In this document: positions 1 through 64,000 of the stretch, in pieces | Numbering within the stretch: position 1 is the stretch's first letter | How the letters are laid out: every line of letters begins with the position of its first letter | NCBI GenBank assembly: GCA_016794525.1 | Contig: JAEUJY010000005.1 | Coordinates: forward strand, 1-64,000 | Length of the DNA: 64,000 nucleotides | DNA from: Myxococcales bacterium | Lineage (GTDB): Bacteria > Myxococcota_A > Polyangia > Haliangiales > Haliangiaceae | Direction of reading: 5' to 3' | Notes under the pieces: model-generated | Told to the model about the DNA's origin: nothing | What the model saw: the letters and a program-made list of their open reading frames with translations, nothing else | Databases searched by the model: none | Program-made: the position numbers and the translations under genes

Positions 1-1
1 G

Positions 2-169
2 TCCTCGCTGAGCGAGGACGCGCTCGTGCACGCCTCGCGGCGTCACGAGCAAGGCGAAGAACCGTCTCCGCGCCAACGGGTGGGTCCCTGGTCACCGGTG
101 ATCCCGGTGGAACTGGTACCCGACGACACCGCTGGCGACACGCGCTGTCCGAGAGGCTCCTCGAGCTGA
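2..169 (+). CDS. Incomplete reading frame upstream of brxF (unidentified)
   Basis: Frame 2 is open from the window edge to a TGA at 167-169. Up to about base 145 roughly three quarters of its codons end in G or C, against about half in frame 1, so it looks like the real coding frame there. The peptide (for example GEEPSPRQRVGPWSPVIPVE) has no motif I recognise. It may be the end of an upstream gene that overlaps brxF, or the displaced N-terminal half of BrxF itself after a frameshift near 120-145. The two readings cannot be separated without the sequence to the left. Confidence 0.3.
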   Translation, partial: SSLSEDALVHASRRHEQGEEPSPRQRVGPWSPVIPVELVPDDTAGDTRCPRGSSS

Positions 170-492
170 CGATCAAGCAACGTGCCCTTCGAGTGGCGAG
201 GATTGTGGACGACATCGTCCACGAAGCTGGCGAGGTTGTTCTTCTCGACAACATCGAGATGCTCTTCCAGCCCGATCTCCATCAGGACCCACTGCGGCTG
301 CTGCAGGCGATCTCGCGCAACCGGACGGTGGTGGCGACGTGGCGTGGCGCACACGTTGGCAAGTCGCTGACCTACGCTGTTCCCTACCATCCCGAATTCC
401 GTCGCTTCGAGGAACCTCAGGCGCTGCTCGTTTCCAGCGGCGGTGGCCCCAGTGACAGCGGGGCGCCTTCCGCCCAGGAGCACTCGGCATGA
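142..492 (+). CDS. brxF: BrxF-like P-loop protein of type 3 BREX, C-terminal part
   Basis: The frame from 142 gives LSERLLELTIKQRALRV, then the Walker-B-like VVLLDNIEMLF, QDPLRLLQAISRNRTVV and LTYAVPYHPEFRRF. These match my recollection of the C-terminal half of BrxF, the small P-loop protein that opens type 3 BREX operons. A Walker A motif would be expected upstream, but none is seen in this frame, which stays open to base 1 with poor coding bias before 142. The only in-frame conventional start is GTG 193, which would remove part of the conserved region. The stop overlaps the brxC start in ATGA (489-492). The gene is therefore partial, frameshifted or truncated at its 5' end. Confidence concerns the family; intactness is doubtful. 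Confidence 0.6.
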   Translation, partial: ALSERLLELTIKQRALRVARIVDDIVHEAGEVVLLDNIEMLFQPDLHQDPLRLLQAISRNRTVVATWRGAHVGKSLTYAVPYHPEFRRFEEPQALLVSSGGGPSDSGAPSAQEHSA

Positions 493-3400
493 AGTACGCG
501 GACCTTATTCAGTTCGATCCGATCGAAACGGTCGTTCAGCTCCGCGAGGCGGACCGCGCGGCCAGCGCCCGTCGCCTCGTCGAGACCTTCGTCATCTCTA
601 ACCGTATGGGCGAGCAGCTGGCGGACCTCGTGCTTCCGCAACTCCAGTTCGAGACCCCGGCCGACAACAAGGGCCTCCTCGTCATCGGCAACTACGGCAC
701 CGGCAAGTCGCACCTCATGGCCGTCATCTCGGCCATCGCGGAGCATGCCGAGCTCGCAGGCGCGCTCACGAACCCCGTGCTGGCGGACAAGGCGGCGCTT
801 GTCGCGGGACGCTTCTTCGTCATCCGCGCTGAGATCAACTCGTCGATGCCGCTGCGGCAGTTCGTCATGGAGACGCTCCAGGACCATCTGTCGGAGCAGG
901 GTGTGCACTTCGAGGTGGCGCCCGAGGACCAGATCAAGAACCACAAGGACGTCTTCGCCTCCATGATGGCGGCGTTCACGGCCAAGTTCCCCGACAAAGG
1001 GCTCCTCTTCGTCCTCGACGAGTTGCTCGACTACCTCCGCTCCAACAAGGAGCAGGAGTTGATGCGCAACCTGAACTTCCTCCGCGCGGTCGGAGAGTTC
1101 TCAAAGGGATCGCGCTTCCGCTTCATCGCTGGCGTTCAGGAGAGCCTCTTCGACAACCCGCGCTTCCAGTTCGCCGCGGATAGCCTGCGGCGCGTCAAGG
1201 ACCGCTTCGAGCAGATGCGCATCGCTCGCGAGGACGTCGCGCACGTAGTCGCCGAGCGACTTCTCAAGAAGGACGCCAAGCAGCAGGCGCTGGTGCGTGA
1301 GCACCTGACCACATTCGCGCCGCTCTACGGCTCGATGAACGAGCGGATGGACGAGTTCGTTCGCCTGTTCCCGGTGCATCCGGCCTACCTCGACACCTTC
1401 GAGCGCGTGTACGTGGCCGAGAAGCGCGAGGTCCTGAAGACGCTGAGCGCGGCCATCCGTCGGATGCTCAGCGAGAGCGTGCCCGCCGATGAGCCCGGCG
1501 TCATCGCCTATGACTCGTACTGGCAGAATCTCAAGGACAATCCATCGTTCCGTTCGGTGACTGAGATCCGCGACGTCATCGAGAAGGCCGACGTCCTCGA
1601 AGCGCGCATCCAGCAGGCCTTCACACGACCGCAGTACCGCCCGGCTGCGTTGCGCATCATCCACGCGCTCTCGGTCCACCGCTTGACGACCAGCGACATC
1701 TTCGCCCCCATCGGGGCGACCGCCGAGGAGCTACGCGACGACCTCTGCGTGCTCATGCCGTTGCCGGAGCGCGACGCGGAGTTTCTCAAGACGGTCGTCG
1801 AGACCGTGCTTCGCGAGATTGTTAAGACCGTCAGCGGGCAGTTTCTCTCGTTCAACCGAGAGAACGGCCAGTACTACCTCGACCTCAAGAAGGACATCGA
1901 CTTCGACTCGCTCATCGACAAGCGGGCGGAGTCGCTGAGCGACTCGCAACTCGATCGCTACTACTTCGATGGTCTGCGCCGAGTCGTTCTCGAAGACCCA
2001 GAGGCCCCGCCCTACGTCTCCGGCTATCGCATCTGGGAGCACGAGCTCGAGTGGCGCGAGCGCAAGGCGGGCCGCAGCGGCTACCTCTTCTTTGGCGCGC
2101 CCAACGAGCGCTCCACCGCCCAGCCGCCGCGCGACTTCTACATCTACTTCATCCAGCCGTTCGAAGCGCCGTTCTTCAAGGACGACCGCAAGCCCGACGA
2201 GGTCTTCTTTCGGCTCACGCATCGCGCTGAAGAATTCACTCGTGCGCTCAAGCTCTATGCGGGCGCCCGCGAGCTCTCTGCCACGGCGTCCGGCAGCAAC
2301 AAGAAGATCTACGATGACAAGGCGCTCGAGCACCTGCGGACGATGACCCGCTGGCTGCAGGAGAAGCTGACCACCGCCTACGAGGTCACGTACCAAGGCA
2401 AGGCGCGAAGCCTGGGCGAGCTTCTCCAAAATCTCTTCGCTCGTGCGCCATCGCGCGGCGGTGTCCGGGACTACGTCGACGTGGCAGCGGCTGTGTCGTT
2501 GTCCACGCACTTCACGGACACGGCGCCCGACTACCCCATCTTCGACACTCCCATCACTCGCACGAACCGCGGGCAGGCGGCGCAGGACGCGCTGCGCTGG
2601 GTCGCCGGGAGCGTGAAGAGCAAGCTCGGAGCGGCCGTTCTCGACGCGCTCCAGATGCTCGAGGGCGACCAGTTGCGCCCCCGCGAGTCTCGCTACGCGA
2701 AGCACATCATCGAGCAGCTAGGCGCCAAGGGCGAAGGTCAGGTGCTCAACCGCTCCGAGCTGGTTCAGGAGCAGGCCGGGGTCGACTACTGGAACCGCTT
2801 TCGCCTCGAGCCGGAGTTCCTAGCCGTGGTCCTTGCCGGGCTCGTCCACAGCGGCGACGTCGTTCTGAGCATCACCGGAAAGAAGATCGACGCCGGTGCC
2901 ATCGACCAGTTCGCGAAGCTCTCGGTGAACGACGTCGCGCAGTTCAAGCATGTCGAGCGCCCGCGCGACCTGCCGCTCGGCGCGCTCCAGGAGCTCTTCG
3001 ACCTGCTCGGCGTGCCCAAGGGGCTGATCGTCAACCCTGCCAAGCGAGACGACGCCGTGACGCAGCTGCAGGCCAAGGTCGCGGAGCTGGTCAACAAGGC
3101 TGTGCTCGCGCACGCTCGCGTGGCCGACATGGTCCTCTGGGGCAAGCCCATCGTTTCGGAGCAGGAGCAAACCCATTGGCGTCAGCGCCTCAGCGATCTG
3201 AAGCGCTTCCTCGAGTCGCTCCAGGCCTTCAACACAGCGGGCAAGCTCAAGAGCTTCCCGCACGATGTGGCCACAATCCAAGCGCAGCGGCCGGCGCTCG
3301 CGCTCGTCCGCGAGGTCGAAGGGCTCGGAGAGTTGGTGCAGCAGATAGGTCCGATGACCTCGTACTTGGGCAAGGCCGAGGCGGTGCTACAGGCCGGGCA

Positions 3401-4199
3401 CCCCTGGGTGGACCAGATGCGAGATCGACGCAGCGAGCTGATGACCAAGATCACGAGCCCGAAGCACCGCGCGGACTCGGCTTTCCAGCGTGCGCTCGGT
3501 CAGGCACTGGCGGAGCTGAAGACGACCTACCAGGACACCTACCTGCAGCACCACGTGCAGGCTCGCCTAGGTGCCACAGACGACCAGCGCAAGGCGCGCC
3601 TGGGACAGGACCATCGGCTCAAGCAGCTCCAGCAGATCTCGACGGTCGAGATGATGCCGACCCAGCAGCTCCGTGATTTTCAGAACACGCTCTTCGGCCT
3701 GAAGACGTGCTTCAGCCTGACGAAACAGGACCTCGACGCCGATCCTATCTGCCCGCACTGCGCGTTCCGGCCGGTCGAGGAACCGGGCGGGGAGATTCCC
3801 GGGTTGAACAAGGCCGGGGACCGGGTCAGTCGGCTCGACGCCGAGCTCGACGACATGGTGCGAAGCTGGACGAACACACTGCTCGGCAACCTCCAAGATC
3901 CGACGGTGTCCGCCAATATCGAGCTCCTTGGCGCGGGCGAAGGCCGTAAGGCTGTCGGCGCGCTTCTGAAAAGCAAGAAGCTACCCGATACGGTGAGCTC
4001 CGCCTTGGTGAAGGCTCTCCAGGAGATCCTGAGCGGGCTGGAGAAGGTCGTGCTCACCGAGGCACGGCTCCGCTCTGCGCTTACCGACGGGGGCGTTCCG
4101 TGCACGGTTGGCGAGCTCAAAGAGCGCTTCGACGCCTTCGTCGCAGACCTGACAAAGGGCAAGGACGCCGCCCGCGTTCGAATCGTCATGGAGCGCTAA
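489..4199 (+). CDS. brxC: BREX ATPase BrxC/PglY-like (DUF6079-type), 1236 aa
   Basis: This is a large AAA-type ATPase of the BrxC/PglY group, a core BREX protein thought to work with PglX and PglZ on DNA. The N-terminal ATPase has Walker A GNYGTGKS near residue 74 and Walker B LLFVLDELLDYL near residue 175. The remainder is mostly helical with long charged stretches, and a cysteine cluster with CPHC lies near residue 1090. The length fits the family (about 1200 aa). ATG 489 follows AGGAG at 476-480 and overlaps the brxF stop, and the next gene begins one base after the TAA. Position directly after BrxF and before PglX supports type 3 BREX. The DUF6079 assignment is from memory of the family. 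Confidence 0.8.
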   Translation: MKYADLIQFDPIETVVQLREADRAASARRLVETFVISNRMGEQLADLVLPQLQFETPADNKGLLVIGNYGTGKSHLMAVISAIAEHAELAGALTNPVLADKAALVAGRFFVIRAEINSSMPLRQFVMETLQDHLSEQGVHFEVAPEDQIKNHKDVFASMMAAFTAKFPDKGLLFVLDELLDYLRSNKEQELMRNLNFLRAVGEFSKGSRFRFIAGVQESLFDNPRFQFAADSLRRVKDRFEQMRIAREDVAHVVAERLLKKDAKQQALVREHLTTFAPLYGSMNERMDEFVRLFPVHPAYLDTFERVYVAEKREVLKTLSAAIRRMLSESVPADEPGVIAYDSYWQNLKDNPSFRSVTEIRDVIEKADVLEARIQQAFTRPQYRPAALRIIHALSVHRLTTSDIFAPIGATAEELRDDLCVLMPLPERDAEFLKTVVETVLREIVKTVSGQFLSFNRENGQYYLDLKKDIDFDSLIDKRAESLSDSQLDRYYFDGLRRVVLEDPEAPPYVSGYRIWEHELEWRERKAGRSGYLFFGAPNERSTAQPPRDFYIYFIQPFEAPFFKDDRKPDEVFFRLTHRAEEFTRALKLYAGARELSATASGSNKKIYDDKALEHLRTMTRWLQEKLTTAYEVTYQGKARSLGELLQNLFARAPSRGGVRDYVDVAAAVSLSTHFTDTAPDYPIFDTPITRTNRGQAAQDALRWVAGSVKSKLGAAVLDALQMLEGDQLRPRESRYAKHIIEQLGAKGEGQVLNRSELVQEQAGVDYWNRFRLEPEFLAVVLAGLVHSGDVVLSITGKKIDAGAIDQFAKLSVNDVAQFKHVERPRDLPLGALQELFDLLGVPKGLIVNPAKRDDAVTQLQAKVAELVNKAVLAHARVADMVLWGKPIVSEQEQTHWRQRLSDLKRFLESLQAFNTAGKLKSFPHDVATIQAQRPALALVREVEGLGELVQQIGPMTSYLGKAEAVLQAGHPWVDQMRDRRSELMTKITSPKHRADSAFQRALGQALAELKTTYQDTYLQHHVQARLGATDDQRKARLGQDHRLKQLQQISTVEMMPTQQLRDFQNTLFGLKTCFSLTKQDLDADPICPHCAFRPVEEPGGEIPGLNKAGDRVSRLDAELDDMVRSWTNTLLGNLQDPTVSANIELLGAGEGRKAVGALLKSKKLPDTVSSALVKALQEILSGLEKVVLTEARLRSALTDGGVPCTVGELKERFDAFVADLTKGKDAARVRIVMER

Positions 4200-4200
4200 G

Positions 4201-6126
4201 GTGAGCGAGACTGCAGCCGAACAGTGGCCGCTGCGCCGCGGTAGCCTCATCTACCCAACGCCCGTAGCCATCGCTTGTGGCCGGGTGCTGCGTGCGCGAA
4301 CGGCTGCGGAGAGCGTCAGCGCTTGCCTCAAGGCCGCCGAGGTGCTCACGCGCTATCTAGCGGCGGTGGCGGTGGCTTCTTTCGCGTCGCGGGACGACAA
4401 CGCCGACGCTATGATCAGCGAGCTGAGCGGCAACCTCTCCTTCGGTCACTTCCTCACGACCGTGCAGGAGATCTCGTCGGCTCAAGTGCAACATCCCGCG
4501 CAGCAGCCGCTTCGTTATGCCTTCCGTGGCATCAAGAAGGACAAAGGTAGCGGTGCTACGAACGACGCCCTTGTGCGCCTTCTCACCCTGCGCAACCGAC
4601 TCGGTCACGAACTTGCGATGCTCGACGAAACCCGGGCAGGCCTCGTCGAGGCTGACGATCGGCCCCGCGACGTGCTTCATCAGGCGCTCGTTGGCGCGGA
4701 GGCTCTCCTCTCGTTCCCACTCTTTGTTGTAGAGCACCAGGAGTGGGTGAAGAAGGACGCGGTCTTCGTCTTGCGTCGCCTGCTGCTTATGGGGGAGTCC
4801 CTCGACCCTGCGCCCACCATCGCCGTTGTTCAACGCGAGTCGAGCGTCGAGAGCCTGCGGGTTCCATATGCCGCGATCGGCGAAGCATGCATTCAACTGC
4901 CACCGTGGATCCTCTGGGGTATCGACGAGCGCAGAAAGAACCTATCCCTTTTGTTCCTTGATTGCGTGGAAGAAAAGAAGATCGTCTACTGCACTCTCGA
5001 TGGCACGAAGCAGCACGGTGCCGCACATCATGCCACCGCGCTTCGACAGTTCTTCGGGGGCGCGGTCGCGAGGCCGTTTGACAAAGTGCTTCTCGCGGAC
5101 GGTCGAAACTTCGCCCAGGAGTGGGCCGACACACGCGAGCATATCGAAGACAGCGGACGGCGGCAGGGCGGCGTCGTTGATTGGCAGGCCTTCGATCCGA
5201 TCGCCGTCGAGTGGTACGCGACAATCCTGGACAAGGCGGCCGAGGACTACCACGCGTTGATTCGCGAGCGCCTGCTGGATGGCCGGACCAGCATTGGCAA
5301 GAACGAGCTGCGCCAGCTAGTGCTACTGTTTGGAACAAAGGCAAACGTCCGCGCGACGCTTGGGCGTGACGTCTTGGACATCCGCGTCATTGACGACGAA
5401 ACGAAGCGACCTCGTCAGAGGGAACTCGTCGAATCGGAGAACGTCTTGTTCGCCTTGCGCCGTGCTGTCAGCTTCCTTAGTGAAGCATTGGCGAAGGAAG
5501 CGTTGGTGCCAGAGGACCTCAGGCAGGTCGATGGCGAGGTGGATTACCTCACCATTCGTGAAATGTTGGTGAACCAGATCATCCACCAAGACTACTGCGA
5601 CTCGCGCACCTCCGCACAAATCGAACTCTATGCGGACAAGATCACCCTGATGAACGCAGGATACTCCCTAGTGCCGATGGGTGAGCTACTCGGAGGTGGG
5701 ATGAGCCAGTGTCGAAACCCGCTTATCGCCAGGGCGCTGAGATCGATTGGCTTCGCTGAATTGTCGGGTTCCGGCATCAGAGCTCTCGTCCGTGCGCTCC
5801 GAACGGCCCGCCGCAAGGCCCCGCACTTCACGAGCGACGAAAAGGGCAATACCTTCAAGGTGACCCTTGAGTGGACCGAGGAGGCGCCGGACCAGGACGC
5901 TTTCTGGATGGAGCTCGTCGGCGCGCGACTGACGAGCGAACAAGCGCGCGTCCTGAATACGCTCGCTGAGCTGCCGAGCGCGACCCTTGTCACACTCGAA
6001 AGCACCACCCAGATAAGGCTGGAGGAGCTAACAAAGGCGCTCGACTTCCTCGTGTTCCAAGTCCTCGTCGAGCGCGACGATGCAAACTACCGCCTCGCGG
6101 CGCACCTACGGGAGAAGCTGGGATGA
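4201..6126 (+). CDS. BREX-embedded GHKL ATPase/RecG-C-like protein, 641 aa
   Basis: The residue 440-570 region matches the HATPase_c_4 module found at the C-terminus of RecG-like and AlbA/Schlafen-type regulators. It has REMLVNQIIHQDY (the GHKL N-box with Asn), an ITLMNAGYSLVPMGEL stretch, RNPLIARALRSIGFAE, GSGIRALVRAL, and a final F-K-V-T-L strand. A winged-helix-like tail follows (residues 580-640). The first 400 residues show no AlbA_2 domain and are unidentified; residues 100-180 are helical and HEPN/DUF4145-like in feel, which is weak. It starts at GTG 4201 right after brxC and overlaps pglX by four bases (ATGA), so it is produced with the core. It is not part of the canonical type 3 set I know; a regulatory or sensor role is inference. 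Confidence 0.65.
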   Translation: MSETAAEQWPLRRGSLIYPTPVAIACGRVLRARTAAESVSACLKAAEVLTRYLAAVAVASFASRDDNADAMISELSGNLSFGHFLTTVQEISSAQVQHPAQQPLRYAFRGIKKDKGSGATNDALVRLLTLRNRLGHELAMLDETRAGLVEADDRPRDVLHQALVGAEALLSFPLFVVEHQEWVKKDAVFVLRRLLLMGESLDPAPTIAVVQRESSVESLRVPYAAIGEACIQLPPWILWGIDERRKNLSLLFLDCVEEKKIVYCTLDGTKQHGAAHHATALRQFFGGAVARPFDKVLLADGRNFAQEWADTREHIEDSGRRQGGVVDWQAFDPIAVEWYATILDKAAEDYHALIRERLLDGRTSIGKNELRQLVLLFGTKANVRATLGRDVLDIRVIDDETKRPRQRELVESENVLFALRRAVSFLSEALAKEALVPEDLRQVDGEVDYLTIREMLVNQIIHQDYCDSRTSAQIELYADKITLMNAGYSLVPMGELLGGGMSQCRNPLIARALRSIGFAELSGSGIRALVRALRTARRKAPHFTSDEKGNTFKVTLEWTEEAPDQDAFWMELVGARLTSEQARVLNTLAELPSATLVTLESTTQIRLEELTKALDFLVFQVLVERDDANYRLAAHLREKLG

Positions 6127-8903
6127 GCAATCAACAGGATCTTGGCTTCGCGATGCGTAAGACGAACGACGGACCAGTCGAGTGCCTCGGACTGATGTTC
6201 AAGAACGACGACGCTCGTCGCACGCACTTCCTTAAGCTGCTGCGTGAGAAACTTCAAGACACAGAGTTTCGGAACACGCCGGGATTCCCGACAGGGAGCG
6301 ACGAGGCCATCTTGCGCATGTCCGACCCGCCGTACCACACGGCATGTCCAAACCCGTTTATCGAGGACTTCGTGCGAGCGTACGGCAAGCCTTACGACCC
6401 TACCGAGGAGTACGAGCGTGAGCCGTTTGCTGTTGATGTTCAAGGTGGGAAGTTCACTTCCCTCTATAAAGCTCACTCGTACCACACTAAGGTGCCGCAC
6501 CTTGCAATCGCGCCATTGATCCTGCATTACACTCTGCCGGGAGAGGTCGTGCTTGACGGCTTCTGCGGGTCGGGAATGACCGGTGTGGCTGTCAAATGGT
6601 GCGAGCTTGCCTCGAGTTCAGAGAGGCAGGAGTTGGCAAACGAGTGGAGAGCGATCGGTAGAGCCGACCCGGTGTGGGGCGCGCGACACGTCGTTCTCTC
6701 GGACCTGTCGCCAGCGGCAACGTTTATCGCGGCCAACTATCTCGCGCCCATCGCAGCGGATCGCTTTGAGGAAAGGGCAGCCCAGATTCTAGACGAGCTT
6801 AGACGCGAGATCGGTTGGATGTACGAGACCAGGACTCATGATGGAGTCGCCGTCCACATGGAGTACATGGTCTGGAGTGAAGTGTTTATCTGCCACGCCT
6901 GTAGCGGAGAGATTGTATTTGAACCCGCGGCGGTCGATAGAACAACGTGGCACATACGTGATGAGATCTCGTGTCCTCAATGTGGCGCAACAAGTCGAAA
7001 GGAGCAGATGGAGCTGGTCTTTACGACGGTTGTCGACCAGAGGTCAGGGAAACCAAAGTCAGTTCCGAAGAGGGTTCCCGTTTCGGTCTTCTACAGATCC
7101 GGGAGCGCCTTGCAGGAGAAGAAGCCGGATGAGCAAGACCTCGCAGTAGTTGCGCGCGTTGAGCAGCTCTCGTTTCCACTTGAGATACCAACAGATCGAT
7201 TTCCGGATTGTCAGATGTTGCGCGTGGGCAGAATGGCTACCACGCGCATAGAGTCCGTCCACGACCTGTTTCTGCCCCGGGCTGCCCACTGTCTCGCCGC
7301 TCTTTGGCGGAAAGCACTGGCAGAGCCGGATCCGCACATGAGCAGATTCCTTCTCTTTCTCTTTGAGCAAGCGATCTGGGGGCTCTCAGCGCTAAATCGC
7401 TACCAGCCGTCGCAACACGAAAACTACGGGGGCTCACAGGTCAACCGGCAGCTAAACGGCGTCTACTACGTCTCGTCGATGATCGCCGAGTGCAGCCCAT
7501 GGCACAACCTTGGTGGAAAGATTGGACGCTTGGCTTCTGCGTTCAGAGCGTTTCCAAGCCGCAGCGAACGAACGATCATCGCTACCGGGACGGCTGCTTC
7601 CACCGGGCTGCCAAACAACTCGGTCGACTACATCTTTACTGACCCACCATTCGGTGAGAATATTTACTACGCCGATCTCAACTTTCTCGTTGAGTCATGG
7701 TATGGCGTCTTTACCAACGATACATCGGAGGCGATTGTCGATCGGGTGAGAGGCAAGGACATATTGGCCTATCAGAGGCTTATGGAGAGGTGCTTCGCGG
7801 AATACCACAGGGTTCTCAAGCCGGCGCGATGGATGACCGTCGTTTTCAGCAATTCGAAGAACGGGGTCTGGCGAGCGATCCAAGAAGCGCTGGGGGCTGC
7901 CGGTTTCGTCGTGGCAGATGTACGCACGCTCGACAAGAAGGTCGGGTCTTTCAAGCAGGTGACGAGTTCGGCAGTAAAGCAGGACCTCATCATCTCAGTC
8001 TACAAGCCCACCGAGACCCTAGCCCACCGCTTCGAACTCGGTCACGCGACCGCGGAGGGGGCCTGGGCCTTCGTGAAGGAGCACCTCGGCAACGTTCCGG
8101 TTTTCGTTGGACGCGCGAGCGAGGGCGAGGTTGTCGCGGAGCGCACGGCGCAACTGTTGCTCGACCGGACGATCGCCTTTCACGTGCAGCGGGGCATCAG
8201 CGTGCCGCTGTCGGGGCCCGAGTTTCTTCAAGGTCTTGCGCAGCGCTTCCCGGAGCGTGATGGGATGTACTTCCTGCCCGAGCAGGTGGCGGAGTACGAC
8301 CGCAAGCGCACGAGCGTTGCTGAGCTGCGCCAGCTCAGCCTTTTCGTCAATGACGAGGCGAGCGCCATTCAGTGGGTGCGGCAGCAGCTACAGGACCGGC
8401 CGCAGAGCTTCCAGGATCTACAGCCTCAATTCATGCGCGAGTTGCAGACGTTGGCCAAGCACGAGAAGACAGTCGAACTCAGACAGATTCTCGTGGACGG
8501 CTTCGGGCACTATGATGGCCGCGGTCCAGTTCCGAACCAGATACACGCGTACCTATCGTCGAACTTCAGGGAGCTTCGCAATCTCGAGAAGGACGACGGG
8601 AGACTGCGCGAGAAGGCAGCTGATCGTTGGTATGTCCTCGACCCGACCAAGCAGGCTGACCAAGATCAGATTCGGGAGCGACAGCTGCTTAAAGAATTCG
8701 TTGAGTACAAGGCGAGTACTCAGCGCAAGCTCAAGCTGTTTCGTACCGAGGCGGTGCGCGCGGGCTTCAAGGCTTGTTGGCAGGAGCGCGACTATCGCAC
8801 GATCGTGAAGGTCGCGGAGAAGCTCCCGGAAGCCGTTCTCCAAGAGGACGAGAAGCTCCTTATGTACTACGACAACGCGCTCACGCGCCTCGGCGACGCG
8901 TGA
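6123..8903 (+). CDS. pglX: BREX adenine-specific DNA methyltransferase PglX (type 3), 926 aa
   Basis: A large amino-methyltransferase predicted to mark host DNA so that BREX spares it. The AdoMet-binding motif is LDGFCGSGMTGVAV near residue 142. There are two D-P-P-[YF] motifs, SDPPYHTACPNPF near 65 and TDPPFGENIYYADLNFL near 505; the second has the context expected for catalytic motif IV, and the order suggests a circularly permuted or beta-class N6/N4 enzyme. A zinc-ribbon insertion (CHAC near 257, CPQC near 284) separates them. The last 300 residues are helical with no recognised domain and may recognise DNA or bind partners. ATG 6123 overlaps the preceding stop. The target sequence cannot be predicted. 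Confidence 0.82.
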   Translation: MSNQQDLGFAMRKTNDGPVECLGLMFKNDDARRTHFLKLLREKLQDTEFRNTPGFPTGSDEAILRMSDPPYHTACPNPFIEDFVRAYGKPYDPTEEYEREPFAVDVQGGKFTSLYKAHSYHTKVPHLAIAPLILHYTLPGEVVLDGFCGSGMTGVAVKWCELASSSERQELANEWRAIGRADPVWGARHVVLSDLSPAATFIAANYLAPIAADRFEERAAQILDELRREIGWMYETRTHDGVAVHMEYMVWSEVFICHACSGEIVFEPAAVDRTTWHIRDEISCPQCGATSRKEQMELVFTTVVDQRSGKPKSVPKRVPVSVFYRSGSALQEKKPDEQDLAVVARVEQLSFPLEIPTDRFPDCQMLRVGRMATTRIESVHDLFLPRAAHCLAALWRKALAEPDPHMSRFLLFLFEQAIWGLSALNRYQPSQHENYGGSQVNRQLNGVYYVSSMIAECSPWHNLGGKIGRLASAFRAFPSRSERTIIATGTAASTGLPNNSVDYIFTDPPFGENIYYADLNFLVESWYGVFTNDTSEAIVDRVRGKDILAYQRLMERCFAEYHRVLKPARWMTVVFSNSKNGVWRAIQEALGAAGFVVADVRTLDKKVGSFKQVTSSAVKQDLIISVYKPTETLAHRFELGHATAEGAWAFVKEHLGNVPVFVGRASEGEVVAERTAQLLLDRTIAFHVQRGISVPLSGPEFLQGLAQRFPERDGMYFLPEQVAEYDRKRTSVAELRQLSLFVNDEASAIQWVRQQLQDRPQSFQDLQPQFMRELQTLAKHEKTVELRQILVDGFGHYDGRGPVPNQIHAYLSSNFRELRNLEKDDGRLREKAADRWYVLDPTKQADQDQIRERQLLKEFVEYKASTQRKLKLFRTEAVRAGFKACWQERDYRTIVKVAEKLPEAVLQEDEKLLMYYDNALTRLGDA

Positions 8904-8911
8904 ACTGAGCG

Positions 8912-11743
8912 ATGCGGGTGTCTGCGGGCGACTGGTGCCACAGCCTGGACCACGATGAGCCTTGCCGCGTCATTGCGGTGGACGTGGTGTGGGGGCAGGA
9001 GACCGCGCAGGTCTGGCTCGCCCGTCGCGACGCGGTCGTGCGCTTGCTCCGGAGCCGTCTGCAGCCGCTCGCCGTTGCCGTCGCGCCATCGCTCGATCAG
9101 CTCTGCTACGTCGCCTCCGCCGCGCGCATCCTCGACGCCATGGAGCGCGATGCGCTGATCTCCCCGCTCGAGGGTTCGGTTATCCCGCTGCCTCACCAGC
9201 TCCATGCGCTCCAGCGAGCGATGTCTACCGACCGCGTTCGGTATCTGCTGGCCGACGAGGTCGGCCTCGGCAAGACCATCGAGGCGGGGCTCATCCTCCG
9301 AGAGCTGAAGGTCCGCGGCCTCGCCAAGCGCGTCCTCGTCGTCGCGCCCGCGGGGCTCACGAGCCAGTGGGTCAGCGAGATGAAGACCCACTTCAGCGAG
9401 GACTTCCGGCTCGTGCAGCCCGGAAACTTCCCTGCCTGGCGGCAGCTCGCCGGCGTCGACGAGAAGGAGAATCTCTGGCGTCTTCACGATCAGGTCGTGT
9501 GCCCCCTCGATTCCATCAAGCCGATGGATACGCGGCGGGGCTGGTCGCGCGAGCAGGTGGCTCGGTACAACCGCGAGCGCTTCGAGGATCTGGTCTCCGC
9601 CGGTTGGGATCTGGTGATCATCGACGAGGCGCACCGACTCGGTGGTAGCTCCGAGCAAGTCGCCCGGTACCGCCTTGGGGAGGCCCTGGCCCAGGCGTCG
9701 CCCTACCTCCTGCTGCTCTCGGCCACACCGCACCAGGGCAAGACCGACGCGTTCCGGCGCCTGGTCGCCTTCCTGGACGCCGACGCGCTGCCGGACGACG
9801 AGTCGGTCACGCGCGACAACGTCGCGCCATACGTCATCCGGACCGAGAAGCGCCGCGCGATCGACGCTGATGGCAAGCCCCTCTTCCGACCGCGCTACAC
9901 CCAGATCGTCTCCGTCGAGTGGGACACCTCGCGGCAGGAGCAGCGGGCCCTCTACGAGGCCGTCACGGAGTACGTGCGTGATGGGTACAACCAGGCGCTG
10001 CGCGAGAAGCGCACGGCCATCGGGTTCCTGATGATCCTGATGCAGCGGCTGGTGACGTCGAGCACGGCTGCCATTCGGACGGCTCTCGAGCGGCGTCTCG
10101 AGGTGTTGGAGCTGCCATCCGGGCAGCTCTCGCTCTTCGGCGAGGACGTGGGGGAGGAATGGGTCGACCTGGACGGGCAGGAGCAGATGGAGTCGCTCCT
10201 CCAGAGCAGGCTCAAGGGGCTCAACAACGAGCGGGCCGAGGTCGAGCTCTTGCTGTCGGCCGCGCGCCGCTGTGAGGCCCGCGCGCCCGACGGGAAGGCC
10301 GAGTCGCTGCTCGCCTGGATTCAGAAGCTGCAGCGTGAAGAGAACGACCCGGCGCTCAAGGTCCTGATCTTCACCGAGTTCGTGCCCACCCAGACGATGC
10401 TCGCCGACTTCCTACGGCAGCGCGGCTACATGGTGGCCTGCCTCAACGGCTCGATGGACCTCGAGACGCGCAAGTCCGCTCAGCGGGCCTTCGCCGGGGA
10501 CGCGCAGGTGCTCGTCTCCACCGATGCTGGCGGCGAGGGTCTCAACCTGCAGTTCTGCCACGCCATCGTGAACTACGACCTGCCGTGGAATCCGATGAAG
10601 CTCGAGCAGCGCATCGGCCGCGTCGATCGAATCGGCCAGACGCACGTCGTGCGCGCACTCAACCTCGCGCTCGAGGATACCGTCGAGATGCGAGTACGAG
10701 AGGTCCTGGAGGAGAAGCTCCAGCGCATCCTCGAGGAGTTCGGGGTCGACAAGCTCTCCGACGTGCTCGACTCCGAGGAGGGCGGCGTCGACTTCGAGCA
10801 GCTCTACGTCGCAGCCGTGCTCTCGCCGGAAGAGGCGGAGGCGCGAGCCGAGGCGCTGGCCGACTCCATCCGAGCGCGGGCGCGCTCGGCGCGTGAGGGC
10901 TCGGCGATATTGGCAGCCACGGAGGAGCTGGACACGTCGGCCGCCAAGAAGGTTGCCGGGCACCAGATGCCGTTCTGGACCGAACGTATGACCGTCGCTT
11001 GGCTGCGCACGCAGGCCGGTCGCGGGGCCTCGGTAGAGAGCAAGGCGCCTGGCGTCTACGACATCAGGTGGCCAGGTGGCGGAACGACCAACGCGGCGTC
11101 CTTCAGCCGTACCGCGGCCGACGATCCCGGCAAGACGCTCCTCACGATCGAAGACCCACGCATCCGTGGCCTGACGGCGCGGATCCCGCCGTACGCGCCC
11201 GGCATGCAGGTCGCGCAGGTCGTCATCCCTGGCGTGTCGGACAAGGTCGGTGGCTTCTGGTCGTTGTGGCGTGTCGGCCTCTCGACGTTCGATGGCCGGG
11301 AGCAGCGTGTTCTGCCGATCTTCGTCACGCCCGATGCGCAGACGCTCGCTCCCACGGCCCGCGTGGTGTGGGACCGCCTGGTCGAGCGGGCCGACGGGGC
11401 CGAGGTGCTGCCAGCGGCTGCGACGCCCGACGGCTCCGCAGAGCGTGCGCTTGAGCAGTCCCGGACGGCGGCAGAGCAGCAGGGTAAGGCTGCGTTCCAC
11501 GAGCTACTGGAACGGCACCGCGCGCGCCTGTCGATGGAATCGCGGAAGATGAACGTCGCCTTCTCCGCTCGACGCCGCGCGATCGAGCGGCTCGGCCTGC
11601 CGCAGGTTCGCGACTTCCGCCTGGCACAGCTCGCGGAAGAAGAGGCAGCCTGGCGGCGGGAGTTCGAGGCACGACAACAGGGTCTTCCCGAGCTGACCCC
11701 GATGCTCCTCGTCGCGGTCGCACGGACCGGAGATGCCACATGA
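8912..11743 (+). CDS. brxHII: SNF2-family helicase BrxH (BrxHII type), 943 aa
   Basis: Superfamily 2 SNF2-type ATP-dependent DNA translocase. Visible motifs are I (DEVGLGKTIEAG, near residue 113), II (IIDEAHRLGG, near 235), III (LLLLSATPHQGKTD, near 265), IV (FTEFVPTQTM, near 487), V (STDAGGEGLNLQF, near 533) and VI (EQRIGRVDRIGQ, near 565). A long C-terminal region (residues 620-943) includes a coiled-coil end. Similar helicases occur as BrxHII in type 3 BREX and as DrmD in DISARM; the neighbours PglZ and BrxA decide for BREX. It starts eight bases after the pglX stop and ends in an ATGA overlap with pglZ. Confidence 0.82.
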   Translation: MRVSAGDWCHSLDHDEPCRVIAVDVVWGQETAQVWLARRDAVVRLLRSRLQPLAVAVAPSLDQLCYVASAARILDAMERDALISPLEGSVIPLPHQLHALQRAMSTDRVRYLLADEVGLGKTIEAGLILRELKVRGLAKRVLVVAPAGLTSQWVSEMKTHFSEDFRLVQPGNFPAWRQLAGVDEKENLWRLHDQVVCPLDSIKPMDTRRGWSREQVARYNRERFEDLVSAGWDLVIIDEAHRLGGSSEQVARYRLGEALAQASPYLLLLSATPHQGKTDAFRRLVAFLDADALPDDESVTRDNVAPYVIRTEKRRAIDADGKPLFRPRYTQIVSVEWDTSRQEQRALYEAVTEYVRDGYNQALREKRTAIGFLMILMQRLVTSSTAAIRTALERRLEVLELPSGQLSLFGEDVGEEWVDLDGQEQMESLLQSRLKGLNNERAEVELLLSAARRCEARAPDGKAESLLAWIQKLQREENDPALKVLIFTEFVPTQTMLADFLRQRGYMVACLNGSMDLETRKSAQRAFAGDAQVLVSTDAGGEGLNLQFCHAIVNYDLPWNPMKLEQRIGRVDRIGQTHVVRALNLALEDTVEMRVREVLEEKLQRILEEFGVDKLSDVLDSEEGGVDFEQLYVAAVLSPEEAEARAEALADSIRARARSAREGSAILAATEELDTSAAKKVAGHQMPFWTERMTVAWLRTQAGRGASVESKAPGVYDIRWPGGGTTNAASFSRTAADDPGKTLLTIEDPRIRGLTARIPPYAPGMQVAQVVIPGVSDKVGGFWSLWRVGLSTFDGREQRVLPIFVTPDAQTLAPTARVVWDRLVERADGAEVLPAAATPDGSAERALEQSRTAAEQQGKAAFHELLERHRARLSMESRKMNVAFSARRRAIERLGLPQVRDFRLAQLAEEEAAWRREFEARQQGLPELTPMLLVAVARTGDAT

Positions 11744-13770
11744 CGCAGCGGCGCGACGGCTGGCGCGCTCCGATCCTGCAGCACTTCAGCGAGGCCAGCG
11801 CCAAGGCAGGACGGCTCACCGTGGTGAGCGACCCCGACGAGCTGCTCACCGAGCCCGGCGTGGTCGAACGCCTCGCCGCGCGGGGGTTCGAGCTGATCAC
11901 CTTTGGCGACCCGGTGGCCTTCCGCTACGCCTACGAGAGCCGCTTCCGTCAGCACTGGGATCGGGGCGAGGCCACGCACCTCGTCGTCGTCATCCGTACC
12001 AACCATGGCGACCTGAAGCACATCCCACACGACTTGCTCGAGGAGGCGCGCGAGAGCGGACGCGTCTTGTCGTTCAGCCTCGTCCACCTCTTCCCGTCGC
12101 TGGCCCCGAACGTCGTTGCAGAGCTGGATCCACAACAGTTCGATGCGCTGTCCTACGCGCTCGAGCACGCAGAGTCTGGCAACCTCGGGACCAACGCCAC
12201 CCGGGACTTCGTGCTGCGGCATGTCTTCGAGATCGCGCCCGAGCTGATCAAGCAGCCGGCGGACCTGCTCCGTGTTCTGCTTCGCCGGCACTATCGCGCG
12301 CAGGTCTTTCCGGAGAGCCTGGACGCACGCTTCATCGAGGTGCTGCGGCAGAGCCCGAAGTGGCGCTCGTGGCCGCTCGAACGCATCCTGCCGGATCGCG
12401 AGGCGTTCCTGATGTTCCTGGGCGAGCGCTGGCCCGGCTTCCTCCTCTCCAAGGGCTTGGTGGCCGTCCCGGGGCGTGACCCGGCGGGGCCGAGCATCTC
12501 CGGACCCATGGACCTGCCCTTCGATCACGACGACGTCCGCGTCTACATGGACAACCTATTCGTCGAGGGGCTGCTCGAGCCAACAGCAACCGTGCGCCCT
12601 ATCGACGACGAGCATTGGTTCGGCGTCGGGATCGCGGGCTCGCCCGCGTCGAGTTTCGAGGGCCGGTTCTTCCACCTGCTCGACGAGCTCGGCGGCACGA
12701 TCCCGAGCGCGGACGATGCCACGTACCAAGAGTGGCAAGCCTACAGCCTCCGTTGGGGCACGTGGGTCCGCCTGCGTTGGCAGACCCAGCCAGACCGCGA
12801 CACCGCGAGCGAGGCGGCGGCCGTCGCGTTCGTGGAGCGCGTCCAAGCAGCGTTCTCGACATGGCTCCTGCGGCGGTTCGGACCGATGTCCACGCTCCCC
12901 TATCTCCCCCGGCCGGTGCTCGGACATCACGTGCCGCACTACCTCGCGCACCATCTCGGGCAGGCAGGCACGGAGCGCGTGGCGCTCCTGGTCATCGACG
13001 GCATGGCGATCGACCAATGGCGCATCCTGCGGGACACGCTCGACGGCCACCACATCGACGAGCACGCGATCTTCAGCTGGATCCCCACGCTGACGCAGAT
13101 CGGTCGTCAGGCCATCTTTTCGGGCCGCATCCCTCTCGAGTTTGCGACCAGCATCGAGGGCACGCATCGCGAGCCAGTGCACTGGTCCAACTTTTGGCAG
13201 GACCGAGGCCTGCCCGAGCGGGCGATCCGATACGTGAAGCCCCAAGGAAACAACGAATCGTTGGAGCCGCTCACGGCGGACATCCTTGGCGCCGCAGGAG
13301 ACCCGGCGGTGCGTGTGATCGGTGCGGTCATCGGCCTCATCGACCAGAGCATGCACCAGGTCGGTCTCGGCACGTCGGGGCTGCACGGGCTGGTCGAGGT
13401 CTGGTCTCGGACCAAACAATTGGTTGGGTTGGTGGACGCACTCCTTGACCGAGGCGTCGCCGTGTTCATCACCGCGGACCACGGCAACGTCTTCGGGCGA
13501 GGTTTCGGGAAGCCCGACGTCGGCGTGACCGCGCAGCAGCGGGGAGAGCGAGCGCACATCTTCCGCAACAAGGACTTCCGGGACAACACGGCACTCCAGT
13601 ATCCCGATGCGGTCGCGTGGCCGCAGATCGGCCTCCCGCAGGACTACTTCCCGCTGCTCGCACCATACGGTGCGTGCTTTATGCCTGAGGGCAAGGAAGC
13701 CGTAAGCCACGGTGGGATCGCGCTCGAGGAGGTCATGGTCCCGTTCGTCCGCATCTCGAGGCCTCGATGA
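11740..13770 (+). CDS. pglZ: PglZ-domain protein of type 3 BREX, 676 aa
   Basis: The C-terminal half is an alkaline-phosphatase-superfamily PglZ domain. [12 protein letters not shown] near residue 415 carries the first metal-binding Asp. [16 protein letters not shown] near 447 carries the Thr/Ser region, [14 protein letters not shown] near 575 the D-H pair, and [16 protein letters not shown] near 655 the last His. PglZ is the hallmark of all BREX types and is required for defence; its substrate is unsettled. The N-terminal 400 residues form the usual helical PglZ extension. The ATG overlaps the brxHII stop and the TGA overlaps the brxA start, so the protein sits in the middle of a translationally coupled operon. 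Confidence 0.88.
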
Positions 13771-14510
13771 ATCGTCGCGCGAACATCGGCTTCGATCGGC
13801 GCATCGATCTCGCGTGGCTCGACGCCACGGTCGCAAAGGCCGCGGACGGCGCCTCGATAGAGGAGATCAGGAGTTATGTCTGGGACTATCTCGAAGGTAT
13901 CGTGAGCGGAAAGGTCCACGGCAGCGCGCGGCAGAAGACCACCACTGTACTGCATCACATATGGGGCGATGTCCCGGCGCTTGCTACAGGGCTCCGGGAG
14001 CGGGCACTTGCTCAGGTCGGTTCGTGCACGGCAGATGAGCGGTTGGCGCTTCACTGGGCGATGATGGTGGGCACGTACCCACTGTTCACCGACACAGCCG
14101 CAGCTATCGGCAGACTCCTGATGCTTCAGGGCGACTTCACGCTCGCGCACCTGACCCGTCGTCTCGTCGAGGGGTGGGGGGAGCGCTCTACGCTTGGGCG
14201 AGCTGGTCAGCGCGTCGTTCGGTCCATGGTTCAGTGGGGTGTGCTGCAAGATACCGAGACCCATGGCGCATACAAGGCGATGCCGCGCCGTCGGAAAGTA
14301 GGCCCAACCGTCGCGACCTTGCTCATCGAGGCACTTCTCGTCGACGCCGAAGGCATATCACTCACCTTCGACCAGCTCGTCGGGCATCCGGCGCTCTTCC
14401 CGTTCGACCTCGGCGTAAACGCCAGCCACGTGCGGAGCGCGTCGCAGTTCCGGGTGCATCGACAGGGGCTCGACTCGGACGTCGTGGAACTGCAAGGAGG
14501 CAGAACCTGA
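13767..14510 (+). CDS. brxA: BrxA-like small DNA-binding protein (DUF1819 type), 247 aa
   Basis: A helical protein of 247 residues in the place where type 3 BREX operons carry brxA. Its length and pattern fit BrxA/DUF1819: an early [12 protein letters not shown] region, a central two-helix block with [17 protein letters not shown], a winged-helix-like part with [13 protein letters not shown] near residue 155, and a C-terminal strand region ending [15 protein letters not shown]. BrxA homologues are reported to bind nucleic acid. No single catalytic motif is visible, so the call rests partly on position. It is coupled to pglZ by ATGA and to the downstream helicase by TGATG. Confidence 0.65.
14494..14500 (+). 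promoter_or_regulatory. Strong Shine-Dalgarno deciding the helicase start
   Basis: AAGGAGG lies nine bases before ATG 14510. The reading frame is open from 14174, but the bases before 14510 also encode brxA in another frame, so this site marks ATG 14510 as the true start. Confidence 0.75.
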
Positions 14511-17500
14511 TGCACAGCGATGCGCGACAACTTCCCATCGAGCATCTCTCGGTCCGCCTGCCGTGGCACGACACCGGGTGGGCCGGCACGGTCTGCCGAG
14601 CGCCGTCAAAGAATACCTGGTGCATGGTCCTGAAGGGCATCCGAAAGAAACGCGACGACGCCACCGAGGACAGCGTTGCTGGGCGAGCCTGGGCTGAACT
14701 GGCCAAGGAGCAGCTGCCAGCCTGCCTAAACGAACGTGGGGCAGCCCTGAACCCCAAGGCGTATTCGCTGCACGGCCATCATCCATACGCCGACTCGTCC
14801 CCCGAGACGCACGGGCACTTCGCCGACAATGTGTTCCATCTCCCGCCCTACAGCCTCCAGGTCATCCCTTTCCGATGGACACGCAAGGAGGATGCGCAGG
14901 TCATCGCGAACAGCCTGGCGCTGCCCTTCGACCTAGCACGCGAGCCGAAGCTGGCCTTCGACACTGTCTGGGTCAACGACTTCGAGAACCAGCAGATCAT
15001 GCTGGACACCTTCTTCGGCGCGCTCCAGCCAGAGAAGTCGCTGGTCTTCCTGTACGCAAAGCGGACGCCGTTGGCCGACGATCCACGCCGCGTGCTCGTG
15101 GGCGCCGGTTGCATCACGGGTGTCGGCCCCGGACAGGAGCACGCCTATGGCGGCAATACGCGGGGGAAGCTCCGCGGTCTCATGTGGGAACGAGCGGTTT
15201 CCCACTCAATCCGTCCCGACGGCTTCGATGGTTTCGTGCTGCCGTACCAGCAGCTGCTCGCGCTCTCGGAGCGAGACGGCAGCATCGATCCGTCGCAGTT
15301 CGTGGCATTTGCGCCGGAGGAAGCCTTCGACGCCTTCAGCAATGTCGCAGAGCACGTCGACCACGATCTCGCGATCGCGAGCCTTCTCTCGCTTGCGGAC
15401 AAGGTGCGGGTGATCGCCCGGCACGTCCCCGGAGCGTGGGACCGTCACCTGGAGTGGATCTCCGAGCGCCTCGCGGAACTCTGGCACCTCCGTGGCGCCT
15501 TCCCAGGGCTGAGCAGCGCCCTGCATGCGTTCGAGATTCGGTACGGAACACTGCTCGCGATGGATCTGGCTCAGAGGCAGACGGTCGACGGCCGCTGGAA
15601 GGAGGACCCCTGGGAGCTGGTAGCGCGCGCCTTGGCGAAGCCGACCGACCTCCTGTCGCCCGGGGTGGCGTCGCACGTCCAGCCATTCGACGGGAAGCGT
15701 CTCGCGGCCCTCGCCCCCGAGCGCCTCGCGCTCCTTAAGCTGCTCTCACGGTTTCGGCTGACGGTCGAGCAAGCCAGGCGCTGCTTCGCAGCGGACAATC
15801 GAGCCAGTCTCACCGACGAGGACATTCTCCGCAACCCGTACCGGCTCTTCGAAGTCGACCGGCATCGCTTCGATGCCGTCAGCATCGGGATCGTGGACCG
15901 CGGCATGTTCCCCGACGAGTCGGTGCGGACGTCCTTCCCGCTGCCCGATGCCAGTCGACTCGACGGCGACCAGGACCCCAGGCGTGTGCGAGCACTCGCG
16001 GTCCACGTGCTCGCGAGCGCCGAGGCAGCGGGACACACGCTGCTCCCGGTCGAGCATGTCCTCGAGAGCGTCCGCGAGCTGGCGCTCGATCCACCCTGCC
16101 GGCCGACCAGCGACCTGCTGCCCCTTCTCGACCCCGTCATGGCGCCGGAGATCGTGGACGCGTCCATTGCCGATGGCTCGCGGGCATGGCAGTTCGGGGA
16201 ACGCCGCGTCATCGACGACCTGCTTCGCCAGCAAATCGGCCGCCGACGCACCGGACGTAGGCACCCTGCCACGTACGACTGGCGGGCATTGGTCGACAGC
16301 GCGCTCGGCGCAATGCCGACGGACGCAGACGAGGTGGCGCTCGAGGAGCGTGCCCGAGTCGAGAAGGCAGCCGCACTGGGCGAGTTGTTCGCGGCGCGCT
16401 TTGCGCTCCTTCTCGGTCCGGCTGGGACCGGCAAGACCAGGCTTCTGCAGATCCTCTGCGACCTCCCTGAAGTTCGGGGTGACGGGGTGTTACTCCTGGC
16501 GCCGACCGGCAAGGCGCGTGTCCAGATGCAGAGGAACATCCAGGGCCTCAAGGCTCTGACCATCGCGCAGTTCCTGCTGCCGGATAGGTTCGACCTGGAG
16601 ACGCAGCGGTACCGCTTGTCGTCGGCTCCGAAGGTCGAGGCGGCTGGAACGGTGATCATCGACGAGGCCTCGATGGTCACCGAGGACATGCTCGCGGCCG
16701 TGATCGACGCCTTGAAGGCGCCGAAGCGGATCATCCTGGTGGGCGACCACCGACAGCTTCCTCCGATCGGTGCGGGGCGCCCCCTGGTCGATCTTGCGCG
16801 CGAACTCCAGCCAGAGAACGTCGAGGCGCTCTTCCCGCGCGTCGGCGCCGGCTACGCGGAGCTGACCGTTCATCGACGGCAGACAGGGACGGGCACGGCG
16901 GGCCGCGACGACCTTTTGCTTGCCTCGTGGTTCAGCGGCGAGGCCCCGGACCCCGGCGCCGACGAGATCTGGGTGCGGATGGCTCGGAGCGAGACCGACA
17001 GCCACGTGCACGTGCGGACCTGGCAGTCCGACGAGGAACTCAAGACCGCGCTCCTCGAGGCGATGGTCCAACACGTGCCCGAGATCGAGCACGACCGCGA
17101 CGAACGCGGCTTCGGCGTCTCGCTCGGCGGCGTACCCTCCGACAAGGGCGTGTTCTTCAACGCCGCGTGGTTGGAGAAGAACCGGCCTGGCTCGTCGGAG
17201 CGCTGCGAGAGTTGGCAGGTGCTAACGCCCGTGCGCGGCAAGGCCCACGGCGTCGAGGAACTGAACCGATTTCTCCACGAGCGCTTCCGCGCCGACGCAC
17301 TCCGGTTCGCGGGCGGTCGCCAGCCGCGGACACCGCGGCCTAACGGAGCCGAGCGGATCATCTACGGCGACAAGGTAATGTCGACGGTCAATGCGCGCCG
17401 CGGGGTGTTGCCGCGACGGCGAGAGCTCGTCTCGAACGGCGAGATCGGTATCGTCGTGGGACAGGCGAAGTTCGGCCGCGCCTGGGACGGCGAGACGCCC

Positions 17501-18253
17501 GTGCGCCTCGACGTCGAGTTCCGCACGCAGCCGGGTAACACCTTCATGTATTGGCCGAGCGACTTCGGCGACGACGGCGCCGTGGTACTCGAGCTGGCCT
17601 ACGCCCTCACGGTGCACAAGAGCCAGGGTAGCCAGTTCGACCAAGTCTTCGTCGTCATCCCGCAGCCGTGCTTCATCCTCGGGCGCGAGCTCATCTACAC
17701 GGCACTGACGCGCCAGATCGCCCGTGTGGTGCTGTTCGTCCAAGGGCAGCCGAGCGATCTTCGGGTCTACACGTCACCGAAGTACTCCGAGGTGGCGAGG
17801 CGGTACACGAACCTCTTCGTCGCTCCGGACATGCTCGCCGAGCCCGGCGGCACCTTCCTGGAGCGCGGGCTCATCCACCGCACGGCTCGAGGTGAGCTCG
17901 TCCGCTCGATCTCCGAGGTGGTCGTTGCTGATGCCCTCCATGCCGAGGGTGTCGACTATCAATACGAGAAGGCGTTCCGCGGTGTGGACGGCGCGGAGCG
18001 CTACCCCGACTTCACGGCGGAGGATCCGGCGAGCGGCATCACCGTGTACTGGGAGCACCTCGGGATGCTGTCGGATCTTTCCTACGCAAGAAGGTGGAAG
18101 AGGAAGTTGCAGTGGTACGAGGCGATGGGCCTCCAGCCAAATGGCCCCGAGAACGCCAGGGGCGAGCGTCTAGTCACATCACAGAACCGGCACGACGGCG
18201 CGATCGACTCGGCCCAGATCCGACATCAGGTGCGGGACGTCTTCGGGAGGTGA
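14510..18253 (+). CDS. RecD-like helicase with C-terminal PD-(D/E)XK-like nuclease, 1247 aa
   Basis: The central superfamily 1B helicase has Walker A LLGPAGTGKTRLLQ near residue 640, LLAPTGKARVQMQ near 663, motif II IIDEASMVTEDM near 720, LVGDHRQLPPIG near 744 and a UvrD-C2-type YALTVHKSQGSQFDQVF near 1032. The region before the motor resembles RecD2 helical-hairpin segments (TDEDILRNPYRLFEVD near 438). The C-terminus (1140-1215) reads SEVVVADALHAEG, then YPDFTAEDPASG and VYWEHLGML, then a Y-x(3)-W-x(2)-K helix. This fits a PD-(D/E)XK-like nuclease as seen fused to some helicases. Residues 1-430 are unidentified. It is coupled to brxA by TGATG and ends the operon. A nuclease-effector or DNA-processing role in BREX is inference. 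Confidence 0.72.
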   Translation: MHSDARQLPIEHLSVRLPWHDTGWAGTVCRAPSKNTWCMVLKGIRKKRDDATEDSVAGRAWAELAKEQLPACLNERGAALNPKAYSLHGHHPYADSSPETHGHFADNVFHLPPYSLQVIPFRWTRKEDAQVIANSLALPFDLAREPKLAFDTVWVNDFENQQIMLDTFFGALQPEKSLVFLYAKRTPLADDPRRVLVGAGCITGVGPGQEHAYGGNTRGKLRGLMWERAVSHSIRPDGFDGFVLPYQQLLALSERDGSIDPSQFVAFAPEEAFDAFSNVAEHVDHDLAIASLLSLADKVRVIARHVPGAWDRHLEWISERLAELWHLRGAFPGLSSALHAFEIRYGTLLAMDLAQRQTVDGRWKEDPWELVARALAKPTDLLSPGVASHVQPFDGKRLAALAPERLALLKLLSRFRLTVEQARRCFAADNRASLTDEDILRNPYRLFEVDRHRFDAVSIGIVDRGMFPDESVRTSFPLPDASRLDGDQDPRRVRALAVHVLASAEAAGHTLLPVEHVLESVRELALDPPCRPTSDLLPLLDPVMAPEIVDASIADGSRAWQFGERRVIDDLLRQQIGRRRTGRRHPATYDWRALVDSALGAMPTDADEVALEERARVEKAAALGELFAARFALLLGPAGTGKTRLLQILCDLPEVRGDGVLLLAPTGKARVQMQRNIQGLKALTIAQFLLPDRFDLETQRYRLSSAPKVEAAGTVIIDEASMVTEDMLAAVIDALKAPKRIILVGDHRQLPPIGAGRPLVDLARELQPENVEALFPRVGAGYAELTVHRRQTGTGTAGRDDLLLASWFSGEAPDPGADEIWVRMARSETDSHVHVRTWQSDEELKTALLEAMVQHVPEIEHDRDERGFGVSLGGVPSDKGVFFNAAWLEKNRPGSSERCESWQVLTPVRGKAHGVEELNRFLHERFRADALRFAGGRQPRTPRPNGAERIIYGDKVMSTVNARRGVLPRRRELVSNGEIGIVVGQAKFGRAWDGETPVRLDVEFRTQPGNTFMYWPSDFGDDGAVVLELAYALTVHKSQGSQFDQVFVVIPQPCFILGRELIYTALTRQIARVVLFVQGQPSDLRVYTSPKYSEVARRYTNLFVAPDMLAEPGGTFLERGLIHRTARGELVRSISEVVVADALHAEGVDYQYEKAFRGVDGAERYPDFTAEDPASGITVYWEHLGMLSDLSYARRWKRKLQWYEAMGLQPNGPENARGERLVTSQNRHDGAIDSAQIRHQVRDVFGR

Positions 18254-18530
18254 GACCGGTTGTCTCGAACCCCACCCCGGCGAGCCGATCGACCGTCGCG
18301 TCGCGATGGCTGGCCATAATGCGCTGTTACACGGGCGTGACACCCCTAGTGAATGATGCGCAACTTCGGCTTCGATGTCGCGGACTTGAGGCCCGTCGGG
18401 ACGGGGACTGAAAATCCGCGTGTCGGCGGTTCAACTCCGTCCCTGGGCACGAGCAAGGTGGTTGGTGAGTGGGTCGCGCAGCAGCGGCGGTTCATCCGCC
18501 GCGGTCGCGATGCTGGCGTAAGGTCGGCGC
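18254..18530. other. Intergenic stretch at the island boundary
   Basis: No convincing gene is seen between the helicase stop and the TPR gene. The right half holds the tRNA-Phe fragment. The left half (18254-18402) has no clear hairpin terminator or open frame with coding bias. Confidence 0.5.
18403..18450 (+). other. 3' fragment of tRNA-Phe (GAA), putative att site
   Basis: The sequence contains the tRNA-Phe anticodon arm (loop CTGAAAA, anticodon GAA), variable loop, T arm (stems GGCGG and CCGTC around TTCAACT), the 3' acceptor strand CCTGGGC and discriminator A. The matching 5' acceptor GCCCAGG, the D arm and an encoded CCA are absent. Similarity to a normal tRNA-Phe begins at GGGGACTGAAAATCC and stops after GGGCAC. 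Such 3' tRNA pieces are typical of the far junction left by tyrosine-recombinase islands that insert into tRNA genes. It is unlikely to be functional. Confidence 0.75.
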
Positions 18531-19751
18531 GTGGCGCGTGTGCTGACCTACGACGATCTCCCGCCCGATGTGCAGGCGAACCTCGACCTCGCGTACCGCG
18601 CCTTCAGCCGGCGGCGCTACGACGAGGCCATCCGCGGGTTCACGGCGGTGGTCGACGCCTACCCGGCGTACATCCACGGTGTGTTCACGCTGGTGCGAGC
18701 GTTGCGCGCGAGCGACGACCGCGCCTCGGCCAACGCGCGCTTGAGCGCCGCCGCCGCGATCGCTCCTGACGATCCGCGGATCGAGCTCGGCCTCGCGTGG
18801 AAGGCGCTCGATGCCGGTGACGCGCGCGACGCCGAGGCGCTCGCCACGCGGGCGCTGCCGCGCATCGAGCCAGAGCTCCGTGGCAACGTGCTCGCGGTGC
18901 TGGCGCGCGCCGCCGAAGCGAGCGGCCGCACCGAGGACGCGGCGCGGCTGTTCCTCGAGGCGTACGAGGCGGGCACGATGCTCGGCTGGCTCGAGGAGCA
19001 CTGCCGGCTGGCTGGCATCGAGTACCTGGATCCCGGCCCCGACACCATCGCGCCCTGGCCGACGACCGCCGTGGCGCGGCGGTGGATGTACGCGGCGATC
19101 GAGGCCGCGCTGGTCGAGGCCGCCCGCGCGAAAGATCCCGCCGTCCCCGATGGTCAGGTGCTGATCACGGGCTGCGATGGGACGGCGCGTCTGACGGCTG
19201 CGTGGGCTCGTCGCGCGGGCGTCGATCGACCACGCCTGTACCAGGCGTTGGCCAACCGCGGCGGCTACTGCGACTGCGAGGTCTTGCTGAACGCCACCGA
19301 ACGCGACGGTGCCGACGCGTTCGCGCTCGTCGCCGGCGTGATCGACGGGCCGCTCGACGAGGTCGTCGCCGCTCTCGAGGACATTCTCTACGGCGATGCG
19401 CCGTCGGAGCCGGTGCGATTGGATCCGGACGCGGAGCGCCTCGAGCACTGTCTCGGGATCTACCTCGACGAGGCCAGCGCTCGGATCCCGCTCCAGGTCA
19501 CCGACCGCGCGACCGTCGGCTGGATCCTTCGCGCGATGGCCGATCGCCCCCCCACCCGCGCGCGATTGCGGCTGCTGGTCGGCTTCACCGACCAAGCCCC
19601 GGCGATGGCGCTGGCCGGCCCCGATGGTGCGACGTTGCGCATCAAGGAACTCGACGACGGTCCCGTACCGAGCGACCTCGACGCCGCCTGGCCTGACCTG
19701 GCCGCGCAGCTCGCAGCGCTGCGCGCCGGGCTTCCCGGACCGGGCGCCTGA
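18531..19751 (+). CDS. TPR protein with DUF2695-like C-terminus, 406 aa
   Basis: The first 150 residues form TPR-like helical pairs (DLAYRAFSRRRYDEAIRGF, later LATRALPRIEPELRGN). The middle part contains GYCDCEVLLNA near residue 247, which is the C-x-C signature of DUF2695-type proteins and might bind a metal. The protein has no signal peptide and should be cytosolic. It begins at GTG 18531 with only a weak AAGG upstream and stands alone as the first gene right of the island boundary. Its function is unknown. Confidence 0.6.
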   Translation: MARVLTYDDLPPDVQANLDLAYRAFSRRRYDEAIRGFTAVVDAYPAYIHGVFTLVRALRASDDRASANARLSAAAAIAPDDPRIELGLAWKALDAGDARDAEALATRALPRIEPELRGNVLAVLARAAEASGRTEDAARLFLEAYEAGTMLGWLEEHCRLAGIEYLDPGPDTIAPWPTTAVARRWMYAAIEAALVEAARAKDPAVPDGQVLITGCDGTARLTAAWARRAGVDRPRLYQALANRGGYCDCEVLLNATERDGADAFALVAGVIDGPLDEVVAALEDILYGDAPSEPVRLDPDAERLEHCLGIYLDEASARIPLQVTDRATVGWILRAMADRPPTRARLRLLVGFTDQAPAMALAGPDGATLRIKELDDGPVPSDLDAAWPDLAAQLAALRAGLPGPGA

Positions 19752-19814
19752 TCGGGGGCTGCGAACGCGCGCCGCGGGGGGCGTTTCCGCGGGAACGCGG
19801 GGCGAGCGCGCCGC

Positions 19815-20231
19815 TCAGCACAGCGGATTGTCGATCGGGCAGTTCGGGCGGCGCGGGGGCGGGCGACGGGCCTCGTCGATGTCGAAGCCCCAGAGGCGGG
19901 CCTGCTGGTCGGCGAGCTGGCGGCGCTCGGCGTCGGTGCGGGCGGCGAGGAAGTCGCGGTGGGCCGCCGTCATCTGGTCGCGCAAGCTGCGCAGCGCGCT
20001 CGCGCGATCTTGCTCGGCGGCGAGGTTGTCCGCGAGTTCGCGCAAGAGCGCGTCCGCCTTGTGCAGATCGCGGAGCGCGGCGTCGCGCTCGGCGCGCGCG
20101 GCGTCGCGCTCGGCGCGTGCGGCGTCGCGCTCGCGCTCGGCCTGCCGCTGCGCCGGGTTCGCGCCGCCGCGCGAGCCGCACCCGATCCCGAGCCCCACAG
20201 CCGCGATGAGCACGACGACGGCGACCTTCAT
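19815..20231 (-). CDS. Small coiled-coil lipoprotein, 138 aa
   Basis: MKVAVVVLIAAVGLGIGC is a lipoprotein signal with Cys18 in the lipobox. Then follows an Arg/Glu/Ala-rich coiled coil with tandem AERDAAR units, encoded by 21-base direct repeats (20077-20132). The tail is Pro/Arg-rich with two cysteines (NCPIDNPLC). It is probably anchored to the inner or outer membrane and faces the periplasm. The neighbouring gene at 20326 encodes a similar lipoprotein, so the two look like paralogues. Function unknown. Confidence 0.6.
   Translation of the reverse strand: MKVAVVVLIAAVGLGIGCGSRGGANPAQRQAERERDAARAERDAARAERDAALRDLHKADALLRELADNLAAEQDRASALRSLRDQMTAAHRDFLAARTDAERRQLADQQARLWGFDIDEARRPPPRRPNCPIDNPLC
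20077..20132. repeat. 21-base tandem repeat inside a lipoprotein gene
   Basis: Two copies of a 21-base unit (20077-20097 and 20098-20118) differ at one base, and 20119-20132 is a partial third. On the minus strand each unit encodes one seven-residue coiled-coil step (AERDAAR), so copy changes would lengthen the coil in frame. Confidence 0.7.
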
Positions 20232-20325
20232 GGCTACCAGCGTCGCGGAGCCGCCGGGGCGAGGTCAAGCACGGTTCGAGACGCCCGCCGTCTGCGACAT
20301 GGCCCGCCGCACCGCGGCCGGCCGG

Positions 20326-20697
20326 TCACTGCCGCTTGAGCGTGGCGCGCGCGCGATCGATGTCGGCCTGGATCTTCGCCTGCTCGAAGCGCAGATCGGC
20401 CTGGCGCACGGCGATCGCGTCGCGGTCGGCCTGTGACTTCGCGGCGAGCAGATCGCCGTCGATCTGCTCCATCTGCTGCTGCACCTCGAGGAGCCGCTTG
20501 CGGAAGCCCTCGATCTCGAGCTCGAGCTTGCGCAGCTCCTCTTCGGCCTTCCGCTTCGCGGCCTCGGCCTCGGCCTTGTTCTTCTCGGCCTGCGCGCGAT
20601 CGCGCTCGGCCTGCTCACGCACCGCGGCGGCCTCCTTGCCCGAGCTGCAGGCCCCGAGCCCGACCGCGGCGACCACCACCATGACGACAGCCTTCAT
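20326..20697 (-). CDS. Small coiled-coil lipoprotein, 123 aa
   Basis: MKAVVMVVVAAVGLGAC gives a lipoprotein signal with lipobox LGAC. The rest is one long coiled coil (residues 25-120) rich in Glu, Lys, Ala and Gln, with EELRKLELEIEGFRKRLLE as its core. It resembles the lipoprotein at 19815-20231 in its signal and overall plan. ATG 20697 was chosen by analogy with that gene; ATG 20703, two codons upstream, is equally possible. A periplasmic structural or spacer role is a guess. Confidence 0.6.
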   Translation of the reverse strand: MKAVVMVVVAAVGLGACSSGKEAAAVREQAERDRAQAEKNKAEAEAAKRKAEEELRKLELEIEGFRKRLLEVQQQMEQIDGDLLAAKSQADRDAIAVRQADLRFEQAKIQADIDRARATLKRQ

Positions 20698-20879
20698 CCT
20701 CATCGAGGCGAGCGTCCCGGCGAGACGCGATCGTGTCAAGCGCGCACCGCTGGCAGCGTTCCGCCGCGGCCCGCGCCCCGCAGGCTCTGCGCGAATCCGG
20801 CGCTGGCGCGCGGTCCCTGCGGCAGCAGGGCGCAGGTGGCGCGCTTGCGCGACTCCCGCGGCGTGCCGACCTTCACGGC

Positions 20880-22664
20880 GTGACGACGCTGGACCTGGCC
20901 GCGATGGTGCAACGGCATGGCGGTGATGCGACGCGGCTGGTGCAGATCCTCCACGAGGTGACCGCGGCGCTGGGGTACGTGCCGCCGGCGACGATCACCG
21001 AGCTGGCGGCGCGGCTGGGCGTGTCGCGGGCCCACGTCGAGGGCGTGGTGGGGTTCTACAGCTTCTTCTCGGCGGCGCCGCAGGGGCGGTTCCGGGTGCG
21101 GTTCAGCGACAACATCACCGACCAGATGGCGGGCAGCCACGCGCTGTGCCAGCGCATGCTGGACGCGTTCCGGGTGGAGCTGGGCGAGGTGAGCCGCGAC
21201 GGGCTGGTGTCGATCGCGCGCACGAGCTGCACCGGGCTGTGCGATCAGGGGCCGGCGCTCTTGGTCAACGATCGGGCGATCGCGCGGCTGACGCCGCAGC
21301 GGATCGGCGCGATCTGCTCGCTCATCCGCGGCGAGGTGCCGCTGCCCCAGTGGCCCGAGAACCTGTTCGCGATCCACCGCCTCGTCGAGCGCCGCGATCG
21401 CATCCTGGCGGCGGTCATGCAGCCAGGCGAGGGCCTTGCCGCGGCCGTGGCGCGCGGCAAGGCCGCCACCATCGCCGAGCTCGAGCGATCCGGGCTGCGC
21501 GGGCGCGGTGGGGCGGGCTTCCCGGCCGGCGCGAAGTGGGCGGCGTGCGCGGCGGCGCCGGGGCCGGAGCGCTACGTCGTGTGCAACGCCGACGAGGGGG
21601 AGCCCGGCACGTTCAAGGATCGCGAGCTGCTCATGCACCACGCCGAGCTGGTGATCGAGGGCATGACCGTCGCGGCGTTCGCGGTGGGCGCCCAGCGCGG
21701 TCTCGTCTACCTGCGCGCGGAGTACCCGTTCCTGGTGGCGCCGCTCGAGGAGCTGCTGGCTCGGCGGCGCGCGGCGGGGTTGCTCGGGCGCGCGGCGGGC
21801 GGCGTCGCCGGGTTCGACTTCGACATCGAGCTGCACGTCGGCGCCGGCGCGTACGTGTGCGGCGAGGAGTCGGCGTTGATCGAGTCGCTCGAGGGCAAGC
21901 GCGGCATCCCGCGCAACCGCCCGCCGTACCCGGTGACCCACGGCTATCGCCAGCGGCCGACGGTGGTGAACAACGTCGAGACCCTTGCCGCCGCGGCGCT
22001 GATCGCGCGGGACGGCGCCGGCGTCGTGCGCGACGTCGGCACCCCGAAGTCGGCCGGCACCAAGCTGCTGTCGGTGTCGGGCGACGTCGCGCGACCCGGC
22101 ATCTACGAGTACCCGTTCGGCGTGACCGTGCGGCAGGTGCTCGACGACGCCGGCGCGGTCGCGACCCAGGCGGTGCAGGTGGGCGGCCCGTCGGGGACGC
22201 TGCTGGCGGCGCGCGAGTTCGGGCGGCGGATCGCGTTCGAGGACGTGCCGTCGGCCGGCGCGTTCATGGTGTTCGACCAGCGCCGCGACATGGTCGCGGT
22301 GGTCGAGAACTTCGCGCGGTTCTTCGCCCACGAGAGCTGCGGCTTCTGCACGCCGTGCCGGGTCGGCACGACGCTGGCGGCGCAGATGATGACCCGCATC
22401 GCCACCGGCGTCGGCTCGCGCCGCGACGTCAAGGACCTGGCGCGGGTGGCCGGCGTGATGAAGGCGGCGAGCCACTGCGGCCTGGGCGCCACCGCCGGCG
22501 CGCCGGTCGTCGCCGCGCTCGAGAAGTTCCGGCCGGCGTTCGATCAGCGGCTGCGCTCGCTCGACGTGGTGCCGACGTTCGATCTCGACCTGGCGCTGGC
22601 GCCGGCCCGCGAGGCCACCGCGCGCGACGACCAGGCCGCGCACCTCGACGAGGAGAGCCCGTGA
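20880..22664 (+). CDS. hoxF: NAD-reducing [NiFe] hydrogenase diaphorase subunit HoxF, 594 aa
   Basis: HoxF passes electrons between the hydrogenase module and NAD+. The N-terminal NuoE/HoxE-like domain (residues 1-150) has only the second cysteine pair of the usual [2Fe-2S] site (CTGLC). The region of the first pair reads SDNITDQMAGS, with Ser/Asp in place of Cys. The NuoF part has the FMN/NADH motifs GRGGAGFPAGAKW near 207 and NADEGEPGTFKDRE near 238, then GAYVCGEESALIESLEGKRG, and a [4Fe-4S] site CGFCTPC near 487 plus a later HCGLG. GTG 20880 gives the usual length of about 600; the frame is open further upstream to GTG 20733. The stop overlaps hoxU in GTGA. Confidence 0.88.
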   Translation: MTTLDLAAMVQRHGGDATRLVQILHEVTAALGYVPPATITELAARLGVSRAHVEGVVGFYSFFSAAPQGRFRVRFSDNITDQMAGSHALCQRMLDAFRVELGEVSRDGLVSIARTSCTGLCDQGPALLVNDRAIARLTPQRIGAICSLIRGEVPLPQWPENLFAIHRLVERRDRILAAVMQPGEGLAAAVARGKAATIAELERSGLRGRGGAGFPAGAKWAACAAAPGPERYVVCNADEGEPGTFKDRELLMHHAELVIEGMTVAAFAVGAQRGLVYLRAEYPFLVAPLEELLARRRAAGLLGRAAGGVAGFDFDIELHVGAGAYVCGEESALIESLEGKRGIPRNRPPYPVTHGYRQRPTVVNNVETLAAAALIARDGAGVVRDVGTPKSAGTKLLSVSGDVARPGIYEYPFGVTVRQVLDDAGAVATQAVQVGGPSGTLLAAREFGRRIAFEDVPSAGAFMVFDQRRDMVAVVENFARFFAHESCGFCTPCRVGTTLAAQMMTRIATGVGSRRDVKDLARVAGVMKAASHCGLGATAGAPVVAALEKFRPAFDQRLRSLDVVPTFDLDLALAPAREATARDDQAAHLDEESP

Positions 22665-23398
22665 CCGACGCGTCGCCTCCGCAGACGTTCCAGATGGACG
22701 GCCACGACGTGGCGTTCACGCCCGGGCAGTCGATCCTGACGGCGGCGCTGGCCGCGGGTCGCTACATCCCGCACCTGTGCTTCCACCCCGAGTTCACCGC
22801 CCACGGCAGCTGCAAGGTTTGCACGGTGAAGGTCAACGGGCAGCCCCACGCCAGCTGCACCACGCCGGCCCGCAGCGGCGACGTCGTCGAGTCGGACACC
22901 GACGAGCTGACCCAGCTGCGCCTGAACCTGGTGCAGTTCCTGTTCGCCGAGGGCAACCACTTCTGCCCGAGCTGCGAGAAGAGCGGCGCGTGCACGCTGC
23001 AGGGCGTGGCCTACGAGCTGGGGATGACGACCGAGCACTACAGCCCGTTGTTCCCCGATCGGCCGGTCGACGCGTCGCACCCCGACGTGCTGCTCGACTT
23101 CAACCGCTGCATCCTGTGCGAGCTGTGCATCCGGGCGTCCGCGATCCACGACCAGAAGCACGTCTTCGCGCTGTCGGGGCGCGGCATCACCAAGCACCTG
23201 ATCGTCAACGCCGAGTCGGGCCGCCTGGCCGACACCGCGCTGGCGCTGTCGGACAAGGCGATGACGGTGTGCCCGGTGGGCGTGATCCTGCGCAAGCGCC
23301 AGGGCTTCGCGGTGCCGATCGGCGAGCGGCGCTACGACCACCAGCCGATCAGCGCGGTCGCCGTCGGGCACCGCCCGAAGGAGGACGGCCATGAGTGA
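22661..23398 (+). CDS. hoxU: NAD-reducing hydrogenase Fe-S subunit HoxU, 245 aa
   Basis: HoxU carries the iron-sulfur chain linking HoxY to HoxF. In order it shows a plant-ferredoxin-like [2Fe-2S] site (CFHPEFTAHGSCKVC plus a further Cys), a NuoG-type His-Cys3 [4Fe-4S] site (HFCPSCEKSGAC) and a CILCELC...CPVG [4Fe-4S] site. The length matches the family. GTG 22661 overlaps the hoxF stop, and its own TGA lies inside the hoxY start region, giving an eight-base overlap. Translational coupling suggests equal production of subunits. Confidence 0.88.
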   Translation: MTDASPPQTFQMDGHDVAFTPGQSILTAALAAGRYIPHLCFHPEFTAHGSCKVCTVKVNGQPHASCTTPARSGDVVESDTDELTQLRLNLVQFLFAEGNHFCPSCEKSGACTLQGVAYELGMTTEHYSPLFPDRPVDASHPDVLLDFNRCILCELCIRASAIHDQKHVFALSGRGITKHLIVNAESGRLADTALALSDKAMTVCPVGVILRKRQGFAVPIGERRYDHQPISAVAVGHRPKEDGHE

Positions 23399-23966
23399 GC
23401 GCGCGAGCGACGGCGCGGCGGTCGTGCCCCGGCGCAAGCTGCGGGTGGCGACCGCGTCCCTGGCGGGGTGCTTCGGCTGCCACATGTCGCTGCTCGACAT
23501 CGACGAGCGGTTGGTCGACCTGCTCGAGCTGGTGGAGCTGGACGCGTCGCCGTTGACCGACAAGAAGCGCTGCGGCCCGTGCGACATCGGGCTGATCGAG
23601 GGCGGGCTGTGCAACGCCGAGAACGTGCACACGCTCCGCGCGATGCGCGCGAACTGCAAGATCCTGGTCGCGGTCGGCGCGTGCGCGCTCAACGGCGGGC
23701 TGCCCGCGCAGCGCAACCACATCGACGTGCGCGACTGCCTGCAGACCGCGTACCTGTCGGGCCCTGGCGTCGAGCGCGGCTTCATCCCCAACGACCCCGA
23801 GCTGCCGCTGCCGCTGGCGCAGGTGCACCCGCTGCACGACGTCGTGAAGATCGACTACTTCCTGGCCGGGTGCCCGCCGTCGGCGGACGCGATCTGGCAG
23901 TTCCTGACCGACCTGATCGCCGGCCGCACGCCGGTCACCGCCCACGGCCTCATCAAGTACGACTGA
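23391..23966 (+). CDS. hoxY: [NiFe] hydrogenase small subunit HoxY, 191 aa
   Basis: This short small subunit lacks a Tat signal, as expected for a soluble cytosolic group 3d enzyme. Ligands for the single proximal [4Fe-4S] cluster are visible in LAGCFGCHMSLLD near residue 27, VGACALNGG near 102 and LAGCPPSADAIW near 164. The additional cysteines KKRCGPCDIG resemble those in other soluble hydrogenases. It lies between hoxU and hoxH, one base before the hoxH start. With HoxH it forms the H2-activating module. Confidence 0.9.
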   Translation: MSERASDGAAVVPRRKLRVATASLAGCFGCHMSLLDIDERLVDLLELVELDASPLTDKKRCGPCDIGLIEGGLCNAENVHTLRAMRANCKILVAVGACALNGGLPAQRNHIDVRDCLQTAYLSGPGVERGFIPNDPELPLPLAQVHPLHDVVKIDYFLAGCPPSADAIWQFLTDLIAGRTPVTAHGLIKYD

Positions 23967-23967
23967 C

Positions 23968-25443
23968 ATGCCCACCTCCCTCGACACCGCCCCCAACCCC
24001 GAGACCCTGCGCCGGATCGTCATCGAGCCGGTGTCGCGGGTCGAGGGCCACGGGAAGGTCACGATCCTGCTCGACGCCGAGCGCAAGGTGCAGCAGGTGC
24101 GGCTGCACATCGTCGAGTTCCGCGGCTTCGAGCGGTTCATCCAGGGCCGGCCGTTCTGGGAGGTGCCGGTGATGGTGCAGCGGCTGTGCGGCATCTGCCC
24201 GGTCAGTCACCACCTGGCGGCGTCCAAGGCGATGGATCAGATCGTCGGCGCGACCCGCGTCCCGGCGACGGCGACGGCGATCCGCCGGCTGATGCACTAC
24301 GGCCAGATCCTGCAGTCGCACGCGCTGCACTTCTTCCACCTCGCGTCGCCCGACCTGCTGTTCGGCTTCGACAGCGATCCGGCCAAGCGCAACGTCGTGG
24401 GCGTGCTGGCGGCGCACCCCGACCTGGCGCGCCACGGCATCCTCTTGCGCAAGTTCGGCCAGGAGATCATCCGGATCACCGCCGGCAAGCGCGTCCACGG
24501 CACCGGCTCGATCCCGGGCGGCGTGAACAAGCGGGTGACGCCGGCCGAGCGCGACGAGCTGCGGGCGCCGCTGGCCGACGTGGTGGCGTGGGCCGAGGCC
24601 GGGGTGCGGCTGGTGGCCGACCTGTTCGCGGCCAACCGCGCGCTGTACGAGGGCTTCGGCACCGTGCGCTCGAGCCTGCTGTCGCTGGTCGCGCCCGACG
24701 GCGCGCTCGATCTGTACGACGGCGTGCTGCGGGCCCGCGACGCCGACGGCGGCATCCTGTTCGACGGCGTGCGCTGCGCCGACTACGGCGCGCGCATCCA
24801 CGAGAACGTGCGGTCGTGGAGCTACATGAAGTTCCCGTTCTTCGCCGAGCTGGGCCCGGAGCGCGGCTGGTACAAGGTCGGGCCGCTGGCGCGGATCCAG
24901 AACTGCGATTCGATCGGCACGCCGCGGGCCGAGGCGGCGCGGCAGGAGTTCCTGGCGCGGACGCTGGGCACGATCCAGCACGCGCCGCTGGCCTACCACT
25001 GGGCGCGGATGATCGAGCTCCTGCACGCGGCCGAGGTGATCGAGCGCCTGCTGGCCGACCCGGCGCTGGTGGGCGACGAGCTGACCGCGACCGGCGCCCG
25101 GGCCACCACCGGCATCGGCGTGATCGAGGCGCCGCGCGGCACGCTGATCCACCACTACGAGGTCGACGCCGACGATCTGGTGACGATGTGCAACCTGATC
25201 GTGTCGACGACCCACAACAACACCGCGATGAACGAGGCGATCCGCCAGGTGGCGCGGCAGTACCTCGACGGCCGCGAGCCGACCGAGGGCCTGCTCAACC
25301 ACATCGAGGTGGCGATCCGCGCGTTCGATCCGTGCCTGTCGTGCGCGACCCACGCGCTCGGCAAGATGCCGCTGGCGGTCGAGATCGTCGACGCCGCCGG
25401 CGCGCTGGTGACCCGCCTGGTGCGCGACGGGGAGTCGCTGTGA
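23968..25443 (+). CDS. hoxH: [NiFe] hydrogenase large subunit HoxH, 491 aa
   Basis: Catalytic subunit carrying the Ni-Fe site. The N-terminal ligand motif is RLCGICPVSHH near residue 72 and the C-terminal motif is DPCLSCATH near 455. The L1 region EPVSRVEGHGKV lies near residue 20. The protein continues 29 residues beyond the final His of DPCLSCATH, the C-terminal extension that a maturation protease removes after nickel insertion. The protease gene follows immediately in a GTGA overlap. No hyp genes for CN/CO and Ni insertion are in the window, so they must be elsewhere if the enzyme matures. Confidence 0.92.
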   Translation: MPTSLDTAPNPETLRRIVIEPVSRVEGHGKVTILLDAERKVQQVRLHIVEFRGFERFIQGRPFWEVPVMVQRLCGICPVSHHLAASKAMDQIVGATRVPATATAIRRLMHYGQILQSHALHFFHLASPDLLFGFDSDPAKRNVVGVLAAHPDLARHGILLRKFGQEIIRITAGKRVHGTGSIPGGVNKRVTPAERDELRAPLADVVAWAEAGVRLVADLFAANRALYEGFGTVRSSLLSLVAPDGALDLYDGVLRARDADGGILFDGVRCADYGARIHENVRSWSYMKFPFFAELGPERGWYKVGPLARIQNCDSIGTPRAEAARQEFLARTLGTIQHAPLAYHWARMIELLHAAEVIERLLADPALVGDELTATGARATTGIGVIEAPRGTLIHHYEVDADDLVTMCNLIVSTTHNNTAMNEAIRQVARQYLDGREPTEGLLNHIEVAIRAFDPCLSCATHALGKMPLAVEIVDAAGALVTRLVRDGESL

Positions 25444-25937
25444 CCGCGCCGCCGCCGGGCGTGCTGGTGATCGGCGTGGGCAACCCGTCGCGCGGCGACG
25501 ACGCGCTGGGGCCGGCGTTCGTCGAGCGCGCTGGCGCGGCGCTGGCGGCCGAGGTGGCGCGCGGCGAGCTGGAGCTCCTCACCGACTTCCAGCTGCAGGT
25601 CGAGCACGCGCTCGATCTGCAAGGCCGGGCGCGGGTGGTGTTCGTCGACGCCAGCGTCGGCGCGGCGGCGCCGTTCGCGTACGCGCCGGTGGTCCCGGCG
25701 GTGGGGCCGCCGGCCTACACCACCCACGCGATGTCGCCGGCGGCGCTGCTGGCGACCTACCGCGACGTCGTCGGCCCGCCGCCGCCGGCGTTCGTGCTGG
25801 CGATCCGTGGCGAGGGCTTCGAGCTGGGGGCGCCGCTGTCGGCCGCGGCCCGCGCGCACCTCGACGCGGCGCTCGCGTACTTCGCGGCCAGCGTGCGGGC
25901 GGCGGCGGCGGGGCCGCGCGCCGCCGCGATCGCCTGA
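25440..25937 (+). CDS. hoxW: Hydrogenase maturation protease (HoxW/HyaD family), 165 aa
   Basis: An endopeptidase that trims the C-terminus of the nickel-loaded large subunit. The family signature VIGVGNPSRGDDALGP is at residues 9-24, DFQLQVEHALDL near 45 and YTTHAMSP near 97; the acidic and His residues in these blocks bind nickel in the family. GTG 25440 overlaps the hoxH stop. Dedicated position and family place it as the HoxH-specific protease. The C-terminus is Ala-rich and longer than needed. Confidence 0.85.
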   Translation: MTAPPPGVLVIGVGNPSRGDDALGPAFVERAGAALAAEVARGELELLTDFQLQVEHALDLQGRARVVFVDASVGAAAPFAYAPVVPAVGPPAYTTHAMSPAALLATYRDVVGPPPPAFVLAIRGEGFELGAPLSAAARAHLDAALAYFAASVRAAAAGPRAAAIA

Positions 25938-25941
25938 CCGG

Positions 25942-27153
25942 TCAGGGCGTCGCGGCCGCGGCGCGCACGTGGTCCCAGTCGGCGAGGTAGGCGGCGAAGA
26001 CCGCGTCGTCCTCGATCGTCAGCAGCGTCTCGTCGTTGATCGCGCGGGCGGCGTCGGTCCAGTTGTGCGAGCCGGTGTAGACCCGACGGTGGTGGGCCGG
26101 GCCGCTGGCGTCGGGCGCGTCGATCAGCAGGTACTTCGAGTGCAGGGACCAGCCGCTGCGATCGGGGTAGCGGGTGAGCTCGACGCCGGCGCCGGTGAGG
26201 GTCGACGCGACCACCGCGCCGAGCGGGATGTCGGCGTCGCCGGCCACCACCCGCACGTCGCAACCGTCCCGGGCCCGGGCGGCCAGCTCGCTGGCGACGC
26301 CGCGGCGGCCGTCGGTGAAGTACGCCATCGCCACCCGGATGCGCGCGGTGGCGTCGCAGCGGGCCGCGGCCAGCGCCTCGATCACCGGGTCGCCGGTGGG
26401 GCGGGGGAAGAACTGCACGTGGGTCGGACCGTCGCCGTCGGCGCGGCGGTCGTAGGCCGGGATCTCGACGTCGGCGAACAGGTCGTCCCAGGTGCGGCGG
26501 TAGGCGGCGTACAGCGCGGCGTCGCCGGCGATGATCACCGCGTTGTTGTGCATCGTGAGCTGGGTGGTGGTCAGGTTGTGCGAGGCCTGCGCCACGACGT
26601 CACGGCGGCCGTCGGTCAGCGCCGAGAACAGGAACGTCTTGTGGTGCATGATCCCCGAGCCGACGCACGCGGTGCCGGGCGCGTCGCACAGGTGGACCCT
26701 GGCGGCGCCGAGGCCGGCGATCAGCGTCGGGACCTCGGAGCCGACGCCGTCGGCGCCGCCGTCGAGCACGATCGCCACGTCGACGCCGCGGGCGGCGGCA
26801 CGGACCAGCGCCGCGGAGGGCGGCGACCGGGTGAAGGTGTAGAGCGCGACGCGGATCTCGGCGCCGGGCGGGGTGGCGTCGATCAGCCGGACCAGCGCGT
26901 CCTCGATCGCGGTGTCGCGGCCGTTGGCGGCGTCGCGGCGCGAGAACACCGTGGCGAAGGTCGGGGCGGCGGCGGGGGCGTCGAACGCGGGCGGCGCGTC
27001 GGGCGGCACCGCGTCGTCGAGCGCGGTGGCGTCGGTGGCGTCGGCGGCGTCGGCGGCGTCGGGCTCGGCGGGGGGATCGCCGCCGCCGCCGCTGCAGCCG
27101 AGGGCGAGCAGCGCGACACAGGCGGCGAGGGCAGGGGCGCGGCGCGTGGCCAT
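25942..27153 (-). CDS. Phospholipase D-like lipoprotein, 403 aa
   Basis: The N-terminus MATRRAPALAACVALLALGC is a lipoprotein signal and is followed by an Asp/Ala-rich spacer. Two PLD-type half-sites follow: HHKTFLFS with SHNL about 20 residues later, and SLHSKYLLID with GSHNW. Together they form the H-x-K-type active site of the PLD superfamily. The substrate could be phospholipid or nucleic acid and cannot be told from sequence. The frame is open upstream to 27474, but ATG 27153 is the start that begins a proper signal. It converges on hoxW with a four-base gap. Confidence 0.78.
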   Translation of the reverse strand: MATRRAPALAACVALLALGCSGGGGDPPAEPDAADAADATDATALDDAVPPDAPPAFDAPAAAPTFATVFSRRDAANGRDTAIEDALVRLIDATPPGAEIRVALYTFTRSPPSAALVRAAARGVDVAIVLDGGADGVGSEVPTLIAGLGAARVHLCDAPGTACVGSGIMHHKTFLFSALTDGRRDVVAQASHNLTTTQLTMHNNAVIIAGDAALYAAYRRTWDDLFADVEIPAYDRRADGDGPTHVQFFPRPTGDPVIEALAAARCDATARIRVAMAYFTDGRRGVASELAARARDGCDVRVVAGDADIPLGAVVASTLTGAGVELTRYPDRSGWSLHSKYLLIDAPDASGPAHHRRVYTGSHNWTDAARAINDETLLTIEDDAVFAAYLADWDHVRAAAATP

Positions 27154-27421
27154 GGCCGACGTTCGCACGCCGGCGCGCCGGCGGCGCGTGGCGCGAGGCG
27201 CCTTCAGCGCGACGAGGTGGCGCACCGCTCGGGAACTTGCTGAGTGCGCGGTGTAGGCCGACTCCCGGCACGTGTCCGCATCCCGGACAGTACCCGCGAC
27301 ACCGCGGGCGTGAGCTACGCGACCAAATCCAGACCCCGTTGATCGTTGCCGCCGAAACCCGCACAACGGTGATCGTGGAGGGATCCTGCTCGACGGTCTC
27401 GCAGCGTAGGTCGTGCTCGGC

Positions 27422-27427
27422 GGGAGG
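27422..27427 (+). promoter_or_regulatory. Shine-Dalgarno deciding the kinase start
   Basis: GGGAGG lies six bases before GTG 27434, so that start is preferred over GTG 27413 and over ATG 27488. Confidence 0.6.
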
Positions 27428-27433
27428 CGCGCC

Positions 27434-29095
27434 GTGACCGTCGAGCGCACCGCGGCGCGCGTCCGGCCGCGCAAGCCGACGCTCGAGATGGTGCCGCCCG
27501 GGACCCGGCTGGGGCGCTACGAGCTCTTGCGGCGGTTCGCGTCGGGCGGCATGGCCGAGCTGTACCTGGCGCGGGTCGCGGGCTCGGGCGGGTTCGAGAA
27601 GATCTGCGTGGTCAAACGCATCTTGCCCCAGTACGCCAGCGACCCCGACTTCGTGCGGATGTTCCTCGACGAGGCCCGCCTGACCGCGGCGATCCGGCAC
27701 GGCAACGTCGCCCAGGTGTTCGACATGGGCGAGTGCGAGGACGGGCTGTACTTCGCGATGGAGTACGTCCACGGCGTCGACCTGCGGTTCGTGCTGCACA
27801 CGCTGGCGACCCGCGAGGAGCGCATGCCGCTCGAGCACGTGCTGACCATCGGGATCGGCGCGGCGGCCGGCCTGCACGCGGCCCACGAGCGCAAGGACCG
27901 CGAGGGGCGGCCGCTCGGGATCGTGCACCGCGACGTGACGCCGTCGAACCTGCTGCTGGCGTTCGACGGCGGCGTGAAGCTGATCGACTTCGGCATCGCC
28001 AAGGCGACGCGGCGGGTGACCGAGACGCGCACCGGCACGCTGAAGGGCAAGATCGCGTACATGTCCCCGGAGCAGTGTCAGGGCGAGCCGCTCGATGGCC
28101 GCTCGGACGTGTTCTCGCTGGGCATCGTGCTGTACGAGGCGTCGACCGGCACGCGGCTGTTCGCCAACGAGAACGAGTACGCGGCGCTGCGCCAGATCGT
28201 CGACAAGGACGCGCCGCCCCCGTCGCGGCGCCGCCCCGACTACCCGCCCGCGCTCGAGGCGATCGTCATGAAGGCGCTGGCCCGCGAGCGGACGCAGCGC
28301 TACCCGTCGGCGCTGGCGTTGCAGCTGGACCTCGAGGACTTCGCCGCGTCGGCGCAGCTGACGACGTCCAACGCGCGGCTCGGGCGCTACCTGCGCGTGC
28401 TGCTGCCAGCCCGCGCCGCCGAGTCGGTGGACGCCCTGACCGTCGGCCACGACGCGCCGCGCGCCGCGCCGCTGGCCCGCGGCACCGACGAGCAGGCCGC
28501 GCTGCCGCTGCCCGCGCCCGAGCCGACCGGCTCGCTGCAGATCTCGATCACCGACGCGCCCTCGGGCGCCACGACCTCCGAGGTCCCGCTGGTCGCGGCG
28601 CCGGCGCCGTTGGCGGTCTCGGCCGGCACGTCGGTGTCGTCGGTGTCGGCCGTGTCCGCGGTGTCGGCCGAGCTGGCCCAGCTGATGAACCAGCACCGCC
28701 GCCGCCAGCTCGGCTGGATGGTCGTCGTCGCGGCGATCATGTCGGTCGCGATCGCCGCGGTGCTGTTCTTGCTCCTGCGTCAGCCCACGCAGCTCCGGCC
28801 GGCGCCCGCGGTGCCGTCGACGGCGGCGCCGAGCCCGGCCCCGGCTCCGGTTCCGGCTCCGGCTGCGGCTCCGGCTCCGGCTGCGACTCCGGTTCCGGAT
28901 CCGACTCCGGCTCCGGCTCCAGCTCCGGATCCGGCTCCGGCTCCGACTCCGGCTCCGGCTCAAGCTCCGGCCGTCGTCGCCGCGCCGCCGGCCGCGCCCA
29001 AGCCTTCGCCGCACCGCCGCTCGTCGACCCGTCGCGCGTCGCGCGGGTCGCCGTCGTCGAGCTGGAACCCCGATTCGGCTCTGCCCCCGCGTTGA
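27434..29095 (+). CDS. Membrane-anchored Ser/Thr protein kinase, 553 aa
   Basis: A Hanks-type kinase domain (residues 20-300) with glycine-rich loop [13 protein letters not shown], catalytic Lys in CVVKRIL, catalytic loop [15 protein letters not shown] and SPEQ in place of APE. The catalytic loop has Thr where most kinases have Lys, a variant I recall as common in Myxococcota kinases. A long Ser/Ala-rich linker follows, then one membrane helix near 427-447 ([20 protein letters not shown]). The extracytoplasmic tail is made of Pro-Ala/Thr/Val/Asp dipeptides and encoded by a hexanucleotide-like repeat. A TPR-membrane protein gene follows 13 bases later and may be a partner or substrate. Confidence 0.85.
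28838..28972. repeat. Degenerate CCGGCT hexanucleotide array in a kinase tail
   Basis: About 20 imperfect copies of a CCG-NCT-type unit encode Pro-Ala/Thr/Val/Asp dipeptides. They use GCT, ACT, GTT and GAT codons that the surrounding genes almost never use. A very similar array is in the second kinase (36750-36861). Confidence 0.75.
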
Positions 29096-29108
29096 TCGAG
29101 GAGGACCA

Positions 29109-29894
29109 TTGCGCACGCTTCGCCGGCTCGCCCGTGCACCGCTCGCGTTCACCGCGCTGATCGCGCTCTATCTCGCCGCGCTCGCCGCGCTCGCCGCCCC
29201 GGCCGCGGCGCAGCCCGCCGCGCCCGAGGCGCCGCCGCCGCCCGACGCGGTGGCCAACAACTGGCTGCGGCTCGGCCTCGAGCGCTACGAGCACGGCAAC
29301 CTGGTCGGCGCGATCGAGGCCTTCGAGCAGGGCTACGCGGTCGATCCGCGGCCCGAGTTCTTGTTCGCGCTGGGGCAGGCGCACCGGCGGCGGGGCGACT
29401 GCGATCGCGCCGACCGCTACTTCGGCGAGTTCCTCGCCACCAACCCGAGCGCCGGGCAGGCCGACGCGGCGCGGGTGCAGCTCACGCGCTGCGAGCCGGC
29501 CCCGCCGCCGCCCCCACCTCCGGCCCCGCCACCGGCCGTCGCGCCACCGCCGCCGCCGCCGGTCGTCGTGGCCGCCGCGCCGCGGCGCGATCGGATCGCG
29601 TGGATCGCCGGCGGCGCCGGGATCGCGCTGGCGGCCACCGGCGCGACGCTGACGTGGCTGGCCCACGATCGCGCGGCCGACGCCGACGCGGCGACGACGT
29701 ACGATCGCCACCACGCGCTGGCCGCGCGCGCGCGCAGCTTCGAGATCGGCGGCGCGATCGCGCTGTCGGCGGCGGCGGTCGCGGGCGGCGTGGTGGCGTG
29801 GCGCGTGCTGCGCGGCGGCGACGAGCGCGCGACGCCGGTGCGCGTGACGCTGGCGTCGCACGGCTACGGGCTCGCGGTGCGGGGGGCGTTCTGA
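29109..29894 (+). CDS. TPR-containing exported/membrane protein, 261 aa
   Basis: The N-terminal hydrophobic segment (residues 13-33) ends in AAPAAAQPA and looks like a signal peptide or anchor. One to two TPR-like repeats follow ([36 protein letters not shown]), then a poly-Pro linker and two further hydrophobic segments near 160-180 and 215-235. Start TTG 29109 is preceded by AGGAGG at 29099-29104. The gene lies 13 bases after the kinase and overlaps the RCC1 lipoprotein by one base, so the three form one operon. Function unknown. Confidence 0.65.
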
Positions 29895-31180
29895 TGCGGG
29901 CGCGTGACGCCAGCCTGGTGGCGCTGGCCGCGGTCCTCGCGCTCGGCGCGTGCGTCAAGACCTCGCCGTTCGTGTGCGCGACCGACGAGCAGTGCGGCGA
30001 CGGTCGCTGCGAGGCCGACGGCGCGTGCAGCTTCGCCGACCCGACCTGCCACGGCGCGTGGCGCTACGGCGACGACGGCGACCCCGCGGTGGCCGGGCGC
30101 TGCGTCGGCGACGTCTCGGGGCCGATCAGCGCGCTGGCCGCCGGCAGCGATCACGCGTGCGCGCGCGCCGACGACGGGCGGCTGTGGTGCTGGGGCGACA
30201 ACCCGCGGGGCGGGCTGGCCCGCGACGACGTGGCCCGCACCGCGCTGCCGACGGCGGTGCCCGACCTGGCGGGCGTGACCGACCTCGACGGCGGCGAGTA
30301 CACGACCTGCGCGATCGCCGGCGGCGCGGTGACCTGCTGGGGCCAGGGCGACTCGGGCGAGCTCGGCGACGGTGAGGCGGCCGATCGCGCGCACCCGCGC
30401 TCGGTCGGCGACCTGGCCGGGATGGTCGAGATCGAGCTGGGCGAGCACCACGCGTGCGCGCGCGACGGCAGCGGCGTGGTGTGGTGCTGGGGCAGCAACG
30501 GCGATCGCGAGACCGGCGCCCCGGGCGCGCCGACGGTGGTGCGCCCGCGGCTGGTCGACGGCATCCCCGCCGCCGAGACGCTCGCGGCCGGCGGCCAGGT
30601 GGCGTGCATCACCGCGGCCGGCCACGCCTGGTGCTGGGGCAAGAACGTCAACGGCCAGCTCGGCGTCGGCGATCTCGACGAGCGCCAGCGCCCGGTCGAG
30701 GTGGTCGGCTTCGCGGGTGCGTCCGCGGTGGTGCCGGGCGGCGAGCACACCTGCGCGATCCTGGCCGGTGGGCGCGTGGCGTGCGCGGGCGCCAACAGCC
30801 GCGGCCAGCTCGGCGACGGCACCACGACCCGCCGCCCGGCGCCGGTCGAGGTGGTCGGGCTGACCGACGTGGTCGAGGTGGTCGCGCTCGACTGGTCGAC
30901 CTGCGCGCGCGACGGCGCCGGCGTGGTGCGTTGCTGGGGCGCCGGCGATCGCGGTCAGCTCGGCGTCGGCGAGGTCGACGCCACGGCGCCCGGCGCGCCG
31001 GTGCCGCTGCCCGGGCCGGCGATCGCGCTGACCGCCGGCGAGACCCACGCGTGCGCGCTGACCGCCGACGGCTGCGCGTGGTGCTGGGGCGACGATCGCA
31101 AGGGCCAGCTGGGCGACGGGCGGATCGCGACGACCGACGCGGTGGGCGGCGTGCGGCCGGTGCTGCTGTCCTGTCGCTGA
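29894..31180 (+). CDS. RCC1-repeat lipoprotein, 428 aa
   Basis: The lipoprotein signal [20 protein letters not shown] is followed by a short Cys-rich region and then about seven RCC1-type repeats forming a predicted beta-propeller. Repeat cores include [48 protein letters not shown] and [13 protein letters not shown]. The conserved His/Thr-x-Cys-A-x and W-C-W-G elements recur in each blade. Such proteins are common on myxobacterial cell surfaces and presumably mediate protein contacts; no enzyme activity is implied. ATG 29894 overlaps the upstream TGA (TGATG). Confidence 0.8.
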
Positions 31181-31184
31181 GGCG

Positions 31185-31241
31185 GCTACTCCCCGAGACG
31201 CTACTCGCCGAGACGCTACTCGCCGAGACGCTACTCGCCGA
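31185..31241. repeat. 15-base tandem repeat over a gene terminus
   Basis: The unit GCTACTCGCCGAGAC occurs at 31185-31199 (one mismatch), 31200-31214 and 31215-31229, with 12 of 15 bases at 31230-31241. The last copy contains the stop codon and final codons (Leu-Gly-Glu-stop) of the minus-strand gene at 31231-32172. Downstream of that stop, each extra copy repeats the same Leu-Gly-Glu-stop in frame. Confidence 0.8.
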
Positions 31242-32172
31242 GGAAGGCGCAGGCCGCGTCGGAGGTGGCCAGCCCGCCGAGATCGGCGGAGGCCGGGCCG
31301 CAGACGTGGGCGCCCTGGCACCACGGCCCGTCGGTCGGGCACACCGCCTGGCAGCGCGCGGTGCCGGCGGTGCCGACGCAGCGCAGGCCCGGATCGCAGT
31401 CGGCGTCGCAGCCGCAGGTGTGGCGCGAGCCGCTGCTGAGCACGAAGGTCGGCGTGCACGCGCCCGCCTGGCACGCGAAGCCCGCGGGGCAGGCCTTCGT
31501 CGGGCCGCACTCGGGCGGCTCGGGCTGGCAGGCGTCCAGCAGGCCGTCGGGGATCGACTGACAGCTGCCGTGGCCGCCGCAGTCGCGGTCGACCTCGCAC
31601 GGCACGGCGCACGCGCGGAACGGCCCGCCGAGCCCGGCGCCGGCGAGGCAGCGCTCGCCGGCGGCCTGGTCGCAGTCGCAGTCCTGCACGCACTCACCGG
31701 CGGCGCTGCACGGCCGCAGCGACGCGGGCCCGACGGTGACGGTCAGCGACGCGGCGCCGGGCGCGGCGATCGTCCAGGTGCCCGCGGCGAGGCGGAGCGC
31801 GACCACCCGCCGCGCGGCCAGCGGGCCGCCGCCGGGGCCGCCCTGGAGCGCGAACACCCGCGGCGTGATCGTCGCGGTGGTGCCGGCGATCGCCACGTCG
31901 GGCATCGCCGGCTCGTCGAACGCACCGCCGGCGACGTCGACCTGGACCCGCAGCGTGCGGCCGGCGATCGGGCTGGGATCGTCGCGCAGCGCCAGCGCGG
32001 TGGCCTGGCGCGTCTCGAGCGCCCACGGCTGGCACGCCACCGGCGCGTCGCAGCCGAGGCAGCCGTCGGCGCTGTCGGGCGGCGGCCCGTCGCGCCCGGC
32101 GTCGGGCACCTGCTCGTCCGGACCACCGCTACAGGCGACGACACCCGCGAACGCGACGACGAGCCAGCGCAT
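31231..32172 (-). CDS. Cys-rich lipoprotein, 313 aa
   Basis: MRWLVVAFAGVVAC is a short lipoprotein signal. An Asp/Pro-rich spacer and a beta-rich domain (residues 45-145) follow. The C-terminal half has many cysteines (for example CVQDCDCDQAAGERC, CEVDRDCGGHGSC, CGCDADCDPGLRC) in the pattern of disulfide-rich myxobacterial surface proteins. The start is ATG 32172, and the open frame upstream lacks a signal. The stop codon lies in a 15-base tandem repeat shared with the intergenic space toward the RCC1 gene. Function unknown. Confidence 0.65.
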   Translation of the reverse strand: MRWLVVAFAGVVACSGGPDEQVPDAGRDGPPPDSADGCLGCDAPVACQPWALETRQATALALRDDPSPIAGRTLRVQVDVAGGAFDEPAMPDVAIAGTTATITPRVFALQGGPGGGPLAARRVVALRLAAGTWTIAAPGAASLTVTVGPASLRPCSAAGECVQDCDCDQAAGERCLAGAGLGGPFRACAVPCEVDRDCGGHGSCQSIPDGLLDACQPEPPECGPTKACPAGFACQAGACTPTFVLSSGSRHTCGCDADCDPGLRCVGTAGTARCQAVCPTDGPWCQGAHVCGPASADLGGLATSDAACAFLGE

Positions 32173-32258
32173 GGGAACACGGTAGCCCCGCGGCGCGGCG
32201 GCCGCGAGCCCCGTGGCCGGGGTCACGGTGGGCGCGCGAACGGCGGTATCCTCGCGCG

Positions 32259-32642
32259 GTGTCGTGTCCGTTCTGCTCGCCCGACCCGGCGCGCGTCGCG
32301 CTGGCGCCGGACCTGGCGTGGGTGCTCGACGATCGCTACCCCGTGACGCCGGGCCACCTGCTGGTGGTGCCGCGCCGCCACTGCGCCGGGTGGAGCGACG
32401 CGACCGTCGACGAGCGCGCGGCGCTGCTGGCCGGCGTCGAGGCGGCCCGGGCGCTGGCGGTGGCGCGCGATCCGACGATCGTGGGCTGGAACGTCGGGTG
32501 GAACGACGGCCCGGCGGCGGGGCAGACCGTGATGCACCTGCACGTCCACGTGATCCCGCGCCGGGCCGGCGACGTCGACGATCCGCGCGGCGGCGTGCGC
32601 TGGGTGATCCCGGCCAAGGCCCGCTACTGGGACGAGCCGTGA
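32259..32642 (+). CDS. HIT-family nucleotide hydrolase, 127 aa
   Basis: A small histidine-triad protein with the active-site motif HLHVHVIPR near residue 95 and the preceding NDGPAAGQTVMH. The N-terminus CPFCSPDP and PGHLLVVPRRH near 32 are typical of HIT hydrolases acting on nucleoside phosphoramidates or dinucleoside polyphosphates. The length matches the family. GTG 32259 is used. The stop overlaps the following HNH gene in GTGA, so both are made from one message. Confidence 0.82.
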   Translation: MSCPFCSPDPARVALAPDLAWVLDDRYPVTPGHLLVVPRRHCAGWSDATVDERAALLAGVEAARALAVARDPTIVGWNVGWNDGPAAGQTVMHLHVHVIPRRAGDVDDPRGGVRWVIPAKARYWDEP

Positions 32643-33736
32643 CCGCGGCGCCACCGCCGCCGCCGCCGCCGGACGACGCGATCGCGTTCGCCGAGCAGGT
32701 CCTGACGCTGCTGCGGCAGGGCGCGTTCACGTCGACGTACAAGTACGCCGTGCTGCTCGGGCTGATCGAGCTGGCGATCGAGGGCGTGTCGGCCAGCGGC
32801 GCGCCGCCGACGATGGTGACGACGCACCAGCTGGCCGAGGTGGTGGTGCGGCTGTACTGGCCGCAGGTGGCCCCGTTCGCCGACGCCGCGGGCGGCGTGC
32901 TGCGCCAGAACACCCGCGGCCAGGCCGAGATCGTGACGCTGGTGGCCGCGGCGCGCGCCGAGCTCGGCGGGGTGACGATCGCGCGCGCGGCCCGCGAGGC
33001 GCCGGCGCGGTACGCGCGGCTGGTGCGCGACGTCGAGTGGAAGCTGGTGCAGATGCCGCTGCCGCGGCTGCAGACGTTCGGGCGCCACGAGGCGCGGTTC
33101 ATCTACGACATCGCGTGGACCGCCGACATCACGCGGGCGGAGTTCGAGCGCGGCGATCGGTTCGCCAACGCGATCGATCTGCGCCCCGGCGTCGGCGCGC
33201 ACCTGGTGCGGCTCGATGGCCTCTTGCGGCCGCTGCTGCACCGCGAGTGGGCGCTGCAGGTGGCGGCGATCAACCGCCTGCCGGTGGCGACCCTCGACGC
33301 GCACCTGTTTGGCGTCGACCGCGTCGCGCTGCGGCCGGTGCTGGCCGGGCTGCGCGCGCTGCAGGACGATCGCTGCTTCTACTGCGACCAGCGGCTGCGC
33401 GCGCCCGAGGTCGATCACTTCTTGCCGTGGGCGCGGGTCGCGCTCGACGCGATCGAGAACCTGGTGGTCGCCGATCCGCGGTGCAACGGCAGCAAGCGCG
33501 ATCACCTGGCGGCGCCGCCGCACCTCGATCGCTGGCGGCAGCGGCTGCGGCGCGATCGCGCGGCGCTGGTCGAGGTCGCCGACGCCGCGCGCTGGGAGTC
33601 GAGCCCGGCGCGCGCGCTGGGCGTCGCCCGCGGGCTGTACCTGGGCGTGCGCGACGGCGCGCGGGTGTGGTCGGCCGAGGCCGGCCTGATCGAGGTGGCC
33701 GACGCCGGCGCGCTGCGGGCGCTACTGGCGGCGTGA
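32639..33736 (+). CDS. HNH endonuclease domain protein, 365 aa
   Basis: The HNH site lies near residues 242-285: CFYCDQRL, then VDHFLPWARVALD, then IENLVVADPRCNGSKRDHL, giving the metal-binding Cys pair, the D-H, the Asn and the final His expected. The first 200 residues are helical, containing FTSTYKYAVLLGLIELAIE. The same arrangement is known in stand-alone HNH proteins of bacteria. It is coupled to the HIT gene by GTGA and converges with the next gene with a 15-base overlap. A defence or DNA-repair role is possible but not shown. Confidence 0.75.
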   Translation: MTAAPPPPPPPDDAIAFAEQVLTLLRQGAFTSTYKYAVLLGLIELAIEGVSASGAPPTMVTTHQLAEVVVRLYWPQVAPFADAAGGVLRQNTRGQAEIVTLVAAARAELGGVTIARAAREAPARYARLVRDVEWKLVQMPLPRLQTFGRHEARFIYDIAWTADITRAEFERGDRFANAIDLRPGVGAHLVRLDGLLRPLLHREWALQVAAINRLPVATLDAHLFGVDRVALRPVLAGLRALQDDRCFYCDQRLRAPEVDHFLPWARVALDAIENLVVADPRCNGSKRDHLAAPPHLDRWRQRLRRDRAALVEVADAARWESSPARALGVARGLYLGVRDGARVWSAEAGLIEVADAGALRALLAA

Positions 33737-34420
33737 CCGCCGCGGCGCGCGCGGTGGCGCCGGGGCGGGGCGGGCGCCGACGAAGATCACGTGGCGGGCG
33801 CCGCCGTGGGCGCCGCGGGCCGGCACGCCGTGGGTGCTGACCGCGAAGCCGGCCAGCGCCAGCCGCCGCTCGAAGGCCGGGGCGGGCGCCGCCGACCACA
33901 CCGCGAGCCGACCGCCGGGGCGCAGCGCCGCGAACGCGCGGGCCAGGCCGCGCGGGCCGTACAGGCTGGCGTTGCCGGGGCGGGTCAGCGCGTGGGGGCT
34001 GTTGTCGACGTCGAGCAGGATCGCGTCGAACCCGCCGGGCGTCATCGCCGCGCCGACGTCGCCGATCGCGACGCGCACCCGCGGATCGGCCAGCGCCGCC
34101 GCCGCCTCGGGGCCGACGACGGTGCGGTTCCACTCGACCAGCACGTCCGAGATCTCGGCGACCACCACCGCGGCGCGCGGTCCCAGCGTCGCCAGCGCGG
34201 CGGCCAGCGTGTAGCCCAGGCCGAGCCCGCCGATCAGCACCCGGCCGTCACCGACGCCGGCGCAGCCGATCGTCGCCAGCGCCTGCTCGGAGCCGACGCT
34301 GCGGTTGGACATCAGCTCCTGGCCGTCGACGCGGATCACCAGATCGCGGTCGCGGCGGTGCAGCGACAGCTCGCCGCTGCCGGGCGGGCGCACCCGGGCC
34401 AGCTCGATCCACGGCTTCAT
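33722..34420 (-). CDS. Spermidine synthase-like methyltransferase-fold protein, 232 aa
   Basis: A Rossmann-fold protein of the polyamine-synthase/AdoMet type. The nucleotide loop LIGGLGLGYTLAAAL is near residue 62, the acidic second strand VVVAEISDVLVEWN near 85, and DAILLDVDNSPHALT near 130. The conserved gate-keeping residues of true spermidine synthases were not recognised, so the substrate is open. ATG 34420 overlaps the stop of the Gly-rich lipoprotein upstream by four bases, suggesting one minus-strand operon. The C-terminus is Pro/Arg-rich. Confidence 0.7.
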   Translation of the reverse strand: MKPWIELARVRPPGSGELSLHRRDRDLVIRVDGQELMSNRSVGSEQALATIGCAGVGDGRVLIGGLGLGYTLAAALATLGPRAAVVVAEISDVLVEWNRTVVGPEAAAALADPRVRVAIGDVGAAMTPGGFDAILLDVDNSPHALTRPGNASLYGPRGLARAFAALRPGGRLAVWSAAPAPAFERRLALAGFAVSTHGVPARGAHGGARHVIFVGARPAPAPPRAPRRSRRQ

Positions 34421-35562
34421 GGGACGACGGTCGGTGCCGGCGAGATCCGCGTGCCGGTGATCGCGCCGCGGACCCAGACCACGCCCACCGCGCCGCCGCC
34501 ACCGCCGCCGCCGCCGCCGCCGTTCGGCGGCCGGCCGGGCTGCGCGGCGTCGTTGCGCGCGCCGCCGTCGCCGCCGGGGCCGCCGTGGGTGCCGCCCTCG
34601 TTGGCGCCGCCCGCGGCCGGCTGATCGAAGCTGGTGGTGGTGCCGTCGGCGCCGGGGAAGCCGTCGCAGCAGTCGCCGCCGCCGCCGCCGCCGCCGCCGT
34701 TGGCCGCGATCGTCCCGGCGATGGTGATCGTCGGCGCCTCGAGCACCACCAGGCCCCCCGAGCCTCCCCCGCCGCCACCGCCGCGGTTGCCGTCGGGGGC
34801 GTTGGCCGCGGCGCCGCCGGCGCCCGACGCGAACACCGCGCCGCCGGCGCGCACCTCGATCGTGGCGCCGGCGATCAGCGCGATCGCGCCGCCCGACGCG
34901 CCGCCGGCGCCGCCCGAGGCCGCGGTCGACCCGGCGCCGCCCGCGCCGCCGCCGCAGCCGCCGCGGATGGCCGCGACCGCCGGCCCGACGCCCGGCGTGC
35001 CGCCGGCCGCGCCGTTGGCGCCGTTGCCGCCCATGCCGCCGGTGCCACCGAAGCTGCCGCCGGCGCCGCCGCCGGCGCCGTTGGTGGTCGGCGCGCCATC
35101 GGCGCCGGGGCTGCACGGCGTCGCGCTGGCGCCGGCGCCGGTGTCGCCGGCCCGCGCGCTCGACGCGTCGAGCGTGCCGGTCACGGTGAGCGCGCCTGTC
35201 GCGAGCAGCACCAGCGGGCGGGCGCCGGTCGCGACCGTGGTCGCCACCGTCACCGTCGTGCCCGCGATCACGCACAGCGTCGGCGCGCCCGGCTGCGTGA
35301 TCGCGACGCAGCGGGTGTCGGCGTCGGTGTCGATCGTGCCGGCCACGCTCACCGGCGCGGTCGGCAGCGTGGGCAGGCAGATCGGGCTCAACGTGCCGAA
35401 GCACGCGCGGGCGTCGGGCGGCAGCGCGGCGTCGGTGGGGGCGCCGTCGTCGCCGGTGCCGCCGTCGACCGCGCCGTCGCGGGTGACGAAGTCGTCGATG
35501 CCGAGCAGCGCCCCGCAACCGGACGCGGCGGCGAGGACGACGGCGAGCCACGGTTGCCGCAC
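34417..35562 (-). CDS. Gly-rich lipoprotein, about 381 aa
   Basis: From GTG 35562 the N-terminus reads VRQPWLAVVLAAASGCGALL, a lipoprotein signal with Cys16. An Asp-rich linker leads to a beta-rich part (residues 50-135). More than 200 residues of Gly/Ala-rich sequence follow with long poly-Gly tracts and short strands such as IEVRAGGAVFASGAG. This is a repetitive, probably right-handed beta or flexible surface protein. An alternative GTG at 35592 adds ten residues. The family is common in Myxococcota and has no known function. The DNA is low complexity and may be prone to length changes. Confidence 0.6.
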   Translation of the reverse strand: MRQPWLAVVLAAASGCGALLGIDDFVTRDGAVDGGTGDDGAPTDAALPPDARACFGTLSPICLPTLPTAPVSVAGTIDTDADTRCVAITQPGAPTLCVIAGTTVTVATTVATGARPLVLLATGALTVTGTLDASSARAGDTGAGASATPCSPGADGAPTTNGAGGGAGGSFGGTGGMGGNGANGAAGGTPGVGPAVAAIRGGCGGGAGGAGSTAASGGAGGASGGAIALIAGATIEVRAGGAVFASGAGGAAANAPDGNRGGGGGGGSGGLVVLEAPTITIAGTIAANGGGGGGGGDCCDGFPGADGTTTSFDQPAAGGANEGGTHGGPGGDGGARNDAAQPGRPPNGGGGGGGGGGAVGVVWVRGAITGTRISPAPTVVP

Positions 35563-35660
35563 GTCGCGAAGGTACCACCGCGGCGCGGCCACCGTCGCGG
35601 CCGAACGGCGGGCTCGGCGCGGCGGTTGAGCCGGGGCCGGCTTCGGCTTACGATCCTCCC

Positions 35661-36993
<1,333 letters not shown>

Positions 36994-37010
<17 letters not shown>

Positions 37011-37977
37011 TCGCGGGCGTCGCGCCGTCGCGCGGGCGGTCCTGCTGGTGGCGCTGTCCGCTGCGGCGGCGATCGCCAGCCCGGCCGACGACGCGTTCAA
37101 GGAGGGGCGGGCGCTGGCCAAGGCCGGCAAGCACGCCGAGGCGTGCGCGGCGTTCGAGACCAGCCAGCGGCTCGATCCGTCGTTCGGCACGCAGTTCAAC
37201 ATCGCGCAGTGCGACGAGAAGATCGGCAAGCTCGCGACCGCGCTGCGGCTGTACCGCGAGCTGGCCGCGCGCGACACCAACGCCGATCGCCGCGCCGCCG
37301 CCGCCGACCTCGGCGCCAAGCTGGCGCCGCGCGTCCCTCGTGTGCAGGTGCAGGTGACGCCGACGCCGGCCGAGCTGACCGTGACGATCGACGGCGTCGC
37401 GCCGACCTGCGAGCCGGCGCCGTGCACCGCGACGCCGACCACGCTGGTCGACCTCGGCAGCTACGAGGTCGTCGCCCGCGCGCCCGGGTACCGCGAGGCG
37501 CGCGCGACCGCGACGGTGACCGACGAGAGCCGCGTGGTGGTGGTGGCGCTCCAGCTGGTCGCCGACGCCGCGACCCCGCCGCCGCCGCCGATCGACGTCG
37601 GGCCCGTCGCTGCGCCCCGCGCGACCGCGCACAGCCGGCGACGCACGTACGCCGTGGTCGCGCTGGCCGCCGGTGGCGCGGCGCTGGTCGGCGGCGCGGT
37701 CGCCGGCCTGCGGGCCCGGCGCGTCTGGAACGACGCCACCGCGGTGTGCGGTGGCTCGACGTCGTGCCCCAGCGACGCCGACACCGCGCGTGCCAACCAG
37801 CTCGCCGACGACGCCCGCCTGCGGGCCAACATCTCGACGGCCCTGGTGATCGCCGGCGGCGTCGCGGTCGCGGGTGGCGTCGCCTTGTGGCTGACCGCGC
37901 CGCGCGAACGCGGCGTGGCGGTCGCGGCCCACGCCAGCGGCGATGGCGGCGGCGTCACGCTCAGCGGCCGGTTCTGA
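36994..37977 (+). CDS. TPR/PEGA-type membrane protein, 327 aa
   Basis: An N-terminal hydrophobic stretch (residues 12-28) is followed by TPR-like helices (FKEGRALAKAGKHAEACAAF, FNIAQCDEKIGKLATALRLY). A PEGA-like beta domain follows (LTVTIDGVAP, LGSYEVVARAPGYREARA), and then two hydrophobic segments near 217-235 and 283-304. GTG 36994 is preceded by GAGG and overlaps the kinase end by 17 bases. The architecture resembles the gene after the first kinase (29109-29894), so kinase plus TPR partner is a repeated module. Function unknown. Confidence 0.68.
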
Positions 37978-38040
37978 CCGCCACGCCGCCGCGCCGATCC
38001 GGACGCCGATGTCGCGGATCGGCGCCAGCCGCGCAACGCG

Positions 38041-38057
38041 CGCGGGCCAAGCCCGCG
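38041..38057 (+). terminator. Short perfect hairpin between genes
   Basis: CGCGGGC and GCCCGCG pair around a CAA loop, 63 bases after the TPR/PEGA stop. There is no T tract, so termination is uncertain. Confidence 0.35.
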
Positions 38058-38106
38058 ATCGGCCGTCGGTCCGATCACTGGCCCGGCGGTTGCTGAACCG
38101 CGGCGC

Positions 38107-38949
38107 ATGAACGCGACAGCGATCCGGATCGTGGCGATCGTCGCGCTGGCCGCGGTGGGGTGCGTGCCGCCGCCGGTCCGGCGGGTCAACCGCGCCGCGC
38201 TGGTGCCGCGCCTGACGCCCACCCTCGTCGACGGCGCGCCGATGGCGCAGCCGGTCGAGCTGGCGTTCGGCGCGACCAGCCTGATGGCGGGCGCGCCGGG
38301 GCCCGGCGAGGGCGACGCCGCGCTCGAGGTCCCGGGCACGCAGCTCGCGGGCTTCGCGCGGTTCCGCGTCGCCGACTACGCGTCGATCGCGTTCGGCTAC
38401 GCCGCCGGCCTCGACGCGAGCGCGCGGCCGATCCGCCCGCACCAGGCGCCGGTCGACGGCGGCGACGCCGCCGGCATCGGCACCGCGCTGACGGTCGCGG
38501 TGCCGGTGGCGCCCGGATGGTCGGTCGGCGTCGAGGCCGGCGTGGTCGGCTGGGAGGTCCCGTGGATCGAGCACTCGACCTGCGTCGCCAACTGTCCGAT
38601 CGGCGCGCCGATCGACACCACCTCCGAGGGGCGCTCGGTCGTGATGCAGGGCTCGTTCGCCGTGACCCCGACGTACCGCCGCGGCGACTGGACCGTCTTC
38701 GCCAGCGCGACGATCAAGAACCAGCCGACGATCGAGCACAAGGGCACCGAGCTCGGCGTCGACGTCAGCGGCGACGTCGAGGGCGGCCCCGGCGTGTGGC
38801 TGGGCGCGGTCGGGCTGTCGGCGGCGGTGATCGGCGACCTGCGGGTCAGCGCGATCGTGTACGCGCCGCTCGAGCGGGGCCCGGTCGCGACCGGGCCGAG
38901 CCTGGCGACGATGCTGACGCTGCCGCTGGGGCCGCGCCGCGCGCCGTGA
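38107..38949 (+). CDS. Outer-membrane-type lipoprotein, 280 aa
   Basis: MNATAIRIVAIVALAAVGC is a lipoprotein signal. The rest alternates short amphipathic strands and turns (for example FARFRVADYASIAFGYAAG, WSVGVEAGVVGW, GDWTVFASATIKN), suggesting a small beta-barrel or beta-sandwich at the outer membrane. Two cysteines (TCVANC) near residue 160 could form a disulfide. It converges on mmsA with no spare base (TGATCA shared). Function unknown. Confidence 0.6.
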   Translation: MNATAIRIVAIVALAAVGCVPPPVRRVNRAALVPRLTPTLVDGAPMAQPVELAFGATSLMAGAPGPGEGDAALEVPGTQLAGFARFRVADYASIAFGYAAGLDASARPIRPHQAPVDGGDAAGIGTALTVAVPVAPGWSVGVEAGVVGWEVPWIEHSTCVANCPIGAPIDTTSEGRSVVMQGSFAVTPTYRRGDWTVFASATIKNQPTIEHKGTELGVDVSGDVEGGPGVWLGAVGLSAAVIGDLRVSAIVYAPLERGPVATGPSLATMLTLPLGPRRAP

Positions 38950-40449
38950 TCAGCGATTGGTCGGGAAGCCGAGGTCGACGCCGCGGAAGCGCGGATCCGG
39001 CCAGCGGCTGGTGACGACCTTGTTGCGCGTGTAGAAGCGCACGCCGTCGGTGCCGTACATGTGCAGGTCGCCGAACAGCGACGCCTTCCAGCCGCCGAAC
39101 GAGTAGTACGACATCGGCACCGGGATCGGCACGTTGATGCCGACCATGCCGACCTCGACCTCGTGCTGGAACTTGCGGGCGGCGCCGCCGTCGTTGGTGA
39201 ACAGCGCCACGCCGTTGGCGTAGGGGTTCTGGTTCACCATCGCGATGGCCTGGTCGTAGGTGTCGACGCGGGTCACACCCAGCACCGGGCCGAAGATCTC
39301 GTCCTGGTAGATCGACATCGACGGCTGCACGCGGTCGAACAGGCACGGGCCGAGGAAGAAGCCGTCCTCGTGGCCGTGGACCTTCAGGCTGCGGCCGTCG
39401 GCCAGCAGCTGTGCGCCCTCGCGCACGCCGGCGTCGACGTAGCTCGCGACCTTGTCGCGGTGGACGCGGGTGATCAGCGGCCCCATCTCCGAGGTCGGAT
39501 CGCTGCCGGGGCCGGTCTTCAGCTTGCCGATGCGCTCGAGCATCTTGGGGATCAGCTTGTCGGCGGCGGCGCCGACCGCGACCACCATCGAGATCGCCAT
39601 GCACCGCTCGCCGGCCGAGCCGTAGCCGGCGCCGACCGCGGCGTCGGCGGCCAGCTCCATGTCGGCGTCGGGCAGCACGATCATGTGGTTCTTGGCGCCG
39701 CCCAGCGCCTGCACGCGCTTGCCGTGCTTGGTGCCGGTCTCGTAGATGTAGCGGGCGATCGGCGTCGAGCCGACGAACGACACCGCCGCGACGTCGGGGT
39801 GCTCGAGCAGGCGATCCACGGCGACCTTGTCACCGTGGACGACGGTGAAGACGCCGGGCGGCAGGCCGGCCTCGGCCAGGAGCTCGGCGCAGAAGTTGGC
39901 GGCCGACGGGTCGCGCTCGCTGGGCTTGAGCACGAACGCGTTGCCGCACGCGATCGCGATCGGGTACATCCACATCGGCACCATCGCCGGGAAGTTGAAC
40001 GGCGTGATGCCGGCGACGACGCCCAGCGGCTGGCGCAGCGAGTAGCTGTCGACCTCGGTCGAGACGTTCTCCGACAGCTCGCCCTTCTGCAGCTGCGCGA
40101 TGCCGCACGCGAACTCGATGACCTCGAGGCCGCGGTTGACCTCGCCGAGCGCGTCCGACGGCACCTTGCCGTGCTCGCGGGTGAGGATCGCGGCGATGTC
40201 CTTCTGCCGGCGATCGACCAGCTCGCGGAACGCGAACAGCACCTTGGTGCGCTTGGCCAACGACGTGCTCTTCCAGCTGGCCGCCGCGGCCTTGGCCGAG
40301 GCCACCGCCTGATCGACGACCGCCGGAGAGGCCAGCGCGACCCGGGCCTGGACCTGGCCGGTCGCGGGGTTGAACACGTCGCCGTGACGCTCGGCGGGGC
40401 GCTCGTCGAGCTTCCCGTCGATCCAGTGCCGGATGATGCTGTCGGTCAT
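38950..40449 (-). CDS. mmsA: CoA-acylating (methyl)malonate-semialdehyde dehydrogenase, 499 aa
   Basis: An aldehyde dehydrogenase that oxidises methylmalonate or malonate semialdehyde with CoA and NAD+ to propionyl- or acetyl-CoA. It shows TPFNFPAMVPMWMYP near residue 145, VLKPSERDPSAAN near 172, and the active-site Cys in GSAGERCMAIS near 282. The Cys lies in the ERCMA context usual for MmsA. The length is typical. It is divergent from preA across 117 bases, and in the reductive pyrimidine pathway it would take the semialdehyde made by the aminotransferase at 52880. Valine or inositol breakdown are other possible uses. Confidence 0.88.
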   Translation of the reverse strand: MTDSIIRHWIDGKLDERPAERHGDVFNPATGQVQARVALASPAVVDQAVASAKAAAASWKSTSLAKRTKVLFAFRELVDRRQKDIAAILTREHGKVPSDALGEVNRGLEVIEFACGIAQLQKGELSENVSTEVDSYSLRQPLGVVAGITPFNFPAMVPMWMYPIAIACGNAFVLKPSERDPSAANFCAELLAEAGLPPGVFTVVHGDKVAVDRLLEHPDVAAVSFVGSTPIARYIYETGTKHGKRVQALGGAKNHMIVLPDADMELAADAAVGAGYGSAGERCMAISMVVAVGAAADKLIPKMLERIGKLKTGPGSDPTSEMGPLITRVHRDKVASYVDAGVREGAQLLADGRSLKVHGHEDGFFLGPCLFDRVQPSMSIYQDEIFGPVLGVTRVDTYDQAIAMVNQNPYANGVALFTNDGGAARKFQHEVEVGMVGINVPIPVPMSYYSFGGWKASLFGDLHMYGTDGVRFYTRNKVVTSRWPDPRFRGVDLGFPTNR

Positions 40450-40479
40450 GGCCGATGGGTAGCACGGCGGCGCCGGCAG

Positions 40480-40508
40480 TTGAACGGAGTTCGCGGGGCG
40501 TGTTACGC
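40480..40508 (+). promoter_or_regulatory. Possible sigma-70-type promoter for preA
   Basis: TTGAAC (40480-40485) and TTACGC (40503-40508) are 17 bases apart in the 117-base divergent gap between mmsA and preA. The -10 match is weak, so this is only a candidate. Confidence 0.3.
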
Positions 40509-40566
40509 ACGACGTCTGCGCGTGCGCCAGCCTGGCCTCCACGCGCCAACCGCCCAGGGGGATCAC

Positions 40567-41691
40567 GTGGCGATCGATCTGTCCATCACCGTCAACGGCA
40601 TGAAGTTCGACAACCCGTTCGTGCTCGGCTCGGGACCGCCCGGCACCAACGGCAAGGTCATCGCCCGCTCCTACGATCTCGGCTGGGGCGGCATGGTCTG
40701 CAAGACCATGAGCCTCGACGCGTCCAAGGTCATCAACACCGCGCCGCGCTACGCCAAGCTGCGCGCGCGCAGCGCCGACGAGGTCATCGGCTTCGAGAAC
40801 ATCGAGCTGATCAGCGACCGGCCGTTCGAGGACTGGATCGACGACCTGACCCAGCTGAAGAAGCAGTACCCCAACAAGATCCTGATCGCGTCGATCATGG
40901 AGGAGTGCCGCAAGGAGGCGTGGCAGGAGATCACCCGCGCGGTGCAGGCCACCGGCGTCGACGGCTTCGAGCTGAACCTCAGCTGCCCGCACGGCATGCC
41001 CGAGCGCAAGATGGGCATGGCGGTCGGCGAGAACCCCGACCTGATCAGCGAAGTGGTGGGCTGGGTCAAGGAGGTCGCGACGGTGCCGGTGTGGGCCAAG
41101 ATGACGCCCAACGTCGGCAACCCGGTGGTGCCGGCCCACGCCGCGCTGTCGGCCGGCGCCGACGGCATCGCGATGATCAACACGATCCTGTCGGTGATCG
41201 GCATCGACATGAAGACGCTGCGGCCGATGCCGACCGTCGAGGGGCACAGCGTGCCCGGCGGCTACTCGGGCCAGGCGGTGCGGCCGATCGCGCTGCGCCA
41301 GGTGATGGAGGTCGCGCGCGCCCACCCCGGCGTCGAGATCTCCGGCATCGGCGGCATCGAGACCGGCCACGACGCGGCGCAGTTCATGCTGCTGGGGGCG
41401 TCGACGGTGCAGGTCTGCACCGGCGCGATGCTGCGCGGCTACGAGATCATCACCGAGCTCAAGGCCGACCTCGAGAAGTTCATGGTCGACCACAAGTTCG
41501 GCCACCTGCGCGAGTTCATCGGCAAGAGCCTGCCGTACTTCACGACCCACCACGATCTGGGCGAGCGGCAGCGCCTGGCCCGCGAGGCCAAGGAGCAGGC
41601 CCGCGCCACCAGCAAGGGCGCCCGCGCTCTCGACGCGCAGACCTGGCAGGGCGACATCGCCGCCGAGTCGAGCAAGCTGGTCACGAACTGA
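40567..41691 (+). CDS. preA: Dihydropyrimidine dehydrogenase catalytic subunit PreA-like, 374 aa
   Basis: An FMN-dependent TIM barrel that reduces uracil or thymine to the dihydro form, the first step of reductive pyrimidine breakdown. It shows NPFVLGSGPPGTN near residue 18, the catalytic-loop Cys in ELNLSCPHGMPERKMG near 140, VWAKMTPN near 180 and GIGGIETGHDAAQFML near 260. Unlike the E. coli protein it ends without a C-terminal 2x[4Fe-4S] ferredoxin domain. The last 50 residues are a charged helix. No PreT (FAD/NAD subunit) is in the window. GTG 40567 has a G-rich ribosome site. Two hairpins follow the stop. Confidence 0.82.
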   Translation: MAIDLSITVNGMKFDNPFVLGSGPPGTNGKVIARSYDLGWGGMVCKTMSLDASKVINTAPRYAKLRARSADEVIGFENIELISDRPFEDWIDDLTQLKKQYPNKILIASIMEECRKEAWQEITRAVQATGVDGFELNLSCPHGMPERKMGMAVGENPDLISEVVGWVKEVATVPVWAKMTPNVGNPVVPAHAALSAGADGIAMINTILSVIGIDMKTLRPMPTVEGHSVPGGYSGQAVRPIALRQVMEVARAHPGVEISGIGGIETGHDAAQFMLLGASTVQVCTGAMLRGYEIITELKADLEKFMVDHKFGHLREFIGKSLPYFTTHHDLGERQRLAREAKEQARATSKGARALDAQTWQGDIAAESSKLVTN

Positions 41692-41697
41692 ATTACA

Positions 41698-41721
41698 GGG
41701 AGGTCTGTCGCCAGACCTCCC
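41698..41721 (+). terminator. Hairpin after preA
   Basis: A perfect 10-bp stem GGGAGGTCTG / CAGACCTCCC around TCGC, beginning six bases after the preA stop. There is no clear T tract. Confidence 0.6.
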
Positions 41722-41748
41722 CTCGATCCCGGCAAAGCCGGGATCGAG
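41722..41748 (+). terminator. Second hairpin abutting the first
   Basis: A perfect 12-bp stem CTCGATCCCGGC / GCCGGGATCGAG around AAA, immediately after the first hairpin. The pair could be a bidirectional terminator between preA and the minus-strand genes or a small repeat element. The following stretch, 41749-41879, shows no coding bias and no other feature. Confidence 0.6.
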
Positions 41749-41879
41749 CCTCCCCGCCGAGACGGTTGTCCGCGGGGCCTCCCGGGCGGGGCGTGACGGT
41801 GGGGCGGGTTGCGCGGCGTGAACCGGAGGGCGCGCCTCCCGGGCGGATCGTCGCGGCCGGGCGGGTGGCCGCCGCGGCC

Positions 41880-42164
41880 GCTGCAGCCGGCGCCGCTCCA
41901 GCCGGCGAACACCGAGCCGGCGGTCGCCGCGGCGGTCAGCACGACGGTCTGCCCGGGGGCGTAGGGTTCGCTGCAGTCGGCGCCGCAGGTGATGCCGGCC
42001 GGGCTCGAGGTCACGGCGCCGGCGCCAGCGCCGGCGGGCGCCACCGTCAGCGTGAACGCGGGGCTCGCGTCGACGGCGGCGTCGATCGCGTGGTGGTCGT
42101 CGCGACACCCGGCGGTCACCTGGAGCGCGAGCAGCGCGAGCACGGCGCAGGACTTCGGCGTCAT
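41880..42164 (-). pseudogene. Lipoprotein with truncated repeat domain
   Basis: From ATG 42164 the protein starts MTPKSCAVLALLALQVTAGC, a lipoprotein signal. It continues into a bacterial surface-repeat domain (FTLTVAPAGAGAGAV, ITCGADCSEPYAPGQTVVL, SVFAGWSGAGCSG). In intact relatives a further strand of the form T-V-x-V/M follows the G-W-S-G-x-C-x-G element. Here the sequence turns into Pro/Arg/Gly without coding bias and has no stop before 41439, running backwards through the double hairpin and into preA. I read it as a gene that lost its 3' end. The end coordinate marks where homology stops. Confidence 0.5.
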
Positions 42165-42214
42165 GGGGGCCCCCGGGGCGACGACCCCAGCGCCCCGCGC
42201 CGGCGCGGCGCGGT

Positions 42215-43033
42215 TCAGCCCGCCGGCTGCGCCCGCGGCGTGGGATCGGCGCGCTCGAACAGCACGGCGGCGAGGTTGCCGATCGTCCGGATCGGCGGCA
42301 GGTCGAGCTCGAGCACGCGCTGGCGGGAGACCAGCGCGTCGGCCGCGGGGCGATGCGCCGCGGGGATGCGGGCGCGCTCGGCCTCGGTCAGCGGCTGCGC
42401 GACGGCGCGCCGCTGCAGATAGGTGCCGCGCTTGAAGAACGCCGGGTAGTCGTTCCAGTTGACGCCGCGCTGGAACATCAGCTCCTGCTTGGTCGCCGAG
42501 TCCTTGCCGTGCAGCTCGCGATCGCCGTACAGCGCGCCGGCCGCCATCGAGATGCTGTTCTTGACCGCGTCGGTCTCGCGCCACACGAACACGTCGAGCG
42601 CGTCGGCGAGCGTCGGCACCTGCCACACGCGGCAGTCGAAGTGCGGCAACAGCGCGGCCTTGGCCGGCAGGTGCTCGAGCACCAGCTGGTTGAAGCGCGC
42701 GCTGGCCAGGCCGGCCAGCACCGAGCCAATCTTCTGCCATCGGCCGTCGAACAGGTAGGTGGTCGCGGCGTCGGCCGGCTCGTACCAGGCGAGCGTGATC
42801 TCGTCGCTCTGGGTGTACGCGACGCGCGCCTGCGTCTCCTCGACCAGCGTGCGCGCGGTCTCGATCATGCAGCGCGACATCGCCGCGTCGTACGGGCGGG
42901 CCAGCCCGCGGGTGAACGTGTGGAACGCGCGGCCGTCGAGCCGCGCCAAGAGCGGCAGGCCGCGCATCGCGGCGCGGCCCGCCTCGCGCTGCTCGAGATC
43001 CTTGCACCGGTCACCCAGGCCATCGTTGCTCAT
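42215..43033 (-). CDS. tRNA-His guanylyltransferase-like protein (Thg1/TLP), 272 aa
   Basis: A 3'-5' nucleotide polymerase of the Thg1 family. It has LLARLDGRAFHTFTRG near residue 29, with the first metal-binding Asp in R-L-D-G-R, and YTQSDEITLAWY near 74, carrying the second Asp and Glu. VKNSISMAAGALYG lies near 153. In eukaryotes Thg1 adds G-1 to tRNA-His; bacterial Thg1-like proteins repair 5'-truncated tRNAs in vitro. The length matches the family. It starts at ATG 43033, and the truncated lipoprotein lies downstream on the same strand. Which tRNA it acts on here is unknown. Confidence 0.82.
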   Translation of the reverse strand: MSNDGLGDRCKDLEQREAGRAAMRGLPLLARLDGRAFHTFTRGLARPYDAAMSRCMIETARTLVEETQARVAYTQSDEITLAWYEPADAATTYLFDGRWQKIGSVLAGLASARFNQLVLEHLPAKAALLPHFDCRVWQVPTLADALDVFVWRETDAVKNSISMAAGALYGDRELHGKDSATKQELMFQRGVNWNDYPAFFKRGTYLQRRAVAQPLTEAERARIPAAHRPAADALVSRQRVLELDLPPIRTIGNLAAVLFERADPTPRAQPAG

Positions 43034-43167
43034 GACACCAGCTCCTCGCACCGCCTCGCGGTGCGTCGCGCGCGCCCGACGAAGAACACGGCCGGGGCGT
43101 CGCCTGCGCGGTGAGCGCGGCGACAAGAAACCAGGCCGGCCGGCCGGGCGCAAGCGAAAACCTGCGG

Positions 43168-44541
43168 TCACCAGGTCCAGGCGTGATCCGCGGCGGCCCG
43201 GATCGTCAGCGTGGCGCGGCCGGCGAAGCCCAGGCTCGGCGCCTGGCCGTCGAGCGCGCCGTAGAAGCTGCGGCCCAGCTCGGTGGCCAGCGTGGCGTCG
43301 ACGTCGCCGATCCGGCGGTGCGCGTCGAGGGAGACGCCGCCGCTGGTGTCGCGCTGCCACGCGTCGTCGATCCACCGCCGGGTGCGGGCGACGTACGCCT
43401 GGGCGCGGACGTCGACCACGCCGGCGCGGTAGGCCTCGAGCGACCAGCGATCCTCGACCGCGGGCTGCGCCGCCATCGTGACGTAGGGGGTGCGCTCGTA
43501 CTGCCAGCCGACGCCGCCCCACGCGCGCTCGTGCCACCAGCCGGCGCTGGCGACGTCGAGCTCGCCGTCGTCGATGTCGAGCTCGCGCTCGAGCTCGGTG
43601 CGCCCGGGGATGTTCACGATCGCGCCCCAGCCGAGGCGGTAGCGCGCGCCGGTGCGTGGGCTGGTGAGGTCGGCGCGCAAGACCCAGACCGTGTCGACGG
43701 CGGCGCGCTGATCGTCGGGCAGCGCGACGGCGCGGTGGTCGAAGTCCAGGAACGCGACGTGCAAGTTCGACAGCGCCCCGTGGGTGGCGACCTCGAGCAG
43801 CGCGCCGCCGAGCGCGCCCTCGACGCGGCGGCCGTCGTCCTGGCTGGTGACGTCGACGGCGGCGTGGAACGTGAGCAGGTCGAACGCCATCGGCACCGGC
43901 ACCCGCGCGCCGGGGCCCACCGGATGGTTGGGGCGGTTGGCCGAGCCCTCCATCTCGATGCGCAGCACGCGCGTCGCGAGCTCGACGTGCTGCCAGCCGT
44001 ACCGAGCGCGGGCGACGTCGGGCCGCGCGCTCAGGCGCGGCAGCGCCGCCAGCTCCCCGTCGTGGGCGAGCTCGAGGGTCAACGGCACGCTGACGGTGTT
44101 GGTGCGGCGGTTCTCGGCGTCGCCGTCGGCGACGATCGCCGGGCCCAGCCGGAGCTCGGCGTGGGTGCCGGCGCCGGTCGCGTCGATCGTGCCGGCCAGG
44201 TGATGGACGGTCGCGCCGAGGCTGGCCGCGAGCTGGTACTCGGGGTGACCGCCGCGGCCGAAGGTGGCGACGTAGGTCGCGCCGAGGCCGGTGGCGGCGT
44301 CGACGGTGACGTCGCCGGCGGTCGCCGCCGTGGCCGTGAGATCGGCGACGTGGATCAGCGTCAGCGTGTGGCCGACGTGGTCGAAGCGGAGCCGATCGAG
44401 CGCGAAGCAGCCGCGCCCCTGATCGGCGTCGGTACAGGCGTGGGTCGGGCGCGCGTCGGCCAGCGCGGCGGCGATCCCGATCACAGTCGCGGCGAGGCAG
44501 CGCACGCCGATCGCGACTGCAACGGCGAGGCCGAGCGCCAA
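43168..44541 (-). CDS. Exported protein of unknown function, 457 aa
   Basis: The first 30 residues are hydrophobic (ALGLAVAVAIGVRCLAATVIG) and end in ALADA, consistent with a signal peptide. The mature part is dominated by alternating strands with aromatic ends (GWWHERAWGGVGWQYERTPY, DARAQAYVARTRRW-like segments), suggesting an outer-membrane beta-barrel or large beta-sandwich. A CTDADQGRGC pair may form a disulfide. It diverges from the TonB receptor across 140 bases that hold an inverted repeat. No family recognised. Confidence 0.55.
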   Translation of the reverse strand: MALGLAVAVAIGVRCLAATVIGIAAALADARPTHACTDADQGRGCFALDRLRFDHVGHTLTLIHVADLTATAATAGDVTVDAATGLGATYVATFGRGGHPEYQLAASLGATVHHLAGTIDATGAGTHAELRLGPAIVADGDAENRRTNTVSVPLTLELAHDGELAALPRLSARPDVARARYGWQHVELATRVLRIEMEGSANRPNHPVGPGARVPVPMAFDLLTFHAAVDVTSQDDGRRVEGALGGALLEVATHGALSNLHVAFLDFDHRAVALPDDQRAAVDTVWVLRADLTSPRTGARYRLGWGAIVNIPGRTELERELDIDDGELDVASAGWWHERAWGGVGWQYERTPYVTMAAQPAVEDRWSLEAYRAGVVDVRAQAYVARTRRWIDDAWQRDTSGGVSLDAHRRIGDVDATLATELGRSFYGALDGQAPSLGFAGRATLTIRAAADHAWTW

Positions 44542-44590
44542 GCTGGCGCGATGGTTGGACCGCGCCGCGGCGCGCGTGTCGAGCCTTCAC

Positions 44591-44618
44591 CGCCGGTGCC
44601 AGGGAGTGCCCACCGGCG
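44591..44618. promoter_or_regulatory. Inverted repeat upstream of the TonB receptor
   Basis: CGCCGGTG and CACCGGCG are separated by 12 bases, in the gap between two divergent genes and 64 bases before the receptor start. It could be an operator or an mRNA hairpin. The conserved B12 box of cobalamin riboswitches was looked for and not found. Confidence 0.35.
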
Positions 44619-44681
44619 CGTCGACGAGCCCCCATCGCGCGGTCGGTTGACAGCGCGGCAAGGCCCCCGCAGATTCGCGCG

Positions 44682-46904
44682 GTGTCGCGGCTGCCGTGGA
44701 TCCTGATCGCGCTGGCGAGCGTCGCGCGCGCCGATCCCGATCCGGCGCCACCGAACGCGTCGCCCGCACCGCCGCCGCCCGCGCCCGCGCCGGTGCCGTC
44801 GCCCGCGCCCGCGCCCGCGCCCGCGCCGCCGCCGTCGCCCGAAGCGAGCCCGCCGGTGCGTGGCCAGGAGACGATCATCTTGATCGACGAGCGCCCGCGC
44901 GGCGGGACCGGCGAGCTGACCAGCGCCGACCCGGCCGCGCGCGATCGCCGGCGGGCGCTGGCGTTCACGTCGTTCGTCACCGTGATCCACGTCGACGAGC
45001 GCGCCGGCGAGACCCGCGGCGTGGCCGAGGCGGTGGGCGCGTCGGTCGGCGCCGACACCCGCAGCCTGGGCGGGCTCGGCGGGTTCTCGTCGATCGCGGT
45101 GCGCGGCGCCGGCGCCGGCCAGACCCAGGTGTCGGTCGACGGCGTGCCGGTGTCGCGGCTGGGCTCGGTCACCGCGGATCTCTCGCGCTTCGAGCTCGAC
45201 AGCTTCGACGAGGTCGAGCTGTACCGCGGCGCGGTGCCGGTGACGCTGGGCGGCGCCGGCGTCGGCGGCGCGCTCGATCTGCGCACCCGGATCGGGCGGG
45301 CCGCGACCGGCGAGCGCTGGCGCCTGACGCTGGGCGGCGGCTCGTACGGCGCGCGCGGCCTGCGGCTGCGCTACGGCGACGGCGACCCGGACGTCGACCG
45401 CGGCGTCACGGCGAGCGTCGGCTACGCCGGCGCCACCGGCGACTACCGGTTCTTCGACGACGGCGGCACGATGCTGGCGCCCGACGACGATCGCATCGCG
45501 ACCCGGATCAACAATGGCTACGATCAGCTCGACGGCCTGGTGCGGGTGGGCGGCGTCGCCGGCGCGCGCCGCTGGCAGGTCGGGCTGCGCGGCCTGGCCA
45601 AGCGCCAGGGCGTGCCCGGCACCGGCTGGGCCCAGGCCGCCCACACGCGCCTCGACACCGTCGGCGGCACGCTCGACGGCGCGGTCGACGTCGACGAGCC
45701 CGGCGGCCACCTCGGGGTGACCGCGCGCGGCGCCGGCTTCGTCGCGATCGAGGCCCAGGCGTTCCGCGATCCCGACGACGAGATCGGCGTCGGCGCGCAG
45801 GATCGCCGCTACCTGACGCTGGGCGCCGGCGGGCAGGGGGCGGTCGGCTGGCGGCGCGGCCGCCACCACGTCGCGGCCGCGCTCGAGGGCCGCGGCGATC
45901 GCTACCGCGATCGCGAGGTCGGCATGGCGGGCACCACGACCGCCGGCACGCGGCTGGGCGCGGCGCTCGCGCTGGGTGACGACGTCGGGCTGACGCCGCG
46001 GCTCGCGCTCGAGCCGGCGCTGCGGCTGGAGGCGCTGCGCACCGCGCCGCTGGTCGATCGCACCGACACCGGCGCGCCGGCGGCGCCGCCTCGCACCGAG
46101 CTGTTGACCAGCCCGCGGCTCGGCGCGCGGCTGCTCGCCGCCGACGATCTCGCGCTCAAGGCCAGCGTCGGGCGCTACGCGCGGGTGCCGACCGCGCTCG
46201 AGCTGTTCGGCGATCGGGGCTTCTTCGTCGGCCGCCCCGATCTGCGCACCGAGACCGGCTGGGCCGGCGATCTCGGCGTGGTCTACGCGCCGGCCGCGGC
46301 GTGGCGCGCGATCGATCGGGTGTTCGTCGAGGCCGCCGCCTTCGCGGCGCGACCGGTCGACGTGATCGCCGTCGTGTCGACCGGCGGCCTGGTGGCGCGG
46401 CCGGTCAACCTGCCCGGCGCCGACCTGCGCGGCGTCGAGCTCAGCGCCGGCCTGCGGCTGGCCCGCGCGGTGTCGCTGGTCGGCAACTACACGTTCCAGG
46501 ATCCGGTGCAGCGCAGCGCCCAGGGCAGCCTCGACGGCAAGCTGCTGCCGGGGCGGCCGCGCCACGCCGGGTACGCGCGGGTCGACGTCGCGCGGGTGTG
46601 GCGCGCGCGTCAGGGATCGGTGTACGCCGACCTGGCCTACCAGGCCGGCAGCTTCCTCGACGAGGCCAACCTCGCCGCGGTGCCGCCGCGGACGCTGGTC
46701 GGCGTCGGCGCCAAGGTCGAGCTCGGCGGCGGCGTGGCGCTGGGCCTCGAGGTCAAGAACCTGCTCGATCGCCGCACCGAGACGGTCGCGCTCGATCCGC
46801 CGCCGCGGCCCGATCTCACCGCGGTGCCGCGGGCGATCGCCGACGTCGCCGGGTTCCCGCTGCCGGGCCGCGCGCTGTACCTGCGCCTCGACGTCGCGCG
46901 CTGA
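44682..46904 (+). CDS. TonB-dependent outer-membrane receptor, 740 aa
   Basis: A signal peptide (MSRLPWILIALASVARA) is followed by an unusual Pro-Ala spacer of about 40 residues and a TonB-box-like QETIILID near residue 62. The plug domain contains LGGFSSIAVRGAGAGQ, VSVDGVPVSRLG and VELYRGAVPVTLGGAGVGGA. The remaining 520 residues form a predicted 22-strand barrel with ASVGRYARVPTALELFGD and a C-terminal LRLDVAR ending in an aromatic-poor strand. The gene is 22 bases upstream of cobT, so uptake of cobalamin or cobinamide (BtuB-like) is the best guess. Start GTG 44682. Confidence 0.8.
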   Translation: MSRLPWILIALASVARADPDPAPPNASPAPPPPAPAPVPSPAPAPAPAPPPSPEASPPVRGQETIILIDERPRGGTGELTSADPAARDRRRALAFTSFVTVIHVDERAGETRGVAEAVGASVGADTRSLGGLGGFSSIAVRGAGAGQTQVSVDGVPVSRLGSVTADLSRFELDSFDEVELYRGAVPVTLGGAGVGGALDLRTRIGRAATGERWRLTLGGGSYGARGLRLRYGDGDPDVDRGVTASVGYAGATGDYRFFDDGGTMLAPDDDRIATRINNGYDQLDGLVRVGGVAGARRWQVGLRGLAKRQGVPGTGWAQAAHTRLDTVGGTLDGAVDVDEPGGHLGVTARGAGFVAIEAQAFRDPDDEIGVGAQDRRYLTLGAGGQGAVGWRRGRHHVAAALEGRGDRYRDREVGMAGTTTAGTRLGAALALGDDVGLTPRLALEPALRLEALRTAPLVDRTDTGAPAAPPRTELLTSPRLGARLLAADDLALKASVGRYARVPTALELFGDRGFFVGRPDLRTETGWAGDLGVVYAPAAAWRAIDRVFVEAAAFAARPVDVIAVVSTGGLVARPVNLPGADLRGVELSAGLRLARAVSLVGNYTFQDPVQRSAQGSLDGKLLPGRPRHAGYARVDVARVWRARQGSVYADLAYQAGSFLDEANLAAVPPRTLVGVGAKVELGGGVALGLEVKNLLDRRTETVALDPPPRPDLTAVPRAIADVAGFPLPGRALYLRLDVAR

Positions 46905-46926
46905 TCGCCGTCGACCCGCGTGCTAT

Positions 46927-48078
46927 ATGCGCCCGATGCCCGAGCTGCCGCGCTGGACCTTCCCCGGCTGGCCCAGCGCCGCCGCCGGTGAGCGCGCGGC
47001 GGCGGTCGAGGCCTTCGCCGCGCGGGACGGCGCGCTGACCAAGCCGGCCGGCAGCCTCGGCGTGCTCGAGGCGCTGGGGCGTCGCCTGGCCCACGTGCAG
47101 CGCGATCCGCGGCCGCAGGTGCGGCCGGCGGCGTGCCTGGTGTTCGCCAGCGACCACCCGGTGGCGGCGCTGGGCGTCAGCGCGTACCCGGTCGGCGTCA
47201 CCCGCGCGATGGTCGCCAACTTCGTGCGCGGCGGCGCGGCGGCCAGCGTGCTGTGCAAGCGCGCCGGCCTGCCGCTGCACGTGATCGACGTCGGCGTCGC
47301 CGGGCCGCCGGTGTTCGCCGACGATCGCGGCGGGCGCTACACCCGCGCCGGCGTCGCCGACGCCGCGGTCGGCGACCTGGTCACCTCCGACGCGATGCCG
47401 CCCAGCACCTACCGCGCGGCGCTGAGCGCCGGCGCCGCCGCGGTCGCCGCGCGCCTCGCCGCCGGGCCGCTGCGCGCGCTGGTGATCGGCGAGATGGGCA
47501 TCGGCAACACCACCTGCGCGGCGGCGGTGACCGCGGCGCTGACCGGCGCGGCCGGCGCGGACCTCGACGCCGTCGTCGGCCGCGGCACCGGCATCGACGA
47601 CGCGACCTGGGCGCGCAAGCGCGACGTCGTCGCGACCGCGGTGGGGCGGGTGCGCACGATCCTATCCGCCGATCCCGACGCCGCCGGGCACCGCGCGCTG
47701 GCCGCGCTCGGCGGTCGCGAGCTCGCGGCGATGGTCGGCGCGATGGCCCACGCGATCGAGCGCGACGTGATCGTGCTGGTCGACGGCTACATCGCCAGCG
47801 CCGCGGCGCTCGCGCTGTGCACGATCGCGCCGGCCGCCGCCGCCGGGCTGGTGTTCGGCCACCAGTCGCGCGAGCCCGGCCACCAGCGCCTGCTCGCCGC
47901 GCTGCGCGCGCAGCCGGGCGACGCGGTCCACGCCCGGCCGCTGCTCGACCTCGACCTGGCGCTGGGCGAGGCCTCGGGCGCGCTGCTGGCGTTCGATCTC
48001 CTCGACGCGGCGTGCTGCCTGCACGATCAGATGGCGACCTTCGCCGAGGCGGCGGTGCCCGACCGCGAGGGCCGATGA
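46927..48078 (+). CDS. cobT: Nicotinate-nucleotide--dimethylbenzimidazole phosphoribosyltransferase, 383 aa
   Basis: CobT makes alpha-ribazole phosphate, the lower ligand of B12, from nicotinate mononucleotide and dimethylbenzimidazole. It shows LTKPAGSLGVLEALG near residue 37, FASDHPVAALGVSAYP near 72, IGEMGIGNTTCAAA near 187 and LDLALGEASGALLAFDLL near 347, where the Glu of L-G-E corresponds to the catalytic residue. The length is near the family norm. It overlaps cobS in ATGA and follows the TonB receptor, forming a corrinoid salvage operon. Confidence 0.9.
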   Translation: MRPMPELPRWTFPGWPSAAAGERAAAVEAFAARDGALTKPAGSLGVLEALGRRLAHVQRDPRPQVRPAACLVFASDHPVAALGVSAYPVGVTRAMVANFVRGGAAASVLCKRAGLPLHVIDVGVAGPPVFADDRGGRYTRAGVADAAVGDLVTSDAMPPSTYRAALSAGAAAVAARLAAGPLRALVIGEMGIGNTTCAAAVTAALTGAAGADLDAVVGRGTGIDDATWARKRDVVATAVGRVRTILSADPDAAGHRALAALGGRELAAMVGAMAHAIERDVIVLVDGYIASAAALALCTIAPAAAAGLVFGHQSREPGHQRLLAALRAQPGDAVHARPLLDLDLALGEASGALLAFDLLDAACCLHDQMATFAEAAVPDREGR

Positions 48079-48827
48079 CGCCGCCGTGGCTGCGCGGCGT
48101 GCGCGCCGCCGCCACGTTCCTGACCCGGGTGCCGGTGGGCGGCTTCCCCTACCGCGACGACGACTGGCGGTGGGCCAGCGCGCACTTCCCGCTGATCGGC
48201 GCCGCGGTCGGCGCGATCGGCGCGCTGGCGTGCTGGCTGGCGCTGCCGGTGTCGCCGATGGTCGCCGGCGCGCTGGCGGTCGCGGTCACGGTGCTGATCA
48301 CCGGCGGCTTCCACGAGGACGGCCTGGCCGACAGCGCCGACGCGCTGGGCGGCGCCTACGACCGCGTGCGCGTGCTGCAGATCCTCAAGGACAGCCGGAT
48401 CGGCGCCTTCGGCGGGCTGGCGATCACGCTGTCGATCCTGCTGCGGGTCGCGCTGATCGCGGCGCTGGCCGCGCGCGCGCCGGTGGTGCTGGTGGTCGCG
48501 CACGCGCTGTCGCGGGTGCCGCCGATCTGGCTGATGCTGCACCTGCCGTACGCCACCGACGACGCCGCCGCCAAGAGCCGGCTGATCACCCGGGCCGGCC
48601 CGGCGCAGGCGCTGGTCGCGACCGGCTGGGGGCTGGCGGCGGCGCTGGCCGCGGTCGGGCTCGGCGGCGTCGCGGCGGCCCCGATCGCGCTGGCGGTCGC
48701 CGCCTGCGTCGGCGTCACGCTGGTCGCCGGCTGGCGCTTCACCGCCCGGGTCGGGGGCGTGACCGGCGACTTCCTCGGCGCCACCCAGCAGCTGTGCGAG
48801 GTGGCGATCCTGTTCGCGCTGGCCTGA
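48075..48827 (+). CDS. cobS: Adenosylcobinamide-GDP ribazoletransferase CobS, 250 aa
   Basis: An inner-membrane enzyme that joins adenosylcobinamide-GDP and alpha-ribazole to complete cobalamin. The signature ITGGFHEDGLADSADALGG lies near residue 75 with KDSRIGAFG near 105, and about six hydrophobic segments follow. LTRVPVGGFPY at the N-terminus is also typical. The start overlaps the cobT stop. No cobU or other corrin genes are nearby, which suits salvage of imported corrinoids rather than complete synthesis at this locus. Confidence 0.9.
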   Translation: MTPPWLRGVRAAATFLTRVPVGGFPYRDDDWRWASAHFPLIGAAVGAIGALACWLALPVSPMVAGALAVAVTVLITGGFHEDGLADSADALGGAYDRVRVLQILKDSRIGAFGGLAITLSILLRVALIAALAARAPVVLVVAHALSRVPPIWLMLHLPYATDDAAAKSRLITRAGPAQALVATGWGLAAALAAVGLGGVAAAPIALAVAACVGVTLVAGWRFTARVGGVTGDFLGATQQLCEVAILFALA

Positions 48828-48895
48828 GCCGCCGAGCGCCCAGGAGTTCGGAGTAACATGCCGGCCCTCACGCTCTACCGATCGAGGGGAATCAC

Positions 48896-49762
48896 ATGGC
48901 GCGCAAGGTCCTGTCCGGCCTGATCCAGGCCAGCAATCCGATCAACGACGAGTCGCGGCCGGTCGCCGAGATCCAGGCGGCGATGCTCGAGAAGCACCTG
49001 CCGATGATCCACGACGCCGGCAAGCGCGGCGTCCAGATCCTGTGCCTGCAGGAGATCTTCAACGGGCCGTACTTCTGCCCCGGGCAGGACCGCCGCTGGT
49101 ACGACGCCGCCGAGCCGGTGCCGGGCCCGACCGTCGCGGCGCTGGCGCCGATCGCCGCCAAGTACCAGATGGCGATCGTCGTGCCGCTCTACGAGCGCGA
49201 GCAGGCCGGCGTCTACTACAACACCGCCGCGATCCTCGACGCCGACGGCAGCTACCTCGGCAAGTACCGCAAGACCCACATCCCCCAGACCTCGGGCTTC
49301 TGGGAGAAGTACTTCTTCCGGCCGGGCAACCTCGGCTACCCGGTGTTCAAGACCCGCTACGCGACGATCGGCGCGTACATCTGCTACGACCGCCACTTCC
49401 CCGAGGGCGCGCGCGCGCTGGGCCTGGCCGGCGCCGAGATCGTCTACAACCCGTCGGCGACGGTGGCCGGGCTGTCGCAGCACCTGTGGAAGATCGAGCA
49501 GCCGGCCCACGCGATCGCCAACGGCTACTACGTCGGCGCGATCAACCGGGTCGGCACCGAGGCGCCGTGGAACGTCGGCAAGTTCTACGGCAACTCGTAC
49601 TTCGTGAACCCGCGCGGCGAGATCATCGCCTGCGGCTCCGAGGATCAGGACGAGCTGGTGGTGGCCGAGCTCGACCTCGACCTGATCGAGGAGGTCCGCC
49701 GCACCTGGCAGTTCTTCCGCGATCGCCGCCCCGACGCCTACGGCCCCCTGGTGGAGGAGTAA
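48896..49762 (+). CDS. Beta-ureidopropionase (nitrilase-superfamily amidohydrolase), 288 aa
   Basis: Third step of reductive pyrimidine breakdown: hydrolysis of N-carbamoyl-beta-alanine or its methyl form to beta-amino acid, CO2 and ammonia. The nitrilase triad is visible as Glu in LQEIFNGPYFCPG near residue 52, Lys in KYRKTHIPQ near 125 and Cys in YICYDRHFPEG near 163. N-carbamoylputrescine amidase is the nearest alternative. The dihydropyrimidinase gene three bases downstream favours the pyrimidine role. ATG 48896 follows GAGGGGA. Confidence 0.85.
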   Translation: MARKVLSGLIQASNPINDESRPVAEIQAAMLEKHLPMIHDAGKRGVQILCLQEIFNGPYFCPGQDRRWYDAAEPVPGPTVAALAPIAAKYQMAIVVPLYEREQAGVYYNTAAILDADGSYLGKYRKTHIPQTSGFWEKYFFRPGNLGYPVFKTRYATIGAYICYDRHFPEGARALGLAGAEIVYNPSATVAGLSQHLWKIEQPAHAIANGYYVGAINRVGTEAPWNVGKFYGNSYFVNPRGEIIACGSEDQDELVVAELDLDLIEEVRRTWQFFRDRRPDAYGPLVEE

Positions 49763-49765
49763 GCC

Positions 49766-51178
49766 ATGTCCGCTCGCACGCTGATCGCCAACGGCACCGT
49801 CGTCACCGCCTCCGACACCTTCGCCGCCGACGTCTGGATCGAGGGCGAGCGCATCGTCGCGCTCACCGATCCGTCGCAGCGCGCGGCGCTGGGCCAGGCC
49901 GATCGCACGATCGACGCGACCGGCCAGTACGTGCTGCCCGGCGGCATCGACGCCCACACCCACATGGATCTGCCGTTCGGCGGCACCACCGCGTCGGACG
50001 ACTTCGCGACCGGCACGATCGCCGCGGCGCACGGCGGCACGACGACGATCATCGACTTCGCGATCCAGCAGAAGGGCGGCTCGCTGCGGGCCGGCCTCGA
50101 CGCGTGGCACGCCAAGGCCGAGGGCAAGGCCGCGGTCGACTACGGCTTCCACATGATCATGACCGAGGCCAACGCCGAGACCCTCGAGGGCATGGCGGCC
50201 CTGGTGCGCGACGACGGCGTGACCTCGTTCAAGATGTTCATGGCGTACCCGGGGGTGTTCCTGGTCGACGACCAGCAGATCTTCCGGGCGATGCTGCGGG
50301 CCGGCGAGCTGGGCGCGCTGATCACGATGCACGCCGAGATCGGCCTGCCGATCGACGTGCTGGTGCAGCGCGCCCTCGCCGAGGGCCACACCGCGCCGGT
50401 CTACCACGCGCTGACCCGCCCCGAGGTCGCCGAGGCCACCGGCACCGAGCGCGCGATCGCGCTGGCCGAGATGGCCAAGGTGCCGGTCTACATGGTGCAC
50501 CTGTCGGCGCAGCGCGCGCTCGAGCGGGTGATGGAGGCGCGCGACCGCGGCCTGCCGGCCTACGCCGAGACCTGCCCGCAGTACCTGTTCTGCTCCGAGG
50601 ACGATCTGCGCGGCAAGCCGGGCGACGAGTGGCAGGGCGCCGGCTACGTGTGCACGCCGCCGCTGCGGCCGGCGCACCACCACGAGCACCTGTGGCGCGG
50701 CCTGCGCAACTACGACCTGCAGACCGTGGCCACCGATCACTGCCCGTTCTGCATGAAGGATCAGAAGGAGCTGGGCCGCGGCAACTTCGCCAAGATCCCC
50801 AACGGCATGCCCGGCGTCGAGACCCGCCTGTACCTGCTGTGGGAGGGCGTCCGCGCCGGCAAGATCTCGATGAACCGCTTCGTCGAGATCACCGCCACCG
50901 CGCCGGCCAAGATCTTCGGCATGTACCCGCGCAAGGGGACGATCGCGGTCGGCTGCGACGCCGACGTCGTCGTCTGGGATCCCAACCGCGCGAAGACGCT
51001 GGGCGTCGACACGCTGCACATGCGGGTCGACTACTCGCCGTTCGAGGGCCGGCAGATCGTCGGTGCGCCGTCGCACGTGCTGTCGCGCGGCGACCTGGTC
51101 GTCCAGGACGACCGGTGGGTGGCCAAGGCCCGCGAGGGCCGCGGCCAGTTCTTCAAGCGCGGCACGTTCGGGCTGTAG
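49766..51178 (+). CDS. hydA: Dihydropyrimidinase (D-hydantoinase), 470 aa
   Basis: Opens the dihydrouracil or dihydrothymine ring, the second step of the pathway. Metal ligands are GIDAHTHMDLPFGG near residue 58, the carboxylated Lys in VTSFKMFMAYPG near 153, His in ITMHAEIGLP near 185, His in YMVHLSAQRA near 240 and Asp in VATDHCPFC near 318. The length is typical of the family. It is coupled to beta-ureidopropionase, with GGAGG before ATG 49766. Converges on the next gene. Confidence 0.9.
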   Translation: MSARTLIANGTVVTASDTFAADVWIEGERIVALTDPSQRAALGQADRTIDATGQYVLPGGIDAHTHMDLPFGGTTASDDFATGTIAAAHGGTTTIIDFAIQQKGGSLRAGLDAWHAKAEGKAAVDYGFHMIMTEANAETLEGMAALVRDDGVTSFKMFMAYPGVFLVDDQQIFRAMLRAGELGALITMHAEIGLPIDVLVQRALAEGHTAPVYHALTRPEVAEATGTERAIALAEMAKVPVYMVHLSAQRALERVMEARDRGLPAYAETCPQYLFCSEDDLRGKPGDEWQGAGYVCTPPLRPAHHHEHLWRGLRNYDLQTVATDHCPFCMKDQKELGRGNFAKIPNGMPGVETRLYLLWEGVRAGKISMNRFVEITATAPAKIFGMYPRKGTIAVGCDADVVVWDPNRAKTLGVDTLHMRVDYSPFEGRQIVGAPSHVLSRGDLVVQDDRWVAKAREGRGQFFKRGTFGL

Positions 51179-51187
51179 GCGGCGGGG

Positions 51188-52192
51188 CTACGGCGCGCGA
51201 CGGGGGGCGAGGTCGATCGCGCTGGCGGCGTTGGCCTCGGCGACGACCGGCGCCTCGGCGAGCAAGGTCAGCGTGCCGCTGGTGAGCTCGGCGGCGGTGC
51301 GGAAGCCCCAGACCTGCACGTAGGCGGGCGCCACCGGCACCACGTCGAGCACGGCGAACAGGCCGTCCTTGTTCATCGTCGCCGCCTGGGTGTGGCGGAC
51401 CGGGAGGCTGGTGCTGCCGGCGCTGAAGTAGAAGGTCTCGGCGCCGGCCGGCAGGGTCGCGGTGCCGGCGGTGGTGCTGATCGCCGCGACCGCGTTGGAC
51501 ACGGCGCGCCCCTGGCAGTCGACCATCCGCCCCACGGTCATCCCGCGCGTCGGGTCGCGGGTGACGCCGACGAACGCCGGGAGCGCGTTGGCCGTCGACT
51601 CGGACAGCGCGGCCAGCACGATCGACTGGGCGGCGCCGGGCGCCAGGTAGCGGCCCAGGTCGTAGCTGCGGAGGTAGCCGGTCGCGTCGATCCGGAAGCC
51701 GTAGCGGCGCACGCCCGCCGGCAGCGGCGCCGCGGTCATCGTGAAGTCGCCGCGGTTGGCCGCGAGGTTCGAGCTGGTCGCGGCGCCCAGGCTGGTGGCC
51801 GGGGTGAGCATCGCGAACGCGGTGACTGGCGCGGCGCCGACGCCGGCGCCGGTCTGGAAGTCCGTGACCCGCCCGGTCAGCGCGATCGCGGTGGTCGCCG
51901 GCTGATCGGCGGTCGGCGTGCCGAGGCACGTCCAGTCGGCGTCGCCGAGCTCGGTCCACACCCCGCCTTGCTTGCTGTTGGCCTTGGTCACCGCCGTCGG
52001 CGTCACGAAGCCGGGGTTGACCAGCGGCGGGGCGTCGACGGCGGCGTCGATGGCGGTCGCCCCGTCGGACGCCGCGTCGACCAGGACGAGCGGCGTGTCG
52101 ATGGCGGCCGCGTCGATCTGGCCGCCGTCGTCGCCACCGCACGCCGCCGCGGTCAGGGTTGTCATTGCCATCGCCATCCACGCTGCGCGCAT
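51188..52192 (-). CDS. Asp-rich lipoprotein, 334 aa
   Basis: MRAAWMAMAMTTLTAAAC is a lipoprotein signal. An Asp/Ala-rich spacer (residues 20-60) precedes a beta-rich body. VTAFAMLTPATSLGA and GRMVDCQGRAVSNAVAAIS resemble carboxypeptidase-regulatory-like strands (CNA-B/DUF-type), and two such domains are likely. No catalytic residues are evident. Probably a surface protein. It lies between the pyrimidine operon and a Uma2 gene on the opposite strand. Confidence 0.55.
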   Translation of the reverse strand: MRAAWMAMAMTTLTAAACGGDDGGQIDAAAIDTPLVLVDAASDGATAIDAAVDAPPLVNPGFVTPTAVTKANSKQGGVWTELGDADWTCLGTPTADQPATTAIALTGRVTDFQTGAGVGAAPVTAFAMLTPATSLGAATSSNLAANRGDFTMTAAPLPAGVRRYGFRIDATGYLRSYDLGRYLAPGAAQSIVLAALSESTANALPAFVGVTRDPTRGMTVGRMVDCQGRAVSNAVAAISTTAGTATLPAGAETFYFSAGSTSLPVRHTQAATMNKDGLFAVLDVVPVAPAYVQVWGFRTAAELTSGTLTLLAEAPVVAEANAASAIDLAPRRAP

Positions 52193-52276
52193 GGGCCGAT
52201 GGTACCCCGCGCGACGACCCGCGCGGCGCTGGCGGCGGCGCGCCGGTGATCGGCGCCACGTACCGCGCAGCGTCGG

Positions 52277-52837
52277 TCAGCGCCGCGGCGCGACGATCGC
52301 GGCCAGCGTCACGGTCAGGTCGGGCAGCGCGGCCGGCACGAGCGGCGCGTCGGCGTCGTGGACCGTGATCGCGGCCCAGCGGCCGGCGGCGCGACCGCGG
52401 TGGACGTGGACGCAGCCGGCGTCGAGGTCGACCACCCAGTACTCGTCGACGTCGCTCTCGGCGTACAGCGCGGCCTTGTCGTGCAGGTCGACGCCGCGCG
52501 AGCTGTCGGCCACCTCGATCACCAGCAGCGCCCGGGTCGGGTGCATGGTCGGCGCCGGATCGAACGGCACCACCGCCAGGTCGGGCTCGGGCTCGGACTC
52601 GTCGGCGCAGATCAGCGGCTGCTGGCACCGCACCACCAGCCCGTCGGGGCAGGCCCGATGCAGCCACCGAGCGAGCTCGGTCACCGCCGTCGCGTGCGGA
52701 ACGCCGATCGGACTCATCGCCACCAGCTCCCCCCGGATCAGCTCCAGCCGCTCGTGCTGGAACAACCCCACCTCGACCATCCGGTCGTACTCCGCGCGGC
52801 GGATCTTCCGCCGCACCCGTTCGGTCACCGCGACCAT
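52277..52837 (-). CDS. Uma2-family (DUF820) putative endonuclease, 186 aa
   Basis: The PD-(D/E)XK-like Uma2 fold is shown by ERLELIRGELVAMSPIGVPH near residue 29, the Asp of SEPEPDLAVVPFD near 83, LLVIEVADSSRGVDLHDKA near 102 with the catalytic Glu and later Lys, and VDEYWVVDLDAG near 128. These proteins are abundant in cyanobacteria and some myxobacteria; most are uncharacterised. The length is usual. ATG 52837 is preceded by no strong ribosome site. Confidence 0.8.
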   Translation of the reverse strand: MVAVTERVRRKIRRAEYDRMVEVGLFQHERLELIRGELVAMSPIGVPHATAVTELARWLHRACPDGLVVRCQQPLICADESEPEPDLAVVPFDPAPTMHPTRALLVIEVADSSRGVDLHDKAALYAESDVDEYWVVDLDAGCVHVHRGRAAGRWAAITVHDADAPLVPAALPDLTVTLAAIVAPRR

Positions 52838-52879
52838 GCCCCGATCGTAGCACCGCCGCCGCGGCCGGCGAAGCGCGCG

Positions 52880-54205
52880 CTACGCGACCGCGTGCAGGGC
52901 CTCGCCCAGCACGTGGATCAGCGTGTCGATCTCGGACTTCTCGACGATGAACGGCGGCGCCAGCTGGATCGTGTCGCCGCCGTAGCGGACGTAGACGCCG
53001 GCGTCCCAGCACTTCATCGCGATCTCGTAGGGGCGCTTGGCCGGCTCGCCGGGCACCGGCGCGATCGTGAAGCCGGCAGCGAGGCCGTAGTTGCGGATGT
53101 CGGCGACGTGGGGCGCGCCCTTGAGGCTGTGCACCGCCTGCTCCCAGTACGGCGCCAGCTCGCGCACGCGCTCGATGGCCTTGCTCGACACCAGCAGGTC
53201 GAGCGCGGCGACGCCGGCGGCGCAGGCGATCGGGTGCGCCGAGTAGGTGTAGCCGTGCGCGAACTCGAGCATGTACGCCGGGCCGCCGGCGGCCATGAAC
53301 GTGTCGTAGATGCCTTCGCTGGCGATCACCGCGCCCAGCGGCTGGGTGCCGTTGGTGACCTGCTTGGCGACGTTCATCAGGTCGGGGGTGACGCCGAACG
53401 CCTCGGCGCCGGTCGGCGCGCCCATGCGGCCGAAGCCGGTGATGACCTCGTCGAAGATCAGCAGGATGTCGTGCTTGGTGCAGATGTCGCGCAGCCGCTG
53501 CAGGTAGCCGACCGGCGGCGGGATGACGCCGGCCGAGCCGGCCATCGGCTCGACGATCACCGCGGCGATGTTCGACGCGTCGTGCAGCGCGATCAGCTTG
53601 AGCAGGTCGTCGGCCAGCTCGGCGCCGGTGGCCGGCATGCCGCGCTGGAAGCCGCCGAGCTGGGTGTGCGGCAGGTGGTCGGCCTCGAGCGTCTGGCCGT
53701 AGGTCTTGCGGTTGCCGACGATGCCGCCGACCGAGATGCCGCCGAAGTTGACGCCGTGGTAGCCCTTCTCGCGGCCGATCAGGCGGGTCTTGGTGCCCTG
53801 GCCCTTGAGCCGCCAGTAGGCGCGCGCCATCTTGAGCGAGGTATCGGCGGCCTCGGAGCCCGAGCCACAGAAGAACACGTGATCGAGGCCGGCCGGCGTC
53901 AGCGCCTTCATCCGGTTGGCCAGCTCGAACGACGCCGGGTGGCCGAACTGGAACGCCGGCGCGTAGTCGAGCGTCGCCGCCTGGCGCTGGATCGCCTCGA
54001 CGATCTCGCGCCGGCCGTGGCCGAGCCCCGAGCACCACAGCCCGGACAGCCCGTCGAGGATCTTGCGGCCGCGATCGTCGGTGTAGTACGCGCCCTCGGC
54101 GGCGACGATCATGCGCGGGTGCTGCTTGAACTGGCGGTTGCCCGTGAAGGGCATCCAGTGGGCGTCGAGCCAGGCAGCGTCGGTCCAGGGGGCAGCGGCG
54201 GTCAT
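52880..54205 (-). CDS. Omega-amino acid--pyruvate aminotransferase, 441 aa
   Basis: A class III PLP aminotransferase. It shows FFCGSGSEAADTSLKMARA near residue 107, the PLP-ring Asp in LLIFDEVITGFGRMG near 248, and the Schiff-base Lys in NVAKQVTNGTQPLGA near 279. The N-terminus WMPFTGNRQFK is characteristic of beta-alanine:pyruvate transaminases. It would convert beta-alanine or beta-aminoisobutyrate into malonate or methylmalonate semialdehyde, the substrate of MmsA, completing the pyrimidine route. Other omega-amines are possible substrates. Confidence 0.85.
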   Translation of the reverse strand: MTAAAPWTDAAWLDAHWMPFTGNRQFKQHPRMIVAAEGAYYTDDRGRKILDGLSGLWCSGLGHGRREIVEAIQRQAATLDYAPAFQFGHPASFELANRMKALTPAGLDHVFFCGSGSEAADTSLKMARAYWRLKGQGTKTRLIGREKGYHGVNFGGISVGGIVGNRKTYGQTLEADHLPHTQLGGFQRGMPATGAELADDLLKLIALHDASNIAAVIVEPMAGSAGVIPPPVGYLQRLRDICTKHDILLIFDEVITGFGRMGAPTGAEAFGVTPDLMNVAKQVTNGTQPLGAVIASEGIYDTFMAAGGPAYMLEFAHGYTYSAHPIACAAGVAALDLLVSSKAIERVRELAPYWEQAVHSLKGAPHVADIRNYGLAAGFTIAPVPGEPAKRPYEIAMKCWDAGVYVRYGGDTIQLAPPFIVEKSEIDTLIHVLGEALHAVA

Positions 54206-54258
54206 GCTGGCCGCGACGGTAGCGGGCGGGTCCCGCCGCCGCAACCCCGGCGTGGGCG

Positions 54259-55287
54259 TCAGGTCCGGGTCAGGCGGTGCAGCTCGAGCGTGAAGGTGGC
54301 CGACCCCACCTCGCCGCACGAGCTGAGCGCGTAGGTGCCGGGCGCGACCTCGAGCCGGGCCGCGTCGTCGCCGAGCCGCTTCTTGCCGAGCACGTCGGCG
54401 GGGTCGGCGTCGCCGTCGACCAGGTACAGCGCGCGGCTCTTGCCGACGACGATCTGCTTGCGGGTCTTCTTCCACCGCGCCGCCGGCACCGCCAGCGCCG
54501 CCGCCACCGCCTGGGCCGGGTCGTCGGCGGCCAGCTGGCGGTAGACGATGACGTGGGGGCCGTCGACGATGAACCCCGACGGATCGGGCGAGCCGAAGAC
54601 CACGCCGCGCTTGCCCTTGGCGTAGTCGTCGCCGCTGACCAGCAGGATCTCGGCGCCCTCGCTCTCGGCGAGCTTGAGGCCCTTGGCGATCTTCTTGCTG
54701 GCCGCGGTGGCTGGGGTGTCGAGCCAGGCGTCGGGGTCGGCCTTGGCCTTGGCCGTGGCCTTGGCCGGCGCGGCGGCGATCTCGACGCCGTCCCGGCGCA
54801 GCCGGATGACCTGGAAGACACGGCGGCGGTCGGGCTTGACCTCGTCGGCGACGTCGACGAGGTAGTCGCCGGCCGGCAGGTCGATCGCGATCGCTGGCTC
54901 GCCGGGCGCGTCGTGCTTCATCGCGAAGTCGACGAAGTGGAGCCGACGCTTCACCGTCAACCGCAGCGCGGTCGGTGTCAGACCGCTGGTGGCGTCGGGC
55001 TTCCATTTCGCGCCGGCGTCCTGCGCGACCACGTTCTCGAGCTGGAGCATGCGGGTGAAGAACCCGCCCCACGGCCGCGGGTGCCACGCGGTCTCGCAGC
55101 CGCCGGGCAACACCAGCACCGGGCCGCCGACGTCGACCAGCTGCGGCGGCTCGCCGCCGGTGCCGCCGTGGTGGGCCGTCAACGCCTTGGCGGCGCGGGC
55201 GCGCAGCTTGGTCCAGGCCGCGACGTCGTGGGCCGACAGCACCAGCGGGCCGTGCGCGTGGTTCGAGTCACCGATCCAGGTGGGCAT
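54259..55287 (-). CDS. Uncharacterised protein, 342 aa
   Basis: A soluble protein without signal peptide. The N-terminal half has LVDVGGPVLVLPGGCETAWH near residue 50 and FFTRMLQLENVV near 77. The middle has a beta-rich segment (IAIDLPAGDYLVDVADEV) followed by a linker of Ala/Lys, and the end reads LEVAPGTYALSSCGEVGS. It resembles proteins that hold small beta-sandwiches, and an immunity-protein relation was considered and not supported. It diverges from the kinase-TPR gene with 66 bases between starts. Confidence 0.5.
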   Translation of the reverse strand: MPTWIGDSNHAHGPLVLSAHDVAAWTKLRARAAKALTAHHGGTGGEPPQLVDVGGPVLVLPGGCETAWHPRPWGGFFTRMLQLENVVAQDAGAKWKPDATSGLTPTALRLTVKRRLHFVDFAMKHDAPGEPAIAIDLPAGDYLVDVADEVKPDRRRVFQVIRLRRDGVEIAAAPAKATAKAKADPDAWLDTPATAASKKIAKGLKLAESEGAEILLVSGDDYAKGKRGVVFGSPDPSGFIVDGPHVIVYRQLAADDPAQAVAAALAVPAARWKKTRKQIVVGKSRALYLVDGDADPADVLGKKRLGDDAARLEVAPGTYALSSCGEVGSATFTLELHRLTRT

Positions 55288-55353
55288 CGGGCGATGGTAG
55301 CCCGACGCCTCCGCGGCGCGGTGGCGCGCCCGGGCGGATCGGCCACCCGCCCG

Positions 55354-58161
55354 ATGATCGCCGTGCGGCGCTGGGCTAGGCTCGCGGAGGTGCCGCCGAT
55401 CGAGGACGCGTCGACCGTCGACCTGGCCGCCAGCGGCGGCGGCGACGACGTCGGCCAGACCTTCGGCCCGGGCGACCTGGTGGCCGGCCGGTTCCGCGTC
55501 GAGCGGCTGCTCGGCCGTGGGGGCATGGGCGAGGTCTACGCCGCCCACGACCGCGAGCTGCGGCTGCGGGTGGCGCTCAAGGCGGTGCGCGGTGAGATCG
55601 CCGCCGATCGATCGGCGCGCGAGCGGTTCCGGCGCGAGGTGCAGCTCGCGCGGACCGTCACCCACCCCAACGTGTGTCGGCTGTTCGATCTGGCGATCGA
55701 TCAACGCGGCGAGCGCGACACGCTGGTCTTGACGATGGAACTGGTGACCGGCAGCTCGCTGGCCGACCGGCTGCGCGAGCGCGGCGCGCTGGCCGCGGCG
55801 GCGGCGACGGCGTTGCTGGCGCAGATCGCGGCCGGGCTCGCGGCCGCCCACGCGGCCGGCGTGATCCACCGCGACCTGAAGGCGGCCAACGTGCTCCTGA
55901 CGGACGGCGCGCCGACGCGGGCGGTGGTGACCGACTTCGGGCTGGCGCTGCCCGGCGGCGCGCCCGGGGAAGTGGCCGGCGGTGGTGGACCGGCGTCGAC
56001 GATCGCGGGCACGCCGGCGTACATGGCACCCGAGGCGGCCGCGGGCGCGCCGCCGACCCCGGCCGTCGACGTCTATGCGTTCGGCTGCGTGGCGTTCGAA
56101 GTGTTGACTGGCGCGGCGCCGTTCACCTGGACCACGATCGACGCGGCGCGGGCGGGCGGCGTGGCGCCGCGGCTGCGGGCGCGGCGGCCCGACGCCGACC
56201 CCGGGTGGGACGCCCTGATCGCGCGCTGCCTCGACGCCGATCCGAGCCGCCGACCGGCCGACGGCGCGGCGCTGGTGGCGGCGATCGCGGCGATCGCCAC
56301 GCCGGCGTCCCGGCGGTGGCGGCGGTGGGTGGTCGGCGCAGGGGTGCTGGCGATGGTGGCCGCGGTCGCGATCGCGATCGCGTCGCGTGGTGGCAGCGCT
56401 GCGCCCGACGACCGGCCGGGGCGGCCGCGCGCCGATCGCGCGTGGCGCGCGGCGCAGGCCGCGCTGGCGAGCCTCGACGCGACGACGGCGCAGGCCCGGC
56501 TCGACGAGGTCATCGCCGACGCGCCCGGGTTCGCGCCGGCCCACGCGGCCCGCGCCGCGGCGGCGCTGGTGCTCGGCGATCTCGACGCGGCGGCGGCGGC
56601 GGCGGATCGCGCGGCCGCGCTGGCCCCGGCCGGGCGACGGCGCTGGGCGCTGCTGGCCGAGGCCCGCCGCGCCGACGCGCGCGAGCACTGGGCCGGCGCG
56701 GCGCGCGCCTACGAGGCGCTGCGAGGCCTGTTCCCCGACGACGTCGAGGCGCAGCTGGATCTGGCGCGGACGTACACGGCGGCCGGAGAGCTGGATCGCG
56801 CCGACGCGGCCCTCGCTGGCCTGCGCGCGCTGGCGCCCGACGACGCCCGGGTCGAGCTGGCGGCGGCCGCCGTGGCGGCCGAGCGCGGCGACGTGCTGGC
56901 GGAGCTGGCCGCGGCCGAGCGCGCCGTCGGGCTGGCGACCGCCGCCGCGGCGCCGGTGGCGGCCGCGTTCGCCGAGGTCGTCATCGCCGAGGTGGCCGCG
57001 CAGCAGGGCGACCTCGATCGCGCCGACGCCGCGCTGGCGCGCGCGGTGCCGGTGCTGGAGGCCGGGCGGCAGTGCGCACGGCTCGCGCGCGCCTACCGCG
57101 ATCGCGGCGACGTCGCGTGGCGGCGCGGGCAACTCGAGCGCGCGCGCGCCGCCACCGAGCAGGGGCTGGAGGTCGCGACGCGTTGCCACGACCGCCGCGG
57201 CCAGGTCTCGGCACAGGCGGCGCTGGGCCTGGTCGCGGGCGCGCGCGGCGATCACGCGGCCTCGGTCGCACAGCTGACCGCCGCGCTCGCCGGCTACCGG
57301 GCGCTGCGCGACGACGCGCAGGTGGCGTGGGCGCTGCAAGCGCTGGGCAACGCCGCGTTCGCGATCGGCGACGTCGCGACCGCCCGCGATCGCTGGAACG
57401 AGGCGCTGGCGCTGGCCCGTCGGCTCGGCGCGCGCGACCGCGTCGGCGAGCTGCTCGCCAACCTCGGCGAGGCCGCGCTGGGGCAGGCGGAGCTCGCCGC
57501 GGCGCGGCTGGCGCTGGCCGAGGCCGGCGGCACGTTCGCCGCGATCGGCGATCGCTCGAGCCAGGCCACCGTGCTGATGATCGAGGGCCAGCTGGCGCTG
57601 GCGGCCGACAACCTCGGCGACGCCGAGCAGCGGGTGCGGCGCGCGGCCGATGAGCGCGAGGCGATCGGCGAGCTGGTCGCGGCCGCCGCCAGCTGGGCGG
57701 CGCTGGCCGAGATCGCGCTCGAGGAGGGCGCGCTCGATCGCGCGGCCGTGGCGCTTGCCGAGGCCGAGCGACGGCTGGCCGGCGCGACGCCACCGCCCCA
57801 CGTCGGCGCGGCCGTGGCGCTGGCGCGGCTCGACCTGGCGCTGGCCCGACGCGACCGCGCGGCAGCGTCGATCCGCGCCGCGATCGTCGATGGCGGCGAT
57901 CGCGCGCAGGCGATCGAGCTCGCGCTGCGCGACGCGGCGCTGGCGCGCCAGGCGGGCGACCTGCCGCGCGCCCAAGCCGCCGCCACCGCCGCGGCCGCCG
58001 CGGCGCGCGACGCCGGCGCGATCGAGGCCGGCCTGTGGGCGCAGCTGGCGCTCGCGCAGGCGACCCCCGCCGGTCGCGCGGCGGCGCTGCGGGCGATCGC
58101 CGCCGAGGCCTCGGCGCGTGGCCTGCATCGCGTCGCCCGCCACGCGCGCGAGGCCCGCTGA
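55354..58161 (+). CDS. Ser/Thr protein kinase fused to TPR domain, 935 aa
   Basis: The kinase domain (residues 45-310) has LGRGGMGEVYAAHDREL, catalytic Lys in VALKAV, HRDLKAAN, DFGLAL and an APEA. One membrane helix follows near 330-346 (VVGAGVLAMVAAVAIAIA). About 580 residues of Ala-rich helical TPR-like repeats come after it, which would lie outside the cytoplasm if the helix spans the membrane. The arrangement is typical of myxobacterial kinase-TPR fusions and contrasts with the split kinase plus TPR pairs at 27-30 and 36-38 kb. ATG 55354 is used; GTG 55390 is a possible later start. Confidence 0.82.
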   Translation: MIAVRRWARLAEVPPIEDASTVDLAASGGGDDVGQTFGPGDLVAGRFRVERLLGRGGMGEVYAAHDRELRLRVALKAVRGEIAADRSARERFRREVQLARTVTHPNVCRLFDLAIDQRGERDTLVLTMELVTGSSLADRLRERGALAAAAATALLAQIAAGLAAAHAAGVIHRDLKAANVLLTDGAPTRAVVTDFGLALPGGAPGEVAGGGGPASTIAGTPAYMAPEAAAGAPPTPAVDVYAFGCVAFEVLTGAAPFTWTTIDAARAGGVAPRLRARRPDADPGWDALIARCLDADPSRRPADGAALVAAIAAIATPASRRWRRWVVGAGVLAMVAAVAIAIASRGGSAAPDDRPGRPRADRAWRAAQAALASLDATTAQARLDEVIADAPGFAPAHAARAAAALVLGDLDAAAAAADRAAALAPAGRRRWALLAEARRADAREHWAGAARAYEALRGLFPDDVEAQLDLARTYTAAGELDRADAALAGLRALAPDDARVELAAAAVAAERGDVLAELAAAERAVGLATAAAAPVAAAFAEVVIAEVAAQQGDLDRADAALARAVPVLEAGRQCARLARAYRDRGDVAWRRGQLERARAATEQGLEVATRCHDRRGQVSAQAALGLVAGARGDHAASVAQLTAALAGYRALRDDAQVAWALQALGNAAFAIGDVATARDRWNEALALARRLGARDRVGELLANLGEAALGQAELAAARLALAEAGGTFAAIGDRSSQATVLMIEGQLALAADNLGDAEQRVRRAADEREAIGELVAAAASWAALAEIALEEGALDRAAVALAEAERRLAGATPPPHVGAAVALARLDLALARRDRAAASIRAAIVDGGDRAQAIELALRDAALARQAGDLPRAQAAATAAAAAARDAGAIEAGLWAQLALAQATPAGRAAALRAIAAEASARGLHRVARHAREAR

Positions 58162-58174
58162 GCGGCCGCCCGGG

Positions 58175-60457
<2,283 letters not shown>

Positions 60458-60544
60458 GAGGTGGCGTCATGCAACGCGCGTGCGCGCGGCCGGTCGGGGC
60501 GCGGCGTGTGGTGTCGCGGGGCTGGCGCGCGCGGGCCGACCGGC

Positions 60545-60561
60545 CGTTGCCAAACGCAACG
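60545..60561 (-). terminator. Small hairpin upstream of the isoamylase gene
   Basis: CGTTGC and GCAACG pair around CAAAC in the 135-base gap between two minus-strand genes. It could terminate the upstream lipoprotein message. The stem is only 6 bp. Confidence 0.3.
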
Positions 60562-60592
60562 TGACCCGCTGCGTCGAGGGCGGATCGGCGCG

Positions 60593-61156
60593 CTACTCGA
60601 GCGCGCGCTCGACCGACGGCACCAGCTTGTCGAGCAGCTTCGCGAACGCGACGACGTCGATCGCCTCGCTGGTCTGGTAGCCGACGATGACGTCGCGATC
60701 GCCGCGCCGCCACGTCGCGCGGAAGTGGCGCGAGCGGCCGACGCCCGCGGTCGAGATCGTCGTGACCTGCTCGTAGCCGACCGTGAGGTCGCCGACGGTG
60801 ACGTGGGGCAGGGCGGCCAGCTTGGCGGCGTGGTCGGCGCTGGCGCCGGCGGCGGTGACGTCGAGGTCGTAGTCGCTGTCGGTGCGGTAGACCTTGTCGA
60901 GCTCGGCCTTGGCGCGCTGGCCCAGCGCGATCGCGCGGGCGGCGGCGTCGGTGTCGACCGCGGCGGCGGCGGCCCGGGCCTTGGCCTCGGCGTACGCCTG
61001 GGCCTCGCGCGCGACCCGCGCGGCGTCGGCGGTGCGGGCCGCGGCCTCGCGCTGGGCCTGCTCCGCGCGCGTGCGGGCCTCGCGCTCGGCGCGGGCGCGC
61101 TCGTCGCTGCAGGCCAGAAGGCCCACGAACCCCACGGCGATCCAGCGGCGGCGCAT
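60593..61156 (-). CDS. Coiled-coil lipoprotein, 187 aa
   Basis: MRRRWIAVGFVGLLAC is a lipoprotein signal. Residues 20-90 form an Ala/Arg/Glu coiled coil, and the C-terminal 90 residues form a small alpha/beta domain (LPHVTVGDLTVGYEQVTTIS, FRATWRRGDRDVIVGYQ). The coiled-coil style resembles the lipoproteins near 20 kb. Function unknown. Confidence 0.55.
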   Translation of the reverse strand: MRRRWIAVGFVGLLACSDERARAEREARTRAEQAQREAAARTADAARVAREAQAYAEAKARAAAAAVDTDAAARAIALGQRAKAELDKVYRTDSDYDLDVTAAGASADHAAKLAALPHVTVGDLTVGYEQVTTISTAGVGRSRHFRATWRRGDRDVIVGYQTSEAIDVVAFAKLLDKLVPSVERALE

Positions 61157-61173
61157 GGCGCGAGCCTACGCGA

Positions 61174-61332
61174 TCAGCGCAGCGCCGCGAAGTACACCGC
61201 GATCGCCGCGGCGATCACGACGATCGCGACGACGATCACCCACGACGGCCCGGCGCCCTCGGCCACCCGGCGGTCGCGGCTGGTGAGCTGGCGTGTCTCC
61301 GACGGGTACTCCCCGCTGCCGAGATCGCTCAT
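61174..61332 (-). CDS. Small single-helix membrane protein, 52 aa
   Basis: From ATG 61332 the 52-residue product begins MSDLGSGEYPSETRQLTS, has a basic stretch (SRDRRVAEG) and ends in one membrane helix (WVIVVAIVVIAAAIAVYFAA) and Leu-Arg. G/C-ending codons dominate this frame, supporting a real gene. It lies 17 bases upstream of the coiled-coil lipoprotein gene on the same strand. Function unknown. Confidence 0.6.
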   Translation of the reverse strand: MSDLGSGEYPSETRQLTSRDRRVAEGAGPSWVIVVAIVVIAAAIAVYFAALR

Positions 61333-61402
61333 GCGTCGAGTCTGCCACCACGCGCGGCGCCGCGCCCGGGAATACGGTGGCGTCGGGCTGCGTCGTCCCG
61401 CG

Positions 61403-61828
61403 GTGACCCGTCGCGCACGCCTCGCGGTGATCGCCGCGGCCGCGCTGGCCCTGGGCGCGGCGAGCTGGGCGTGGGGGCGGCTGGGCTGGCCGGCGCGGAC
61501 GCTGGTGCGCGGCCACCTGGGCGACCTCGCGGCGGCGGCGCTGGTCTACGCGATCATCGCAGGGATCAGCGGCGCGCGGCGCAAGACCTGCGCCGCCGTG
61601 GCGCTGGCCGTGGCGCTGGTCATCGAGGTGGCCCAGCGCCACGCGCCGTCGGACGTCAGCGCCGCGCGCGCCCTCACCCTCGGCGCGCGCTTCGACCCGT
61701 GGGACCTGCTGGCGTACGTCGCCGGCGTCGCGCTGGCGGCGGCGGCTGACATGGGCTTTCGCGGCGGCGATGGCGCGGGTTTGTGCTTGCGTAGCGGTCG
61801 TGGGCGCGGCTACGGTCCGCCGCCGTAA
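61403..61828 (+). CDS. DUF2809-like membrane protein, 141 aa
   Basis: Four hydrophobic segments are visible: LAVIAAAALALGAASWAWG, LAAAALVYAIIAGISGA, AVALAVALVIEVAQ and LLAYVAGVALAAAAD. The motifs GHLGDLAAAALVYA, VIEVAQR and RFDPWDLLAYVAG match the pattern of DUF2809/VanZ-like small membrane proteins. The start is GTG 61403. The last 25 residues are Gly/Arg-rich and may be less conserved. Function unknown. Confidence 0.6.
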   Translation: MTRRARLAVIAAAALALGAASWAWGRLGWPARTLVRGHLGDLAAAALVYAIIAGISGARRKTCAAVALAVALVIEVAQRHAPSDVSAARALTLGARFDPWDLLAYVAGVALAAAADMGFRGGDGAGLCLRSGRGRGYGPPP

Positions 61829-61863
61829 CCACTCACAACCAGTCAAAGACAACGGGGTTTAGG

Positions 61864-64000
61864 ATGCCAGAGCACACGATCCCCGAGTCTCTCGTCGAAG
61901 CGATCAAGGCAGGGCGCGCAGCCCTCGTCGTCGGCGCGGGAATCGGTGTACCTTCCTGGAAGCAGCTCCTCGAGCGCATGAACAAGGAGCTCGAGAGCCG
62001 CGGGCGCGACGGCGACGCCGCCGCCGCCAAGGATCTCGACAAGCTCCTGCACAAGGGCAACCTGGTGCGCGCCGTCGGGTTCCTGGCGCGCGCGCTGGGT
62101 GAAGAGACCTGCGACGAGCTGGTCAAGGACACCTGGAAGTCGCCGGACGAGACGCCGCCGATGGCCAAGGCCATCGCCGAGCTGCCGTTCCGCCACGTCT
62201 GGACCACGTTCCCCGGCGACGTCCTCGAGACCGCGCTGGTGACCCACCGGCCCGAGGGCTGGCCCGAGTCGAAGGTCGTCACCTACCAGGAGCTGGGCGG
62301 GCTGTCGCGCCGCCGGCGCGCGGTGGTGAAGATGCTCGGCAACTTCGACACCTACGTCGTGACCCCGCGCTCGGTGCGCCGCGCGCTGTCCCGCGCCGTC
62401 GACCTGCGCGACTACGCGCGCGAGCTGTACGTCGAGGGCACGCTGGTGTTCGTCGGCTTCCGCTTCGGCGATCCCGATCTGTCGGCGCTGCTCGACCGCG
62501 TCTTCGGCATGTTCGAGCCGCCGCAGAACGCCCACTACTTCCTGGGCGCGGGCATGGGCCCGGTCACCGTCGACGAGCTGATGGCCGAGCACCACATCGA
62601 GGTGGTGAACCTGGCCGGCAAGAGCGGCGACGACGTCGCCGAGAAGAGCGTCATCGAGTGGCTCGAGGCGCTGCGCGACGCGTGCGTCGCCGCCGGCGCG
62701 ACCTTGGCCGAGACCCGCCCCGACGCCGACGATCTCGACGGCTGGCTGGCGCGGCTGGGCGACAACGACGCCGAGGCCCGCGACGCGGTCGACGCGATCG
62801 AGCGCGCGGCCCGCGAGGCCAAGGACGGCGACCGCATCGTCGAGGTGCTGCTGGGCCGGCTCGAGCTGGCCGAGGAGCCCACCGCGAAGGCCGCGCTCCT
62901 GCGCGACGCCGCCAAGGTCTACGAGGAGCTGTCGGGCGATCTCAAGCACGCCTTCGAGGCGCTGACCGGCGCGATCCACCTCGACCCCGCCGACGACACG
63001 CTGGTCGCCGAGGCCGAGCGCCTGGCCGCCGCGTCGGGCTCGTGGGCCGACCTGGTGAGCGAGGCCTCGGAGCTGACCACCGAGCTGACCGACGCGCCGC
63101 TGGCGTCGAAGTGGTGGACCCGGCTCGGCGTGTGGTACGGGCTCAAGCTCGACCGCGCCGACTACGCGCTGCCGTCGCTGCGCCGCGCCCTCGAGCTCGA
63201 CGCCGCCAACCTGGCCGCGCACCGCGCGCTGGCCGAGCACCTGCGCCGCTCGCAGAAGTGGGCCGACCTGGCCGACGCGCTGCGCGCCGCGCTGCCGCAC
63301 GAGCCCGACGACGCGGCCAAGGTCGACGTCTACCTGCAGCTCGGCGATCTGCTCGAGAGCCAGCTGGCGCAGTCGGCCAAGGCGGTCGAGGCCTACGAGG
63401 CCGCCGCCGCGCTCGGCGACGGCGCGACCCCGGGGCTCGACGACGCGCTGGCCGCGCTCGAGCGGCAGTACCGCAAGGACGAGAAGTGGGCCAACCTGGC
63501 CAAGGTCCTCGAGCGCCGGGCCGAGGCCCTCGACGAGATCGGCGAGGCCGGCCGCGCCACCGCGGTGCGCCGCGAGCTGGCGACGCTGCGCCACGAGAAG
63601 CTGGGCGACCTCGAGGGCGCGATCGCGCGCTACGAGGCCGCGCTCGAGAAGGACGGCGCCGATCGCGACGCGCTCAAGGCGCTGGTCGATCTGTACGACA
63701 AGACCGGCCGCTCCGACGACTACCTGCGCACGCTCGAGCGGCTGGCCAAGGTCGCGCCCGAGGCCGAGCGCCTGGCGACCCTGCGCAAGGTCGCGGCCGA
63801 GCTCGAGGACAAGGACGGCGCCGCCGATCGCGCGATCGCCGCATACCAGAGCGTCATCGACCTCGATCCCGGCGCCGACGACGCCTACCGCGGCCTGGGC
63901 CGGATCCTGCGCGGCGCCGCCCGCTGGTACGACCTGACCGCGCTGCTCGAGCGCCACGTCGCGGCCGCCAAGAACCCGGTGCAGCGCGTCGAGCTGTACC
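61864..64000 (+). CDS. SIR2-like domain plus long TPR array (cut by window end)
   Basis: Starts at ATG 61864 and stays open to the window edge (712 residues seen). Residues 1-260 resemble a SIR2-like NAD-binding domain of the defence/signalling type: AALVVGAGIGVPSWKQLLER near 19, LGNFDTYVVTPRSVRRALSR near 158 and GTLVFVGFRFGDPDLSALLD near 196. The rest is a chain of TPR-like helices with E-A-L and A-Y-x-x-A/V repeats (for example KAVEAYEAAAALGDGA, DRAIAAYQSVIDLDPG). Gly-Ala-Gly near the N-terminus is retained. NADase or regulatory activity is inference. Confidence 0.65.
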   Translation, partial: MPEHTIPESLVEAIKAGRAALVVGAGIGVPSWKQLLERMNKELESRGRDGDAAAAKDLDKLLHKGNLVRAVGFLARALGEETCDELVKDTWKSPDETPPMAKAIAELPFRHVWTTFPGDVLETALVTHRPEGWPESKVVTYQELGGLSRRRRAVVKMLGNFDTYVVTPRSVRRALSRAVDLRDYARELYVEGTLVFVGFRFGDPDLSALLDRVFGMFEPPQNAHYFLGAGMGPVTVDELMAEHHIEVVNLAGKSGDDVAEKSVIEWLEALRDACVAAGATLAETRPDADDLDGWLARLGDNDAEARDAVDAIERAAREAKDGDRIVEVLLGRLELAEEPTAKAALLRDAAKVYEELSGDLKHAFEALTGAIHLDPADDTLVAEAERLAAASGSWADLVSEASELTTELTDAPLASKWWTRLGVWYGLKLDRADYALPSLRRALELDAANLAAHRALAEHLRRSQKWADLADALRAALPHEPDDAAKVDVYLQLGDLLESQLAQSAKAVEAYEAAAALGDGATPGLDDALAALERQYRKDEKWANLAKVLERRAEALDEIGEAGRATAVRRELATLRHEKLGDLEGAIARYEAALEKDGADRDALKALVDLYDKTGRSDDYLRTLERLAKVAPEAERLATLRKVAAELEDKDGAADRAIAAYQSVIDLDPGADDAYRGLGRILRGAARWYDLTALLERHVAAAKNPVQRVELY

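Follow-up and report, generated by a model that had tools for sequence, protein, structure and literature searches.

The window analyzed here is a stretch of 64,000 nucleotides that forms the start of contig C123 (102,730 bases) of a draft Myxococcales genome. Window base 1 is C123:1; hence, the sequence upstream of it is unreadable on C123. The window opens with a BREX type 3 operon, which is followed by the 3′ part of a tRNA-Phe gene. The question raised by this locus is whether the fragment is the end of an integrated element and, if so, where the other end lies. An earlier sequence-only reading had taken a 3′ tRNA-Phe fragment at 18403–18450 for the right end of an island inserted in the 3′ end of tRNA-Phe and had predicted an intact tRNA-Phe sharing this sequence and an integrase to the left of the BREX genes. 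Both predicted features are found on a separate contig of the same genome, C65, and the elements of the two island ends are as follows.

18405–18450, plus strand: attR core and right island end, a 46-bp 3′ part of tRNA-Phe, 46/46 identical to C65:14868–14913 (minus strand)
C65:14868–14941, minus strand: intact tRNA-Phe(GAA)
C65:13704–14930, plus strand: tyrosine recombinase gene int (Pfam Phage_integrase, 5.3e-14; PHROG integrase, 5e-44)

The fragment, GGACTGAAAATCCGCGTGTCGGCGGTTCAACTCCGTCCCTGGGCAC, corresponds to positions 29–74 of the intact gene. It was correctly recognized in the earlier reading, apart from its start, which had been placed two bases outside the identical block. As had also been described, it contains the anticodon loop, the T arm, and the 3′ acceptor strand, it is oriented rightwards, and it lacks the 5′ half. 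It also includes the variable region; nothing tRNA-like precedes it. ARAGORN calls no tRNA in the window, and Rfam gives no match at the fragment. In a search of the 9.8-Mb genome, the fragment matches the intact gene with E = 8e-18 and the next best place with E = 0.5; the match is far beyond chance. In an RNA fold of this piece (z = −2.1), the core pairs with bases from the island, which was regarded as coincidental. Contig C7 of the genome also has a 7.8-kb run of 27 tRNA genes, all on the same strand (C7:40242–48036; locus L041:4243–12037), among them a second, divergent tRNA-Phe. This resembles a tRNA array of the phage type, or the contig may be a foreign one within the bin.

The int gene adjoins the intact tRNA-Phe and converges on it. 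Its product contains the conserved segments NDLRRT, GHS, and VYGRL, and a small excisionase-like HTH frame overlaps its start. The two contigs are linked by brxF, the first BREX gene, which is divided between them by an IS-like insertion. The junction on the window side consists of three features.

1–140, plus strand: right end of the IS-like insertion splitting brxF, with the imperfect terminal inverted repeat TGTCGCCA...; the other end is C65:1–140
141–146, plus strand: 6-bp target duplication CGCGCT in brxF, present on both contig sides
142–492, plus strand: 3′ part of brxF, encoding the BREX-3 P-loop protein (PADLOC BrxF, 1.3e-35; NCBIfam NF033453, 6.9e-35); the 5′ part is C65:307–141 (minus strand)

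The first part of BrxF ends with PLVNINLA on the reverse strand of C65, and the remainder starts with ALSERLLELT in the window; both parts match BrxF profiles. Once a single copy of CGCGCT is counted, the frame is continuous across C65 and C123, with the interruption after codon 55. The uninterrupted brxF of G009, a relative from another genus, aligns to both C65 and the window with an overlap of exactly 6 bp. The split gene, the target duplication, and the uninterrupted gene of the relative together identify the two contigs as parts of one element; judged from this junction, C65 and C123 are adjacent and both ends lie on one continuous element. Window 1–141 is identical to C137:1–141, that is, to the beginning of a further contig. 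The insertion is, therefore, multicopy, which accounts for the contig break at window base 1. Its interior is absent from the assembled bin, and the length between C65:1 and C123:1 is unread; a length of 1–3 kb is a guess.

The island, hence, consists of C65:1–14867, the collapsed, unassembled insertion, and window 1–18404, at least 33.3 kb in total. The fragment is almost certainly the attR of an integrative genomic island inserted in tRNA-Phe, as the earlier reading had held and as this arrangement of repeat, integrase, and linked contigs indicates. Its window part, from 142 to 14510, is a BREX type 3 operon followed by a helicase gene; downstream of the 3′ part of brxF, the genes are the following.

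489–4199, plus strand: brxC/pglY (DUF6079; PADLOC BrxC, E = 0; Pfam DUF6079)
4201–6126, plus strand: gene for a RecG-C-terminal-like HATPase_c_4 domain protein (Pfam, 2.4e-13), between brxC and pglXI
6123–8903, plus strand: pglXI, DNA methyltransferase (PADLOC PglXI, E = 0)
8912–11743, plus strand: brxH, SNF2-like helicase (PADLOC BrxHI, E = 0)
11740–13770, plus strand: pglZ, BREX-3 type (NCBIfam NF033449, 2.8e-190; PADLOC PglZ, 7e-212)
13767–14510, plus strand: brxA (PADLOC BrxA, 1.3e-62)
14534–18253, plus strand: large RecD/UvrD-like helicase, candidate defence protein PDC-S68 (PADLOC PDC-S68, E = 0, residues 121–1357); the mechanical ORF start is 14174 and the profile match starts at ~14534

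By its gene set the locus is BREX-3, and the order brxF, brxC, pglXI, brxH, pglZ, brxA equals that of the uninterrupted operon of G009 (G009:C73:36271–50224), an ortholog with an intact brxF. It differs from the BREX type 3 arrangement in the split brxF, in the HATPase_c_4 gene (for which the G009 operon matches no more than the first 29 residues), and in the PDC-S68 helicase after brxA. Because brxF is split, not all BREX-3 core genes are intact; a working system is only putative, and the insertion probably impairs BREX. Among the 35 relatives searched, brxC occurs in G009 only and is missing from all six of the same genus. The C65 part carries, besides int, genes for Rad52-like, PD-(D/E)XK, MoxR, vWA, DUF6744, and uncharacterized proteins. 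Phage structural or packaging genes are not among the scanned island genes; only recombination genes are. An uncultured myxobacterial contig (L163) encodes a related integrase without a nearby tRNA and, in the same region, relatives of the DUF6744, MoxR, and Rad52-like proteins, which suggests from gene content that it shares a mobile backbone with the island.

The island differs in composition from its surroundings. GC3 is 0.71–0.87 in the island genes of the window compared with 0.92–0.99 in most genes rightwards, where some of the called frames are doubtful, and GC is likewise lower within the island; the kinase gene beyond the intact tRNA on C65 has a GC3 of 0.98. The shift in codon use noted in the earlier reading is thus real, and only its placement "exactly" at the fragment is slightly too strong, since the first gene to the right is intermediate.

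18531–19751, plus strand: first gene right of the island (TPR and DUF2695, Pfam; GC3 0.88), taken as chromosomal

This gene has no close relative among 35 related genomes. Farther to the right, window 20733–25443 contains matches to NADH-dehydrogenase-like 51K/24K, 20-kDa, and nickel-hydrogenase subunits, by these matches resembling an NAD-linked [NiFe] hydrogenase cluster; no such cluster was seen in the contigs of relatives compared here. Window 38950–51178 is a conserved chromosomal block that lies on other contigs in relatives.

The same tRNA-Phe is used repeatedly. A tRNA search gives partial tRNA-Phe copies in seven relatives, most of which also begin at the anticodon arm. G002, G011, and G021 have a related integrase at the intact tRNA-Phe and a ~98% identical fragment on a separate contig. 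Most relatives read retain the left flank of kinase and tRNA-Phe, whereas downstream of tRNA-Phe no two of them share chromosomal neighbors, integrases aside, which makes the site a hotspot. Because each relative read has a different sequence 3′ of tRNA-Phe, none is a clean empty site joining the kinase, tRNA-Phe, and the right flank of the window (18451 onward).

At such a site, two elements could stand in tandem, one with the integrase and recombination module and the other with BREX, and the fragment would belong to the older one. Tandem accretion does occur here, as G005 contains two tRNA-Phe fragments 7.9 kb apart, and the 37 kb read around the BREX operon of G009 contain neither a tRNA nor a related integrase. 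The latter observation also shows that, in the sole relative bearing brxC, fragment and BREX genes are not conserved in position; such conservation in distant relatives is what the earlier reading had named as evidence against an island. However, neither an internal tRNA-Phe copy nor an inner att site is seen in the island, the complete identity of fragment and intact gene is expected for one recent event, and the island-side tail at the fragment resembles the attR tail of G002, whose integrase is 62% identical. Two elements are, on balance, an unlikely explanation. Far less probable still is an origin of the fragment without integration, as a decayed or duplicated copy of tRNA-Phe: duplication can produce tRNA fragments, but this one begins at the anticodon arm like most others, is undecayed, is directed away from the island, and is linked through brxF to an integrase at the matching intact tRNA. 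Chance resemblance or an assembly artefact, for which no support was found beyond contig ends being repeat-limited, is hardly credible given the E-value and the brxF junction, which is in frame and is spanned in an independent relative.

For a single island at tRNA-Phe, the following history is proposed. The attP of the element would have included a copied 3′ portion of tRNA-Phe, and the tyrosine recombinase of the left end would have recombined it, close to the anticodon loop, with the chromosomal tRNA-Phe. The intact tRNA-Phe of C65 would then be attL, combining the chromosomal 5′ part with the 3′ part of the element, and window 18405–18450 would be attR, the displaced original 3′ part of the chromosome. 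In this way the island would have delivered the BREX type 3 operon together with the RecD-like helicase. Later, the IS-like element would have entered brxF, duplicating 6 bp and causing the break of the assembly at window base 1. The polarity of recombination, the crossover point, and any present mobility are what we infer from this arrangement.

tRNA genes are documented as preferred integration sites (PMC8371274, citing Williams 2002). The island resembles known tRNA 3′-end genomic islands in that one end carries an intact tRNA and a tyrosine recombinase and the opposite end an identical, equally oriented 3′ fragment, as well as in its foreign composition and its cargo of defence genes. Nothing essential differs; here, however, the int frame passes through the att core into the tRNA. 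A tRNA-integrated defence island is an ordinary, known kind of element, and this one is unusually well confirmed for a draft genome.

The int frame runs through the att core into antisense tRNA-Phe, so that the last 20 residues of the integrase (VPRDGVEPPTRGFSVRCSTS) are an antisense reading of the tRNA and the integrated form ends with ...TRGFSVRCSTS*. The catalytic region (to ~residue 342) precedes the att core. On the island side, the frame continues as follows.

18346–18408, minus strand: continuation of the int frame, a 20-residue attP-form tail VPVPTGLKSATSKPKLRIIH predicted from an in-silico attP junction, with the stop at 18348–18346; its first bases overlap the att core

The predicted attP form, likewise from the in-silico junction, ends with ...TRGFSVPVPTGLKSATSKPKLRIIH*. 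Six relatives 40–69% identical to the integrase have the same-frame antisense tRNA-Phe ending with small substitutions, and most related integrases beside tRNA-Phe in named genomes share such an ending. At the attR fragments of this genome and of G002, G011, G021, and G030, the antisense frame extends 20–22 residues into the island. Integrases of elements without a nearby tRNA, in which the attP form is seen, have tails of 10–31 residues after TRGFS that are often basic, and an LRxV-like end is common to several tails. With three tail pairs combined, amino-acid identity is higher than in controls with shuffled columns (p = 0.0006 or 0.003, according to which pair was included), and the true frame scores highest in five of five pairs; the pairs were picked after the tails had been seen, and a constraint at the DNA level (integrase arm sites) could also account for such conservation. 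The comparison weakly suggests that selection acts on the protein. As for arm-type integrase sites, 10–11-mers common to the island ends are no more frequent than chance would give, and none is claimed. Other related integrases stop before the core; hence, the site can be used without read-through. At eight further loci (L179, L192, L208, L211, L215, L216, L218, and L221), integrase 3′ ends resemble antisense tRNA readings, that of L179 overlapping tRNA-Lys and the other seven by appearance only. Judged by such endings, integrase read-through may extend beyond tRNA-Phe.

In this integrase clade, integration would exchange an attP tail of 10–31 residues for ...TRGFSVRCSTS*, and this could, although it is less likely than not, be a built-in switch. 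In archaeal SSV1-type "suicidal" integrases, attP lies inside int (PMC8371274). The present case is similar in that the att site is within the int frame and integration alters the integrase product. It differs in that the crossover would fall after the catalytic domain, so that the gene stays in one piece and changes are confined to its final residues, and the removal of the active form that defines the SSV1 type is not found here. In mycobacteriophage BPs, integration-dependent immunity is based on an attP in the repressor gene (PMC4557955), and integration alters the C terminus of the protein whose gene holds attP; there the protein is a repressor and here an integrase, for which an effect on activity is only hypothetical. 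A literature search, incompletely covering older papers, returned no bacterial integrase with a C terminus altered by integration into a tRNA, which does not establish novelty. Among named phage and plasmid records, the relatives of the integrase are all below 60% identity (22–29% for the best listed) and are uninformative on the site.

If the exchange of tails has an effect, it would represent a simple bacterial integration-sensing switch, standing between the archaeal suicidal integrases and the mycobacteriophage repressor switch, and it might, for example, favor integration of the circular form and a stable chromosomal state. For the lineage itself, the locus points to a route by which BREX type 3 would have arrived, namely on a mobile island at a recurrently used tRNA-Phe site, with the system later damaged via brxF.
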